From contig JABAKD010000023.1 of the NCBI GenBank assembly GCA_012845835.1, forward strand, positions 17,848,751-17,912,750: a stretch of DNA of 64,000 bases. The letters run 5' to 3'. This stretch comes from Undaria pinnatifida. Its lineage: Eukaryota > Sar > Phaeophyceae > Laminariales > Alariaceae. Positions 1 to 64,000 of this stretch are shown piece by piece. The translations under genes and the position numbers were made by a program. Under the pieces are notes generated by a model that was not told the DNA's origin, made no database searches, and saw only the letters and a program-made list of their open reading frames with translations. Positions within the stretch are counted from its first letter, which is position 1, and each line of letters opens with the position of its first letter.

Positions 1-72
1 ACAATTTATCTGTCTCCATAGCTTCTTCACGCGTCGTTCGTATCCCCCCCCCCTTCACTGCTCCTAGGCACC
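1..72 (+). other. 5' leader of family N element
   Basis: This stretch matches, in reverse complement, the sequence just outside the ATG of the second gag copy (about 41,375-41,450), including a run of C residues. It is therefore untranslated leader of the element. The LTR itself must lie before the window. Confidence 0.6.
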
Positions 73-3024
73 ATGTCCACCAGCGACGATGGGGGCTACT
101 CGGGCAGGCTGCGGTCCTCCGCGCGCCCCATCCAGGAGGCCCAGGGAGAAGGACGGGAACGCTCGAGGTCCCGCGAATCGAGACGAGGTGGACGCGCCGA
201 AAACCTGGACGACGATAGTGACTCCAACACCAGTCAACAACACGGCACACCGTCCGACCACCCCGACTCGCCGGTCGACGAGGCGGAAAAACTCCTACCG
301 GGCGCGGAGACATCACGACGACAAATATCCCCAGCCTCGAGGGAGCATCTCCAGCTGTCCTCAGAGCACCACCGTCGACATCAGACCTCTCCGCGCTCGA
401 CAGAGCGCCTTCCCCAGAGCTACGGAGACCAGCGCTCCCATGCTGGCCCCTCAGACTCAGAGTCTGAAATTTCTCGGGCCCAAAGAGCTCTCGACGAAGC
501 CAACGCGACCCTGCTTCGACGAGAGGAACGCAAACGGTTAGACGACGAACGTCGACGCCGTGATGATCACGCCATCGACCAGGCGAGAGCCGCTGCTCGT
601 GAGGCATCCCGCGCGGTCGAGAGGGCACGCCAAGCCGTTGCCCTCTCAGCTACATCGACTCCGGCGAGAGCTGCTCCTTCCTTGGCGCGCCCGCTGAGTG
701 TTGCCTCCCAAGATACACGACCCGGGGACGACGTTTTCATGTCTGGCAGCGTCCAATACATGGCTACCACGCCGAGGGTCGAGTTCTCGGCGCATCTGGC
801 GGAGGCGGTGATAGCAGCGGCCAAGGCCCTTCTAACTTCAGAGCGACGGTCGTCGTTCAAGGCGGAAGACCTCTCGGTCGGAACAGTCTGGGCTCGCCGG
901 GACAACTCGTCTGCCTTCGGGCAGATGAGGCGAGCACCTACCCTCGCTTTGGTCAAAGCCTTAAGATTGGCCCACGACGACGCCCCTGACCCAGTCCTGT
1001 GGCCGACTCCAAAGGAAGCGCTGGAAGGAAGGCGCTCCACCAAACAGCGGCGCGGTGGCAGCCGTGATCGGGGGGACCGCAACCGTGGAGGTGACAACTC
1101 CGGGGGTGGTGGCGGCCAGAGTGGGGGAAACGGGGAAAACGGTGGGAGTGGTGGCCACCACAACCGTCGCGGTGGTGGCAACGGTGGTGGAAGCGCGGGA
1201 GGAGCGTCGGGTACTGGTGGTGGCCCACAGCGCCGCCAAGGGAGCAACCAGGCCCGAACCAACCGGGGCGGCGGTCGCAGCTCGGGAGGGGGCACCGGAG
1301 GACGGCGAAACAGCACACGAGGGCCCTCAGCGTGGGACGGGTCGTCAACGTCCTCCCGCTCGTCTTCGAGCTCCACCACGGACCACGGCGAGGTGACCGT
1401 GGTAGCTGGCAGGAGGCAAGTAACTCCTTCCCTGGTGGATATTGCCTCGTCCGCCGACCGGCTGAGCAAACTTACTGTGTCGGGTGACCACACCAAGCCT
1501 GTTTCTTCGGATTTGGCTCGCGAGCGTACCGCCGAACTTGCTACCGCCGCGGCTCTAGCTAAATCCACGCTCGATGACTCGGTTAGGCGCGCCTATGTTA
1601 AGCTCTCCCACAAGGACGTATCACGCATTTCTGTGCTACCGTTCCCCGCCTCTTTGAACAAGTCTGACGGCACCCAGCAACTCACACGTTCGGTTCGGTC
1701 TGCCATGACTGACATACTCATGCGCTGTGACGACCGTTGCCAAGAGGGTGTACGTGCCCCCACGTGGGTTCCCGGTTGGATCCACCCCCTCCGCCTGGCA
1801 TTCAACCGTGCCATAACACCTGACAGGCCCACGACCGCTCGCATGACCACCTTGATCGACGATTTGTTTGGACAGGTGTCAAGAGCGTTGGACGGAGGAG
1901 CATCTGGGCCCGAGGCTTTCACCCTCCTGCTACGCCTGCTCGTGACGCACTTTGACCGGGTCGACACGGGCGAAGGCTACACTAAGTTGCACACTTTTGG
2001 AGTGTGTAACGGCACGCCTTTTTCTGATTTCAGTCGGGAGTTCCGTGTGCTAGTATCGGCAGTCACGGGGAGTGAGCGTGTTTTGTCCCCGGGGACGGAT
2101 GTCGTGCTGGAGGTGGTTAGGATGGCGGTCAACGAGCAGTTTCCGACGCTCATGCCTACGTTATACCCTGGCTCGAAGGCTACGGACCCACGGCCATACG
2201 CCTCGTTAGATGCCATGTGGAAAGCGTTCAGTGACTTGGCGCATAATAAGACACCTGCCGTCAACGGCGAAAAACATTTTCCTCTACCTGTTTCTTCGAC
2301 GGGATCGCGGTCATCCGCCCCGTCGGGGCCCCGGCCCGCCATTCATGGGCGCGGCCAGGGCCGAGTGCTGTCCCAGTCGCCTTCTTGGCAGACGGGTTCG
2401 AGCAATAATCCGATTGTCATGCCGATTGTTGCTTCCACCGACCCCTGGCTCGACAAAATGTCCAACTGCTGGCCCCTAGAAGAACAACACTATGCAGAAG
2501 TTTTTGCTGTTAGTGCCTCGTTGAAGACCGACGACCCTCCCCTCTGGAGCGGCCTCCTCACGCCCTCTGCCCGCGCCGCGGCTCTCCGAGAAAACAGGGG
2601 TCATTGCCTAAACTGTCACGAAGACACTCATTCCTTACGCAACTGTAGGCATCCCTTTATCAACGCCAGTGGCTGTCTAAACCCTGAACTTGGCCAACTT
2701 GGCGATGATGACGTTTTCCGACGGTGGCAAGCACGTATGGTTAGCTACCGCCGCGACGGACGCTCTTCTCGCTCGCAAACGTACAACAAAAATCGCCGAA
2801 ATCGTTCAAACCAATCACGAGGGTACCCACGGGATCAGGGACAGACAAACAGCCACAGCGGTAACAACAACAGCACATACACGCCTGGCCAACAAGGTGC
2901 TGTCCCGCCCTCGCCACCCTCCTCGGCTTCCGTGTCTGCTCCGGGGAAACGTTTCGGGGCAACCCACAATCCGAGCGGAAACCCCAACGCGCGCCAACCA
3001 GGTTCCTTTCGCACTGGCAACTGA
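73..3024 (+). CDS. gag: Gag-like nucleocapsid protein of LTR retroelement family N
   Basis: The 983-residue frame starts at a real ATG. In order it shows an Arg/Ser-rich basic start, a charged coiled-coil-like stretch (about 130-200), a Gly/Arg/Asn-rich RGG-type RNA-binding region (about 320-440), a globular part that resembles a capsid (about 450-800), and one canonical CCHC zinc knuckle, C845-x2-C848-x4-H853-x4-C858, before a basic tail. A zinc knuckle after a capsid-like part is the hallmark of retroelement Gag, which coats the RNA genome in the cytoplasm. A broken second copy lies in reverse orientation at about 39.06-41.38 kb and aligns over the coiled coil, capsid and knuckle, which confirms that this frame is a true protein. 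The frame is intact here, but the element is cut off about 250 bp after the stop. It is long for a Gag because of the low-complexity insert. Confidence 0.85.
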   Translation: MSTSDDGGYSGRLRSSARPIQEAQGEGRERSRSRESRRGGRAENLDDDSDSNTSQQHGTPSDHPDSPVDEAEKLLPGAETSRRQISPASREHLQLSSEHHRRHQTSPRSTERLPQSYGDQRSHAGPSDSESEISRAQRALDEANATLLRREERKRLDDERRRRDDHAIDQARAAAREASRAVERARQAVALSATSTPARAAPSLARPLSVASQDTRPGDDVFMSGSVQYMATTPRVEFSAHLAEAVIAAAKALLTSERRSSFKAEDLSVGTVWARRDNSSAFGQMRRAPTLALVKALRLAHDDAPDPVLWPTPKEALEGRRSTKQRRGGSRDRGDRNRGGDNSGGGGGQSGGNGENGGSGGHHNRRGGGNGGGSAGGASGTGGGPQRRQGSNQARTNRGGGRSSGGGTGGRRNSTRGPSAWDGSSTSSRSSSSSTTDHGEVTVVAGRRQVTPSLVDIASSADRLSKLTVSGDHTKPVSSDLARERTAELATAAALAKSTLDDSVRRAYVKLSHKDVSRISVLPFPASLNKSDGTQQLTRSVRSAMTDILMRCDDRCQEGVRAPTWVPGWIHPLRLAFNRAITPDRPTTARMTTLIDDLFGQVSRALDGGASGPEAFTLLLRLLVTHFDRVDTGEGYTKLHTFGVCNGTPFSDFSREFRVLVSAVTGSERVLSPGTDVVLEVVRMAVNEQFPTLMPTLYPGSKATDPRPYASLDAMWKAFSDLAHNKTPAVNGEKHFPLPVSSTGSRSSAPSGPRPAIHGRGQGRVLSQSPSWQTGSSNNPIVMPIVASTDPWLDKMSNCWPLEEQHYAEVFAVSASLKTDDPPLWSGLLTPSARAAALRENRGHCLNCHEDTHSLRNCRHPFINASGCLNPELGQLGDDDVFRRWQARMVSYRRDGRSSRSQTYNKNRRNRSNQSRGYPRDQGQTNSHSGNNNSTYTPGQQGAVPPSPPSSASVSAPGKRFGATHNPSGNPNARQPGSFRTGN

Positions 3025-3277
3025 CAGGGCGACGGCGGTACGGCACACCCGACCCGTACGCCGACGGCACTGTCGGGGACACTTCCTTTGATTTCACAAG
3101 ATGCTCGTGTGCCTGTCGTTCGCCTTACACGTGGCGCGGCACAAATTACTTCTGTCAAGAGCCCAAGGGCTCCTACGTCGCCTGATGACTTTCACGGCGC
3201 AGTGCCGGCGGTGGGGACCAGGGCTCCCAGTATGCCCCCCCCCAGCCAGGTTACATTTTCTACGAAGGGGGTGCGCG
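3025..3277 (+). pseudogene. Start of the post-gag region of family N, truncated
   Basis: Translated downstream of the gag stop, this segment contains a phrase (VKSPRAP, then an Asp/His-rich stretch) also found on the minus strand at about 38.85-38.91 kb, downstream of the second gag copy. It is the beginning of the next coding part of the same family. It ends abruptly where a TRIM LTR fragment begins, so nothing of protease or polymerase is left. Confidence 0.55.
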
Positions 3278-3321
3278 TTGCAAGTGGTCAAACAGACTAA
3301 TACCCCACTAATTCCTTAACA
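3278..3321 (+). repeat. TRIM LTR fragment (3' half)
   Basis: The 44 bp from TTGCAAGTGG to CTTAACA match the 3' half of the TRIM LTRs at 13,735-13,821 and 56,052-56,135. It marks the breakpoint of the family N element. Confidence 0.75.
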
Positions 3322-3335
3322 CAAAAGCGAGCGGG

Positions 3336-3821
3336 TTTGGAGGGGGGCGGGGGGGGGGGGGGGGGGGGGGGGAAGGGGCAATTTGTGCATGTAAGCTATA
3401 AATCCTTTCGAGGGGATAAATCTGACGGTTTTGGCACCAGTATATTATTGGGGGCGGGGGGGGGGGGGGGGGGGGGGGGTTGGGGCGGGGGGGGGGGGGG
3501 GGGGCAGCTCGATATGTGCCTGGAAACTATACATTATTTCGAGGGGATAAATGTGACATTTTTTGAAATAATACATCAGTTTATCGTGTATATCCTGGGG
3601 TAAGTCGTACAATCAGTGAGTAAAGAGAGGGTGGAGTGTTCGAGGGGGTGGGGTTGGGATGGGTTGGGGGGGGAGGGTGGGGGGTGGGGGCGGGGGTGGG
3701 GGGTGGGGGGGGGTGGGAGGGGGGGGGGGGGGGGAGGGCTTTAGGTGAGGGGTTTGTCATACGTGTGGTGCTAGGTCTAGGCGAAGGTGCGGGTGATGGG
3801 GAAGAAGGGGGCGTTCGAGGT

Positions 3822-3853
<32 letters not shown>

Positions 3854-5030
3854 CGGGGGGAAACACAGCGGCATGGATGGCTCTCGAAAGATAATGAGGT
3901 GATATCCTGTGCGTGAAGTGTTTATTAATGTGGCGGATTTCGATATTTGGTGGGGCGTTTGAGTGAGGGAGAGCAAGAGGGGGGGGGGGGGGGGGGGGGG
4001 ATTTTTTAGGAGGTTTAGGTCACAAATAATATTCAAATACACTTCGGCTGTGAGATCAAAGATATGTATCAGCTTGTTATACGCGTGGTGCTAGGTCTAG
4101 GCGATCGTGCAGGTGGTCGGGAAAGAGGGGGCGATGGAGGGGGGGGGGGGGGGGGGGGGGGGACACAGCGGCATGGATGGCTCTCGAAAGATAATGAGAT
4201 GATATCCTGTGCGTGAAGTGTTTATTAATGTGGCGGATTTCGATATTTGGTGGGGCGTTTGAGTAAGGGAGAGCAAGAGGGGGGGGGGGGGGGGGGAGAT
4301 TTTTTAGGAGGTTTAGGTCACAAATAATATTCAAATACACTTCGGCTGTGAGATCAAAGATATGTATCAGCTTGTTATACGCGTGGTGCTAGGTCTAGGC
4401 GATCGTGCAGGTGGTCGGGAAAGAGGGGGCGTTGGAGGGGGGGGGGGGGGGGGGGGGACACAGCGGCATGGATGGCTCTCGAAAGATAATGAGGTGATAT
4501 CCTGTGCGTGAAGTGTTTATTAATGTGGCGGATTTCGATATTTGGTGGGGCGTTTGAGTAAGGGAGAGCAAGAGGGGGGGGGGGATTTTTAGGAGGTTTA
4601 GGTCACAAATAATATTCAAATACACTTCGGCTGTGAGATCAAAGATATGTATCAGCTTGTTATACGCGTGGTGCTAGGTCTAGGCGATCGTGTAGGTGGT
4701 CGGAAAAGAGGGGGCGTTGGAGGGGGGGGGGGGGGGGGGGGAATAATTGAAACCTTCGTCATGGATGGTCAGAAAGATAATGACGTGGTATCAACTGCGT
4801 ATAGGTGTTTATTACTCAGCCCGATTTTGATTGTGAGTGGGGCGTTTGGACAGACTAGGCGGAAGGGGGGGGGGGGGATCGGGGGACGGAGGGGCGGGGG
4901 GGGGAAAGGGTTGGGGTTTGTTATGAAAAAGAGGTCAGTGGAGGGGCAGGGGAGGGGGGGGGGGGGGGGGGGGCGGGGGGCGGGACATTTCAATATGTGC
5001 GCGGAAACTATAAATTCTCAAAGGGGACAA
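3336..5030. repeat. Tandem repeat of about 300 bp with long poly-G tracts
   Basis: Units beginning CACAGCGGCATGG recur at 3,863, 4,164 and 4,459, and a diverged one starts near 4,745. Each carries the same non-G core plus two G-runs of roughly 10 to 25 bases, always on the plus strand. More G-tracts lie at 3,340-3,520 and 3,640-3,740. The unit length varies with the length of the G-runs. The glycine-rich and proline-rich frames here are translation artefacts. Confidence 0.9.
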
Positions 5031-6345
5031 ACCTGACGATTGAAGCAATAAGACATCCCTTTATGTCATCTGGCTTGTAATGTTTACTATTCTAGAAGGT
5101 TTGATGTTAGATGCAGCATGCAACCCAGTGTTTAAGTGTAGTAAATAACGTGTTAAATCTTCACAGTTTGTTGTTGTATGATACAGCGATCGAAAGCTAG
5201 AATATTTTATAGAATATTTGTAGGTACCATTATTTTCTGACATCGCTAATTATAAGAAAGAGATACGTATTGTCAAATGCAACAGGCGAGGTGATGTGGT
5301 CATGCACTGTGTTTGTCACCATCATCATACAGTCACCATTATTATCGACATCGCTAATTATACGCACGAGATACGTATTGCCAAATACAGCATGCGAGGT
5401 GATGTATGTGGCCATGTGCTGTCTCCGTCATTGAGCATTAGAGGGAGGGATGCGAATCGACGCTTGGTATACATGTGCTCAATTACGTTACCTCATTAGT
5501 CATACTTGGTATACACGCGCTCAATCACGTTACCTCGTTAGTAATACTTCGCTTGGCATAGGTGGGGAGGCGATCATGCAGACGGTATGTACGAAATACC
5601 CTACGTAATGGGTTGGTAAGGTTGTTTACCGCAATTTTAACACATCTGCTTGTGCTTCCTTTTCCAAATTATTTTTGTCTCAAATAAATGTACGATTTCA
5701 CGCCTATGATTTTACCTTGTCGATGTGGGGCTCTGCGGTCGTCAATTTTAAGTCAGAGATACGTCCTACAAATACATCAGGCGAGGTGGGTATGTGATGT
5801 CATATAATGCGATGTCATCACTATTGATCGCGAGGGTGATTTTACTTCGTGAGGTAAATTGTACTGTGTTTCGTAGAGGTCGTCTCAGGAGGGTATGCGA
5901 TGGGTCGGCAGTGTATCACGTCTGTTTGTGCTTCCTTTTCAACTTATTATTGTCTCAAATGTGCGATTTCACGTCCATGATTTTTACCGTGCCGCTGTGG
6001 GGCTCTGAGGTCGCCAATTCTAAGACAGAGATACATCTTACAAATACAGCAGTTGAGGTGGGCATGCAATCGTCATATATATGCGATGTCACTACTATTG
6101 AAGGCGAGGGTGACTTCACTTCGTCAGGCTTATGCTGCTGCGTTTCGTAAAGGTTGTCTCACGTGGACATGCGATGTCACCACTATTGAACGCGAGGGTG
6201 ACTTTACTTCGTTAGGCACATTCCACTGCGTTTGGAATAGTAGGGGTTGTCAGGCAATCATGTAAGCGGATGGAGGCACGAAATACCCTGCGTAATAGGT
6301 TGGTCGTGTGGTTTACCGCAGTGTTAACATCCCTGTCTGTACTTA
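5031..6345. repeat. Degenerate tandem repeats (about 120 and 245 bp)
   Basis: A phrase around 'tcgctaattat...gagatacgtattg' occurs at about 5,245 and 5,350. A longer unit ('gtggggctctg...gagatac...aggcgaggtg...gatgtca...gcgagggtgac') occurs from about 5,700 and again from about 5,950, and its end is repeated a third time near 6,170. There is no convincing gene. Confidence 0.6.
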
Positions 6346-6780
6346 CTTTCCACATTATTATAGACTATATATAGTGTACACTTATACGTCCTGTTTTCTC
6401 CCCACTGTCGTCGAAGATGTTGTAGTCCTGTAGATGTCGCGTCCATGTCTGGTGCTCTTGTTAGTGGTGTTCATGAAAACATGCCCTAACATGTAGTAGA
6501 TGATCGCTCAGTGGTGTTCCTTTCCTTTACATCACGCCAGGTAGTATATGCCAACGCAACCGCTTGCTTGAAAAATGACAAAGAAATTCCTCACACACCT
6601 GACACAGAGAAGTGTTATATATAGTGGACAAAAAAAAGGACACCTCCCAATATAAAATCACCCACATAGAGTATATTACGAGTACCAACAACGCAGCTTG
6701 CAAATTTGAGTATTGACCTATATTCGTCGAACTCACGGCTGACGTCCTTGAAAATTAGTTATAAAATGTTGTCGTTGCTA
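6346..6780. other. No recognisable feature
   Basis: AT-rich single-copy-looking DNA. I see no gene, RNA or clear repeat in it. Confidence 0.5.
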
Positions 6781-7990
6781 TACAACGCGTTTCTTTGTGC
6801 GTTGAACTCCTTGGTGTGTATCGAATGGATGAAGTAGGGCTTTCGGTGACAATATTCGACTGGGAAGCGATGCGGGTGGTTCCGCCAAAATAGACGACAC
6901 GAACACCACAAATAACAGGACCGACGTAACTCTAGTTCAACCAAATGATTGGCGATGCTTCTGAAAAAATTCTTCTTCCAATCAATACAGACACTTTTTT
7001 GTGGTGTATGTCTTGGCACTGAATCATTCTTGCCGCCCGGCGACATCCAGCACCCCCCATCATGCCAGGCGAAGGAAAAGAAATATCAGGGGGGTGGGGA
7101 ATAGCTACGAGTAGGGACCAGGTAACCCCCCCCCCCCTTCTTCTTTCCCTCTCCCCAGGGACGGATAAAAAGAAAAACATGGGAAAGGGAAAACTAAACA
7201 AAAAGGGACCACAATTTTGTCGACAACGGTAGTAGTATCGCTGTTGCCCCCCCCCCCCCCCCTCCCCCAGATGAAACAGACAATCAAACCCAGGGCCACA
7301 CAAAACGAAACGGCCGGCTCGCAAGCGAAGCAAAAACTTAAACTCGTACGATATTTATTCTTTGTGAATTAACAAAAGGCAAACTTGACCCGACACTGCA
7401 GACGCTAACCTACCACACCAAGATGGGCCCGAGTGCACTTTTCACATTCACACTATGACCACCACCGCTTCCCGTCTGATCTAGTTTTTTCCCAGTTCTG
7501 CAGGCCTTGGGCCGGTGCTTTTCTGGCGGCACAGTGCGTTGGCGCCGCCCCTCCTTCCCACGCGGGGCAGGGTGAGCCTCCTGGTACGCGCCTTCTTGCC
7601 GACTGTGGCCGCGGTGAAAGAAAATCTGAGGGCCCCGGAATGGGCCCTTGGGCTTCTTGGGCGTCTGTTGGCGGCGCCAAACTACCCTGCCTCATCCCCG
7701 CCGCCGCCAAAATCGAACATCTTTGCAGCCGACGCCGACACGCCTGCACCTGCCGCTGCGCCCCCCCTTCGCTGCCGCCACGAACGCCAACAATACCTGC
7801 CCCATACCAACTCCGCGAAACAGCAGGGGAAACAGCGCTACCGACAACACCCGCAATCATCGCGCCCCCGTCAGCTTCCTGCAACCTAGCACGCAATGCA
7901 GTATGTCGTTGACAAATAGAGATAATCGTATTCCTAACGTTGGCGTGCCCTTTGATTTGATCATAGCGATTCTGAAGTTGTTGGGAGGTC
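6780..7990 (-). pseudogene. Degenerate paralogue of the Myb/SANT-like gene at 12 kb (copy D1)
   Basis: This segment aligns in the same orientation with about 11,155-12,600. The conserved peptide QQLQN-YD--KGHANV-NT, followed by ALRARLQEA and GVVGS, is readable on the minus strand around 7,840-7,990. Downstream the frame is broken relative to D2, and the Cys/His-rich tail survives only in other frames. The shared sequence continues past the coding part to 6,780, which suggests that a whole transcription unit or mobile element was copied rather than just an exon. It is probably not functional. Confidence 0.65.
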
Positions 7991-9078
7991 GACAAGATCA
8001 ACCGGCCCCTCACCCCGAGCATCAGGTCCCCACAATCTCTGAGAAAGGTCGCTTCTTTCACCAGTGTCTGCCACGTCGAGAGCAGAGATCCACCCAGGAA
8101 ACATCGGGCTATCCGGTGACCAGCTGGCCGTGTCGCTTTAGATAATCTCAAACTCAAACTGTTCGTAGCACGCTCCAATCTACTTCGGCAGTCCGCGGTT
8201 CTTCGTAGCCATCTAAATGTCCCAGCGATAATTGAACTCCAGCAGATCGAGTGGGTCCAGCGCAGGAGAAGCGCAATAGTAGCCTGCGGAGGTAACGATG
8301 AAAACCCTTGAAAAAAGGACAAACAGTTACAGCAGGCGGAAAACATATTGGACAGGTGTACGTCAGGTCCATCATAACACGAATTACCTGGTTGACCACC
8401 AAGCCGAAGAAAAAACTCAACATGTTACAAACACTGCAACAAACGAAACCGTGCGGTATACTTGACGGAAAATACTATGAGCATCGGGTTACGCCGTGAG
8501 GCCAATGTTATGGGTGGAAATGGTTGCTGTACCTGCTAGTGATAGGAAAGTCACGAGAAACACACACACCAAGCCCCTGTACTGCTGGAATCTCTGACAC
8601 AGCGACGACTGGTGATCCCCGCTTTACTTTTCCCTGTTGCGTAGTCCAGCGGCACGCCGTCAGGCTTGCTTAGACAACCAGCTTCGATGTGCTTGCGGAG
8701 CAGCTTCACGACTTCCAGTGCTTTCGGGCGCAGGAGAATTTATCCCGATTTCGCATCGATCACGTCGCAGAACCGATCAATCACTGATCAAAGCGAGTCA
8801 ACAATCGTGTACGCTCGGGCGCCAACCGCCGACAATTCCGCAAGAAACACAGTTCATCTCTATCTCTGTCTACTCTGCCACCTATTCCGACGGCATTTTT
8901 GCGCTTGAAGAGCACTTCTACCTGCAGTTGGAAGCAAGATCGGCAGGAGCGTAATGGTCACGACACATGACCCAGTTGGGGCATTGTTTTCGACGACAGC
9001 TAAAGTCTCCCCATATCACTGATCCGAACAACGACACAAGTGACGTCAAAACCAATTGCCTCCTTGATGTCTTCCAGA
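7991..9078. other. No recognisable gene
   Basis: Copy D1 diverges from D2 at about 7,991. From here to about 9,080 there are only short unconvincing frames, with no protein family that I recognise. Confidence 0.4.
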
Positions 9079-9345
9079 TTAACGATATAGCAAGAATCTC
9101 TCAACCAAGCCATGGAGGGCTTGAAGGCGCCGTGACTCTTCTTCACCAGGCGCGAGATACGTGGAAGCGCGTGGAAGGTATCCAGGCGACCCTTGAGCAT
9201 GTTTAGGCCACCCCCCTGATGCAGTTGGGTAACAACCAACATGAATAGAGAACACTCGAACAGAAAAAAATCGTATACAAAGAGCACGTTGACGCCAAGC
9301 AGATTTCAAAAACAAGCACATATTTGCCACCTCTGCAGCACTCAC

Positions 9346-9959
9346 GTCGTCCTGGTAAACATTGCCACCGATCTCGTCTCCGCCTCTTAGGTCGCAAGCG
9401 CGGTCGTGACCAGCATCAAAGTCATACCCGTCGCCACCGTCCTTTTCGCCCTCGTCCGAGTCCGTATCATCTAGAAAAAAAAACAAAACGAAAAAGTTTG
9501 GTTTGTTGGGCGAATACAAACGTCAGCAAGAGAATGAGGAACGCCAATGCGGGCAGGGCGTCAGACAAATCAGCTTAATTTTTTCCAAGGACGGTGTAAG
9601 GCCTTACCTAGCGAGCCCACCACGTGGCAAGGTGCTTCGGTGGCGAACAAGTCGGGGTCATCGTTGTAAGCAGCACTTGCATTCGGGTTTGGCGACGGTG
9701 CTGGTGTCGCAGGGGGGGGTGTCCAATCGGCTGCAAGGCGAACATGGGTAACGTCCCACAGAACAAGCCTGTCACCGCCGCCGCCGCAGATTTCCTTCAT
9801 CATCACACGACCCACACCCGCGGAGGAAGGTGCCTCCTTGTGTGCTGCGTACGTAGCAGGCTTGACCGCGTCGCTCACTTTGACTACGACGTTCTGCTGG
9901 CCGCCAGATTGACCTGGTGTCCAAGAAACGAAACTAGTCACACCACAACCGCTGCTACA
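9346..9959 (-). CDS. Part of a spliced gene of unknown function (two exons)
   Basis: A minus-strand open frame from about 9,959 to 9,608 is followed by a consensus donor (GTAAGG at 9,607-9,602) and, 137 bp on, by a poly-T tract ending CTAG (9,471). Joining these keeps the frame (phase 1) and continues into a strongly acidic Asp/Glu/Gly-rich exon, 9,470-9,346, which ends at another donor, GTGAGT (9,345-9,340). The first exon ends upstream at a pyrimidine-rich tract finishing TGTAG, so it is probably internal. It holds a Val-rich part and a Pro/Asn-rich linker with no family that I know. Upstream, near 10,046, a short hydrophobic signal-peptide-like peptide is readable, but I could not connect it in frame. 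It is one of few candidate host genes in the window. Confidence 0.45.
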
Positions 9960-10189
9960 GGGAGGCAGGCTCCTTGGCTCGAGACCACAGAAACAAGCCG
10001 GGTGGGTAGGCTAGGAGAACCGCAATTAGACATACTAAAGCGTACATAGCCGCCACACCAGCATGGAGCTGAGGAGCCGGCTGTGGTGCCGGTTGCCTGG
10101 TGTCCGCGCAGCGCGGGTTCCCGCTTGCGGTCTCTCTTCTCTCCCTGAGAGACGCGGCGCGATCACAGCGCGGAGCTCGGTGCAATCAT

Positions 10190-10297
10190 CGCCAATCATA
10201 TCGCTGGATCCTTACAAGATCCTTACAAAACTGGTGTTTCATTTGTTGAATTTTCTGCCTATAAGCCAATCATATCGCTGGATCCTTACAAAAAATT
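10190..10297. repeat. Direct repeat with 26-bp core
   Basis: The phrase CCAATCATATCGCTGGATCC continues as TTACAA and occurs at about 10,192 and again at about 10,266. Between 10,510 and 10,536 lies a perfect 9-bp hairpin (AACTTCGGT and its complement). I see no other feature up to about 11,150. Confidence 0.6.
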
Positions 10298-10539
10298 CCC
10301 CAGGTATATAGGCGCCGTGCCCAGAAGACGGCACGGATCCCATACATGGGGACACTTTCGTAAGGCATCAAAATAATCGCGCGAAGCGCGAAAAAAAAAT
10401 GGAGGCGCTTTGGAACATGGTAAAACATCATAAAAAAAATCGCGCATGCCTCCCTCTCATTAGAGTGGGGCTCACGCAAGGTTGTTGCGGAGAAGTAAGA
10501 ACTTCGGTAATTTTTATACCGAAGTTAGTGTTGGGTTGC

Positions 10540-11150
10540 CCACATCATTTTGCAATTCTCATGAAGATACAAAATTCAGCCTAAAACTAAAACCTCGGTT
10601 TCTTAACAGAGGGCCGGCGGCACAATAATACTCGTAAAGTAGTACAGGACGTACGAATGGCAGGCTGATACTTCCAGAAAGGCAAGAAATCCGGAAGCTG
10701 AAGTTAGTGCAGATAACACCCTCGCCAAAATAAGAAACCCGCAGGATTCCTGTTTCTCGCTGTCAATAGGTACCCGATAGGTGTAGTGCAGATAGATTAT
10801 TCTAGGTACAACGCTGTTCATACAGTAGAAGTAATGAAACAGGAAAAAGAGGAAGAAACCGGAATAATTCTGGCCGAGGCTGAAGTTCTTATTTGAGAAA
10901 GGGTGAGTTCTACACACTATCCTCAGCACAGGGCCTTCCGATTTTCTTATTTAGTATCAGGCTTGTGCTTACCAGATATCTGTTTTTTTTTAAATGTCAT
11001 GACTACTACTACTTACTGTTGTATCGCATAAAAGAAATGTAAAACGACGGCGAGCAGTGCACCAACCGGCCGCAAAGCACAGCAGCAGTGACTTTTTCAT
11101 ACGCTTGTGATACATGTATTATTGTATATTATGTTGCCGATGCTGATACT
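10540..11150. other. No recognisable feature
   Basis: Only short random frames. I see no gene or repeat. Confidence 0.4.
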
Positions 11151-11154
11151 CAAA

Positions 11155-11997
11155 TACAACGCGTTTTTTTGGGTTGAACTCCTTTGTGGCGTATATCGAA
11201 TGAAGTGGGCGTGCCGGTGACAATATTTGAAGACTGGGAAGTGATGCATGTCATATGAGGCTCCGCCAAAAATAGACGACACGAACACCCCAAAAAATAG
11301 GACCCGTGTAACAGCAGTTTACTCCACTTCAACCAGATGATGCTTTTGATCATTCTTCCTTCTTTCATTAGACCAATACAGATTATACTGCAGACTCTTG
11401 CGTGGTGAGTTCTTGACACTGAAAGGTTCTTGCCCCCCGGCCACGTCCAGCATACGTACCGCGCCGATTCTTCACCCTAGCTAGAAGATATCAGCTCTCT
11501 CTGTGTTCATAAACTACTAAGTACATACGAGACAGGAAATCGAAACCGCAAATATTAGAATAGCCTACGCAACGCAAACGCACAGAAAACTAAACGATAC
11601 ACAAATCAGAAAACTCGGAGGAAACAAAAAGCAACATCAAGAAAGCAGAAAATAATATAAAAACGGAGAAGAAAGTTAAAGAAAGGGCAGGGGGAGGGGT
11701 AGCTACGATAAGGGTGCCAGATAACCCTCCCCCATTCCCCTCTCCCTCCTCGGGACAGAAAAAAGGAAGCAGGGGAAAGGAAAAACAAATCAAAACCGGG
11801 TCGTGCCTTATTTCGTCGACAACGGTGGTAGTATCTAGCGTAGTATCTAGCTAGTAGTATCGCTGTGGGTTCCCCCCCCCCAGTGCCACACAAAACGAAC
11901 CGACCGGCTCGCGAACAAAGAAAAACAAAAATGAAACTCGAACGGTCTACCCTCTGTGAACTGATAAAACGCAAAACTCGACGCGAGACTGCAGACG
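11155..11997 (-). repeat. 3' part of the duplicated D1/D2 unit
   Basis: Non-coding sequence that aligns with 6,780-7,400, including the phrases around 'acaacgcgttt', 'gtgacaatatt' and 'agacgacacgaacacc'. It is probably the 3' untranslated part of the duplicated unit. Confidence 0.55.
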
Positions 11998-12792
11998 CTA
12001 ACCTACGACATCAAGATGGGCCGGAGTATCAAGCGACCCTACTGTGCACTGTTCACAATCACACCGCGACCACGACCGCTTTCCGTCTGGTCTAATTTTC
12101 CCAGTTCTGCAGGCCTCGGGCCGGTGCTTTTTTGGCGGCACATTGCATTGAGGAAGCCCCCCCCTCCCACACGGAGCAGGGTGCGCCTCCTGGTACGTGC
12201 CTTCTTGTCGACGGTGGCCGCAGTGAAAGCAGATCTGAGGGCCCCGGGGTGGGCCCTTGGGCTTCTTCGGCTTCGATTGGGGGGCATGAAACCGCCCAGC
12301 CCCATCCCCGCCGCCCCCAAACTGCAACATATCTTCAACCCCCGCCGACGCGCCTGCACCGCCCGGTGCGCCCCCTCCTTCACTGCCGCCACAAACACCA
12401 CCGCCTGCCCCAGACCGACTCCGCGGAACAGGCGGGGGAACAACGCTACCAACAACACCCTCAAACATCGCCCCCACTTCAGCTTCCTGCAACCTAGCAC
12501 GCAATGCAGCATGCTGTTTACTGATAGAGCGCATCGTATTCTTAACGTTGGCGTGCCCTTTGAACTTATCGTAGTAATTCTGAAGCTGTTGGGCAGTTTT
12601 CCGATATACAGGCTCCCATTCCGCCCGGCCAGACTCGATCTTGGCACAGTACTCGTTCCACTCGATTGCCCACTTATCGAAGTTGACGCGTTGGTGACTC
12701 TGAAACCTCCCCATGTCATCGCCTTGGATGAAAAGCTTGTCGTAGACTTCGCTGGCAAACTTACGTTTCTCTGCTCCATTAGTAGAAGACAA
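11998..12792 (-). CDS. Myb/SANT-like protein with Cys/His-rich C-terminus (copy D2)
   Basis: The open frame of about 264 residues has a Trp/Tyr-spaced helical N-terminal half (W-EWNEY, W-PVYRKTAQQLQNYYDKFKG) that resembles the Myb/SANT-like DNA-binding domains seen in eukaryotic DNA transposons and trihelix factors. A Gly-rich linker follows, then a tail with C-x2-C, HPAPC, a further Cys, a His and a last Cys that could bind zinc. The frame begins at a TTG preceded by a stop, and its first in-frame ATG is near 12,714, so a 5' exon is probably missing or the gene is truncated. The degenerate copy at 6.8-8.0 kb shows that the helical core is conserved. Downstream sequence to about 11,155 is shared with that copy. 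The family assignment is inference. Confidence 0.5.
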   Translation of the reverse strand: MSSTNGAEKRKFASEVYDKLFIQGDDMGRFQSHQRVNFDKWAIEWNEYCAKIESGRAEWEPVYRKTAQQLQNYYDKFKGHANVKNTMRSISKQHAALRARLQEAEVGAMFEGVVGSVVPPPVPRSRSGAGGGVCGGSEGGGAPGGAGASAGVEDMLQFGGGGDGAGRFHAPQSKPKKPKGPPRGPQICFHCGHRRQEGTYQEAHPAPCGRGGLPQCNVPPKKHRPEACRTGKIRPDGKRSWSRCDCEQCTVGSLDTPAHLDVVG

Positions 12793-12829
12793 CTACTACT
12801 GTACTGTAGTAGGGGTTTCTAGCTATCCT

Positions 12830-13734
12830 CTGGTGGATTCTGATATGGGGATTTGGGGATGAAGTTAAGATCGCTTGTTTTTTTTCTTGTGTTCGGAGCT
12901 AACACAACAACTTCTCTTTCCATTCTTAGCACCTGAATGGTGCTGACCAGCCCCCCTCAGGCCAAGGGGGGGTACTTTCTGGTCAGTAGACCTTGTCTAG
13001 CTTAGGCGCGTCTACACTCAGCATAGCGAGGACTCGCCACGCGCACGCACATGATGTATCCTACTGCTGCTGCTGTGGGGCAAGGTTGTACACGTAGCGT
13101 TGTGCTGTCCTCATGTTGTCTGATCCCTGCCACCTGTGGTGTGAACAAAATCTCCGACCCATAACATTACCCCTTGTTATGTACGTAAAAATACAGTCTA
13201 CTTGGACGTAAACGTAAGGATGGGTTGGTATATAAATTACCATTTAAAATGTACTTATACTACCGAAGAAATTGGCGCGATTTATGGACATGCAACGGAA
13301 ATGCGCCCGAAGCAGCAGCACAGCGGAAATATGGGGTATGGTGGGGTGACAAATGGCACGCTCCGATCAAACAATCAGCTTCTTCTACAACAGCAGCCAC
13401 ACGCGCATCGAGTTGCAGGCTGCTGATGCTAGGGGGCTGGACCGCTGCTGTGCGGCAGGATCGTAGGAAAAAAAAAATATCACAATTGTACATATACATA
13501 TACCCGGTACTGCTTTATTTTCGAAAGAAAGCACGCAGCGCAGCACGACACAGCACCGCAGTGAAGGGCACGGCAATGCACCGCACGGCTCTGCACGGCT
13601 CCGCATGGCGCTACGCTGCGCTGCTGGGCTATATACATATATAGCCGGACTGATCTGAGCTGGGCGTGCATTGTGATCCAAAAAGCGTAGCACCTGATGG
13701 TATGTACAAACCTGGTGAAGTAGTACCGGTATAT
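12830..13734. other. Unassigned DNA with a GCACGG-rich simple-sequence tract
   Basis: I see no gene. Between about 13,530 and 13,625 there is a degenerate GC-rich hexamer-like tract (variants of GCACGG and GCGCTG), similar in style to one at 49,590-49,720. Confidence 0.4.
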
Positions 13735-14486
13735 TGTGATATGGCTTAGTTTAGGTACGCTATTATTGGTTAACCTTTTCCAAGTGGTCAAACAGACTAA
13801 TACCCCACTAATACCTTAACAAATGGCGTCGTCGACAGACCATGGCTTTTTTGGGTCGTGGGTTCAAATCCCACCATCCGCATACTAAACTTTTTCAGAA
13901 TTTCCCCATGTGTCAACTTGAAAAATACCCACAGGAAGTGAAACCGCTTGGATATTGACAGGTCCACCCGTATATCCGGCCGACCTGCTATCCCGCCGTT
14001 TCAGGGGGGGAGAGTGTTATAAGGCTTATAGTTTGGGTAAGCTATTGGTTAGCTGTGTAGGTATTAGTGGGGTATTAGCCCGTTTGACCACTTGCAAAAG
14101 GTTAACCGATAGCTTACCCAAACTAAGCCTCATAACACTCTTCCCCCCTAAAACGGCGGGATATCAGGTCGGCCGGATATACCGGCGGACCTGTCAATAT
14201 ATCCAAGCCGTTTCATTTCCCGGGTATACCGGGGAGAGTATTTTTCAAGTTCGACATGAGGAAAATCTGAAAAGTTCATTTTAATATTGTGGATGGTGGG
14301 GATCGAACCCACGACCCAAAAAAGCCATGGTCTGTCGACGACGCCAATATTTGTTAAGGTATTAGTGGGGTATTACTCCGTTTGAACACTTGCAAAAAGT
14401 TAACCGATAGCTTACCCAAACTAAGGCTTATAACATAACCTTTTGCAAGTTGTCAAATAGACTAATACCCCACTAATACCTTAACA
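13735..14486 (+). mobile_element. TRIM element T1 (miniature LTR retroelement), interrupted by T2
   Basis: The 5' LTR (13,735-13,821) starts TGTGATATGG and ends CTTAACA. The internal part begins with a primer-binding-site-like TGGCGTCGTCG and ends in a polypurine tract (AGGGGGGGAGAG). The 3' LTR starts TGTTATAAGG at 14,015, is broken at 14,053 by T2, and resumes at 14,436-14,486 to end CTTAACA. There is no coding capacity. Flanking ATAT and ATGT could be a 4-bp target duplication with one mismatch. Confidence 0.85.
14054..14435 (-). mobile_element. TRIM element T2, inserted in the 3' LTR of T1
   Basis: A complete 382-bp copy in reverse orientation, with LTRs 14,054-14,137 and 14,352-14,435 (84 bp each), a polypurine tract next to one and the TGGCGTCGTCG primer site next to the other. 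It interrupts the T1 LTR exactly; TAGC on one side and TAAC on the other look like a 4-bp target duplication with one change. Because T1 and T2 are opposite in orientation, the locus is a large palindrome. Confidence 0.88.
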
Positions 14487-14490
14487 ATGT

Positions 14491-14570
14491 ACTATAAGCC
14501 TCAAGTTCTCCCCGTTGGTTCCAATCCCGGTGTCATCTGGGAAAAAAAATGATCCTCATAAAAAATATAA
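14491..14570 (+). repeat. tRNA-like repeat S0, 3' half only
   Basis: Begins inside the anticodon-arm region (ATAAGCCT), with a B-box-like GGTTCCAATCC, ends GGTGTCAT, then an A-rich tail and 'atgatcctcat'. The 5' half is missing at the TRIM boundary. Confidence 0.6.
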
Positions 14571-14586
14571 TTGATAGATATCAATG

Positions 14587-14690
14587 TGACTTTGTGGTCT
14601 TCTAGTAGATAGACTGTCCGCTTATATGCCTGATTTTCGTTGGTTGAATCCAGGGATCATATGAAAAAAAAAAGATCCTCATGAAAAAAA
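14587..14690 (+). repeat. tRNA-like repeat S1
   Basis: About 74-nt tRNA-like body (14,587-14,660) with an A-box-like region around TCTAGTAGATAGACTG and a B-box GGTTGAATCC, then A-rich tail and 'gatcctcatg'. The 3' acceptor strand is damaged (GATCAT instead of GTGTCAT). Confidence 0.65.
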
Positions 14691-14740
14691 TGACATATAT
14701 TTGTAAAAAAAAAGTACTGGTAGATACACCACTGCTGCTG

Positions 14741-14865
14741 TGACATATTGTGGTCTAGTACATAGATTGTCCGCTAATAATCCTGGTGGCCTTCGCTGGT
14801 TCGAATCCGGGTGTCATCGAAAAAAAATGATTCTCATGAAAAATCGATATTTATTTGTAAAAAAA
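14741..14865 (+). repeat. tRNA-like repeat S2
   Basis: Body 14,741-14,817, starting TGACA and ending TGTCAT so that the acceptor ends pair, with GGTCTAGTA and a consensus B-box GGTTCGAATCC. Tail: A-run, 'atgattctcatg', 'cgatatttattt'. Confidence 0.7.
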
Positions 14866-14880
14866 AAAATGGTAGCAATG

Positions 14881-14985
14881 TGACTTTGTGGTCAAGTAGA
14901 TTGTCCGCTTATAAGCCTGGTTTTCGTTGGTTGAATCCAGGTGTCATCGGGGAACAAAAATGATCCTCTTAAAAAAACCGATACT
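14881..14985 (+). repeat. tRNA-like repeat S3
   Basis: Body 14,881-14,946, slightly shortened in the D-arm, B-box GGTTGAATCC, ends GGTGTCATCGG, with the same A-rich and 'atgatcctc' tail. Confidence 0.65.
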
Positions 14986-15159
14986 TGTGTATATTTTACA
15001 TGAAAATTGAAAAATGTCAGCTGTGAGTACGACCGATTGAATGGTTGAAACTCAACTTTGCAACCTGCGTGGTAAATCTATGTTTCGCTACTATACAGCA
15101 GTAGTATAAATAGTAGTTGCACATAGAAAAAATAGTACTGGTAGATACCACTGCTGCTG

Positions 15160-15292
15160 TGACATTGTCGTCTAGTAGATAGACTGTCCGTTTATAATAC
15201 TGACCTTCGCTGGTTCGAATCCGGGTGTCATCGGAAAACAAAGAATGATCCTCATGAAAAATCGATATCTGGTATTTATTTATAATTTTTAT
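15160..15292 (+). repeat. tRNA-like repeat S4
   Basis: The best-preserved body (15,160-15,230). Five Watson-Crick acceptor pairs (TGACA with TGTCA), a perfect 4-bp D-stem (GTCT with AGAC) and the T-loop TTCGAAT are all visible; the anticodon stem does not fold well. The tail reads 'atgatcctcatg...cgatat...tatttatt' and is split by the gypsy insertion. I read it as a tRNA-derived SINE or decayed tRNA array, not as a working tRNA. Confidence 0.7.
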
Positions 15293-15725
15293 AAGGGTTT
15301 GTACTCAAGAACACCGCAGGGAGGTGCGAATCTCCAACGCTGTGCGTACACGCGTTCCTCTAAGGCAACGGCCGCAGAATGTGGGCGGTGTTGACGATCA
15401 CCGGACGAGTAGACGTGCTCGGTAGAGAGACAGAAGAATCTCAGGTCGAGATGGGGACAGTAGGAAGTGTGAGAGGTGTGCGAGGGTACACCCTCGCACT
15501 CCTCTCGGACGAAAATAAGGGGCAACGAGCTGAGGAAGCGTCTGGGAAGACGTCTTGAGGTTCCTCGGGATGTTGTACCCTTCCTTGTGGCTCGGAGTGT
15601 GAGTGAGAACGACATCGCTCCGAGAGACGATCTTTCTAGGAGAACGTGCGGAACGTTCCTGAAGGTTCTAGAATTTGTGTTCAGACGCAAGTAGGCAAGT
15701 TGGGTTCAGAGCATTGTGACCCACA
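15293..15725 (-). repeat. 3' LTR of the gypsy element
   Basis: Matches the 5' LTR except A/G near 15,696. It is preceded, on the element strand, by a polypurine tract (AACTGGGGGGTAA). The long open frame inside it, present in both LTRs, has no protein features and I do not call it a gene. Confidence 0.95.
15651..15673. promoter_or_regulatory. Heat-shock element in the 3' LTR
   Basis: Same perfect five-unit GAA/TTC array as in the 5' LTR. Confidence 0.75.
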
Positions 15726-15742
15726 TTACCCCCCAGTTTTGA
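15726..15742 (-). other. Polypurine tract of the gypsy element
   Basis: On the minus strand AACTGGGGGGTAA lies directly before the 3' LTR, where the plus-strand primer is expected. Confidence 0.65.
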
Positions 15743-15800
15743 TGGTGTTAGAGCGCTCACTCCATCAAAATTACAGAGCAATGGGAACACAGGCTCTGGT

Positions 15801-16076
15801 AATTGACCCAGGCTACGGTAGGGGGGTCCCCTTTTGGGCCTTTTATTTCAGTGGCTACGGGTCACTCGCGCGAGCAACCCCTTTGTTCCTATGCAATCTT
15901 ACGTTTTCTTTTTGTTTTACATTGATAAAATCAATCCGCAATGCAAAGGTGATCTAAGCTGCGGCAAACCAAGTTCCTAAACCATCTTCATCCGTACGGT
16001 ACAGAGCTACTCGTGCGAGTGGCTCAAACACACCAGTGAAAATGGGGGTACCCCCCTACCGTAGCCTTGGTCAATT
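15801..16076. mobile_element. 276-bp fold-back (MITE-like) insert
   Basis: Terminal inverted repeats of about 33 bp start AATTGACC, then one variable base, AGGCTACGGTAGGGGGGT, and end with C-rich sequence; the right end is the reverse complement of the left with one or two changes. No coding capacity. I could not see a clear target duplication. Confidence 0.6.
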
Positions 16077-17216
16077 CAACCTTCCGAAGACGCTATTTCG
16101 AAGAGTCTCCTCAAAATCTTCGAAAGTATGAACGTAGTACCGAAAAGGTTCCGGAAATACTTGTAGTAAACCAGAGTATTGTTCAGGATCGAATAACGGA
16201 GGAGTAATGACAATTGTGCTTAACCAAACACAGCATTGCTGCGGCCTGCAGGACAAGTGGCTAGCACGGAAAATATACGCAAAGCGTATTGAAAGCGTCG
16301 CGCGAAAGACGTTTTGACGTATCCTGAGTGTGCTATGCAACATTGACGCATCATGGCCAGATAAAAATTGATGCGATCGGAAGCACTGACGAACGAAAAT
16401 TCATGGCGAAAAGCAAAGCAGCCATATGAGTAGGCCGATGCTAGGTGACGGCATGTATGTAGCCAGAAGTCAGACGGAAGTTTGTTGCCTTTCTGGAGGT
16501 TGAAATGAAACTAAACCTCGCAGAAAAATGCACCCTGCAACAAACATGCGTCTCATATCCAATCACCCGGGCTTTTAAAAGCATTCCGGTGGAAAAAGAC
16601 TGGGCGTGGATGCCCGTGGAGCCAGTAGACAAGAAATGGTGTTTGCTCGTTTATTATGAATTTCCTCTCGACTAGCTCGGATTTTGTCCGACCCCCCTGT
16701 GGCTGAAAGCCACTCCGGAAAAAAAAAACGAGTAGTCAATTAATCATCTGGGTCTCGTGGAGACTAAGTGCCAACAGGCGACGTAAACGATGCAACACAA
16801 AGGCGACTAATAGGCTATTCCACTCGGACTTCTGGCAAGCAAAGCTCCATATTGCTTAAGAGTACACAAATTGATACCGGTTCCAAAGGTCGTGCGAGGA
16901 CACAAGGGCGCGTAACGACGCGGGGAGTCAACTGGCGTACGACAGACGCTATTGTACCTCACTAAGAAGTCAATAGAAAAAAAAACATACATGATCAGTG
17001 GTCATGCTTCGAAAACAAGATAACCACAGGCACGCGTGCGCGGTACTTCGCACGGAGGACAAAGGACAAAAAAAAAAAAATCAAAGGAAGCCATGAAGGG
17101 CTGCCGGCTACAGGAAATACTAAAACACGTGGGCGCCGGGCATCGGTTGTTGCACAACCGACGCGATCAAATCACAAAGGAAAAAACATATATATGACAA
17201 CGCGCGTATACATGCC

Positions 17217-20200
17217 CTACGTGTTACCTTCGTCGCGATCCGATCTAGAATAGGTTCGCTTCTTCTTCCCGGGAGGGTCGAAAGCCGAAGGATTTTGTGA
17301 CAGAATTACAGCACGGTAAGATTCGATCATCTCCTTGCATTGAGGAAGAGTGCTGTAGTGACGCCATACACCACATTGTGGTGGTTGACCTTTAAGTTTG
17401 AGGTGGTATTGGAAATTCTCCACCGACGCTGCACCTACCCCCCGCTTATGACCATCGATTGCTTCGATGACATACGGGCCGATAGTGACGGTGTGCACTG
17501 AGCCATCAAGATCAGGGACGGGTAGGGTGGTTCCGAGAAACATATCATCGAGTGCCTCAAAGTCAGGGGCAGGTGATGACTTGGGTTTGACGAATTGTTT
17601 CATCCGACCTAAGTGGACCGTAACTTCGGCCGGTTCGTTCGGTTTTGATACACGGTAAATAACAGGGGAGAGCTGAGCTCTGACGGTATACGGGCCATGC
17701 CAAGGGCTAACGAGCTTGGGGTTTGGTCCGTCAGTTTCGTGGTACGGGCGATGCAGTAATACTTTGTCGCCCACTTTAAAACCGGGCAAAGACAATATTT
17801 TGTTTTCGACGGCTTGCTTATCTGCCCGTTCTTGTAAATTGCGACGGGCTAACTCGTACGCGAGCTGCAAATTTTCTACTGTGCGACGTGAGTAGTCGAG
17901 TTTATTTTGTGGTGCATCAGTAGAAGGAACTCCGAGAATTAGTTCGACGGGGAGAGTAGCCGTACGCCCAAACACAAGATAGTGGGGAGTCTCCTCCAAA
18001 GTTTTGGAGTATGCCGTGTTGTGCGCAAGCTGGACAAACGGTAGTAGTTCCGCCCAATTATCGCAAGCCAAGTTACTGTACATGGCAAGCATATTGTGAA
18101 CGGTGCTGTGGACACGCTCGAGAACAGAGTTCCCTTGCGGACGATAAGCGGCGGTACGTGTTTTCTTGTACCCAAAGACAGACTGCAATTCTTTCACGAG
18201 TTGGTTTTGAAATTCCTTCCCTTGATCGGAATGCAGGGTTTCTGGTGGGCCGAACACTGAAAAGACACGGTCAATAAGATGACGAACCACCACCGCGGCT
18301 TCCTTAGACTTGATAGGTATCAGAATGAGGAAACGCGTGAGGTGATCGATGACAGACAGGATAAATCGATTACCTTCTGACTTAGATTTGTATTCGACGA
18401 GATCCACCGCAACAACTTGAAACGGTCTGGTGACCGGTCGGTGCCCGGTAGGCAGCATAGGTGATCGGTGAGACGTTTTGCGGCGTTGACAAGGAAGACA
18501 GCTTTTAACATGTTCGGCAACGTCAGAGTGCATCGTGGGCCACCAATAACGATCCCGAACTTTGTCGAAGGTACCTTTAAAGGCTAGGTGACCACCTGAC
18601 GAGGGGAGGTCATGGCAAGCGTTGATTACAAGTGTTCTCAACGATTTCGGCACCACTAGCTGGTCACGAAAGGTGTCCCGCCTACGTAGGTGGGCAGGGA
18701 CGTAAGACCGGCAAAGCAAACCTTCGTGGATGAAGAATTTACTCATGCTGGACTTTGATTGCTGGTGTGGGACGCGAGCCTTAGTAGGATTGGCTAGGTA
18801 GTCAAAGTACTGACAAAATTCTTTCCTCTGATGAGCAAGCAACTTCGCAGCATCGACGACGGGGAAGACAGATATGGCACTAGCAAACAATTCGCGATCG
18901 CTTTCGACGGGCACTATCTCGTCTAAGTTGCCAGCGGACAGTTCGTATTCACGAGGGTTGGGGGGATGAAAAGGCTGATCATCGGGGACGTTACGACAGA
19001 TAGCTGCAAGTTGCGGTTCGGATGGAAGTGGTTTTCCATCCACCTTGCTAAAAATACGCGATAGCGTATCCGGTACAACGTTAAGTTTTCCCGGAACGTG
19101 TTTGACGGTGAAATCGTAATTTTGAAGACAAATTGCCCAACGGGTGAGCATATTGGACGTGTCTTGCATGTGGTACAAGTACGTGAGAGCTTGGTGGTCG
19201 GTACAACACGTAAAGTGTCGGCCCCATAGATACGGACGCCAATGGGTCAGAGCCCATACGACAGCAAGGCATTCTTTCATCGTGGGGCTATAGTGGCTTT
19301 GGCTACGAGAAAAACGCTTGCTATAGTACGCGACAATATCCAGCTCTTTGCCATCGGTGCTGCCCTTGGACGGTTGGGCTAGGAAAGCACCTACACCTTG
19401 CTCGGAAGCGTCGGTGTGAACGACGAAATCTCTCGAAAAATCGGGAAAGTGAAGGACAGGGGCTTCGGATAAAGCGTCTTTGAGTTTCTGGAATGCGGCA
19501 TCTTGGGCCGGACCCCAGGCCTTTTTAAAACTCGTTCGTTTGACGAAGCTCTTTCGAGTCAGTTCTACAAGCGGTGCCGTAAGGTCAGAATAATCTTTGA
19601 CAAACCGGCGGACGAAATTCGCCATACCCAGAACAGAACGTAAGTCTTTAATGGATTTGGGCGTGGGCAGGTCGTGAATCGCATTGGTGCGGTCGGTACT
19701 GACGGAAATCCCTTTCGCGGAAATAACATGACCGAGGTAGTTGACTTCTTCCTGCCCAAATTGAATTTTGGACGGTTTGAGTGTCAAGCCTGCCGCATGC
19801 AACGCTGCGAACATTTTCTCGAGAGAGACGAGGTGGCTTTCGAACGTGTGATTGATACAAATCAAATCGTCCATGTACGAAAGGATACCCGAGTCAGGGC
19901 CAAGGTGGCCTAGAGCTAAAGACATTACGTGTTGAAACAGCCATGGTGCATTCGCTACTCCAAAAGGCATGCGCTTAAAACAGTACTTGCCTCTCGGTGT
20001 CACGAAGGCGGTGCGGTCGACGTGCCCCTCGGCCACAGGTAGCTGCCAGAACGCACTGAGGATGTCGGCGACCGAAATGTAGAGGGCGTCTCCGACGGCA
20101 TCCAGGCAGGACTCGAGGTTAGGCATGGGCCAGCTCTTGCGAATGATGTGGCGGTTGAGGGTATGGCGGTAATCAACACAGAAACGGGGGCTGCCGTTGC

Positions 20201-20259
20201 TCTTGGCGACGATAGTACAAGGGCTACCCCACGGACTTGGCCGTTCCTCAATTATTCCC
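17217..20259 (-). CDS. pol: Pol part 2: reverse transcriptase, RNase H, integrase, chromodomain-like end
   Basis: In frame with part 1. RT: SPWGSP and FCVDYR near the start, a motif A Asp in SVADILSAF, and YMDD at 19,866-19,877. RNase H: HTDASEQGVGAFLAQ, a catalytic Glu in MKECLAVVWAL and CTDHQALTYL. Integrase: an HHCC zinc part (H-x7-H, then C-x2-C in CLPCQ), then AVDLVEY, HSDQG and an LERVH Glu, with exactly 35 residues between the second Asp and the Glu (D-x35-E). The C-terminus has a GPYTV module and a chromodomain-like stretch (YVIEAIDGHKRG...YHLKLKG...MIESY), which in chromoviruses guides integration to marked chromatin. All catalytic residues that I can check are present. Confidence 0.95.
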
Positions 20260-21902
20260 CATTACAACATCTCGTTGACACATTTGTCAATTACTTCAGA
20301 GGTGCGGGGGTTGGGACGGTATGGGGGACGATCGACAGGACGGGTGCCTTCCGGCACGGGGAACGTTGCTTCGGCGATTGTACAACGTCCTAATTCAGAC
20401 ATTGACAGAGAGAAAACGGGACGATATTTAGCGCATAAGTCAAGGACAGCATCCTTCTGCTCCACGGTAAACGTGGAACTGGCGAATGCTTTAGACAGAG
20501 GACCTTCAAGGTCAGACCTGGCGCGGCGAACATCCTCGTCAGAGACGGGGGTGTTCGCGACGGCGTTGATATTTAATTGGTCAGGGGTGACTACAGACGC
20601 TGTGTACAAATTGCCAAGATGCAAGCCTGGTAAAAGGCAGACACCATCGCCAGATGGGTTACATATTTGTACGACAACAGAGCCATCAGAAGCACTCCAC
20701 GTAGCTAAAGTACGGGCGACGAGAATATTCTTGAAAGGTTCAAGCGTTGTGTCATCGGAAAAATCTTTCTCGGTTATAATGCGAGGTTCGACAACAACAG
20801 TGCAGTCTTCTGGCGGTAGACAATCAGTGTAAGCAACAGCAAGGCTTTCCCATTCCGGTTTGAGATTAACTCTCTCACACAGAGAGACAGGAATGACATC
20901 AGCATCGTGATGTACAGCGGCCACCGACATGTTTTGAGTGTGGCTCGCCGGAGAAGGATTGCTAGTACTGGACGACGGGACGGAGTCACGAATGCGATGA
21001 ACAGCTGGTATCGTTGAACCAGTAGACGAAAATGACAAAGTTTGATTTTTCCAATCTAGGCGCGCTCCGAAGTCGGACATGACACTATTATCGAGGAGCA
21101 TAAGATCGGGGCCCAAAGAGGGGACGACTAGCGCAGTCACCGTGCGGGTGAGCTCGCTGAGGGTTAAAGGAAAATCAGTAAACCCGACGACATTGATTGG
21201 CTCGCCATTTGCAGCGAGGAGCGCAACAGCGGCTGGGGGGACGGGATTAAGAGGAATACCTCGCGGGGTGGGATGAGACCGTACCCACGCGAGAGAAACA
21301 ACCGGCACATCGGTAGCCGTGTCCACCGTGATGTTATTCACGGGGACGTCGTCGACAGAGCCGGCGATGCGGACTCGTCGAGACGAGAAAGACAAAGAAA
21401 AGTCGATGGTTTTGTGCGCCAGCCTTGAGCTGTACCACACGTGGTCTGAATTATGTTTTATTTCGGGGAAACTTTTCCCTTCCATATCCCGAAAACGTAC
21501 ACCAAAGCGCGCAGGCGCTGTATATCTACTTGGACGCATACCTTGACTCGCACTCGGGGACGCGAATACAGTAACTGGGGAATCAGGGACACCATTATCA
21601 CAACTAAAGCTTCGCTTGCGCGATGAACGCTGACTCTTAACCTCCTCTACTTCAGCCTGAGGGGGAGGGACGACACGTAATTCAGACACACTTGCCACAC
21701 GAAACAGCTTATTTGCTGCGCCGTGAGAACGGGCACGGTACCTAGGCACGACATAACTACGATGACGGACGGGGACACGGGGGACGATAAACTCAGGGGC
21801 AAAAGCGGCTACCGACGACGTGGAGAGTTTCCTCTTCACGCCTTTCCTGGCTACACCAGAAGACGACCCTACTGTTTCAGGCGCTACAACAGCAGGGCAC
21901 CC
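20260..21902 (-). CDS. pol: Pol part 1: protease and start of reverse transcriptase
   Basis: Reading continues in the gag frame after the UAG without another stop until a UAA at 20,260-20,262. A retropepsin-like core has VDTATDVPVVS at the active site; most relatives have D-T/S-G, so Ala in place of Gly is unusual. A long protease-to-RT linker is followed by the RT entry motif (PPYRPNPRTSEVIDKCVNEML). The UAA interrupts the RT between this motif and W-GIIEE in part 2. If the stop is not read through, no polymerase is made. I take it as a recent nonsense change, since everything on both sides is well preserved. Confidence 0.9.
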
Positions 21903-23504
21903 CTAGTTGTCGTCGTCGTCGTCTGGGGCAGGGGCTTTCTTGGAGCGCTTACCTCCGCCATTGCCACCGCCGCCGCTCTTGTTGCGCTTGCTGGTTGCGC
22001 GCGCCCTGCGTGCGTCACGCTCCTCGCGTTGCCGCGTCCAACACTCCTCGAGCCAGTGGCCCACCTTGCTCTTGCACGTCGGGTGCGTGCACTTGGGACG
22101 CTCCTTGTCAGTCTTGGCTCCTTTGGGCAACTTGTCACCCATGGGGGACTTGCCCTTGAAAGGCTTGCCTTTTGGCCCACTCGAGGTAGCCCCTCCAGAG
22201 CCAGAACCTCCGGAGCTGGAGCCTGCTTTGCCGGACGCAGCCCGCAGCGAGATTGCATCATACTGCTGGGCGATAGCGGTGCGGTTCGGGACGGTAGTAA
22301 AGGACGTGGCACTGACGTGAGCATTGATGCGACTGGTGTTAGAGCCAGTGAGGTTCGCGGCCTCAAGGCGACGGAGCTGAGCAACGGCTTCAGACATTGT
22401 CTTGGGGTGTTGTTCTTGACTAGCAAGAAGCCTGATCCCCGGTACTACACCGCTGCGGAATAGTACGACGGACAGAGCAGCGTACGGCGAACGCCCCGGG
22501 GTTACACGCTGGACGCACGCTTCAAAACGAGTACACTCTGATTGAAAGCGGAGGGCATACGACGCGACGGTTTCACCAGGGTCCATTTTGAACTCGGCGA
22601 GACGAAGGGCAGAGTCCTCTACTGAGTTAGAGGGCATGAGACAGTCGAGCAGTGCAGTTTTCAGTTCCGACCAGTTCTTCGGCGCCGTGTGCGAACCCGG
22701 TGCGTCAGTGATTTCTGTGGATACAGCAGGGTTGTGCCAGTTGAGACTGCCGTCCATTATGTGCTGGTACAACGTGAGAACTGGTCCATCACAGATGAGT
22801 GATATGTGCTCGAATGCAACCTCGTCGGAGAGTTTGACTAACTCAGCATCAGACACACCAGTAGATATTCCTGCTTTGACGCGAAAACTGCAGACGAGAC
22901 GGTACTGCTGTATAACCGAAATGACATCGACGTCAGCGGAGCCGGTAAGACGCGGAACCTGCTTGACGTCCTGTGACGTGATAACTACACGCTTAGACTT
23001 AGGCGACAAAACTTCAGCGAATGTCTGCGCAAGTGACGGGACGGAGGTCTCCTGCTGCTGTACAGAAACAGCAGGAGACGACGACTTAGATTCAAAGCTA
23101 GCCAGGCTTACCAGACGACTCATCAACTCCATCGTTTGTGGAGACAGCTCCGCAATCTCGCCAGAGTCTAGCTTGGCGATATCCTTGTTGACTATAGACT
23201 GGAGCAGGTTGACTGTGGAGTCTATGTTCGACGGACCAGAAAGAAGCGGAGTGATGTTGGTTTGGTGGAAGCCCGAAGCTCCTACAGCGTTGTCGCTGTC
23301 GACGTCCATGGCGCTCGCGGGGGAAGATCCGTCCGCGGTAGCCTCGGCAGCAGCGCCGTCGCTGGTTGTGGCGGCGCCGTCGCCGTCGGGCTCCACGGGG
23401 TTATCACCAGCGGCGCCGTTGGTGGTGACCACCACAGTCCCGTCGGCGGGGGTAGCGGGCTGTTGGTCCCGGTTGTCGACGTTTTCTCCGTATCTATCGG
23501 ACAT
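21903..23504 (-). CDS. gag: Gag of the gypsy element
   Basis: The frame of 533 residues starts at an ATG 57 nt after the LTR end. An Ala/Asp/Gly-rich start is followed by a helical region (about 180-380) with the spacing typical of Ty3/gypsy capsids (an aromatic-rich NWSELKTALLDCLMP part, then a conserved PGETVASYALRF stretch). The C-terminus is Gly/Lys-rich with a variant zinc knuckle near 470-490 (C-x4-C-x5-H-x4-C, followed by W). It ends with an Asp run and UAG. The protein would form the virus-like particle. The next coding part continues in the same frame directly after the UAG. Confidence 0.92.
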   Translation of the reverse strand: MSDRYGENVDNRDQQPATPADGTVVVTTNGAAGDNPVEPDGDGAATTSDGAAAEATADGSSPASAMDVDSDNAVGASGFHQTNITPLLSGPSNIDSTVNLLQSIVNKDIAKLDSGEIAELSPQTMELMSRLVSLASFESKSSSPAVSVQQQETSVPSLAQTFAEVLSPKSKRVVITSQDVKQVPRLTGSADVDVISVIQQYRLVCSFRVKAGISTGVSDAELVKLSDEVAFEHISLICDGPVLTLYQHIMDGSLNWHNPAVSTEITDAPGSHTAPKNWSELKTALLDCLMPSNSVEDSALRLAEFKMDPGETVASYALRFQSECTRFEACVQRVTPGRSPYAALSVVLFRSGVVPGIRLLASQEQHPKTMSEAVAQLRRLEAANLTGSNTSRINAHVSATSFTTVPNRTAIAQQYDAISLRAASGKAGSSSGGSGSGGATSSGPKGKPFKGKSPMGDKLPKGAKTDKERPKCTHPTCKSKVGHWLEECWTRQREERDARRARATSKRNKSGGGGNGGGKRSKKAPAPDDDDDN

Positions 23505-23541
23505 GGCTGAGGTGAACTCGAGAAAGGCTCAATCCAAAAGA

Positions 23542-23558
23542 CTGCCGTCTGAACGCCA
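23542..23558 (-). other. Primer-binding site of the gypsy element
   Basis: On the minus strand, 2 nt after the LTR end, TGGCGTTCAGACGGCAG begins with TGG, so it would pair with a tRNA 3' end finishing CCA. Position and first bases fit; the tRNA is not identified. Confidence 0.65.
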
Positions 23559-23560
23559 AT

Positions 23561-23993
23561 AAGGGTTTGTACTCAAGAACACCGCAGGGAGGTGCGAATC
23601 TCCAACGCTGTGCGTACACGCGTTCCTCTAAGGCAACGGCCGCAGAATGTGGGCGGTGTTGACGATCACCGGACGAGTAGACGTGCTCGGTAGAGAGACA
23701 GAAGAATCTCAGGTCGAGATGGGGACAGTAGGAAGTGTGAGAGGTGTGCGAGGGTACACCCTCGCACTCCTCTCGGACGAAAATAAGGGGCAACGAGCTG
23801 AGGAAGCGTCTGGGAAGACGTCTTGAGGTTCCTCGGGATGTTGTACCCTTCCTTGTGGCTCGGAGTGTGAGTGAGAACGACATCGCTCCGAGAGACGATC
23901 TTTCTAGGAGAACGTGCGGAACGTTCCTGAAGGTTCTAGAATTTGTGTTCAGACGCAAGTAGGCAGGTTGGGTTCAGAGCATTGTGACCCACA
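23561..23993 (-). repeat. 5' LTR of the gypsy element
   Basis: Carries the U3 promoter region. It ends AAACCCTT, followed after 2 nt by the primer-binding site. Confidence 0.95.
23919..23941. promoter_or_regulatory. Perfect five-unit heat-shock element in the 5' LTR
   Basis: Five alternating GAA and TTC triplets, each 2 bases apart without any mismatch, lie 53-75 bp inside the LTR, i.e. in U3. This is the textbook binding site of heat-shock factor trimers. The same 23 bp are at 15,651-15,673 in the 3' LTR. Further GAA/TTC triplets lie just next to it. Confidence 0.75.
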
Positions 23994-24023
23994 TTTATTT
24001 GTAAAAATAAAATAGATATCAAT

Positions 24024-24190
24024 GTGACGTGGTCTAAAAACAGGTATCAATGTGACGTTGTGGTCTAGTAGATAGACTGTCTGCTTGTAAGCGCGCTCTT
24101 CGGTGGTTCGAATCTGAGTGTCATCGAAAAAAAAAAGTGATCCCAAAAAAAATCGATATATATATATTTGTAACAAAAAAGATAATAACT
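24024..24190 (+). repeat. tRNA-like repeat S5, beyond the gypsy insertion
   Basis: Body 24,053-24,124 with GGTCTAGTAGATAGACTG and a consensus B-box GGTTCGAATC, ending GTGTCATCG and an A-rich tail. A short false start (GTGACGTGGTCTA) precedes it. It is the same family and orientation as S1-S4, so the gypsy element landed inside the cluster. Confidence 0.7.
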
Positions 24191-25890
24191 TATTAAGGTG
24201 GATCAAGAAATCAAAGAAAGCTGGACCGTGCCGCAAGAAGATGAACCGTCCGACCTCGGAGATGCCAGGGAAGCACCAACCGAGCGCTTTCAGCACAAAG
24301 ATATTCGTAAGTAAGTCTTTTCGTCTCATCCAGGTACGACGAGAGCTCGGATATGATAAATAAGGCATAAAAAGGAAAATAAAACAAAGAGAAAGACGGA
24401 GAAGGACAGGGCCGTATGGGAACCAGGAAAGGAAGTTACGGGGGATCGAAGGCCACAGTAGCACTCTGTAGGAGGTCGCGCGGTAAAACAATCTGTGTTG
24501 CGGTGTGCTTGCTCAGTCTGAAGCCCACGAAAAGCTCTCGTGAATACTGCATTCGGACGTCGAATATCGTGTACCAAGTAACTGCGTATCCTTTTTTCGG
24601 CACGTACATATTTCGTTTTCGAGCCTCTTCCTCGGCCCTTCTATTAAATAATACACGGGGGGCTCGAAGTCTACAGCAACAGCTGATTGGAGGTCAGTGG
24701 CAAACTCACCTGTGCTGCGGAGCGCCTGCTTCAAACTCAGCTCAGTGTGGGACCTTGAGAAGGCGCGTAGGAAATAGTCTGTCGTGTACCAGTTAGGTAT
24801 CCTTTTTTTTTCTCGGGATACCTATCTTGTCGCCTTCGTGCTTCTACTTCGGTCCTTCTGTCGCGGATATATTCTGTGACAGACTCATCCATCTTTCATC
24901 GCGAGGAGCTTTTCAACAAGTGTCCTAGGTCCGTGGTGGAGGAGCTTCGAGCAGAGTGAGGAGTGTGCTGGGACCACAATACACAAACGAAACACGATGT
25001 AGAGCCCCATCCGGAAGTCGTCGCGATTATTGAGGAGCCAGACATCTCTTCTAGCCTCTTCATCGGACCTAGCTGGGCATCCTTTTTTTTTCTCCAACGT
25101 TTTTCTACGAGTGTGTTCCATAACAGGAACGTATTACATGACCGTACGTATAGACAGCTGTGATTCGAGTGGAGTCAGGGATTGCATGCAACGGAGCTTG
25201 ACGAGAGTAAGTGGGTGGAAGTGAGGAGTAACAGGAATGCTGATAGGAAAAGATAACGGACAAAAGGGGGTCAAGCGCGATTAACAGTGTGTGCCACAAG
25301 ACGGAACAACAACGCGGGGCAATAGACTTCATACGGATGAGGCACTGATACTGAGGTGGGGGAAATCAGCAGTGAACGAGAGGTTTCAGAAGTCAGTTGT
25401 TGCACACTGTCCCATAGACGATTGTGAGACAAACACGACTAGGCCGTGGTATTGGCATTACCACAGTACCTCTCGTTGGTGGCCTGCGGGCCCTGACTGG
25501 CGGTAATTGTCTGTTTCGGAAGCGCAACGGACATACTGCTGTACAAGCCTCGGAGGCCACGGGTAGCGTACTGCTGTGCGATCCGCGACCAGTCCACGAG
25601 CCTAGGCGAACGCCGTTGGAAGGACCTTTGGGTGGGACATCAACCGCCGTTGGGCGGACCTCTTGGGAGGGGCATCACATCGACAAGGTTTTCCCGCTGA
25701 ATTAGACTTTCCGCAAGGGTTACTCGGAACGACGCTCCTGAAAGACAGGGAGGGGTTACTAGGCGAGGACTCTAGGAAAAGGACTTCCCGCAGGGGGAGA
25801 AAGAAGGACTCGAAGCTGCACTCACCATTGTCACGGAACAGCATAAGGGTGTTTAACGCTCACCGTAGGCAGGGTGGTTTAGGGTTGCGA
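24191..25890. other. No recognisable gene
   Basis: I see only short frames, a poly-T hairpin near 24,800 (TAGGTATCC and complement) and two loosely similar stretches around 24,560-24,650 and 24,780-24,860. Confidence 0.45.
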
Positions 25891-25894
25891 AAGT

Positions 25895-26998
25895 GTGGGA
25901 CCCCTCGCAGACGCGAGGGTGCCCATAATGCCAGGAGAGGGCAACCGCCAAGGAGAAACTATTCGAGGGGAGGGGGAAGGTACACCATTACCTATGCGTC
26001 CAGAGAATGTTAGAGTGTCTGCAAGCGCGGCTACGGGAGCTCAAAGGGGAATAGGCCTTCAAGAGCGGGAGGAGAACGATGCGTTACCGCCCAACTTACG
26101 GGGTTCGTCGGGGGAACTACTGTCAGCAGGGCGAGGGCGATGGAGAACCTTACCATCGTGGCTAGAAGGACGATCACACAGGCTAGGCGGGGTACAGGGC
26201 TATTCCCCCCCTATGGCGACGCCGGCGGATACCCGGACCCAGCAGAGACCGGTTAACCGCACAATAGAAACTACAGCACAACCAGTACTTGCGGCAATAG
26301 GCCAATCACTATGCCCATTGCCAGCTGGAGGAGGATGGGGGAGGACCCTCCCGGCATGGATGCAGTCTAGTGTCATGGGAACAATCCCCGAACCGGGAGG
26401 GTTACAACAATAGACAGCAAATAGGAAGAGCTCTGAAATTGGTTGTCTAGAGCAGCAAGGAGGAAGAACCATAGCAGGGGCCACAGAGTTTACAGCGGGT
26501 GCGTCGACAAGTGTATTACCGGCGATAGTGCCACTGCCGGTAGGGGACGTGCAGCAGACGACGGCCCCGGCATGGACACGAGCCCGGACAGGGGGTTTGG
26601 CCCTTGCAGGAGGGGTCCTCCGGCATCAAACGCCGAGTGGGGCTCAACAGGAGGGGAACCAGATGCCTACGGAAGAAGGGAGATGTACAACGGAGGGACG
26701 GCTGGCGATGGAGCGCGCGAACCGGACGACTCTCCCGGAAAGGGCTAACACAGAGACAAGAGTACCAGATGTTACACCAGGAGGGGTTCAGCAGCCCTCG
26801 TCGTGTCGACCGATTGCAACGAGTGATAAGAACGTTTCCCCATCTCCCCACAACAACGGGGCTCCGCAGAATAGGGCAGCATCAGGCGATCGACCCTCGC
26901 CTATTCCTCCGATTCCCAATGATTCGGGGCGATGGGGGAGCGTTCCCCCTCGTCATTGGCAGCGACCGACGCGACGCCAATTGCTGGGGCCCGCTTGA
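25895..26998 (+). pseudogene. Low-complexity 5' ORF of the non-LTR element
   Basis: One frame with a single stop near 26,411 encodes Gly/Pro/Arg/Gln-rich sequence without a known domain. A part of it (around 26,560-26,680) has a diverged inverted copy at about 27,080-27,290. Confidence 0.4.
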
Positions 26999-27063
26999 TG
27001 CGACACCTGGGCCTTGTGTCGCTGCATTAATACTCTCGCGTTCCACCAGCGGCGGGACCTGCG

Positions 27064-28234
27064 ATGGACACCTTTTTTCTATCCTCCGGCGGATGGAGAA
27101 AAATACCTTTCTACTGTCGCGGACGCCCGATCCCTCTCTTGTTGCGCTTCACTCGACGTTTGATGCTGCAACCCCCCTATCGTCCTCGCGTGCATCCATG
27201 CCGGGGTAGACGTACACCTTCCACTCCCCATCGGCCGTGGCACCATCGCTCGGTCCACCGAAGCTGGCGATGGAGAACGGCGCCCCCGCCGCAACGTCGG
27301 TCGAGGGCAGCATCATGTGATCGGCCCTCGCCACGACCGACAACGCGGTCAAGGCACCGCTCGCCATCGCCCTGTGGAGGGAATATCATAATCACTCCGG
27401 CTTCGCTCCTACCAGGAATCTTATGGCGCCGGCAGCGGTCCATCTCCCCTCCCGCAGGAACACCGGTGCGCCCGCACCAGCGGCTTTGGTTCACTTTTAC
27501 CGAAAACACACAGAACCAGAGAGCCTTGGTGCCTCGCAGAGACAATCCAGCCGTCCAAGGCCGTAGCCCGCGCTCATCCGAGAATGTGCCTACCCTTGCC
27601 TAAGTTATAGCCATTGCCCGAGCTTGGAGCAACAGAGCAGAGGCGAGGGAGGCCGGTGTGCAGCTGGTATCAGGACCCCAAGTGGTAAATGGGCTTGGTG
27701 GGAGACGTTGCCTTCCTAGCACTTGTCAACGTGCTTGGAGAGGGACTGCACGGAGACGGAGCCCTTTGCCAATGGAGGTTGAAGGTGGGCACATCCATAT
27801 GTCGCAACGTAGAACACGGCGTCGCCGTCATACTTGTGTCACCGGAGGCGTTGGTTTGGGTAGGAGCAGGGGTTCGATCCCTTCCCGTCAGGAGAGGTCG
27901 AGGAGGCGAGGTAGCGCCCACGGAGAACAGAAGGACGAGCGATGGACCCTCCCACTCCCCTCTGTTATTGAATGAACAGTTCCCGCACCTCAAAATGCCC
28001 GTCGTGCAGCCGGAAGCTCCGCTTAGCCGAGGATTCTGTGCGGGTCCACACCTGAGAGGATCAAGCAGGGTTATCAGGCTTTCCCTTCCAGCGACAGTGT
28101 TCATATTATGCCATCGGACACGGCACTAAGGTCTCGTCACTCGACGTCGTGGAGCGAACAGCTTTGTTCGGGGGGGCCTTTCAGGGGGGGGAACATCTAC
28201 GCGCACTAGTAGGAGAGCAAACAATCCTCCCCCC
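27064..28234. other. Rearranged low-complexity DNA
   Basis: The stretch 27,080-27,290 reads on the minus strand like 26,560-26,680 on the plus strand (shared peptides PAW--AR and HQT-S-AQQE). The rest has short Arg/Pro-rich frames that I do not believe are genes. Confidence 0.4.
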
Positions 28235-29419
28235 ATGCCACCGAGCGTGACACCGGGCTCTCGGGACTCAAGTCACAGGTATCAAGATGCTCGATGCGCA
28301 ATAAATATTTCCTTCGGGAGGGGGGGGGCTGGGGAGCCTACGCCTAAGCGCAGTCAACAGGGGTACCACGCGACCTTCACAGGCGGTGGCAATCAGAGTG
28401 AGGCAATGCCTCCCCACGTTCGGCCATTGGGCGCAGCACCGACCTTCCGGCACTCCAGAGCGACGCCTCAAGACGCTCGTCTTGCCGGCGGAAGCCTTGT
28501 CCGCATGGGACCCTTGCGGGGCCAAACAACTCTTAGCAGTCAGCAGGAGTGTCGGACGACGCTCGGCGGTGGCGGAGCTCATGGCGGAATAGGGTCTGGG
28601 TCTTCTCCCCCGCTACCACCAGGCACGACAGCGGGTTCCCGGGTCTCAAGAACGCCCCCCCCCACCCCCGCCGAGAGAGAAACATGTAGGGGGCGACGTC
28701 AAGAAAGTATCGATCAGATGGAAGTTGACCCTGTTCAAGGGAGTACATCTCGAGAGGATAATCCGTCCCGTAGGGAGAGGCGTAGGGCCGGGGCGGGAAG
28801 AGGTGACCGCCAACCCAACAGTGGTAACGCAGCGGAAAGAGGTTCCGACGGGGCAACGCCGCGCCTAGGATTGTCCATATCTCCGGGAACGGCCGCAGGT
28901 GAAGGGCGACGGGCCATGAACAGTACACCTACGGAGGGCCTCATCTCCTCCAGGATGGAGGCGCGCACCCGTTTAGCTGCTACCATCAGCGCGCGGTCAT
29001 TGGACGGCGGAAGGGGCAGGCAGCTTTCCACTGGGCTATTCCGCGGAGTGTCGCCTCACCAGCCAACGATAGCACGGATGGAGTCGTCGGCAACACATTC
29101 CCAACCAGCACAGTCGTTGCCGGAACATCCTCCGGACACGCCTGGTGCATGGCAGCCGCCGACAACAGAATTGGTACCACCCCTAACTGTACCCTTTACT
29201 CTTGGGGATTCGAGCACACCCGTCATAGAAGGTGCGCCGCTAACGGGAGATCCGCCGTTTCCACTTGGAGGTTCTATCACACCTGTCATAGAAGGTGCGC
29301 CGCTAAAAGGAGAGACACCACTCCAGACATCAGGGCTTGCACAGGCACCAATCTTCGAGTCACGCCCACCGCAGCCTGCATCAAGCGGGGAGTCTCCTCG
29401 TCGATACGTCCCTCCCTAG
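28235..29419 (+). pseudogene. Pro/Gly-rich ORF segment upstream of the RING module
   Basis: 394-residue frame with a real ATG; disordered composition (Arg, Gly, Pro, Ser, Thr). Near its end a 63-bp direct repeat (about 29,218 and 29,281) encodes VIEGAPL twice. The RING module that follows lies in another frame, so a frameshift between about 29.2 and 29.4 kb separates two parts of what was probably one protein. Confidence 0.45.
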
Positions 29420-30201
29420 TGATATCGGTGCCCGCCTCGACCCCTCCGACGACACCGCAACTGCCGTCAGCTACCTCTCCATCCGCCAGGCCACCCACAA
29501 CGTCATCGCCAAGTCCGTCACCGTCACTGCCGCCGCCGCCGCAGCTGCCCACAACTGGCCATGACGGCGACACTTATCTCGACATCGAGTGTGGTCCCTG
29601 CGCTCGAAACGTCATCGCAGACAGTGGTCAGGACGGCAGAGGCAGCATCGCCAAGGCCGTCACGGACGACGCCTACACGGACGGCGGAGAGAAGGGGCCG
29701 GCACCCGTACCGACGCCCAAACTGCCTCCTTCTCCGCCACGGACACCATCGCCGACGCCTACAGAAAACCAGCTCCGGGAGGAACCCCCGGAAGATTGCT
29801 GTGTATTCTATGAGGCATTGGCCTCTCCTGTGGTATATTTAGAGAGCTGCTCCCATCGATTGCAACTTCCGTGCTACGCCGCACTCCGAGTCAGAACGGA
29901 GGCCGATCTACGATGTCCGGCATGTCGGGCGACCGTAACAGTCAACGAGGCCGACGGAATGGCGCTTCGTCAGCACAGAAATAAGGTTATGGTGGCAGTG
30001 TTGACGGTTGCTCGGCAAGATATGTCAGCTGACGGGGAAGCAAGGCTACCAACTAGAGCCGTAAGAGGAGGCAGGAGGCGGCGAGCGATATGCAGCGTTT
30101 GTCATGGTCTGGTTGAGGAGACTAATTGCGTACAAGTGTCCTGCTCGTGCGACGCACACCGCCGTTGTGCTTTAGGCTTCTGCGAGGACGCAATCCCTTG
30201 A
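29420..30201 (+). pseudogene. RING-type zinc-finger segment
   Basis: After a Ser/Thr/Pro-rich linker, the frame shows a RING-like module at 29,797-29,926: C, then SCSH, then PC, then CPACR. The second ligand (expected Cys) is Phe or Tyr, and the fifth ligand (expected His) is Gln in CSHRLQLPC, so it probably no longer folds with two zincs. About 55 residues on, a second Cys-rich piece (CSVC...CSC-AHRRC) follows and is cut by a stop. RING domains are ubiquitin-ligase modules; a role in this element is inference. Confidence 0.6.
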
Positions 30202-30405
30202 GCTAGGACTTTCGGAGGGGTACACCTAGTCACGTGCCCGAACCCGGCTCTGCACGAGGAGCATCAAGAGGTCGATCTACACCCTCTCCTCCAACAGATT
30301 CGGGCCCTTGGCAAGTCGGTGAACACGACGGAATAACACAAGATCAGAGCCAGAGGAACTGCAGCTGAACAGCGCCTCCGAAGAAGAGCCAACATTACCC
30401 CGGAA

Positions 30406-31116
30406 ATGGTGGACTTATCGCGGAATATCACAGAGCGAGATGAGGAGAACCACCACGGAGAATGGCGGGGCACGATCCCCCAGCAACAAGTGCGAGCGCC
30501 GTGTGGGGTCTGTGGCAGGTACTTGGAGGACGACCAGAGGTTCGCTTTTGGTGGCTGGCTTGTCCACAGGAGGTGTGCCGTAGAAAGCGCAGCAGGAGCA
30601 GACGTCGAGGGGGACGACCGATTTGGGGTAGCTATCCAAGACGGGACAGGAGTGTCGCGTTGGAGAACGTTCCGACTCACGGCAATAATGCCCAGAATCC
30701 ACATGAGATACGATCGCACTACCCCGGATGGCGCTCACCAACAACGACAGTTAGAGATATTGTGGCGACCACTGACCTCGGGTGTAGAAGAGGCCGCGAG
30801 TCAGGGTGCAGGGGGTCAAGACGATGAAAGGGGATTAGAGGAGTCCGAGGAATTTTGGTGCACGTACTGCGGTTGGCCTCTCGATAACGCTAGGGGGGAG
30901 TCGGGGGAAGACGATGCTCGAGTACCCGTTCCGTGCGCCCATGGAGGCTTTGTGCACACCCGCTGCATGCTGGACCGCCCGGAAAACCTCGCGAGAGGAC
31001 ATGCAGATCCTAGGCCCTGCGTTGCGTGTCGTTCGGTGTGGCCGGGAGGAAGCCGACCTTCCCACCCGTCGGAGCTCGCTAGAGGGACATCCATGGACGG
31101 ACATGAGGGAAGGTGA
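30406..31116 (+). pseudogene. Two zinc-binding modules, copy 1 of tandem unit
   Basis: The frame encodes a CGVC...HRRC module (about 30,502-30,590), then an acidic linker and a RING-like module (about 30,859-31,050): CTYC, then PCAHGGFVHTRC, then PCVAC. All eight possible ligands of the second are present. The stretch from about 30,860 on is duplicated about 0.84 kb downstream. Confidence 0.55.
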
Positions 31117-31971
31117 GGGGCGGTGAGAGGTGCCCTGCAGCTCGCCACCCGCGTTCAGCGGCACATCTCCGGACTGGAGTCAGCCAGCTACGTGACGACT
31201 GGCATTTACGGTACGTTTGAGCTCATGTTACATGCACACGGAAGGAGCTCAACCTCCTCGTTCTTGCTATGCTCCCTCTTTTGCGATGCGCTGGATCTGC
31301 CTCAAGGGGCATACCTCGATTTTCCCCGACCGAGGGAATGGGAAACGGTGGCAGGCCAATACCGTACGCTGTTCGCTTGCGTACGCCATCCAACCGCAGG
31401 ATGTCCTCCTTCGACTCCAAAATCAAAGACTCTACATCGCACCTCACGTCCAACAATATCTAGTAGGCCTCGACGCCGAATGCGAAGAGCGACTAACGAG
31501 GTGGACCCTCGGGGTCCGAAGCGCGTTGAAAGCGGGTTATGCGCTTCCTTTCTTCTCAACAGCGATGCGGCGACACCGGAGAGAACGGACCGGATGCTGG
31601 AGAACGACCATTTACACACGGGACCAACTGAAGAAGGAAGCGCTGCTAGGAGTGCAGCAGAGAGACGTCATGCCGCGGGAAGCAGGGGTGCATCTCCCTG
31701 CGCCTACTGCAGGCGGGCACTAGAGGAGTCTACTGGGGATTCGGCGGTGGACTCTTTATGGGCGCTTATTCCGTGTCCCCACGGCGAGCAAGTACATGCC
31801 CGCTACATGCTAGACCGTGCGAAACGCGTCGCGAGTGGGCATGCAGATCCACAACCACGCGTCGCGTATCGCTCGGAATGGCCGGCAAGAAATCGGCCTC
31901 TTCATTTCGCTGAGCTGGCTGGGGACCTTCCAAGGCCACGCCCGGGGGGAAGGTGGCCGGCAATAGCGTGA
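31117..31971 (+). pseudogene. Alpha/beta segment and degenerate RING copy 2
   Basis: The first part encodes a conserved block (SYVTTG, SSTSSFLLCSLF, LPQGAYLDFPRPREW) of unknown function. The second part holds a RING copy (about 31,697-31,880), CAYC then PCPHGEQVHARY and PRVAY, where three late Cys ligands have become Tyr, Arg and Tyr. The order block-RING-block-RING shows a tandem duplication. Confidence 0.5.
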
Positions 31972-33267
31972 CCCCGGCAGTTCGCCGAACTCGTCTAGAA
32001 GGATGACCCCCGGTTGTATCCAGCTAGTTACGTCACGACTGGTTCCCACGATACTTTTGAGGAGATGGTGAGGACCCATGGGAGTAGCCCAACCTCCTCG
32101 TTCCTGTTGTGCACCCTGTTCGGAGATGCTTTTGGCCTACCCCAAGGCGCCTACCTTGACTTCCCTTGACCGAGAGAATGGAGAACGGCAGCCGGTCACT
32201 ACCGTGAGATCTTTGCCGCGTACGGCATCCGCCCGCAGGATACTATACTCCGACTCCCGAACCGAAGGATTTACATCCTTCCTCATGTCCAAGAGTTCAT
32301 GGCGGTCCTCGGCTCGACGTGGGAGGACCGCCTAACGAGGTGGACCCTCGGGGTGCGAAACGCGTTAGAAGAGGGGGAGGCGCTTCCTCCGTTCCCGACG
32401 GCAGCGTGGACCCTCGGGCCCCAAAACGGGTTTGAGGCAAGGAACGAGCTGCCTCCCTCCTCGACGGCAGTGGGGGTAACATCGGAAGGAACAGACCCGG
32501 CGCTGGAGAGTGACTCATTAGCAGCGGGAGTAACACAACTGGAAGGAACAGCCCCGGCGTCTGAAGGTGACTCGAGGGTAAGGGGGCAGGCGGAGCCAGG
32601 ACGCGCCGCTTATGTAGCCGTGGAGAACACCCTCATGGCCGAACAAGGAGATCTCACGGTGGCGGGACCCTTGCCCCCCCCCCTGAGTCAGCCCAGCGTC
32701 AACCAAGCGGCGGTGAGGGGCACGGCGGAAGGAACGGGCCCGACACGGGAGAGGGACCCTTTAGAAGCGGGCGTGGCACCACTGGAAGGTGCAACTCTAA
32801 CGTCAGAAGGTAGCCAGGGGGGGAGGGAGCAGACGGAGCCAGGATGTGCTGTATCTGTTGCCACGGGAAACTCCCGAACTGCCGAAAACAGGGAGGCGAC
32901 GGCGCCGGGATACTCGCGTGCGCCCCCAACACAGCCCAGCGTCACCCCAGCAACATCGAGAGCGACTGCGTCTACGTCCACTGGTGCAGTAGAGGGTGGG
33001 AAAAGCACAAGAGGCACACGAGGTCGACCGCTCGGATCAGGAAGAGGAACACGAGCGACGACAACTGGGAGAGGAGGCACCACGAACCGGGGGCGAATCC
33101 TTCGACATGGAAGCGGCGAGGTTCCCTCGGCCCCTGCCGAAGGAAGGGTTGGCGGTGGAGAGAGGGAAGGCGGGGACGGAGAAGGAGGAGGGTCAGCACT
33201 AGGGAGCGTAACGCAACTTCGCGATTTCATTGCAGACGACCACAACGGTACGAGCTGTGGGGGTTGA
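31972..33267 (+). pseudogene. Second copy of the unknown block and Glu/Gly-rich linker
   Basis: The block SYVTTG...SSFLLCTLFGD...LPQGAYLDFP recurs at about 32,020-32,170 (one stop inside), followed by a long stretch of Ala/Glu/Gly/Pro/Thr-rich sequence with near-repeats (EGT-PALE-DSL...). Confidence 0.45.
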
Positions 33268-33294
33268 AGAGCAACGATTGCTCGGGGACACCGA

Positions 33295-34014
33295 GTGGTG
33301 GGGTTGCCGTGTGGACGTCAACATGCAATGCATGCGCGATGCGTGGTGAATGCGGTCAGACGAGGCGGGGCGCAGGCGTCGTTTCTCTGCGGAGCAAAGG
33401 GATGCACAGTCCGCCATGGAAGACGGGAATCAATAGAAGCGGCAGTTCAGGCGGACCCTGGACTACGCGTGACGGCAGCGGGGCTCGGGGGGAGACCTGA
33501 CGATGGCGAGGAAGAGCGCCGGGATGTCCTCTGCTATCCCTGGGACCAAAATACACTGGGAATTGCAGAACCGCTCGATGATGTCCCCCTTGAGAACCTC
33601 CAACAACGCTTCGCCACTGTTGTCAAAGTGCAGCCGAGGCTGGCTACTGCCCACGCCAAGCTTATCACCCATGTGCTTGGCCTCCTCAATCACGCCTTGG
33701 GAGAGGATCATCAATCCGCACAATCGGGGACGCCGCAATCACTGCTGAGGTCATTCAAGTTGTGGTACATCCTCCCTGCTCTACTGCACTCGCAGGATGG
33801 CCGGATGAAACGGCGTGAGATGTTTACGTCTGCCGAACGCGGTGAACTCACCCTCTTGCTCCGGTGGTTAATGGAGTATACCCGTCGAACATCGACGAGG
33901 CAAATCGGCCAAGCTCGCGAAGAGACGGACCCTGATATGTTTAAGAGGGCATCATCAGCATGCCGCCATCGAGGGGGGGAGGTAACTGTGGCAGCACGCA
34001 GCCTCCTCGCGTAA
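33295..34014 (+). pseudogene. RING-like half and pre-RT helical segment of the non-LTR element
   Basis: The beginning (PCGRQHAMHARC...FLCGAKGC) is the second half of another RING-type module. It is followed by a helical segment (LLRSFKLWYILPALLH, then RMKRREMFTSAERGELTLLLRWLMEYTRR) that directly precedes the reverse transcriptase. I know this combination only as the lead-in to such RTs. The frame closes at 34,012. Confidence 0.5.
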
Positions 34015-34185
34015 TCGCGCGCGCCAGGGAACGAGGGAACGTGAGAGCGCGTAAAATCAAAGTTCCCGCAGGAGAACCAGGCCTGCGTATCCGAAGCTGC
34101 AGCGGCAGCGGGGGCAACAAGTTCCACCGACCAGGACGAAGGTAGTGTACCCAACTGGTGCCCGGAGGAAGAGTTCGACCCACAG

Positions 34186-34757
34186 GTGGCCCTCGAGGTA
34201 ATCAATTCTCGCAACGCCTTATCAGGCGCTGGAAGCGACGGTCTGCGATTCTCGCACTTGCAGTCAATAATCAGGACTGGTTTTGGGCGCGAAGAATTTG
34301 GATCTGGCATTGAAGCCTTCTGGAGAAGAGTTATCGGTGATCCAAACGCTTTCCCGCCTGAGTTCTGGCAGCTCTTCTTGCAATCCAACCTCACTGCCCT
34401 GGGTGAAAAATGCCACCCCGTGTGCGTGGGGATGACGTGGAGGCGGCTTATTGCGGCCGGAACCATACGGCAGTGGCGACCACGGCTGGGGGAGGTCAAT
34501 CGCGAAGCGAGACAGTTTGGAGTCGGAGTACGAGTGGGGGTGGCACAGGTAGCGCTACGCGCAAGAATACATCACGAGGCGAAAAACTGGCTGATCCTCA
34601 GCAATTGCTCCAACGCATTCAACACAGTGAAGCGGACTGCTATGCTAGCGGAGGCAGCCACTTGCGTGCCGGCGCTTACACCGTTCGTGGCAAAATGTTA
34701 CAGCGACATGTCTGCGCCCAAAGGCGGAAGATCGACTGCTCCAGCGGGGTGCAACAA
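34186..34757 (+). pseudogene. Reverse transcriptase (non-LTR type), truncated
   Basis: Readable RT blocks: ALSGAGSDGLRFSHLQ, FPPEFWQLFLQSNLTALGEK, VGMTWRRLIAAG, and the motif A region LILSNCSNAFNTV (34,591-34,629), then CSSGVQQGDA in a shifted frame at the end. The motif A position where polymerases need Asp is Asn (34,603-34,605). The sequence stops right after QQGDA, before the YxDD motif, at the junction with the family N element. A non-LTR RT is indicated by the SGVQQGD block. Confidence 0.75.
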
Positions 34758-35390
34758 GGTGATGCCGCGCGCCTCGAGATTCGTCTACGTTACGTTGAAT
34801 TCCCCGAGGAAACGCACTGGCGATGTGAACTTGCAAGCACCAAGAGCCTCGTACGGCTCCCGTTGAAGTCGTGTAGCGCGTCGGGGGAAGAGGGAGTTCA
34901 ATCGGTCCCGGGTCGTCGGTTGTATGTAGTCGACCCTTACCCGCCAGCTCCTGGATGTCTGAGAGGGAGGGACGCTTGTGCAAGAGGTAGCACGCCAAAA
35001 GGTCGGGCGGCAGGACCGATTGCCGGCCGATAGAAACGTAACGCATCATGGCGTGGCACGTCGGCTCAGCGTGCTGCTCTCGCTTCCAATCGCCATGTGA
35101 ATAACGCGCGACGGAATCAGCGAAACGCAATTCAGCAGCGTTGCGAAGGGCGTCCGCCCTTGTATATGCGGTCGGCGTGCCACCAGGAGAAGGCGTGAGC
35201 CGTAAGAGAGGAGTTCCCATATAGGCTCTGCGTGGTCGCGGTCGGACGGCAGTGGCACCGTGCGGACCGGCGAGTCGACAAGAGCAGGGGTCGCGGCGGC
35301 GACGGGGTCGGCTGCGGCCGTGGAACTCGCGACGGGGATGTACTTCGTCCGCAAGATGGCCGAGGAGCCCCGCCGGGCCCGAATCCATAA
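34758..35390 (-). pseudogene. Pre-integrase segment and polyprotein tail, joined by a deletion
   Basis: The part 35,390-34,925 encodes AYMGTPLLRLTPSPG...RYVSIG...LLHKRPSLSDIQEL, which in copy B directly precedes integrase. The part 34,920-34,758 matches the far 3' end of copy B (60,260-60,420; DDPGPI-LPLPP-RYTTSTG). Integrase and chromodomain between them are missing. Confidence 0.65.
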
Positions 35391-35798
35391 TCTACAGCGG
35401 GGTGCATTACCCGTTGTTATCGCTGTTCGTCGGCGCGTCGTCGACGACGGAGGGGCTGGAGTGCCAAGCATGGCGGAGACGGACACAGTCGAACCGGTGG
35501 TCGCGGCGGGGGCCGTCTCCTGTAAAGAACTCCGGGATAGATAAGTCGGCTGTGCGATGGGCGTCGCTGCAGCCAGGGCTTCTGCGGAGTCCGTGCCGCC
35601 CTCGATGGGTATGGCAAAAACCGAAGCAAAAACAGTGTCGGCCGCAGGTGAAATCGACCCGCGGCCGGTACAGCCTTCGGTAGTGGCGACGGAGGCAGAA
35701 ACACGAGCGACGAATCTCCCCGGGGAAACAGAAAGGCCGTCAATCCTTATACGTGGCTCGTGTGTGCGAAAATCGTGAAACGCGGTAGAGGTGAGAGG

Positions 35799-35945
35799 GA
35801 GCCCACCCAAGGCAGCATGTTCAGTGCGGGGCACGAGCCCACCCAAGACAGTGCTTTCGGTGTGGGGCACGAGCCCACCCAAGACAGTGATTTTGGCGAG
35901 GGGCGCGAGTCCACCCGAACCGACTCCTGGGATCGGCGAGGGGGG
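35799..35945. repeat. 36-bp tandem repeat (four units), copy A
   Basis: Units start GAGCCCACCCAAG at 35,799, 35,835 and 35,871 and GAGTCCACCC at 35,907. On the minus strand each could encode 12 residues (ESTVLGGLVPHT type). Copy B has five units. Confidence 0.85.
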
Positions 35946-36039
35946 AGCGCGCAGCCCGCGGGTCCGTAGGAGGTAGATACCGCTATCTCCAACGGGGTTG
36001 GGGCTTGTCAACCCCACGAGATTGATTTTTTTTTTTCAA

Positions 36040-36480
36040 GCCACTGCGGTCGTACTCCATAGCAGGCTCTGGAAAACGGGCCGGAAAAATCGGCGATGCC
36101 CTTGTCGCTGCCTTTGCGGTACTCGAGTGTGCAATCGAACGCGGTGACGAACTCAAGCTACCGCTGGACTCGTGCATTGAGGGTCCCCACTTTGCCAATG
36201 CTCCCCTATGTATTGTGGCCGGAGGATATGTGGAACTTTGTTCCCCTCAGTATCCTCGGAGGCGTTTGGGAACCCAAGCAATGCTGCAGGTCCCCAAATC
36301 TAGAGGAGTCCAGTGCCTCTCCGAGTCGAGCGTTGCTCGACTGATATACGCGATTTTCATAGTGAACAAAACGTCGTCCAGCGTCACGGTACCCTCGACG
36401 AAACAGGGGCAGTGTTCTGACATCGCAAGGTCAGGGCCGACGCTAGAAGCTATCTCCACAACTTCACGGCTTTTCATTGG
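36040..36480 (-). pseudogene. Protease-like region of family N, degenerate
   Basis: FVEGTVTLDDV-FTMK-AYISRATLDSE is shared with copy B (63.68-63.80 kb). Phrases such as GTV-LD-V followed by YISRATLD recall the strands around a retropepsin active site, but the DTG motif itself is not readable in either copy, so the call is tentative. The frame shifts several times. Confidence 0.35.
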
Positions 36481-36639
36481 CCCACGCGCCCGAGAAATAG
36501 ATCGGAAACGCCGAAGGGGAAGCTTTGCGAGCGCTGGCCGCTCTGAACGGTCCGGTTGCGGCGCGGACGAGATTTCTTGGTTCTTGCACTCGCAGTGCAG
36601 GTGCGGAACCGACTAGGGGAGGCCGGGTGCGCCGACCCG

Positions 36640-37202
36640 GTCTCATTGACGCAAATAGCTGCGCGAACGGCAGAAAGTGCCTCACCGAGCAAGTTTTTCC
36701 TCTCCCCTGGCATGGGTTGTTGGCCCTGGGACCATCCGCCCGGAGGCCAATGCCCCACACTGGGTTCAGAGGGCTGGATTCAGCCAGAAGCTTGTCGTCA
36801 GAGCTCAAAAGGTGATTTTTTTATGGCTGGATTCTGCGTGAATTTGGCGTAGGTGCCAGGCGACACGGCGTTTTGCTTCTCCCTGTCCCCAACAGCGGAG
36901 TCAAAGTTGCGCACGCCTCGACCGATGCGTTTGCGTATGCTTGGACGAGGCGACGACATAATGAGCCCCACTGCTCGATGGTCTTGCAAAAACTTGGTCT
37001 TTTCGGCCATCATGTACTGCTCCGCGCAAGAATATGGTACGTCGTCCACGGCAAACGACGAAGGGGACCACGGTGGAAAATAGGATGGGGGCTGCCAAAA
37101 TAACACCACTTTGGCTGTGGAGTATTCGAGAGAAGGGACAAAATCCGTGTTGAAATTTGGGCTGCAATGTCCCCGTCCGGGAACACCAGGCCTCGGGAGC
37201 AC
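36640..37202 (-). pseudogene. NADAR (YbiA-like, DUF1768) domain inside an LTR retroelement
   Basis: The NADAR fold is read in three overlapping frames on the minus strand: SPSSFAVDDVPYSCAEQYMM, then KRIGRGVRNFD and YAKFTQNPA (37,121-36,801), then LLAESSPLNPVWGIGLRAD (36,808-36,700), then NLLGEALSAVR (about 36,695-36,640). This is the full order of family blocks at the usual length of about 160 residues. Members act on ADP-ribose derivatives, e.g. removing ADP-ribose from guanine bases. The two frame changes fall in an A7 and an A5 run, so they may be recent slips or assembly errors. The upstream 77-residue repeats lie in the same frame with one stop between. It sits between gag and the protease-like part. 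Confidence 0.82.
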
Positions 37203-37277
37203 GACGCGAATCCGAACCCGTGGTATCTCGCCTCGGGTCTTTCTTCGTTCGTTGGCGGAAAAGCGCGAGAATCCGCT

Positions 37278-37961
37278 CTAACTGCGCCCGAAAAATGGCA
37301 AAAACCGACGGTGCCAACCCGTCGGTAGCCTCGTTCGGCATTTGTGGGTCTGCAATGTCCCCTTTTGGGAACACCAGTCCTCGGCTACTTGGGCGTGTAA
37401 TGTCCCCTTGCGGGAGCACCAGGCCTCGGGAGCAACATGCGAGTCCGAACCTGGGGTTTCTCGCCTCGGGTCCTCCTCACTCGCTGGCGGAAACTCGTAA
37501 GAAGCCGCCCTCATTGCACCCGAAAACGAGTCCACCACCGACGGTGCCAACCCGTCGGTAGCCTCGTTGGGCATTTGGGTCTGCAATGTCCCCTTTTGGG
37601 AACACCAGTCCTCGGCTACTTGGGCGTGTAATGTCCCCTTGCGGGAGCACCAGGCCTCGGGAGCAACATGCGAGTCCGAACCTGGGGTTTCTCGCCTCGG
37701 GTCCTCCTCACTCGCTGGCGGAAACTCGTAAGAAGCCGCCCTCATTGCACCCGAAAACGAGTCCACCACCGACGGTGCCAACCCGTCGGTAGCCTCGTTG
37801 GGCATTTGGGTCTGCAATGTCCCCGTCTGGGAACACCAGTCCTCGGCTCTTTGGGCCTGTAGTGTCCCCCTCAGGAACACCAGGCCTCGGGAGCACGACG
37901 CGAGTCCGAACCCACGGTTTCTCGCGTCGTGGCCTCTTCGCTCTTTGGCGAATAATCGCAA
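37278..37961 (-). pseudogene. 77-residue tandem repeats N-terminal to NADAR
   Basis: The frame of 227 residues is built from a 231-bp unit (starts at 37,785, 37,554 and 37,321 on the plus strand); each encodes EAWCSRKGTL, EDWCSQKGTL, MPNEATDGLAPSV and a Pro/Glu-rich end. Since 231 is divisible by three, the array stays in frame. It is in the same frame as the NADAR start. Function unknown; the paired W-C-x-x-GTL motifs are notable. Confidence 0.6.
37321..37960. repeat. 231-bp tandem repeat
   Basis: Two almost identical units (from 37,554 and 37,785) and more diverged partial ones on either side. Confidence 0.85.
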
Positions 37962-38049
37962 GAAAACTGCTCTAACTGCACCCGAAGGGGCAGGGGCTCT
38001 GAGCTGTTTCTGCTTGACGAGAGGCGCGATTCTTCCGTAAAATTACGGG

Positions 38050-39054
38050 AACAGCGTCCAGCTGATCAGGCTGGAGGCCGTGGAGTCACCACTGGCCCGT
38101 CGCGCAGTGTCGGATCTTCTTCCTGTGCCACTGGGGCAGACGTAGCCTGAAACACGTGGGTTAGCGTGTCAAAAGACGAAGCAGGGTCCGTAAACCCTGT
38201 GGGCGTCTTCTGGAGCGGGGCTCGGGCAAGGCAATATTATTTTTACCCGAGGAGGCTCTCTTCCGTTATGTCTCTTGGAGAAGGGAGACGAGGTAGCTAA
38301 TCTTGTCGACTCCTCCTTGATGGAAAAAAGGACAGAGCGTCCGCTGTCATCGTGAGCAAACACCGGATCGAGCCTCGCAAAAGATCTCGGTGTTGTATTG
38401 TTGGCCTTCCCACACCTCAAATCGACCGCCACCTCGTGGTCAGAAAAAGTGTTTCGAGGGTCGACCGTCCCACACCTCAAACCGACCGCCACCGCCTGGT
38501 CAGGGAGAGGGGGGGATGAACACATACGCGTAAAAAGGCGACGCGCCGTCACCGCAGCTATATTGTTGCGCGGCGCGTGCCTGGGGGGGGAGCGCGCAAA
38601 GCGCAGGCTCCCGTGCCATGGTTGATGGGGGCGGCGTTTGGAGCGCGTACCCCCATTGCTGAGTTTATGCCGCGGCTGAGGGGTACGGCGCCGGAAGCGC
38701 GGTTCCCGTTGCCGAACTCAGACCATGACCGAGGGGAACGTCGCTGAAAGCGTGCGCTCTCGCCGTCGAAAAAGAAAGAAAGAAAAGAAAAAAATACCTG
38801 GCTGGAGGAAACCACGCTTGAAGCGCTAGTTCCCGCCGCCGGTACTACGCCGTGAGAATCGTCTGCAGACGGCGTAGGAGCCCGTGGGCTCTTGACAGAG
38901 GCCATCTGTGCTGCGTTACTGGACAGGCTAGCAACAGAACACGAGCATCTTCTGAAAACGAAATAGGTACCCCCCCGACAGTGTTGTCGACGGTGCCGTA
39001 CCGCCGTGGAGCTGTCGATTGCCGTTACGGAATGTGCCAGGTTGGCGCGCAAAT
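38050..39054 (-). pseudogene. Post-gag Ser/Pro-rich region of family N copy A
   Basis: Contains the VKSPRAP phrase found after gag in the 1-3.3 kb copy. A roughly 60-bp direct repeat (TCCCACACCTCAAA, GACCGCCACC) lies at about 38,405-38,515. I recognise no domain. Confidence 0.45.
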
Positions 39055-41376
39055 TTATTTTCGCCCGGGGTGTGGGCGGCTCCAAAGCGCATTCGAGAAG
39101 CGGGAGCGGGGGCAGAAGAGGCGGGCGAGCGCAGGATACCATGGTGATCCGACGTGTATGTGGTATCGTTGTAACAGTTTACCTGGCCCTGAGCCTGAAA
39201 GATGGCGACGATTTTTCTTGTGGTTGTTTGGGCGAAAGGATTTGTCGTCTCGGCGGTAGCAGACCATGCGTGTTTGTCAACGTCGGTGTGCGTCATCGTC
39301 GCCAAGTTGGCCTAGTTCAGGGTTCAAGCAGCCACTCGCAGTAACATAAGGATGCCTACAATGCTTGAAGGAATGGTTGTCTTCGTGGCAGTTGAGGCAA
39401 AGCCCCCGGTTTTCTCGGAGGGCATCAGCGCGAGGTGAAAGGAGGCCGCTCCAAAGGGGAGGGTCGTCTGTCTTAAACGAGGCCTTAACGGCGAAACCTT
39501 CTGCATAATGATGCTCTTCTAGTGGCCAGCAGTTCGATGTGTGGTCAAGCCAAGGGTCAGATCAATCATCGATGGGCATGACAGTTGAATGATGGCTCGA
39601 TCCCGTCTGCCACGAAAGCGACTGGGACGGCACTCGGCCCTGGCCGCGCCCATGATCAGCGGGCCGGGGCCCCGATAGGGCGCATGACCGCGCTCCCGTC
39701 GAAGAAACAGGGAGATGAAAAAATGTTTCGCCGTTGACGGCAGGTGTCTTATTAGTCACTAAAAGCCCGCCACATAGCATCCAACGAGATGTACGGCCGC
39801 AGGTTTGTTGCCTTCGAACCAGGGTACAACGCAGGCAGGAGAGCCGGAAATTGCTCATTCGCCGCCACCCGAACCACGTCCAACACCACATCCGTCCCCG
39901 GAGACAAAACACGCTCACCTTCCGTAGCGGTCGGCATGAGTACGCGAAACTCCCGACTGAAATCAGAAAAAGGCATGCCGTTACACATTCCAAAAGTATG
40001 CAACTTAGTGTAGCCCTCCTCCGTGTCAACCCCGTCGAAGTGCGTGATCAGCAGACGCAACAGGAGGGTGAAAGCCTCAGGCCCAGATGCTCCTCCTGCC
40101 ATGGCTTTTGACACTTTTTGCCTGCTACCACGACCACCTCGCTGTGGTCCGTGCTCGAGGACGAAGACGAGCGGGAGGAGGTTGACGAGCTGTCCCACGC
40201 TGAACGTCCTCTCGCGCCGTTCCTCCGCCCGAGCTGCGGCCAACTGCCCCGGTTGTTGGACCAAAGTTGCCCCCTCGGCGGCGCCCTCAGGCACACCAGC
40301 ACCCGATGCGCTGTCACCCCCGCGGCGGTGGTGGTGGTAGCCACCCCCACCATTTTTGCCGCCACCCCCACGGTTGCGGTCCCCGCGGTCGCGACTGTCG
40401 CGACATTTTCCCCGGTTTCGTTCTGCCAACTCTTCCTCCGGGGTCCGGCCAAAAGACAGGGTCGGGGTCCTCGTCGTGGGCTATCAGCAGGGCCTTGACG
40501 AGGGCAAGGGTCGGGGTGGCTCTCGTCTGCCTAGCATAGGGCGTACAATCCACGCGAGCCCAGGCCGCTTCCATTGAGGACGTCCGCTTGCCGCGACGCC
40601 GGCCTCTCTGACGGGAGGAGGGCGCAGGCCGTTTCCACCACCGCGGGTCGCCAACGCTGAGGAGAAGTCTACCCGCGGTGCAGACGCCATGCACGCGACG
40701 ATGCCCTTGAAGAAGGCGTCGTTCCCGGGTCGTTGTCGCTGGGATGCGACACCCTGCGGGCGCGACGAAGGCAAGGGGGCCGCGGTAGCTCCCGCCGCAG
40801 CCGACGCAACTGATTGAGCGAGGGCTTGTTGCGCCCTCTTCGCAACCAGGGACGACTCCCGCGCAGCGATCTTCGCCTGCTCGATATCTTCGTCAAACCG
40901 ACGTCGGCGTGCTATCGTCTGGTTGGCGTCGTCGAGCGCCCGCTGGGCCTGCGCCGCCGCGTATGCCAAGTCCAAGGGGGCGGCATGGGCGCCCCGGTCC
41001 CGGGAGCTCTGGGGGTGGCGCTCTGTCGAGCGCGGAGAGCCCAGGTGGCGGCGGTGGTGCCCTGTCGAGCGCGGGGGGGCAGCTGGTGGCGCTCCCCCGG
41101 GGCTGGCGAGAGCTGGCGTCGAGACGCCCCCGAGTCCGGTGGGGGTTGGTCCGTCTTCTCAGCGCGAACCAGCGAAGCGACCCGCTTGGTTGGTGGGAAC
41201 GGGTGGAGGTATGGTGCTCCGTCTTCTGTCTCGTCACCGGAACCCGCCTCCGGTGGTTCCCCCCGTCTCGAGTCGCGGCATCTCGAGCGAGCTCTCCCTG
41301 TCTCGTGGGCATCCAGGTAGGGGTGCGTGGAAGACCTCAGCCAGCCCCGAGTAGCCCCCATTGTCACTGGTGGACA
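39055..41376 (-). pseudogene. gag: Gag pseudogene of family N copy A
   Basis: Starts with ATG at 41,376 and can be followed in several frames: basic start, coiled coil (AQRALDDANQTIARRRR), Gly-rich part, capsid-like part (GGASGPEAFTLLLRLL), and an intact CCHC knuckle (CLNCHEDNHSFKHC) around 39,370-39,410. Compared with the intact copy at 73-3024 it has many frameshifts and lacks about 0.46 kb between the Gly-rich part and the capsid-like part (junction near 40,115). Confidence 0.8.
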
Positions 41377-41619
41377 TGGTGCCTAGGTGTAGTAAAGGGG
41401 GGGGGGGGGATAGGAACGACGCGTGAAGAAGCTATGGAGACAGATAAATTGTTGTGGTGTTCCTGCTCCAAGTAGCGGTATATCTGTGTTTCAGCAAACA
41501 GCAACAATATGGGCCTTGACTCCGTCCAGCCTCAGTGATGGTAGCAGCCACGTCAACTAGCCGTATAAGAGGAGTACAGCAGTAACAAGGTACCAATCAT
41601 CATAACCGCAACATAAGAG

Positions 41620-43620
41620 CAGCGCCCAGTCTGACCGTAGGGTATATGGGTAACGCCCGCACGAACCGGAGTACAAGGAGCCAAAACTGGGCAGCACTGA
41701 CCCTAACCGCAGTGCAGGGGGTGCAACACAGTAAGGGTACGTCTGCAGCCATCGAACTTGAACAGGCATCATTCAACCTAGGCGGGGGGAGGTAGCACAG
41801 GAAAGTGTCGCCCAAAACGCCCACGCTCATCGGACCAAAACAGGCAGCATTTACCCTAGGTGTAGTGTAGGGGTTATCACAATAAAGGTTCGCCTAACAC
41901 GCCGACGCTCATCGCACCAAAACAGGCAGCATTTACCCTAGGTGTATTGTAGGGGGGGAGCACAGTGAAGGGTCGCCCAACACGCTGACACTCATTGCAC
42001 CAAAACGGGCAGCATTTAACCTAGGTGTAGTGTGAGGGTGGAAGCACAGTGTAAGATCGCCCAACACGCTGACACTCATCGCACCAAAACGGGCAGCATT
42101 TGCCCTAGGTGTAGTGTAGGGGGGGAGCACAGTGAAAGGTCACCCAACACGCTGACACTCGTCGCACCAAAACAGGCAGCATTTACCCTAGGTGTAGTGT
42201 GAGGGTGGAAGCACAGTGTAAGATCGCCCAACACGCTGACACTCATCGCACCAAAACGGGCAGCATTTGCCCTAGGTGTAGTGTAGGGGGGGAGCACAGT
42301 GAAGGGTCACCCACACGCTGACACTCATTGCACCAAAACAGGCACCATTTACCCTAGGTATAGTGTAGGGGGGGAGCACAGTGAAAGGTCACCCAACACA
42401 CTGACACTCGTCGCACCAAAACAGGCAGCATTTAACCTAGGTGTAATCTAGGGGTGGAAGCACAGTGTAAGATCGCCCAACACGCTGACACTCATCGCAC
42501 AAAAACGGGCAGCATTTGCCCTAGGTGTAGTGTAGGGGGAGAGCACAGTGAAAGGTCACCCACACGCTGACACTCGTCGCACCAAAACAGGAAGCATTTA
42601 CCCTAGGTGTAGTGTGAGGGTGGAAGCACAGTGTAAGATCGCCCAACACGCTGACACTCATCGCACCCAAACGGGCAGCATTTACCCTGGGTGTAGTGTA
42701 GGGGGGGAGCACAGTGAAAGGTCACCCAACACGCTGACACTCGTCGCACCAAAATAGGCAGCATTTACCCTAGGTGTAGTGTAGGGGTGGAAGCACAGTG
42801 TAAGATCGCCCAACACGTTGACACTCATCGCAACAAAACGGGCAGCTTTTGCCTTAGGTGTAGTGTAGGGGGGGAGCACAGTGAAAGGTCACGCACACGC
42901 TGACACTCATTGCACCAAAACAGGCAGCATTTACCCTAGGTGTAGTGTGAGGGTGGAAGCACAGTGTAAGATCGCCCAACACGCTGACACTCATCGCACC
43001 AAAACGGGCAGCATTTACCCTAGCTGTATTGTAGGGGGGAGCACAGTGAAAGGTCACCCAACACGCTGACACTCGTCGCGCCAAAACGGGCAGCATTTAC
43101 CCTAGGTGTAGTGTAGGGGTGGAAGCACAGTGCAAGATCGCCCAACACGCTGACACTCATCGCACCAAAACGGGCAGCATTTACCCTAGGTGTATTGTAG
43201 GGGGGGAGCTCAGTGAAAGGTCACCCAACACGCTGACACTCGTCGCACCAAAACAGGCAGCATTTACCCTAGGTGTAGTGTAGGGGGGGAGCACAGTGTA
43301 AGATCGCACAACACGCTGACATTCATCGCACCAAAACGGGCAGCATTTACCCTAGGTGTAGTGTAGGGGGGGGGCACAGTGAAAGGTCACCCAACACGCT
43401 GACACTCGTCGCACCAAAACAGGCAGCATTTACCCTAGGTGCAGTGTAGGGGGGGAGCACAGTGAAGGATCGCGCAGCCAACCGTATAAAAATGGGCAGC
43501 ATCTGCCCCCACAGCAGTAGTGTGGTGGGGGGTAGGACAGTATACGTTCGCGTACCAACCGTATATTAAAAAAAAACGGGCAGTATAACCCCCCCAAACA
43601 AAGTAGTTTCCCCCGACCGC
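41620..43620. repeat. 83-bp satellite array
   Basis: About 19 well-preserved units between 41,830 and 43,480, anchored by GGCAGCATTTACCCTAGGTG every 83 bp, with degenerate units on both sides. Two variants alternate for much of the array (AAGATCGCCC with CATCGC and ACGGG; AAAGGTCACCC with CGTCGC and ACAGG), giving a roughly 166-bp higher-order unit. No coding. Confidence 0.95.
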
Positions 43621-44775
43621 ACTGAAGGGGGACGGTCGCGCCTGCAGTAGTGCTGATTGCTGCAGTATCACTGCTGTGTTCACAGGTAACGGTAATTTCA
43701 ACCGCACCAAGATGGGTAGTGTAGTACCAACACCAGCTGTAGAAAAATGTGCACGCCCACAGTCGAATAGAAAGGCTGTTTGCCCCCAAAGGTACCGCAT
43801 TAAACGGGCTGTTCTCCACTGCACTAGTAAAAACTGTGAAGCGCAGTATCTCCGCGAACTGTGTAGTAAGCGCTCTGTAACGGGCAGTAGCTGTCCGAAC
43901 ATGTGCAGAGAAAAAGAAAAAAAAAAAATTACAGCGTAGGCCCTAGCAATATCGTGAAGGGCAGCACATGTACCGGCAGGAAGACGGCGTAACGCCCGGA
44001 CAGCTGAAAAAAAAAATCCGTACCCACTCCCACCGATAAAGGGACAGTTACGTTGACAGCAGTGCGGAGTGCCGCACGGTCACAGCTGTGCATACACAGA
44101 AAGTGGTATTATAGTCCCCGCGTACCCATGAATGGGAGAATATAGGGCATCGCACACACCAACAGCCTTGCCCATAAAAGCCAGCACAGAGTTTCAGCGT
44201 TCACTAGGTTCAAGTTCTAGTCACGGAGGGGCCAGGACGAAAAAAAAACCTCTCGAATCGAACTTGCAAGGAGCACTCGCATAGCAGTGGGGGGTGTCAG
44301 AGCTGCGGTGCTGTAACTGTGGACGCTGGGGCAGTGAAGGGTCGAGCTATGTGGTGTATGAGCAGGAGCAAAGTAGGCGGCTTGGCTGCTGTACCATGAC
44401 TTCTACAGCAGAGAATCCGGCGGTATATGGCAGGCATTGACAGCGAGCCCATTGTGCTGCACTGTAGTTGGCACCTCTGCAAAAATGATGGTGGTTGAAG
44501 CTACGCGACGGACAGCAGTAGCGGAACGCTGTTGATCGAGAAAGATCGGAGAGGGGTCCGAGGTGCCAAATTCGTAGCTTGTACTAATTTCGGCAGAAAG
44601 GGGGCACAAGGGCAGCTGCTTGTTCGACGCACAAGAATGATCGACGTACGTACTGAAACCCATACGATAACGCGTGTACTGGAAAATTTGCTAAACGAAA
44701 AAGCCCAAACATTCCACGAGCACCGCCTGTTTCTTCCCAGGTAGATCACAAAGGAAGGAGCCCCGACATGAGCTC
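43621..44775. other. Unassigned DNA with satellite-like remnants
   Basis: Phrases resembling the satellite (CACCAAGATGGGTAG, GGGCAG) fade out to about 44,150. I see no gene. Confidence 0.4.
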
Positions 44776-45536
44776 CTAGAGCACGGTGCCCGTAGTCCAA
44801 GGGGGTCCCGCGAAGGACGGTCTGGCACCGACAGCAAGGATGTGCTGGGCGATGGGATCTCTCAGCGAGCGAAGTCCCCTTCGAATGTCATTCGAAGGGT
44901 TGATTCCAGTATGCTTGTCCGTGGCATGCGTGCATATGCCTCCGAGCCCCAAAGCGCGAAAAAAAAGTACGAGTTGATGGCCGATCTTGGGGCTTGTGCT
45001 GGCAACTCGCGGATATGTGCTGTGCAACATGCTGGCAGAGCGCGGAGCAAACAAGTCTGATGGGTGGGGCTCGGGCAGTTCCACTGCGGAGTGGTCTATG
45101 ACCAGCTGGCGGTGAACTGATGCGGCCAAAGGCCGGGACGAGGGGTGTGCTCCGAAGAGCAGTGTCGTCCGCCCGTACTCGGAAAGTGTCCTCTGTGTGG
45201 TGCGTGCCCAGCAACCAACAGGAGGGACCAAAATTCGAGACGAGGAGTGTGCTCCGCAGAGCAGAGTCGTCCGCACGTACTTGGAAGGTGTCGTCCGTGT
45301 GGTACGTGCGCGGCGACCAACAGGAGGGGCCCCTGCCATCTCACTGCTGTTGTGGTCGCCGTTGTAGGAGGAAGGGCGCTCCCTCCATTGAGAAGCCACC
45401 CGAGAAGGAACAGGGGTTGTGGGCTCGATGGAAAGCAAAAGCAAAATCGCTACGAGAAAAAAATCGGAGAAACCGGAAGAACGCTGCCACAATAGCACAT
45501 CAAGCTCGACGACGCCACTTGTTAAATTAATCCTGC
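44776..45536 (-). other. Internal region of LTR-C element, truncated
   Basis: Lies downstream of the LTR-C 5' LTR and its primer site. It holds a direct repeat of about 102 bp (45,140-45,240 and 45,242-45,340; GTGTGCTCCG-AGAGCAG, CAACCAACAGGAGGG). The long minus-strand frame here starts inside the LTR and shows no retroelement domain, so I do not call it a gene. No 3' LTR is seen. Confidence 0.45.
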
Positions 45537-45549
45537 CGACGACGCCACT
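45508..45549 (-). other. LTR-C primer-binding site, duplicated
   Basis: Directly after the LTR, on the minus strand, AG then TGGCGTCGTCG. The LTR end and this site are repeated once more (CGACGACGCCACTTGTTAAATTA at about 45,508 and 45,537). The same TGGCGTCGTCG follows the TRIM LTRs. Confidence 0.65.
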
Positions 45550-45818
45550 TGTTAAATTAAAGGTGGGGGACACAGAGTGCCCCCTGCAGGTCTGCCAATT
45601 GAGCAGGTCATCGGAGAGTACTCACTTTCGTTCCTTCGTAGAGATGTAGCTTTATTCGTTTCCACCAGAGCCCGAGATAGCTTCTGAGATCGGAGGCGCG
45701 TGCCTCCGATCTAATTCCTAACTTCCCCGAATATAAACCGCCAACCTTATCATACGAAACCCATTCAAATAATCTCAAATTCGGATACCTACAGGCCTTT
45801 CGAGGCCGTATCTTAACA
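45550..45818 (-). repeat. LTR-C, 5' LTR with TATA box and polyadenylation signal
   Basis: 269 bp from TGTTAAGATACGG to TTTAATTTAACA on the minus strand, i.e. TG...CA ends. It has a TATA-like TTTATATTCGG, a later AATAAAGC, and a 24-bp perfect palindrome (10-bp arms around GCGT, near 45,700). The same LTR is at 59,155-59,424. Confidence 0.8.
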
Positions 45819-45850
45819 ACAAACCCCAGATTTCCTTCGTTCAATCTTCC

Positions 45851-47448
45851 ACTTTGGTTCTTATATCAAGGAACGGCACAGTGCGTTCTAGGAAATGAAA
45901 AAATTCAAAAAACGCAAAAGGGTCAACGAACACCCGTGCGTGGGCAACGACCGAGGCGAGCGATGGCTCGCGTCCTCCCCGGAGCGCCGCGGCTAGCCGC
46001 AGAATCTTTTGGCCGGCAGCGGCTTGGAGGCTATGGCTCTAGGTGTCTCTTGGATGGGCTGGCGCCACCCCGCCGCCCGACACGGGCAGCAGCGACGGGG
46101 ATATAGCGGTCGAAGTTCTGAGCGAAGTCATCATGTGGTAGTTGGTCGTGTAACGTTTGAGGTGCAGGGCGACGAAAAACTGGGTTTGCGGCGGTCTCGG
46201 TTGTTTTCGAAGCGTCGCAGGCGGTCTACGCTGTGCTAAGGACCTTCGGAGGCCGCGCTGCGGCTGCTCCGGTGGTCCTACCTCTCGCAATGGTGGCTTC
46301 TCGCCTCTCAATCAGCCGACGACATGGCACCAACTCGCGTGTCCGGCTTCGGTTACACAGAACAAGCCATGTCTAGGTGGACAAACTCCCTAAATTCAAT
46401 TTCGATTTTCGACTAAATTCGACCGAGAGGGTCTTTTTTTACTTCTTTGTTGAATTTGATTTTTCGTCATAATTCTGAGAATGCTTTAAAATAAATTCAA
46501 TTTCGATTTTCGACTTAAATTCGACCGAGAAAGTCTTTTTTTACTTCTTTGTTGAATTTGATTTTTCGTAATAATTCTGAGAATGAAAGCGAGAAAGTCT
46601 TTTTTTACTTCTTCTCGGAATTATTACGAAAAATCAAATTCAACAAAGAAGTAATGCATTCTCAGAATTATTACGAAAAATCAAATTCTTCAACAAAGAA
46701 GTACAAAAAGTGCATTCTCAGAATTATTACGAAAAATCAAATGCTTCAACAAAGAAGTAATGCATTCTCAGAAATATTACGAAAAATCAAATGCTTCAAC
46801 AAAGAAGTAAAAAAAGTCCATTCTCAGAATTGTGACAAAAAAACAAATTCAACAAAGAAGTAAAAAAAGACCCTCTCGGTCGAATTTAGTCGAAAATCGA
46901 AATTGAATGTAGGGAGTTTGTCCACCTAGACATGGCTTGTTCTGTGTAACCGAAGCCGGACACGCGAGTTGGTGCCATGTCGTCGGCTGATTGAGAGGCG
47001 AGAAGCCACCATTGCGAGAGGTAGGACCACCGGAGCAGCCGCAGCGCGGCCTCCGAAGGTCCTTAGCACAGCGTAGACCGCCTGCGACGCTTCGAAAACA
47101 ACCGAGACCGCCGCAAACCCAGTTTTTCGTCGCCCTGCACCTCAAAAGTTACACGACCAACTACCACATGATGACTTCGCTCAGACTTCGGCCGCTATAT
47201 CCCCGTCGCTGCTGCCCGTGTCGGGCGGCGGGGTGGCGCCAGCCCATCCAAGAGACACCTAGAGCCATAGCCTCCAAGCCGCTGCCGGCCAAAAGATTCT
47301 GCGGCTAGCCGCGGCGCTCCGGGGAGGACGCGAGCCATCGCTCGCCTCGGTCGTTGCCCACGCACGGGTGTTCGTTGACCCTTTTGCGTTTTTTGAATTT
47401 TTTCATTTCCTAGAACGCACTGTGCCGTTCCTTGATAAGAACCAAAGT
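45851..47448. mobile_element. 1.6-kb fold-back element (near-perfect palindrome)
   Basis: The left arm (45,851 to about 46,470) and the right arm (about 46,830 to 47,448) are reverse complements with only a few differences, starting ACTTTGGTTCTTAT at each end. The centre consists of short inverted and direct repeats of AATTCTGAGAATG and TTACTTCTTTGTTGAATTTG. Small frames in the arms are the same frame seen twice and show no family. It resembles fold-back transposons or a MULE with long terminal repeats. Confidence 0.85.
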
Positions 47449-49340
47449 TGAATTTTTCGTGTATTTTTCATGAAATTGAAAAAAAAAAATCGAAATTCGA
47501 TTTGGCATGTTCCTCGTTAATTCGGGCCCTAATAATGACGATCTGCGAAAAAAAAAAAAAAAACGTCCGTGGTGCCCGGGTTTTGACGAGATTTATCGAT
47601 TTCCCAAGGCGATTACGCAAAAACGCAAAAATCGGGGATGGCCGCTAAATGTCCCCGGGATTAAAAAGTGCTTTGATCGACCTGAAAAATTTAGTCAAGT
47701 AAGGGTGATTTTGGGGTGTAGATCACGAATCCGTCGTTATATTTTTGATCGGGATTGATTTGACCTTGATACAGCTGCGCAAAGATACGTGCAAAATAGT
47801 GGGCATAATAACCTACCTGGGATTTACTAGGGATTAGACTGAAAAACTCCCACCCGTGGTAAACGATCCACACGTTGATTAGAGCTCTGCAAAACTTCGA
47901 TTTGAGGTTATTTTAGGGTGGGGAACACGAAGGTATCAGAATGAATTGTTTTAGTTCTGATTTTGCAATCGACTTACGGCTGCCCAAAAGCTGACCTTAG
48001 CTGAGCAATTTCAAATTTCCTGGAATTTTTATTGTCGGTTCCGGGCTCGAGGTTTTGTCTAAACAATTTTCTGAGTGGTTCAACCCCCTCTAAATCGACC
48101 AAGCGGAAGCGATTGCCGAGGTCGGCAAGAAAAAGAAAGTTCGGGAATGCCTCGAAAAAAAATCGGGTCGAAGGAGACCAAGTATTTTTTTGCCGTTTTT
48201 TTTAGACGTAGTTTTGGAGCGTTTTGAAACGATCTGCGAAGTCGATTTTTATATATTATATTATATACAAGGGCGCCGCATGGGCGCCGGCATCCGACGG
48301 CGCCCATGCTTCGGGTAGGGCAGGGCAGCACTTCGACAACTTAAGGTGTAGCTGTCCGATTTGGCATGCATTGAACTTTAAAGTAATGCCAAGAGTTTAA
48401 TACGAACATGGGATTACGAAAGTCATGATTTGACAGAAAAAAACGTAATATTATACAACAAAGAAGGCAAGGATAGGCGAAACACACTATGTTAAATGCG
48501 CCGTCAAGTAAAAGTTGGCGTCTATCAAACAATAATACCGAAAGAGTATTATTGAGAACCTGCGTCGCGTCTAGGCGAAACGAAAGAGGCCTTGGCATTA
48601 ATGAAGAGACTGCACTGCTGTCCCCGTGGCAATGGAGGTTCGAAGTCGACAGGATGCAAAGTCGGTTTGCATCAAACGTCGGCATGGGGCCATGCCAGCC
48701 GGCGAGGTTTTGGAAGAATATTGCTTTGTTTGTTACGTGAAGGCTGTCGCATTGATTGGTCTGCGTGGTTGCGGGCGAGGAGAAAAACGATGAAGAGGAG
48801 GGCGATCTCTCGTTGCGTCGGCGTTGTCTAAGATAGGTGCGGGGGTGGCTTTGCTTGTACGGGATGTTGGCGTAGCGCTTCTTCTCTGTTTTTTCTCGAG
48901 AAGGCGGGATATGTGTGTCTGCTATCTTTGCTTCGTGGGTGCTTTCACGTTGTCGAAATCGGCCGCGTCCCCTCAATACATAATATCCGGAGTGTCTCTA
49001 CCATGACGACTGCTGATGGCGCCGTGCGTATTTCCTAGAGAGTGACATATTATTTACTGGTAGAAATAACCATATATATACCTTTCTTTGTAACATTTTT
49101 TTTTCTTGATCCCATTTATTATCCCCGTACCATTCTCGCGCTCCCTCCCAGTAGTAACTCAGATCCGGGGTCACATAGCGGGCCCTCCTCCTCCCTCCCC
49201 ACTTCGGCACGTGCCTTCATTTTTACCGCGAGGAGAATCGAGCATTTTCTTCCCTCGTCGACTCGCGTCGAATTGCACCTAGCAGGCGCTCTCAGCAGTT
49301 GATCTCTTTTTTTGATTGCATTTTTGCAAATAAAGTCAAA
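47449..49340. other. No recognisable gene; one GC-rich hairpin
   Basis: A perfect 12-bp hairpin (GCATGGGCGCCG, 8-nt loop, complement) lies at 48,276-48,308 just after an AT dinucleotide-like run. A 211-residue frame on the minus strand (48.3-49.0 kb) has no features that I trust. Confidence 0.4.
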
Positions 49341-49349
49341 TTTCGTCGT

Positions 49350-49428
49350 GGTGGGTGTCGAACTCAAGGACAACCAAACGTTGGTAGTATTCGAGGGTAA
49401 AACCACTAGACCACCGGGGCGGCCGGCT
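49350..49428 (-). other. tRNA-like remnant
   Basis: On the minus strand, a consensus A-box region (TGGTCTAGTGGTTTTA) is followed by a B-box-like GAGTTCGACACC. The acceptor ends do not pair, so it is a tRNA pseudogene or SINE head. Confidence 0.45.
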
Positions 49429-49439
49429 GACAATTGATT

Positions 49440-50744
49440 AAAACAAAACAGGATCTTTGCATAGAGATTACATTCCCTCCCCCATATTGTATGATATTAC
49501 GATGGTTGACGCGATATAGAACAAAGCGCCAAATACCTAAATATCAGCCTACGCGGAGTTTTAGATATCATGAACAACGAACGATCGCGACGGCAGAGCA
49601 CGGCAAAGCATAGCGCTTCGCTCTGCTGAGCTAGCGCTGCGCTGCGGTGCGCTGCTGAGCTGAGCCGCAGGGCACTGCACGGCGCTTCGTTGCTGTGAGC
49701 TATAGCGCTGCGATGGGGTGCTGGGCGGTGTGGAGCTGATGAGCCAAGCCCAGATCTCAGTCGATGAAGCTTCGTCAACTACCAAACAAATGGTGGTAAT
49801 CAAAGAAAAGCTAAAGCTGGACCGTTCCGCAACTAATGCACAAGCGGCTAATTAGCGGCAAATGGTAGGAAGTTCAACTTACTAGACAAAAAAAAAGAAA
49901 AAATCGCGAAAAGGTTCATAATCGTGTTGGCAGAAAAACCATTTTCTCAGGAAGCAGCTGAAAGGTCAAGAAACAGGCAATACTTCAGTTGTTGTTGTTG
50001 TTCTCACATTAACTCGCACAATCCAGTCCGTGGTCACAGGACTGGTTCCAGTCACTCTGGAGCAGAGGAATACCCTAGGTAAAAACACAAACAACCGAAG
50101 GTGGTACACGCATAAATCACAGCTGACGCAATTCATGCCTCCACCAGAAACATATAAAAGTGAAATCGGGAGTCAGTATACGATGTGCCAGGTCCATACC
50201 GGTGCATACGTCTCATTACTCGCGCCTGGGAAAACCGACTATACCGCTTGCCACCCAAGAAAGGCTATCACGTATATATCACACGTAGTATCTATCACTA
50301 CGCATACGCACAGCAGACGCAAGTCAATTGGAAAAAAGAAACAAAGAACAAAGAAGAGAAAGGAAAGGAAATGGGTGCATGGGGCCAAGAAAAATAAGAG
50401 AAAAATAAATTTTGGGGGTCTACTGGCGAGGCTGCCACCAGAACGGGATGTCACAAGTCACGTGGTCTTTCGACGGTCTACAGCTGTAGTACTACGAACG
50501 TCTTCCGATACACCCACCGAAGCACGGACTACCGGCCAATTACGCGATCGACAGCTGGCCGTGGCTGTCACGTGTCTCTGTGTTGGGGGCCCCTGCCCTG
50601 CCTCTTGTTGGCTCTTGTTTGGGTAAAACATGCGGTGTGCTCGATGGTCTCCCGGCAGCAGCACACCAGAACGTCCGCTCGTACGACGTATCATTCTTAC
50701 AGGAAATGTAATTTTTTTTTTTCATCAATATGGACATAAACGGT
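49440..50744. other. No recognisable gene
   Basis: Includes a GC-rich hexamer-like tract (49,590-49,720) like that at 13.5 kb. A Lys-rich frame at 50.0-50.6 kb has no recognisable domain. Confidence 0.4.
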
Positions 50745-51672
50745 TGTTATATATTGGACAGAGTGATGCGTGTACGACTAAACTTGCCAACGGCACTCGC
50801 ACTGCACTTTGAGCTATCTGCTGTAGTTCTGGTTGTTACTAGTTGCTACATTATGTGCTAGAAGTTTCGCCCTTCGGCTACTGCTGCTACACCTGCTGTT
50901 GTGTGTTTGCCAATGTCGTCAATTGGCGTTCATGCTCGTCGTACATACTGCTGTTCTCACCGAGTACGTACGGGTTTTCTCGTACCTCAACCGTACAACG
51001 ACGAGCTCAAAACAGAAAGAAGGTGACATGAAATGGCATAGACAATGGCCACATAGAAGCGAGCACAGCGGGATAGTTCGCTGCGAACCAACCGCACTCG
51101 TTCATGCCTACAGCAGAGGCTGGCTGGAGTGTCAGCGGCCGTGCTAAAGCCAGGGCCAAAAGCCGAAGAGATGGCTCTTCTACCTGCTAGGTTTTGTCTC
51201 GAGATTCTGTTATATATTGGACAGAGTGATGCGTGTACGACTAAACTTGCCAACGGCACTCGCACTGCACTTTGAGCTATCTGCTGTAGTTCTGGTTGCT
51301 ACTAGTTGCTGCATTATGTGCTAGAAGTTTCGCACTTCGGCTACTGCTGCTACACCTGCTGTTGTGTGCTTGCCAATGTCGTCAATTGGCGTTCATGCTC
51401 GTCGTACATACTGCTGTTCTCACCGAGTACGTACGGGTTTCCTCGTACCTCAACCGTACGACGACGAGCTCGAAACGGAAGGGAGGTGACATGAAATGGC
51501 ATGGACAATGGCCACATAGAAGCGAGCACAGCGGGATAGTTCGCTGCGAATCAACCGCATTCGTTCATGCCTACAGCAGAGGCTGGCTGGAGTGTCAGCG
51601 GCCGTGCTAAAGCCAGGGCCAAAGGCCGAAGAGACGGTTCTACCTGCTTGGTTCTGTCTCGAAATTCTGTTA
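50745..51672. repeat. 464-bp tandem duplication
   Basis: Two adjacent units (50,745 and 51,209) beginning GTTATATATTGGACAGAG are almost identical over their whole length. Confidence 0.9.
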
Positions 51673-52259
51673 CGTGAAAGTATCATGATTTGGGAGTTAT
51701 TTTGTCGCGAAACGTCTTGCCGTCGGTAATTTGTGTCTCGAACTTGTTGGATATCGTCGGTAGGTTGTGTCACGTTTTAGGTGAACCCACACTAAAAAAT
51801 TGAATTTCCAGCTGGCAAAACGAGCAGAAACAAAAGCAATAAAATGCCGAGCAAGAAACCAAACGAACTAGTAAAAAATTCCTGCAAAGAAACTGACGCT
51901 CGAGAGTATGCCACCGCAAAATTCCAAACATTATCACGTACCGTTTGGAAATGATGCCAATTTTGTAAATCATTCAGGCGTTGCAGCCATTAAGATTCAA
52001 CAATTTTTCCAAAATTCCTCCTCGACACTCGCTCGTCTTGCTCGGCACCCGTCCGCGTTCACGTCGATGTGCGGAACGTAAACGGCAGGGCGAGGGGCGT
52101 TGGAGCCGCCCCCCGAAGGCGGCGCTCGAACCAAGCCATATTCGACCGAGAATTCCAGTTCCGCGAATCGCATACTTAGGCCGAGACAAAAAACTCCTGA
52201 CCAAAGTCCATGACACCAAGGAATGATTTGATATATATTTATATTTTTTTGTGCCCGTG
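51673..52259. other. No recognisable feature
   Basis: I see no gene or repeat in this stretch. Confidence 0.4.
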
Positions 52260-53220
52260 CGTCAATCCGGCTTTAGCTCGGAACCCGCCTGCAGTCCGTT
52301 TTTCTCCACATTCTCTTTCTTTTTTTGCCCTTCCCATTCCTGTCGCAGATCATTTGCCTTTCCCCAAAATGGCACACAGGTTGCGTTTTTTTTGCGAGCT
52401 GTTTGTTGCCTTTTCATCTGCCGTATTGCTGCCGTATGCTACCGTTATGGATTGGTCGGTACGTGCTGCTCCACTCACTGCTATTGTACTGCTGTTGTAC
52501 TGCTGTGATGGTGGGGTGGTCGATGGGTGGGTGGTGGGTGGTGGGTGCTTGGTGGGTGTCGGCTCGCTCGCGATCCACGAGATAGATGTTGACCTGCTTT
52601 GAGTTTCACCTCATTTTTCCCCTTTACACACACTGCTGTTCGTTTCTCGTGTTGACCTACCTTGAGTTTCACCTTTCTTTCCACTTTACATGCACTGCAG
52701 TCCGTTTTTCTCCACATTCTCTTTGTTTTGCCCTTCCCATTCCTGTCGCAGATCATTTGCCTTTCCCCAAAATGGCACACAGGTTGCGGTTTTCGTGCGA
52801 GCTGTTTGTTGCCTTTTCATCTGCCGTATTGCTGCTGTATGCTGCCGTTATGGATTGGTCGGTACGTGCTGCTCCACTGCTGTTGTACTGCTGTTGTATT
52901 GCTGTGATGGTGGGGTGGTCGATGGGTGGGTGATGGGTGGTGGGTGCTTGGTGGGTGTCGGCTCGCTCGCGATCCATGAGATGTTGACCTGCTTTGAGTT
53001 TTACCTCATTTTTACCCTTTACATACACTGCTGTTCGTTTCTCGTGTTGACCTACCTTGAGTTTCACCTTTCTTTCCACTTTACATCCACTGCAGTCCGT
53101 TTCTCTCCACATTCTCTTTCTTTTGCCCTTTCCATTTCTGTCGCAGATCATTTGCCTTTCCCCAAAATGGCACATAGGTTGCGGTTTTAGTGTGAGCTGT
53201 TTGTTGCCTTTTCATCCTCT
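52260..53220. repeat. Tandem repeat of about 400 bp, cluster 1
   Basis: Units anchored at CTGCAGTCCGTTT (52,292, 52,694, 53,090) share long stretches such as CAGATCATTTGCCTTTCCCC and ATGGATTGGTCGGTACGTGC. A second cluster is at 56.56-57.15 kb. Confidence 0.85.
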
Positions 53221-54544
53221 ACCAGGGCGCACAAAAACAAAAATCGACACCTACGTACCAATTTTTTTTTTCGCCCTTCCAGAGGGCGGGGGAGGGGACG
53301 AAGACCCCATCCCCCCCCCCATTACGCCACACAATTTTCTATGCAAACAACCCCCATTTTAAATCCTTTATAATAAAGGGGCAGGGGCGGTACTATAGAG
53401 CAGACACGTAGCCCCCTGGTCACGCAGCAGCAGCCTTCGTACCAGCTACGCACAGCGCGGAGCAACGGAGAAAAAGGGAGAGAGGAAGAAGAGAGAGGGG
53501 TCAAAATGAGCACAGCGTCCACGGTGCAGGGACCCCTGCTACAACCCTCCTTCGACAAGACAGCTTGGCTACAAAGCGTATGCGAATAGCCAGCCGATGG
53601 CGAGGACTTCATCTGCTGCTGCGGGGCCAACTTCGGTGACGGTTCAGGAATGGAGGAGGAGGCCATTAAGCATGAGTGTTCGGCACAGCACAGAGAGTGA
53701 GTGGAGAGGCATGAGGGCTGTAGTGTGATATTGGAGGGTATCGTGTACCTCGCAGCAGCAGCAGCAGCGGCAAGCACTGAAAAGACAAAACTCTGGTTTA
53801 TCATATACATGTAAAAGTGCTCACCATCGAGCTGTGTGTGTCGTGCTGCCTCCTCCCCAAAAACTGACAACATCAGCAGTAGCAGAAGCCTAGCCTTGGC
53901 AGCAGCAGCAGCAGCAGAGCAGCAATACCAGAAGCCGTAGCCGCATGATCAAAATCGATTAAAAAAACGCGCACGAACTACGAACCAACTAAGTTACCCC
54001 GCGTCCCTGTTGGTCCCTGCACGCCTTTCGCATGCGAGCAGAGCACTTTGCCTATCGGAAAAATGGCCGCGAAGACCAGCAGCGGCAACTGGGTGAGCAA
54101 GAAGTGCAACCGCGATTTCGGACGCAGTATAGAGCAACTGAGCCGGACCTGACGTGGAGACTCACGAACAGTCGCTTCAACACAAGTGAGGACTTGTGAG
54201 GACAGCAGTTAGTTGTTACATTCGCTAGCACAATCAGATTCGATAAACAAATGAAAGACGTCAGCTGTGAGTACGAACGATTGAATCGTTGAAACTCAAC
54301 TTTGCAAGCTGCGTGGTACATTAGATCTATGTTTCATGTATGATATGGTGTTTGTGAAATGTACCTGGTTGTTAATACACTGCTTCACAATTTTTACGGG
54401 AGGTCGTTCGCGCGTGTTCAGCAGTTTGAGAACTGCCACGCTGGACGTATTTTTTGTCGCGCAGTGTATGAGGCTGCAGGCCTTGTCGATGTGTGTATGT
54501 GAAAAGCAGCAGCAAATTCGCATTTTCTTTCCACGGCTGATCAA
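53221..54544. other. Unassigned DNA with CAG-type triplet runs
   Basis: Short CAG/GCA runs at about 53,753-53,775 and 53,900-53,925. A short ATG frame near 53,505 is quickly closed. No gene supported. Confidence 0.35.
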
Positions 54545-55467
54545 TTGCTATTGCTCATGTCGCAAGTTGCATGTCGACCAACGTGCGTCGACAGGGGTGC
54601 TAGTGCCGCGGCGGCGGTGGGGAGCGGGCGCACGTTGCTGTTTTTTTTCAAACCGAAGAGCGCCACGGACGGCGCGAAGGGGTCGCCGATGATGATGGAC
54701 AGTAGTAGCGACGGGGGCGCGAGCGGTGACGCTGACGTGGTGGCGACGGGAGTTGTGAGCAGGGGTGAGGGTGGTGCGGGCGCGGGCAGTGACGCCGACG
54801 TGGTTGTGACGAGAGTTGTGAGCAAGGGCGAGGGTGGTGCGGGCGCGGACAGTTTCGCTGACGTGGTTGCGACGGGAGTTGTGAACGGGCTTGAGGATTG
54901 TGAGGGCGCGGGCACTGATATGGATGGTGTTTCCTCCGATGCTGCAGACGGGAGTGGTCCCGCCGATAGGACGCATGTCCACGCTCCCATCTACTGCGCG
55001 GGATTGCGTCCGACTGTCCGGGAGCCTGTTCTCCAACACTACCCATAAACTCTATCCATGGTATTGGCAACCAGAGGGTGTCGTGGGAGGCTCGGATAAA
55101 CCTGAATCGCGTGTCTCTCCACGCGGTGCCAACTGCCTCAAGCGGCATCTTGAGCCCAGACTGCGCGGGAACGGTGGAACAACCAGGAGGCGTGTGCGCC
55201 TTGTTTGGACATCAAGGGCACGAAGGCTTACAGGGTTTCGTGCCCAAGCGCAGCGCTTGCCCACCATTGATTATTTCTGACTACATAGACCACCTTGCAT
55301 TGACGCAAGGATTTACATCCCTAAACGACCTAAAGTACATTTTGACATCCCTTGCTCTTGCAATACTGGCTTGCTTGCCAAGCCTCTTTGTTAACGCAAG
55401 AGTGTGCAGTAAACCATCTACAGGGGCACAGCCAAGAAAGGAACCACCAAGCAAGGAAACAAAGTAA
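54545..55467 (+). pseudogene. Possible hypothetical coding region with Asp/Val/Gly repeats
   Basis: A frame at 54,545-55,048 contains three imperfect repeats of DADVVATGVVS-GEGGAGA. It is followed by a frame to 55,467 with a few Cys/His residues (PDCAG, VCALF, GHQGH). I do not recognise either. The start is not defined and the two are not joined. Confidence 0.25.
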
Positions 55468-56051
55468 AAAAAATAAGAAAGTTGAAAAAAATGTTTTTTC
55501 GGGCCTCGTAGGGGGGGGGGGGCGGGGGGGGGGGGTACCTTCCTTGTGCGCCCTCGCCTCTACCTCTTTTGTGTGATGCGTCGTTTGCGGTACGTTTCCT
55601 CGGTATTTTCTGCACCGCTCACCACGTACGTATTACCTTTTCATGTTGACCTGCTTTGATCTCACCTTATGCTTCCCCTTCACATACACTTATGTTCGTT
55701 TCTCGTGTTGATGTACCTCAGTATTTTGTGCACCGCTCACCTGTACGTATTTTTTTCCTCCCGTAGACATGTGCCTGCATTTTTGTCTTACCGAGTTCGG
55801 GTCGAAGTCCAACCCGTCGCCTAGCGGCACCTTAATTTTTTCAGTCGACAGGAGTTGCCTAGCAACACCTCCTTCTTGCGGGTACTGCAGCTTGCAGCAA
55901 AAGTTTTCTTCATCGTACTCCTGTACCGTATGAGTATCAGTTGCGGTATATGTACCCGCCGACTCGCGGCAGCTTCTCCTTTTAAGTAAGTGTTGGGTGC
56001 TTTTCTAATTTGGCAGCTTTGCGGTATACCCGTCGACTAGCGACAGCTTCT
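55468..56051. other. Unassigned DNA with fragments of the 400-bp repeat
   Basis: The stretch 55,558-55,700 matches 57,145-57,240 (CCTCTACCTCTTTTGTGTGATGC...). A G-run lies at 55,510-55,535. No gene. Confidence 0.45.
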
Positions 56052-56423
56052 TGTTAAGGTATTAGTGGGGTAGTAGTCCGTTTGACCACTTGCAACTGGT
56101 TAACCAATATCTTGCCCAAACTAAGCCTTATAACACTCTTCCCCCCTGAAACGGCGGGATAGCAGGTCGGCCGGATATACGGCGGACCTGTCAATATCCA
56201 AGCCAATTCATTTCCTGGGCATACCGGGGAGAGTATTTTTCAAGTTCGACATGGGGAAAGGCTGGAAAAGTTTATTATGGTAGATGTGGGACTTGAACCC
56301 ACGACCCAAAAAAACCATGGTCTGTCGACGACGCCATTTCTTAAGGAACTTAGTGGGGTATTAGTCCGTTTGACCACTTGCAACTGGTTAACCAATAGCT
56401 TACCCAAACTAAGCCCTATAACA
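56052..56423 (-). mobile_element. TRIM element T4, complete
   Basis: LTRs 56,052-56,135 and 56,339-56,423 (84-85 bp), polypurine tract GGGGGGAAGAG beside one, TGGCGTCGTCG primer site and a tRNA-like stretch with T-arm GTGGGTTCAAGTCCCAC beside the other. TTCT on both flanks (56,048-56,051 and 56,424-56,427) is a likely 4-bp target duplication. No coding capacity. Confidence 0.88.
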
Positions 56424-56559
56424 TTCTTCTTCAGAGTGTTGGGTGGTTCTTCAATTTCGCAGTCGACAAAAAGAGTTGCCTAGCCCCAGCTTCTATTTAA
56501 GGTTATGTACTGCATGTGAAACCGGTTGCAATTTCTGTACTGCTGTTCGTTTGTCGTGT

Positions 56560-57240
56560 TGACCTGACTTGAGTTCCACCTTTCTTTCCACAAAGTTACA
56601 TCCACTGCAGTTCGTTTCTCTCCACATTCTCTTTCTTTTGCCCTTCCCATTCCTGTCGCAGATCATTCGCCTTTCCCCAAAATGGCGCACAGGTTGCGTT
56701 TTTTGTGCGAGCTTTTTGTTGCCTTTTCATCTGCCGTATGGCTACTGTATGCTGCCGTTATGGATTGGTCGGTACGTGCTGCTCCACTGTTGTTGTTCTG
56801 CTGTTGTACTGCTGTGATGGTGGGGTGGTCGATGGGTAGGTGGTGTGCGGTGGGTGGTGTGCGGTGGGTGCTTGGTGGGTGGCGGCTCGCTCGCGATCCA
56901 CGAGATAGATGTTGACCTGCTTTGAGTTTCATCTTATTTTCCCCCTTTACACACACTGCTGTTCGTTTCTCGTGTTGGCCTGCCTTGGGTTTCACCTTTC
57001 TTTCCACTTTACATCCACTGCAGTCCGTTTCTCTCCACATTTTCTTTCTTTTGCCCTTCCCGTTCCCGTCGCACATCATTTGCCTTTCCCTAAAATGGCA
57101 CGCAGGATGCGTTTTTAGTGTGAGCTGTTTGTTGCCTTTTCATCCTCTACCTCTTTTGTGTGATGCGTCGTTTGCGTTACGTTTCCCCGGTATTTTCTGC
57201 ACCGCTCACCACGTACGTATTACTTTTTCATGTTGACCAA
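56560..57240. repeat. Tandem repeat of about 400 bp, cluster 2
   Basis: Units at about 56,606 and 57,017 match cluster 1 at 52.26-53.22 kb in the same orientation. Confidence 0.85.
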
Positions 57241-58290
57241 GGGCGCACAACTTTTTTCTTTTGGACCCTCACTCCCCCCCCCTCCGACACAAAAAAAATG
57301 CTTTTTTTTTCGTTCAAGCTTATTATTGATTTGGACACTGTTTGGGGCGTTGAACGTCATATTGTCGCTTGTTGGTCAGCAAGGAAGCACCATGGAGCAA
57401 GATCGACGGATTTCTCTGTTGCCGTGCACAACCATGTAGTGTTCAAGTCGTGTAAGTGCTGTCCAACTTGGATTTTCGGAAAGGCCTCGGTTATGTATGT
57501 TGTATCAAACTGGATTAAATCGACGCCAAAGACAGACGGTATAGTTCAAGCAGATGATATTGCTGCTAGTTATCGTTGCTACCCCGACTCCTGTCCAAGC
57601 TTGCCCCACCCCCTTACCCCCCCTCCCCCTTTTTGCCCGATCGGCCAAGATTGGCCAAGGATCGGCCTTTGCAACAATAGTCTATTAATAATAGTCGCTG
57701 CGTTCATGCGCGAGACAGGCGTTTTGCAGAAACTACCCTCCCCTCTCCCACCCCCAACAGGGCTCTCCTTTCTCCTCGTGTCATTCTACTTGCTCCCACG
57801 TTCGTTTTTGTACCTAACCCGACCATGACTGCTTACGCCTAAAATTGCATTAGACCATCCGCTCCACTCAGAGCTTGAATCAAGGTGTTTTGGGCCTTAA
57901 CACAACCGAGTAGACACGCCAAAACACGCATGGCATGCGGTAGATCCACCTGATCCATTTTGTTACAAAAAAAACAAGTTTCCCCTTCGGAGGCGGGGTG
58001 ACGAAAGCATAAATTATCATTATTGATGATTCAACTATCCATTATTAGTGTTTAGTGGAAGAAGAGTAGAATAGTGCATGGAATTAGGTTCATATAAAAT
58101 TTGTAAATGATTTGGGTTTATCGGAAATGATGGTAGTAGAGGCGACAGATAAAATTTTGAAAAGTTTTTAGCGCATGATGAGCCGTTGCCGCGCGTAAAA
58201 AAATATATTGATTGGTTTATCGTTTGTTTGTGATCGAAAGTGTTCGTGAATTTTTCAGGGTTCAGGTCGGGACGGGTTTTATTGTCGGGT
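57241..58290. other. No recognisable gene
   Basis: A 222-residue frame crossing 57.16-57.83 kb begins inside the repeat and has no known domain. The rest is AT-rich. Confidence 0.4.
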
Positions 58291-59115
58291 CACAACGGGA
58301 TGGGAATGCAATGTGCCGGGATACTCTGGCCGGGTTGCCGGGACTAAGCTTTTTGCCGGTACACCGCCTTCGCGGTATCCGGGACAATCTAAATATGCTG
58401 GTACATTTTCGCCGGGAACGCAACATGCCGGGACCGCCTTCGGCGGTACCTGGTACAGCAAAATGTGCTGGTACTTTTTCGCCGGGAATGCAATATGCCG
58501 GAAATTGATGCGAATGAAGTAAACCAGCTAGCTAGCCTAACCGGTACAACGGTTGGCTTTGCCAGGTCATCAGAGGGGGACGGTTGCACCCGAACCAGGC
58601 ACAGACACCTCGGCCGACGCGGCCCCTGCACTACTTTCAGCGCTGGGGTTTCCATCCGAAGCGCTCATTGCTCTGCTGGACCGCACACGCTAGGAGGTGT
58701 GGGCAGGTGGCTGGTGTTGGTCTGCACGGCTGCCGTCCACCCAATAAAAAATGGTTCTGCCGAAAAAGAACCCGCCCCGAGCCGAAAAAAAAAAAAAAAA
58801 GGGACCTCACAGCATCGAAAAAAAAACTTCTGCAGAAAGAAAAACAAACACTCGAAAGAAAAAGAAAACCTGTTTGGAAGGAAACGAACCCCGCACTTAG
58901 ATCTTATAGAGTTACATATCATCTCCCAGACCACTCGGCCAGTGAAGAAGTGCACGAAATCCCGGCAATCCATTATACCGGTACTTTTTTGTCGGGATTT
59001 CAATATGCCTGTACGTTTTGGGCGGTATCCGGTACTCTAAAATGAACCGGTACTTTTTTGTCGGGTTTGAAATATGCCGGTACCCTTTGGGCGGTATCCG
59101 GGACTCGAAAATCAC
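58290..59115. repeat. Degenerate minisatellite of about 70 bp (GCCGGTAC-rich), split
   Basis: Units with CCGGTAC, TTTTTCGCCGGGA, CAATATGCCGG and GCGGTATCCGG are found at 58,300-58,505 and at 58,975-59,115. About 470 bp of other sequence, including long A-runs, separates the two blocks. Confidence 0.65.
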
Positions 59116-59154
59116 GTGGGTTCATCCGGGCCCTAGTGCCATTTGTCGGGATGT

Positions 59155-59424
59155 TGTTAAATTACAGGTGGGGGACACAGAGTGCCCCCTGCAGATCTGC
59201 CAATTGAGTAGGCCCTCGGAAAGTACTCACTTTTCTTTATTTCGTAGAGATGTAGCTTTGTTCGTTTCCACCAGAGCCCGGGATAGCTTCTGAGATTGGA
59301 GGCACGTGCCTCCGATCTATTTCCTAACTTTTCCGAATATAAAACGCCAACCTTATCATACGAAACCCATCCAAATGATCTCAAATTCCGATAATTACAG
59401 GCCTTTTGAGGCCGTATCTTAACA
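59155..59424 (-). repeat. LTR-C, lone LTR
   Basis: 270 bp, closely matching 45,550-45,818, with the same TATA-like and AATAAAG-like positions and the same ends. No primer site or polypurine tract flanks it and I see no target duplication, so it is a solo or truncated LTR. Confidence 0.8.
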
Positions 59425-60249
59425 CTAGCCCACCCTGATGAGTCACATATGCAGAAATATGGGAGATTCGGGGAAACTCCGGTTCTACGAACTAGACCAT
59501 GAGTCGAAGATATGGCTCCTCAAAACCCACTCCCACACCTCTAACCGTCTGGCTATGGAGCCAGGAACACGCGAAGAAAAGCAGTTGAAAGAAACGTAGA
59601 CCCTACAACAAGGCAAAAGTCACCCGTCAAAAACCTGCCGCGTGCCGCCGGTGTGGCGGGCAGAAAGGCTCTACGGCAAACCAACCACAGAAAAGGTACC
59701 ATGGCGAGGCGAGCCCTCGTGGATATGGAGAGGAACACAGGCGCTAACACAAAGGAGAAGTCATGCGAAAAACCTCCCGCGGGCCATCGGCAAGGCGGGG
59801 GGTTAGACGAGGAAACGACAAATACCCGGGATGGCAGGTGGCAACAACTACAGCCCCGCTAGGGGGGGAAGTGTTTAGAAGAATAACAAAGTAGAACAAA
59901 TACAACACACAAAAGATAAAAGATAACACACAGACCCGTACATAGCCCTGTACCACGTTATGCGCGAACAGAGTACCCTGGTCGCCCCTCGGCTCTGGGC
60001 TGAGGAGGGCGTCGGCAGGGCGAAATTGAACAATGACGAAAAGGCGACAGCCCTGCGCCTCAGATGGCGGCGTTTTGCCCGAACCCTGACCCGGCACTGA
60101 GCAGGGGGTTCGGCAGGACAGAAAGAAAAAATAATGGAAGAACCACCCCAAAACCGATGAAGATCCTCAGAACACTACGAACAACCCAAAGACAAAGACG
60201 CAAAACTCATAACCCCAAAAAATGAAGAACTAGCGAGGAGCGTTGGCGG
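59425..60249. other. Unassigned; possible polypurine tract and LTR start
   Basis: A direct repeat (AAAACCT-CCGCG...GGCGGG) lies at 59,631 and 59,768. At 59,862-59,871 AGGGGGGGAAG is followed by TGTTTAGAAG, which looks like a polypurine tract and LTR start on the plus strand, but I could not find a partner LTR. Confidence 0.3.
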
Positions 60250-60699
60250 CTTGGAAGTCAACTAGCCACGGCCGCGCCTCGAGATTCGTCTACGCTACGT
60301 TGGATTCCCCGAGCAAACGTACTGGCGATGTGAACTTGCAAGCACCAAGAGCCTCGTGCGGCTCCCGTCGAAGTCGTGTAGCGCGCAGGGGGAAGAGGGA
60401 GTTTAATCGGTCCCGGGTCGTCCAGAAAGCGGACCAGGTATACCTTGTCCTCGGTAGTGCTCGCGCTGATTTTTCCAAGACACCAAAACCCATCGTCTCC
60501 CATGTTCCAAACATGGGCTCCCTTAGGGAGTACTGTGTCGTGGTAGCGACGGAGCCAATTGTCGCGGGGAACACAGGCGTAGCCCGGCGCTAAGAAACGT
60601 TCCCCGTTGTTGCGGGAGAGCTCGCGCTCTGCCGCCCCGATCCGCATTCGGCGGTAGAGGCGGTTGGGTTGGCGGTGCTGGTCCGGGGTTCCGGCTCAA

Positions 60700-60840
60700 T
60701 AACGCAAGATGTGGGAGGGGGAGAGTCCATTTCTCGCTCCAACGAAGGTTCGGAGAGTCCCGCCCAATGCGTCTTGTATAGCACCGCGATAAAGTCACCT
60801 CGCCCCCGTACCGACTGATGACCAGTGATCTGCTCCACCT
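60700..60840 (-). pseudogene. Chromodomain at the end of the family N polyprotein
   Basis: One frame reads VEQITGHQSVRGRGDFIAVL, then a Tyr, THWAGLSEPS and EREMD, the pattern of a chromodomain (V-x-x-I, repeated polar turn, W-x-G-L, E at the end). It lies in another frame than the integrase C-terminus. Confidence 0.6.
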
Positions 60841-61541
60841 CCAGCCGTTGTACGGGAGTCGAAACGTCGTCTTGAGTGACGTGGTGCGGCGGGGACTATT
60901 TGGAAATTTGTTGAGCACGTACTGTGTCAGCCCCGCCGGTAGGTATTTGGGCATGTCCCCGCTGTCGTGGGGGTTGGCACAAGGTATGCAGAGCTCCATG
61001 GCCACACGCCGACGAGCGTCCAAACCGGGCAGGTCGGAAGGGAGATCCAAATAGAGGAGGTTGCTCCCGACCGGCGAGTCGTTCGGGGTCTCGGCGGCGG
61101 AGCAGGGACCGACGGCCAGGACCTTGTACGGGCCCGTCCAGTTAAGCGCGAGTTTGGCCTTGAGTACCTTGGCGTCGGTGTTCGCCTTCACACCCTGGCG
61201 GATGGTAGAGGCAAAATTGTATACCCATGCCCAACCACCCACAGTGAAGTTAGGTGCTGGACGCAGCGCGTCCGCGAGGGCGGAGTTTCTGCGGTTAACA
61301 CGGGAAACGGTGAAGGCGTCGTGTGCGTGGACAATGTCGTTCGCGCGCTTTTGCCGGTCGGCGGCCAAGTGGCAATAGGCCAGGTGGTCACGAGGCAGAC
61401 TCTGGTGTCCCACGACACCAGTGCGGTCGAACCCGTCAGGGGGAGCCGTGGGAGACTGCCCATGTGGACCTCGTTGGGCGCCAGACCCGTCGCCGCGCTG
61501 ACGGAATTGTTGTGAGCGAATTCTACGTGGAGCAGATGCAA
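60840..61541 (-). pseudogene. Integrase C-terminal part with GPY module
   Basis: FAHNNSVSAATGLAPNEVHMG is the typical end of a gypsy integrase core. A frameshift near 61,440 leads to LNWTGPYKVLAVGPC, the GPY/F module, then SNLLYLDLP. It is the expected order after the catalytic core. Confidence 0.75.
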
Positions 61542-61544
61542 TTC

Positions 61545-62048
61545 TCAATCGCCTTGTCGCTTGGTGACGACCATAGCCAGCATTTGGGCCATAGTGTCGT
61601 TGACCCGCTCAACGCCCCCGTTACAGTTGGGATGATAGGAGGTTGTAGCAAGCTTGTACAAGCCCAACAGCTGATATACAGCTTGTGAAAGCTTGAAGCA
61701 GAACTGCAGTCCGTTATCTGAGAGTATGGTGCGCGGGCACCCCCACAAGGGGATGTATTGGTTCACCAGGATATTGGCTGTACCCTCCGCGGTGAACTCA
61801 GCGGCAGTGACGGGGAACATGTCTGCCCGACGACTGAAGTGATCGGTGAACAGCAGGATGTAGGTGTTGCCTCGTGGTGTGACCGGCAGGGGCTCGAAGT
61901 AGTCAACACTGACGGCAATACCTGGACCTTTCGGCAGAGACATTGCGATGATGGGCCAGCGGACAGTCAACCATAGGGTTTTCCGCGCTTGGCACTTCAA
62001 GCGGTGGCGAAGCCACCACCGGATGCACACATTCATTCCAATTCGTCA
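61545..62048 (-). pseudogene. Integrase catalytic core of family N copy B
   Basis: SVDYFEPL, TILSDNGLQF and GGVERVND provide the D, D and E, with exactly 35 residues between the second Asp and the Glu, as in Ty3/gypsy integrases. All three catalytic residues are kept. It is bounded by two UGA codons (62,046-62,048 and 61,545-61,547), both where relatives usually have Trp. Confidence 0.85.
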
Positions 62049-62561
62049 GTAAAATCGCTCCAGCATGCGCAACGTGCGCGTGGTGCCAAGATGACAAGGG
62101 GCCGTCGAGCGATAAGCTTGCATGATCCAAGGGCGCATGAGCAGGGAAACGTAGATGCGAACTGGCTCGTCGTTTAGCAAGCAAGCAGCTCGCCTCACAG
62201 AGTTGGGTTTGTCAGACCTTGTTGGTGGCAGTGTCGGGTTACGGACGAGTAGGACGATGTCGTCGTCGGTTGTATGTAGACGACCTTTACCCACCAGCTC
62301 CTTGAGGTCTGAGAGGGATGGACGCTTGTGCGAGAGGTAGCACGCCAAAATGTCGGGCGGCAGGAGGCCGGTAGAAACGTAACGCATCTGGGCGTGGCAC
62401 GTCGGCTCAGCGTGCTGCTCTCGCTTCCAATCGTCATGTGAATAACGCGCGACGGAATCAGCGAACAGTAATTCAGCAGCGTTGCCGCGGGTGCCCGACC
62501 TTGTATATGCAGGCAGCGTGTCGCCAGGAGAAGGCGTGAGCCGTAAGAGAGGAGTTCCCAT
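62049..62561 (-). pseudogene. Pre-integrase and zinc-binding region
   Basis: AYMGTPLLRLTPSPG, a WKREQHAEPT stretch, LACYLSHKRPSLSDL and then APCHLGTTRTLRMLERFY. The last is the HHCC region, where the first His appears to be replaced and one late Cys is Arg. It continues through the UGA into the core. Confidence 0.7.
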
Positions 62562-63140
62562 ATAGGCTGTGCGTTGTGGCGGTCGGACGGTAGTGGCACC
62601 GTGCGGACCGGAGAGTCGGCAAGAGCAGGAGTTACGGCGCGGGGGGAGCCGGCCGCGACCGTGGGACTCGCGGCGGGGTTGTACCTCGTCTGGAAGATGG
62701 CCGAGGGGCCCCGCCGGGCCCGAATCGATAATCTACAGCGGGGGTGCATTACCCGTTGCTGTCGCTGTTCCTCGGCGCGTCGTCGACGACGGAGGGGCTG
62801 GAGCGCCAAGCAAGGCGGAGACGGACACAGTGGAACCGGTGGTCGGGGCGGGGGCCGTCTCCTGTGTAGAACTCCGGGATAAAGGAGCCGGCTGTGCGAT
62901 GGGCGTCGCTGCAGCCAGGGCTTTTGCGGTGCCCGTGCCGCCCTCGATGGGTATGGCAAAAACCGAAGCGAAAACGGTGTCAGCGGCAGGCGAAATCGAC
63001 CCGCGGCCGGTACAGCCTTCGGTAGTGGCGACCGAGGCAGAAACACGATCGACGAATCTCCCCGGGGAAGCAGAAACGCCGTCAATCCTTATACGTGGTT
63101 CATGTGTGCGAAAATCGTGAAACGCGGTAGAGGTGAGAGG

Positions 63141-63310
63141 GAGCCCACCCAAGGCAGCATGTTCAGTGCGGGGCACGAGCCCACCCAAGACAGTGCTTTC
63201 GGCGAGGGGTTCGAGTCCACCCAAAGCTGTGGTTTCGGTGTGGGGCACGAGCCCACCCAAGACAGTGCTTTCGGCGAGGGCGCGAGTCCACCCAAACCGA
63301 CACCTGGGAT
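63141..63310. repeat. 36-bp tandem repeat (five units), copy B
   Basis: Units start at 63,141, 63,177, 63,213, 63,249 and 63,284. Copy A has four. Confidence 0.85.
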
Positions 63311-63429
63311 CGGCGAAGAGGGAGCGTGCAGCCCGCGGGTCCGTCGGAGGTAGATACCGCTTTCTCCAACGGGGTTGGGGCTTGTCAACGCCAAGGGGTT
63401 GAAGTTTGTCAAGCCGCTGCGGTCGTAAT

Positions 63430-63960
63430 CCGTAGCAGGCTCTGGACAACGGGTCGGAAAAATCGGCGATGCCGTTGGCGCTGTCTTTGCGGTACTCGAG
63501 TGTGCAAACGCGGTGACGAACTCAAGCTACCGCTGGACTCATGCATTGAGGGTCCCCACTTTGCCAGTGCTCTCCTGTGCCTTGTGGCCGGAGGGTATGC
63601 GAAGCTTTGTTCTCTATGGTACCCTCGGAGGCGTTTGGGAGCCCAAACAATGCTGCCGGTCCCCAAATCTAGAGGAGTCCAGTGCCTCTCCGAGTCGAGC
63701 GTTGCTCGACTGATGTACGCGGTTTTCATAGTGAACGAAACGTCGTCCAGCGTCACAGTACCCTCAACGAAACAGGGGCCGTGTTCTGGCAGCGTAAAGT
63801 CAGGGGCAATGCCAGAAGCTATTTTCAAACCTCCACGGATTTTAATTGACAACGCGCCCGAGAAATCGGTCGGAAACGCCGAAAGGGAAGTTTTGCGAGC
63901 GCTAGCCGCTGTTAACGGCCCGGTTGCGGCGCGGACGAGATTTCTTGGTTCTTGCATTCG
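63430..63960 (-). pseudogene. Protease-like region, copy B
   Basis: FVEGTVTLDDVSFTMKTAYI and RATLDSERHWTPLDLG match copy A. Active site not readable; tentative. The NADAR domain would lie just beyond the window end, since 63,960-64,000 matches the DNA right after the NADAR region of copy A. Confidence 0.35.
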
Positions 63961-64000
63961 CAGTGCAGGTGCGGAACCGACTAGGGGAGGCCGGGTGCGC

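What the first reader, a model, noticed from the sequence alone, without database searches (positions are those of the whole stretch)
36640..37202. A NADAR (YbiA-like) domain as cargo of an LTR retroelement
The domain is read over its whole length between gag and a protease-like region. From established knowledge, NADAR proteins act on ADP-ribose derivatives and some remove ADP-ribose from guanine in nucleic acid, an antidote role. Inference: the element may use it to undo host ADP-ribosylation of its RNA or cDNA, or may have caught a host gene. I know of no described retroelement function for it.
Basis: partly seen in the sequence, partly recalled or inferred. Interest (0 to 1): 0.88.

Follow-up and report, generated by a model that had tools for sequence, protein, structure and literature searches.

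The report
NADAR enzyme domain in algal retrotransposon
A family of jumping genes in what is probably a brown alga carries a bacterial-type enzyme domain that may strip ADP-ribose from nucleic acid; the copy seen here is broken, copies with this gene open are common in the same genome, and the same kind of fusion was already reported in another brown alga in 2025.

Summary
The NADAR domain is real. On the minus strand at about 36654-37100 it is spread over two frames (Pfam E 9.5e-19 and 5.6e-4), inside a decayed Gypsy-like element (copy A, 5' LTR 45550-45818 to about 34912). The "protease-like" neighbour is RNase H: protease and reverse transcriptase are deleted, with the same breakpoint (within 2 bp) in copies A and B and three other loci. 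A and B thus belong to one amplified deletion derivative, where an active-site Trp is replaced in 8 of 8 copies examined.

The genome gave 150 scored NADAR matches, 22 of 150 in open frames of 2000 codons or more. In better-kept copies the order is Gag, in-frame TGA, NADAR, protease (weak), RT, RNase H, integrase. NADAR shows purifying selection: dN/dS 0.24 against 0.91 in the adjacent spacer for the window copy versus L009. Catalytic residues are mostly kept; the model matches ADP-ribose-bound NADAR (TM 0.87).

NADAR at the N-terminal region of Gypsy Pol is already in print for Ectocarpus (PMC12477816). This is a further member of a known kind, with new detail. The function is untested.

The parts
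34768..45818 (-). Copy A: decayed NADAR-carrying Gypsy-like element of the deletion-derivative subfamily. The last 150 bp (34768-34917) match the end of Pol at 98%, far closer than the rest of the coding part, and may be a separate piece; no 3' LTR was seen
   Evidence: blastn to L009, L017, L021
45550..45818 (-). 5' LTR of copy A (begins TGTTAAGATACGG)
   Evidence: 96.7% identical to the 267-bp LTR of the L009 insertion; contiguous with the leader, 43401-45818 at 95.9% to L021
41786..43473 (.). Tandem array (unit about 83 bp) in the 5' leader; similar sequence in L009 and L021
39015..41380 (-). gag remnant of copy A (approximate ends); the gag/pol junction reads CGA where the 15 matched copies read TGA
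   Evidence: L009 1-4211 to 42562-38468, 75.7%; junction alignment
37157..37986 (.). 231-bp tandem array, an expansion of the stretch just upstream of NADAR
   Evidence: TRF; matches L009 4636-4852
36654..37100 (-). NADAR domain, whole length but split over two frames; Trp89-equivalent replaced by Gly
   Evidence: Pfam; tblastn; active-site table
36354..36360 (.). Deletion junction: L009 5630 meets 7718 (protease and RT lost), within 2 bp the same in copy B, L056, L057, L058
34912..36354 (-).
   Evidence: L009 7718-9085, 71%; weak PF17917 E 0.011
59155..64000 (-). Copy B, same subfamily, runs off the window; 3' LTR about 59155-59424; its NADAR lies just outside (L016 414-818)
   Evidence: integrase rve E 1.7e-6, below the curated cut-off
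1..3277 (+). Copy C: gag of family 1 (98.5-98.8% identical to L009), TGA at 3022-3024, then the match ends before NADAR

Best explanation
The window holds a dead copy of a Ty3/Gypsy-like LTR retrotransposon family that encodes a YbiA-type NADAR domain in the first part of Pol. In better-kept copies Gag ends in a TGA and Pol follows in the same frame, so NADAR would be made only as part of a Gag-Pol product when ribosomes pass the stop (inferred). Most likely the domain is an active N-glycosidase carried into the virus-like particle with RT and integrase. There it would remove ADP-ribose (or a related riboside adduct) from guanine bases of the element's RNA or cDNA, keeping them copyable. Shown here: presence, order, recurrence, in-frame TGA, conserved active site, predicted fold, purifying selection, and decay in the derivative that lost protease and RT. 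Inferred: packaging, catalysis, substrate and benefit.
For: Pfam NADAR over 163 of 163 positions, E 2.4e-49, at Pol residues 319-469 of L012, followed by weak aspartic protease, RT, RNase H, H2C2 and rve. TGA in 15 of 15 distinct copies whose junction matched the pattern; first Met of the Pol frame at codon 70 in L009 and 79 in L012. dN/dS 0.15 (0.07-0.26) between L009 and L046. NADAR 0.23-0.32 against upstream spacer 0.72-0.91. E43, K50 and E125 equivalents present in 32, 32 and 34 of 34 copies; their roles are from PMC11543638 section 12. AlphaFold model pLDDT 94.6 matches 8bau with ADP-ribose, TM 0.87. PMC11125620 (passages) reports hydrolysis of guanosine ADP-ribose by all NADAR/YbiA proteins it tested in that experiment.
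Against: No biochemical or transposition data. Physiological roles of NADARs outside DarT operons are unclear (PMC11125620), and YbiA also acts on riboflavin intermediates (PMC11543638). Only one partial PARP match was found in this genome (positions 10-62 of 199), and the DarT and KptA searches did not complete, so no host enzyme that modifies nucleic acid was identified. RNA folding after the TGA is not consistent between families (z -0.73 and -0.66 for 100 nt; -2.01 and 0.06 for 136 nt), so read-through is not independently supported. Copy A, too diverged for the TGA pattern, reads CGA there. The gag frame of L009 is itself split, and for 20 of the 34 copies only the domain was fetched, so their element context is inferred.
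Confidence: 0.42

Rival explanations
1. The NADAR acts on small molecules (NAD- or ADP-ribose-derived signals, or riboflavin intermediates as E. coli YbiA does) and helps the element by blunting a host signal, not by cleaning its own nucleic acid.
For: YbiA family type (Glu at the E125 position). PMC9503650 (passages) posits that viral NADARs might prefer soluble ADP-ribose derivatives.
Against: A domain built into Gag-Pol and so placed beside RT and integrase fits a particle-bound substrate better (inference). [quoted passage not shown]
Confidence: 0.25
2. The domain is a binding or structural part (RNA or protein adaptor) and catalysis is not what is selected.
For: NADAR domains of nematode SNA-3 act in an RNA-processing complex, and its NADAR1 lacks the residues critical in YbiA (PMC9303266 passages).
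Against: Catalytic residues kept in nearly all of 34 main-family copies, and a Trp lost in 8 of 8 of the deletion derivative. In SNA-3 itself, mutating these residues in NADAR2 and NADAR3 impaired function.
Confidence: 0.15
3. Neutral passenger: host gene debris caught by chance and carried along.
For: The NADARs of copies A and B in or beside the window are decayed; within the deletion derivative dN/dS is near 1 (14 of 15 pairwise intervals include 1).
Against: dN/dS 0.15-0.34 in the estimable comparisons between lineages, low NADAR against high spacer values, and 22 of 150 scored matches in open frames of at least 2000 codons.
Confidence: 0.05
4. Origin alternative: the standalone brown-algal NADAR proteins derive from the retroelement (domestication), not the reverse.
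For: Family-1 NADAR and five standalone proteins (named Ectocarpus, Scytosiphon or Pylaiella in four; P0061 unnamed) form one group, 100/97. All retroelement-type NADARs plus these proteins as one clade is not rejected (p 0.087), while without them it is (p 0.021; groups chosen after seeing the tree). In this genome no match to P0067 scored above the retroelement copies (150 of 1679 candidates scored, exon by exon, so an intron-split gene could be missed).
Against: NADAR is far more diverged between families (48%) than RT (79%), which also fits separate captures; four of the standalone proteins have an N-terminal Cys/His stretch with no clear counterpart in the element.
Confidence: 0.35

Closest known systems
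NADAR-bearing Gypsy lineage of Ectocarpus (Gypsy-12_Ec32), PMC12477816
   Same: [quoted passage not shown] bacterial hits for the NADAR (passages)
   Different: Here the chromodomain is only a weak match (E 0.081 and 0.069). In-frame TGA, the amplified protease/RT-less derivative and selection tests are added; 'readthrough' and 'stop codon' do not occur in that paper's main text. RT kinship with Gypsy-12 was not tested.
NADAR family proteins of bacteria (Nannocystis, 59-61% identity)
   Same: Whole domain; active-site residues in the one checked, P0078
   Different: Bacterial ones are standalone proteins of 171-174 residues in the two read (P0078, P0084)
Phytophthora nicotianae NADAR (8bau), a guanine-ADP-ribose hydrolase
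   Same: Fold (TM 0.87); E43, K50, E125, D130 and W133 equivalents
   Different: 29% identity; positions Y84, D86 and R93 differ in family 1 (my reading of the alignment, residue roles)
NADAR domains in polyproteins of RNA viruses (nidovirus-like and others)
   Same: NADAR inside a replication polyprotein (structure matches; PMC9503650 passages)
   Different: Those encode RNA-dependent RNA polymerases; this is a reverse-transcribing LTR element

Membership tests
NADAR superfamily (PF08719) | Match to the domain model over its length | tested here: met
   163 of 163 positions, E 2.4e-49 in L012; window copy in two frames
NADAR superfamily (PF08719) | YbiA fold | tested here: met
   AlphaFold model of the L009 domain against 8bau TM 0.87 and 2b3w TM 0.81
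YbiA subfamily | Glu in the last strand (E125 of P. nicotianae) rather than Asp or His | tested here: met
   Glu in 34 of 34 main-family copies; rule from PMC11125620 passages
DarT1-associated NADAR antitoxin (BC4488 type) | Catalytic Asp in place of that Glu, beside a DarT gene | tested here: not met
   Glu present; no DarT match among the Pfam hits of the element pieces
Ty3/Gypsy LTR retrotransposon | LTRs with TG...CA ends | tested here: met
   267-bp LTRs, identical on both sides of the L009 insertion
Ty3/Gypsy LTR retrotransposon | Order protease, RT, RNase H, integrase in Pol | tested here: met
   L012; the protease match is weak there (E 0.072) and in L009 (E 0.31)
[quoted passage not shown]
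   Pol residues 319-469 of L012
Ectocarpus NADAR-Gypsy lineage | C-terminal chromodomain | tested here: inconclusive
   PF00385 E 0.081 and 0.069, below cut-off
Ectocarpus NADAR-Gypsy lineage | RT falls in that lineage | not tested
   I did not have the Gypsy-12_Ec32 sequence

The most novel reading that the evidence does not exclude
A retroelement carries its own ADP-ribosyl-guanine eraser in the particle as a counter-defence, implying that the host ADP-ribosylates foreign RNA or cDNA. This would be a eukaryotic, transposon-borne analogue of the DarT-NADAR conflict. The standalone brown-algal NADAR proteins would be domesticated relatives or donors of the domain.
Probability: 0.25. Interest if true: 0.87.

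Novelty: new member of a known kind. Interest (0 to 1): 0.5.

Why it matters
If the domain is an active eraser selected inside Gag-Pol, it points to nucleic-acid ADP-ribosylation as a pressure on retroelements in a lineage where I know of no described defence of that sort (recall, not searched). The genome offers a natural contrast: the main families mostly keep the active site and show low dN/dS, while a derivative without protease and RT has lost an active-site Trp and most of the constraint. That makes the question directly testable.

Tried and rejected
Protease next to NADAR in the window: rejected, the stretch is RNase H and the protease/RT part is deleted.

Chance insertion of a host pseudogene: disfavoured by recurrence and selection.

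A separate high-copy NADAR family (hits with similar P0067 boundaries, about 60-213): six were fetched. Three span the deletion junction of copies A and B; the other three are short stretches 89-96% identical to one of those. So they look like the same subfamily.

Stem-loop after the TGA: no consistent support. Rfam on the 5' LTR region: no match.

Host ADP-ribosyl transferases: PARP gave one partial match; DarT (PF14487) and KptA (PF01885) did not complete. RT copies lacking NADAR: not completed.

Single-sequence structure model: poor (pLDDT 40.6) and not used.

Two dS values are infinite (L009 against L012 and L047) and were not used. L046 has lost one active-site Trp, so its use as a living lineage is approximate. 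L046 and L047 were fetched only as the domain; that they lie in Gag-Pol is assumed. In some searches eight unnamed ENA proteins were treated as retroelement-type by their place in the tree (labelled 'other').

A brown alga is supported by 150 scored EsV-1-7 motif places (PMC12477816, passage, says this domain proliferated in brown algae) and by the named non-bacterial hits.

Full report
What is there. The window is G000:C30:17848751-17912750 of a 511-Mb genome. A search for the EsV-1-7 motif gave 150 scored places, and the named non-bacterial NADAR hits in the list for family 1 are brown algae, so a brown alga is likely; the species is not established. On the minus strand at 36654-37100 lies a whole NADAR domain broken over frames.

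The element. Copy A runs from a 5' LTR at 45550-45818 through a leader with a tandem array, gag, a 231-bp tandem expansion and NADAR, then jumps to RNase H and integrase remnants, ending near 34912. It is a mosaic: LTR plus leader (43401-45818) are 95.9% identical to the L009 insertion, the coding remnants 71-84%, and a last 150 bp 98%. Against L009 the stretch from about 5630 to 7718, which holds protease and RT, is missing. Copy B (59155 to beyond 64000) and loci L056, L057 and L058 on three contigs have the same junction within 2 bp. The simplest reading is one deletion whose product was then amplified, presumably in trans. Copy B carries NADAR just past the window. Copy C (1-3277, plus strand) is family-1 gag and its match ends before NADAR.

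Better-kept copies. The 150 scored NADAR matches (of 1454 candidates) are listed as over the Pfam cut-off, and 22 of 150 lie in open frames of 2000 codons or more. In six of the seven 10-kb stretches L009-L015 (all but L015) a gag ORF is followed after one stop by Pol in the same frame; in L009, L010 and L011 that gag ORF is short (498, 277 and 414 aa against 938-1019 in L012, L013, L014), so their gag is broken upstream. The stop is TGA in 15 of 15 distinct copies whose junction matched a pattern that left the stop codon free (11 of family 1 including window copy C, 4 of family 2). The two families' Gag proteins are 38.8% identical over 443 columns. Copy A is too diverged for the pattern and reads CGA. 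In L012 the order is Gag (938 aa), TGA, Pol with NADAR (residues 319-469), a weak protease match, RT, RNase H, H2C2, rve and a weak chromodomain. The L009 insertion has identical 267-bp LTRs, so it is recent.

Selection. NG86 dN/dS between L009 and L046 is 0.15 (95% bootstrap 0.07-0.26; 32 of 500 replicates with unusable dS were dropped). Within the deletion derivative (6 copies) 14 of 15 pairwise intervals include 1. Comparing L009 with derivative copies, NADAR gives 0.23-0.32 (5 copies), the upstream spacer 0.72-0.91 (3 copies, all intervals include 1) and the downstream stretch 0.44-0.65 (3 copies, one interval below 1). For the window copy itself NADAR is 0.24 (0.12-0.39) and the spacer 0.91 (0.53-1.48). 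These are pairwise values, so they cover the path between the window copy and L009, not one branch. Between families 1 and 2 NADAR is 48% identical, while Pol before it gives no match at E 1e-3.

Active site and fold. With P. nicotianae numbering (residue roles from PMC11543638 section 12; positions mapped by me through the alignment), E43 is kept in 32 of 34 main-family copies, K50 in 32, W89 in 32, E125 in 34, D130 in 34 and W133 in 32. In the deletion derivative W89 is replaced in 8 of 8 (Gly in 7, Cys in 1). For 20 of the 34 (L030-L049) only the domain was fetched, so their element context is inferred. The alignment-based AlphaFold model of the L009 domain (pLDDT 94.6) matches 8bau at TM 0.87 and YbiA 2b3w at TM 0.81.

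Origin. The tree (61 rows) joins family-1 NADAR and L046 with five standalone proteins, four named as brown-algal (100/97). Family 2 and L047 fall elsewhere. One clade of all retroelement-type NADARs without the standalone proteins is rejected weakly (p 0.021; families 1 and 2 alone p 0.031), with them it is not (p 0.087), and family 2 with L047 is not rejected (p 0.375). The groups were chosen after seeing the tree and include eight unnamed ENA proteins. Separate captures, or one capture followed by domestication into host genes, both remain.

Literature. [quoted passage not shown] I saw no other report of this fusion in the titles and abstract starts listed for NADAR with retrotransposon (20 of 104 papers listed), with brown alga (20 of 80), NADAR domain with reverse transcriptase (6 of 6) and with Ty3 (1 of 1), and YbiA with transposable element (2 of 2).

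Verdict. The mechanism (a particle-borne N-glycosidase that removes ADP-ribose from guanine in the element's nucleic acid) is my best guess at 0.42.

Noticed in passing
window 15291-23995, minus strand: A second LTR element: LTRs 15291-15727 and 23559-23995 differ at 1 of 437 bases. Gag (21903-23528) is followed in the same frame, after a TAG, by a second ORF (20262-21902), then after a TAA by the RT-integrase ORF (17217-20261); the TAA lies near the start of RT and looks like a nonsense change of this copy.
   Followed up: partly
window 39015-39017, minus strand: In copy A the gag/pol junction reads CGA where the 15 matched copies have TGA; whether the whole derivative subfamily shares this was not checked.
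   Followed up: no
window 34768-45818: Copy A is a mosaic: LTR and leader 95.9% identical to the L009 insertion, coding remnants 71-84%, last 150 bp 98%. Recombination or gene conversion between families is possible.
   Followed up: partly
P0054, P0067, P0092, P0101 (Pylaiella, Ectocarpus, Scytosiphon): Standalone NADAR proteins with a Cys/His-rich N-terminal stretch (seen by eye; no Pfam match there in the three of these four scanned), sister to the family-1 retroelement NADAR.
   Followed up: partly
L017 2254-5620, L021 1763-4698: Tandem repeats of about 838 bp (period read by me from match coordinates) flank the L009 insertion on both sides, so this copy seems to sit in a satellite array.
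   Followed up: no
window 52289-53216 and 56539-57151: A tandemly repeated segment of about 395 bp occurs in two clusters at about 90% identity.
   Followed up: no
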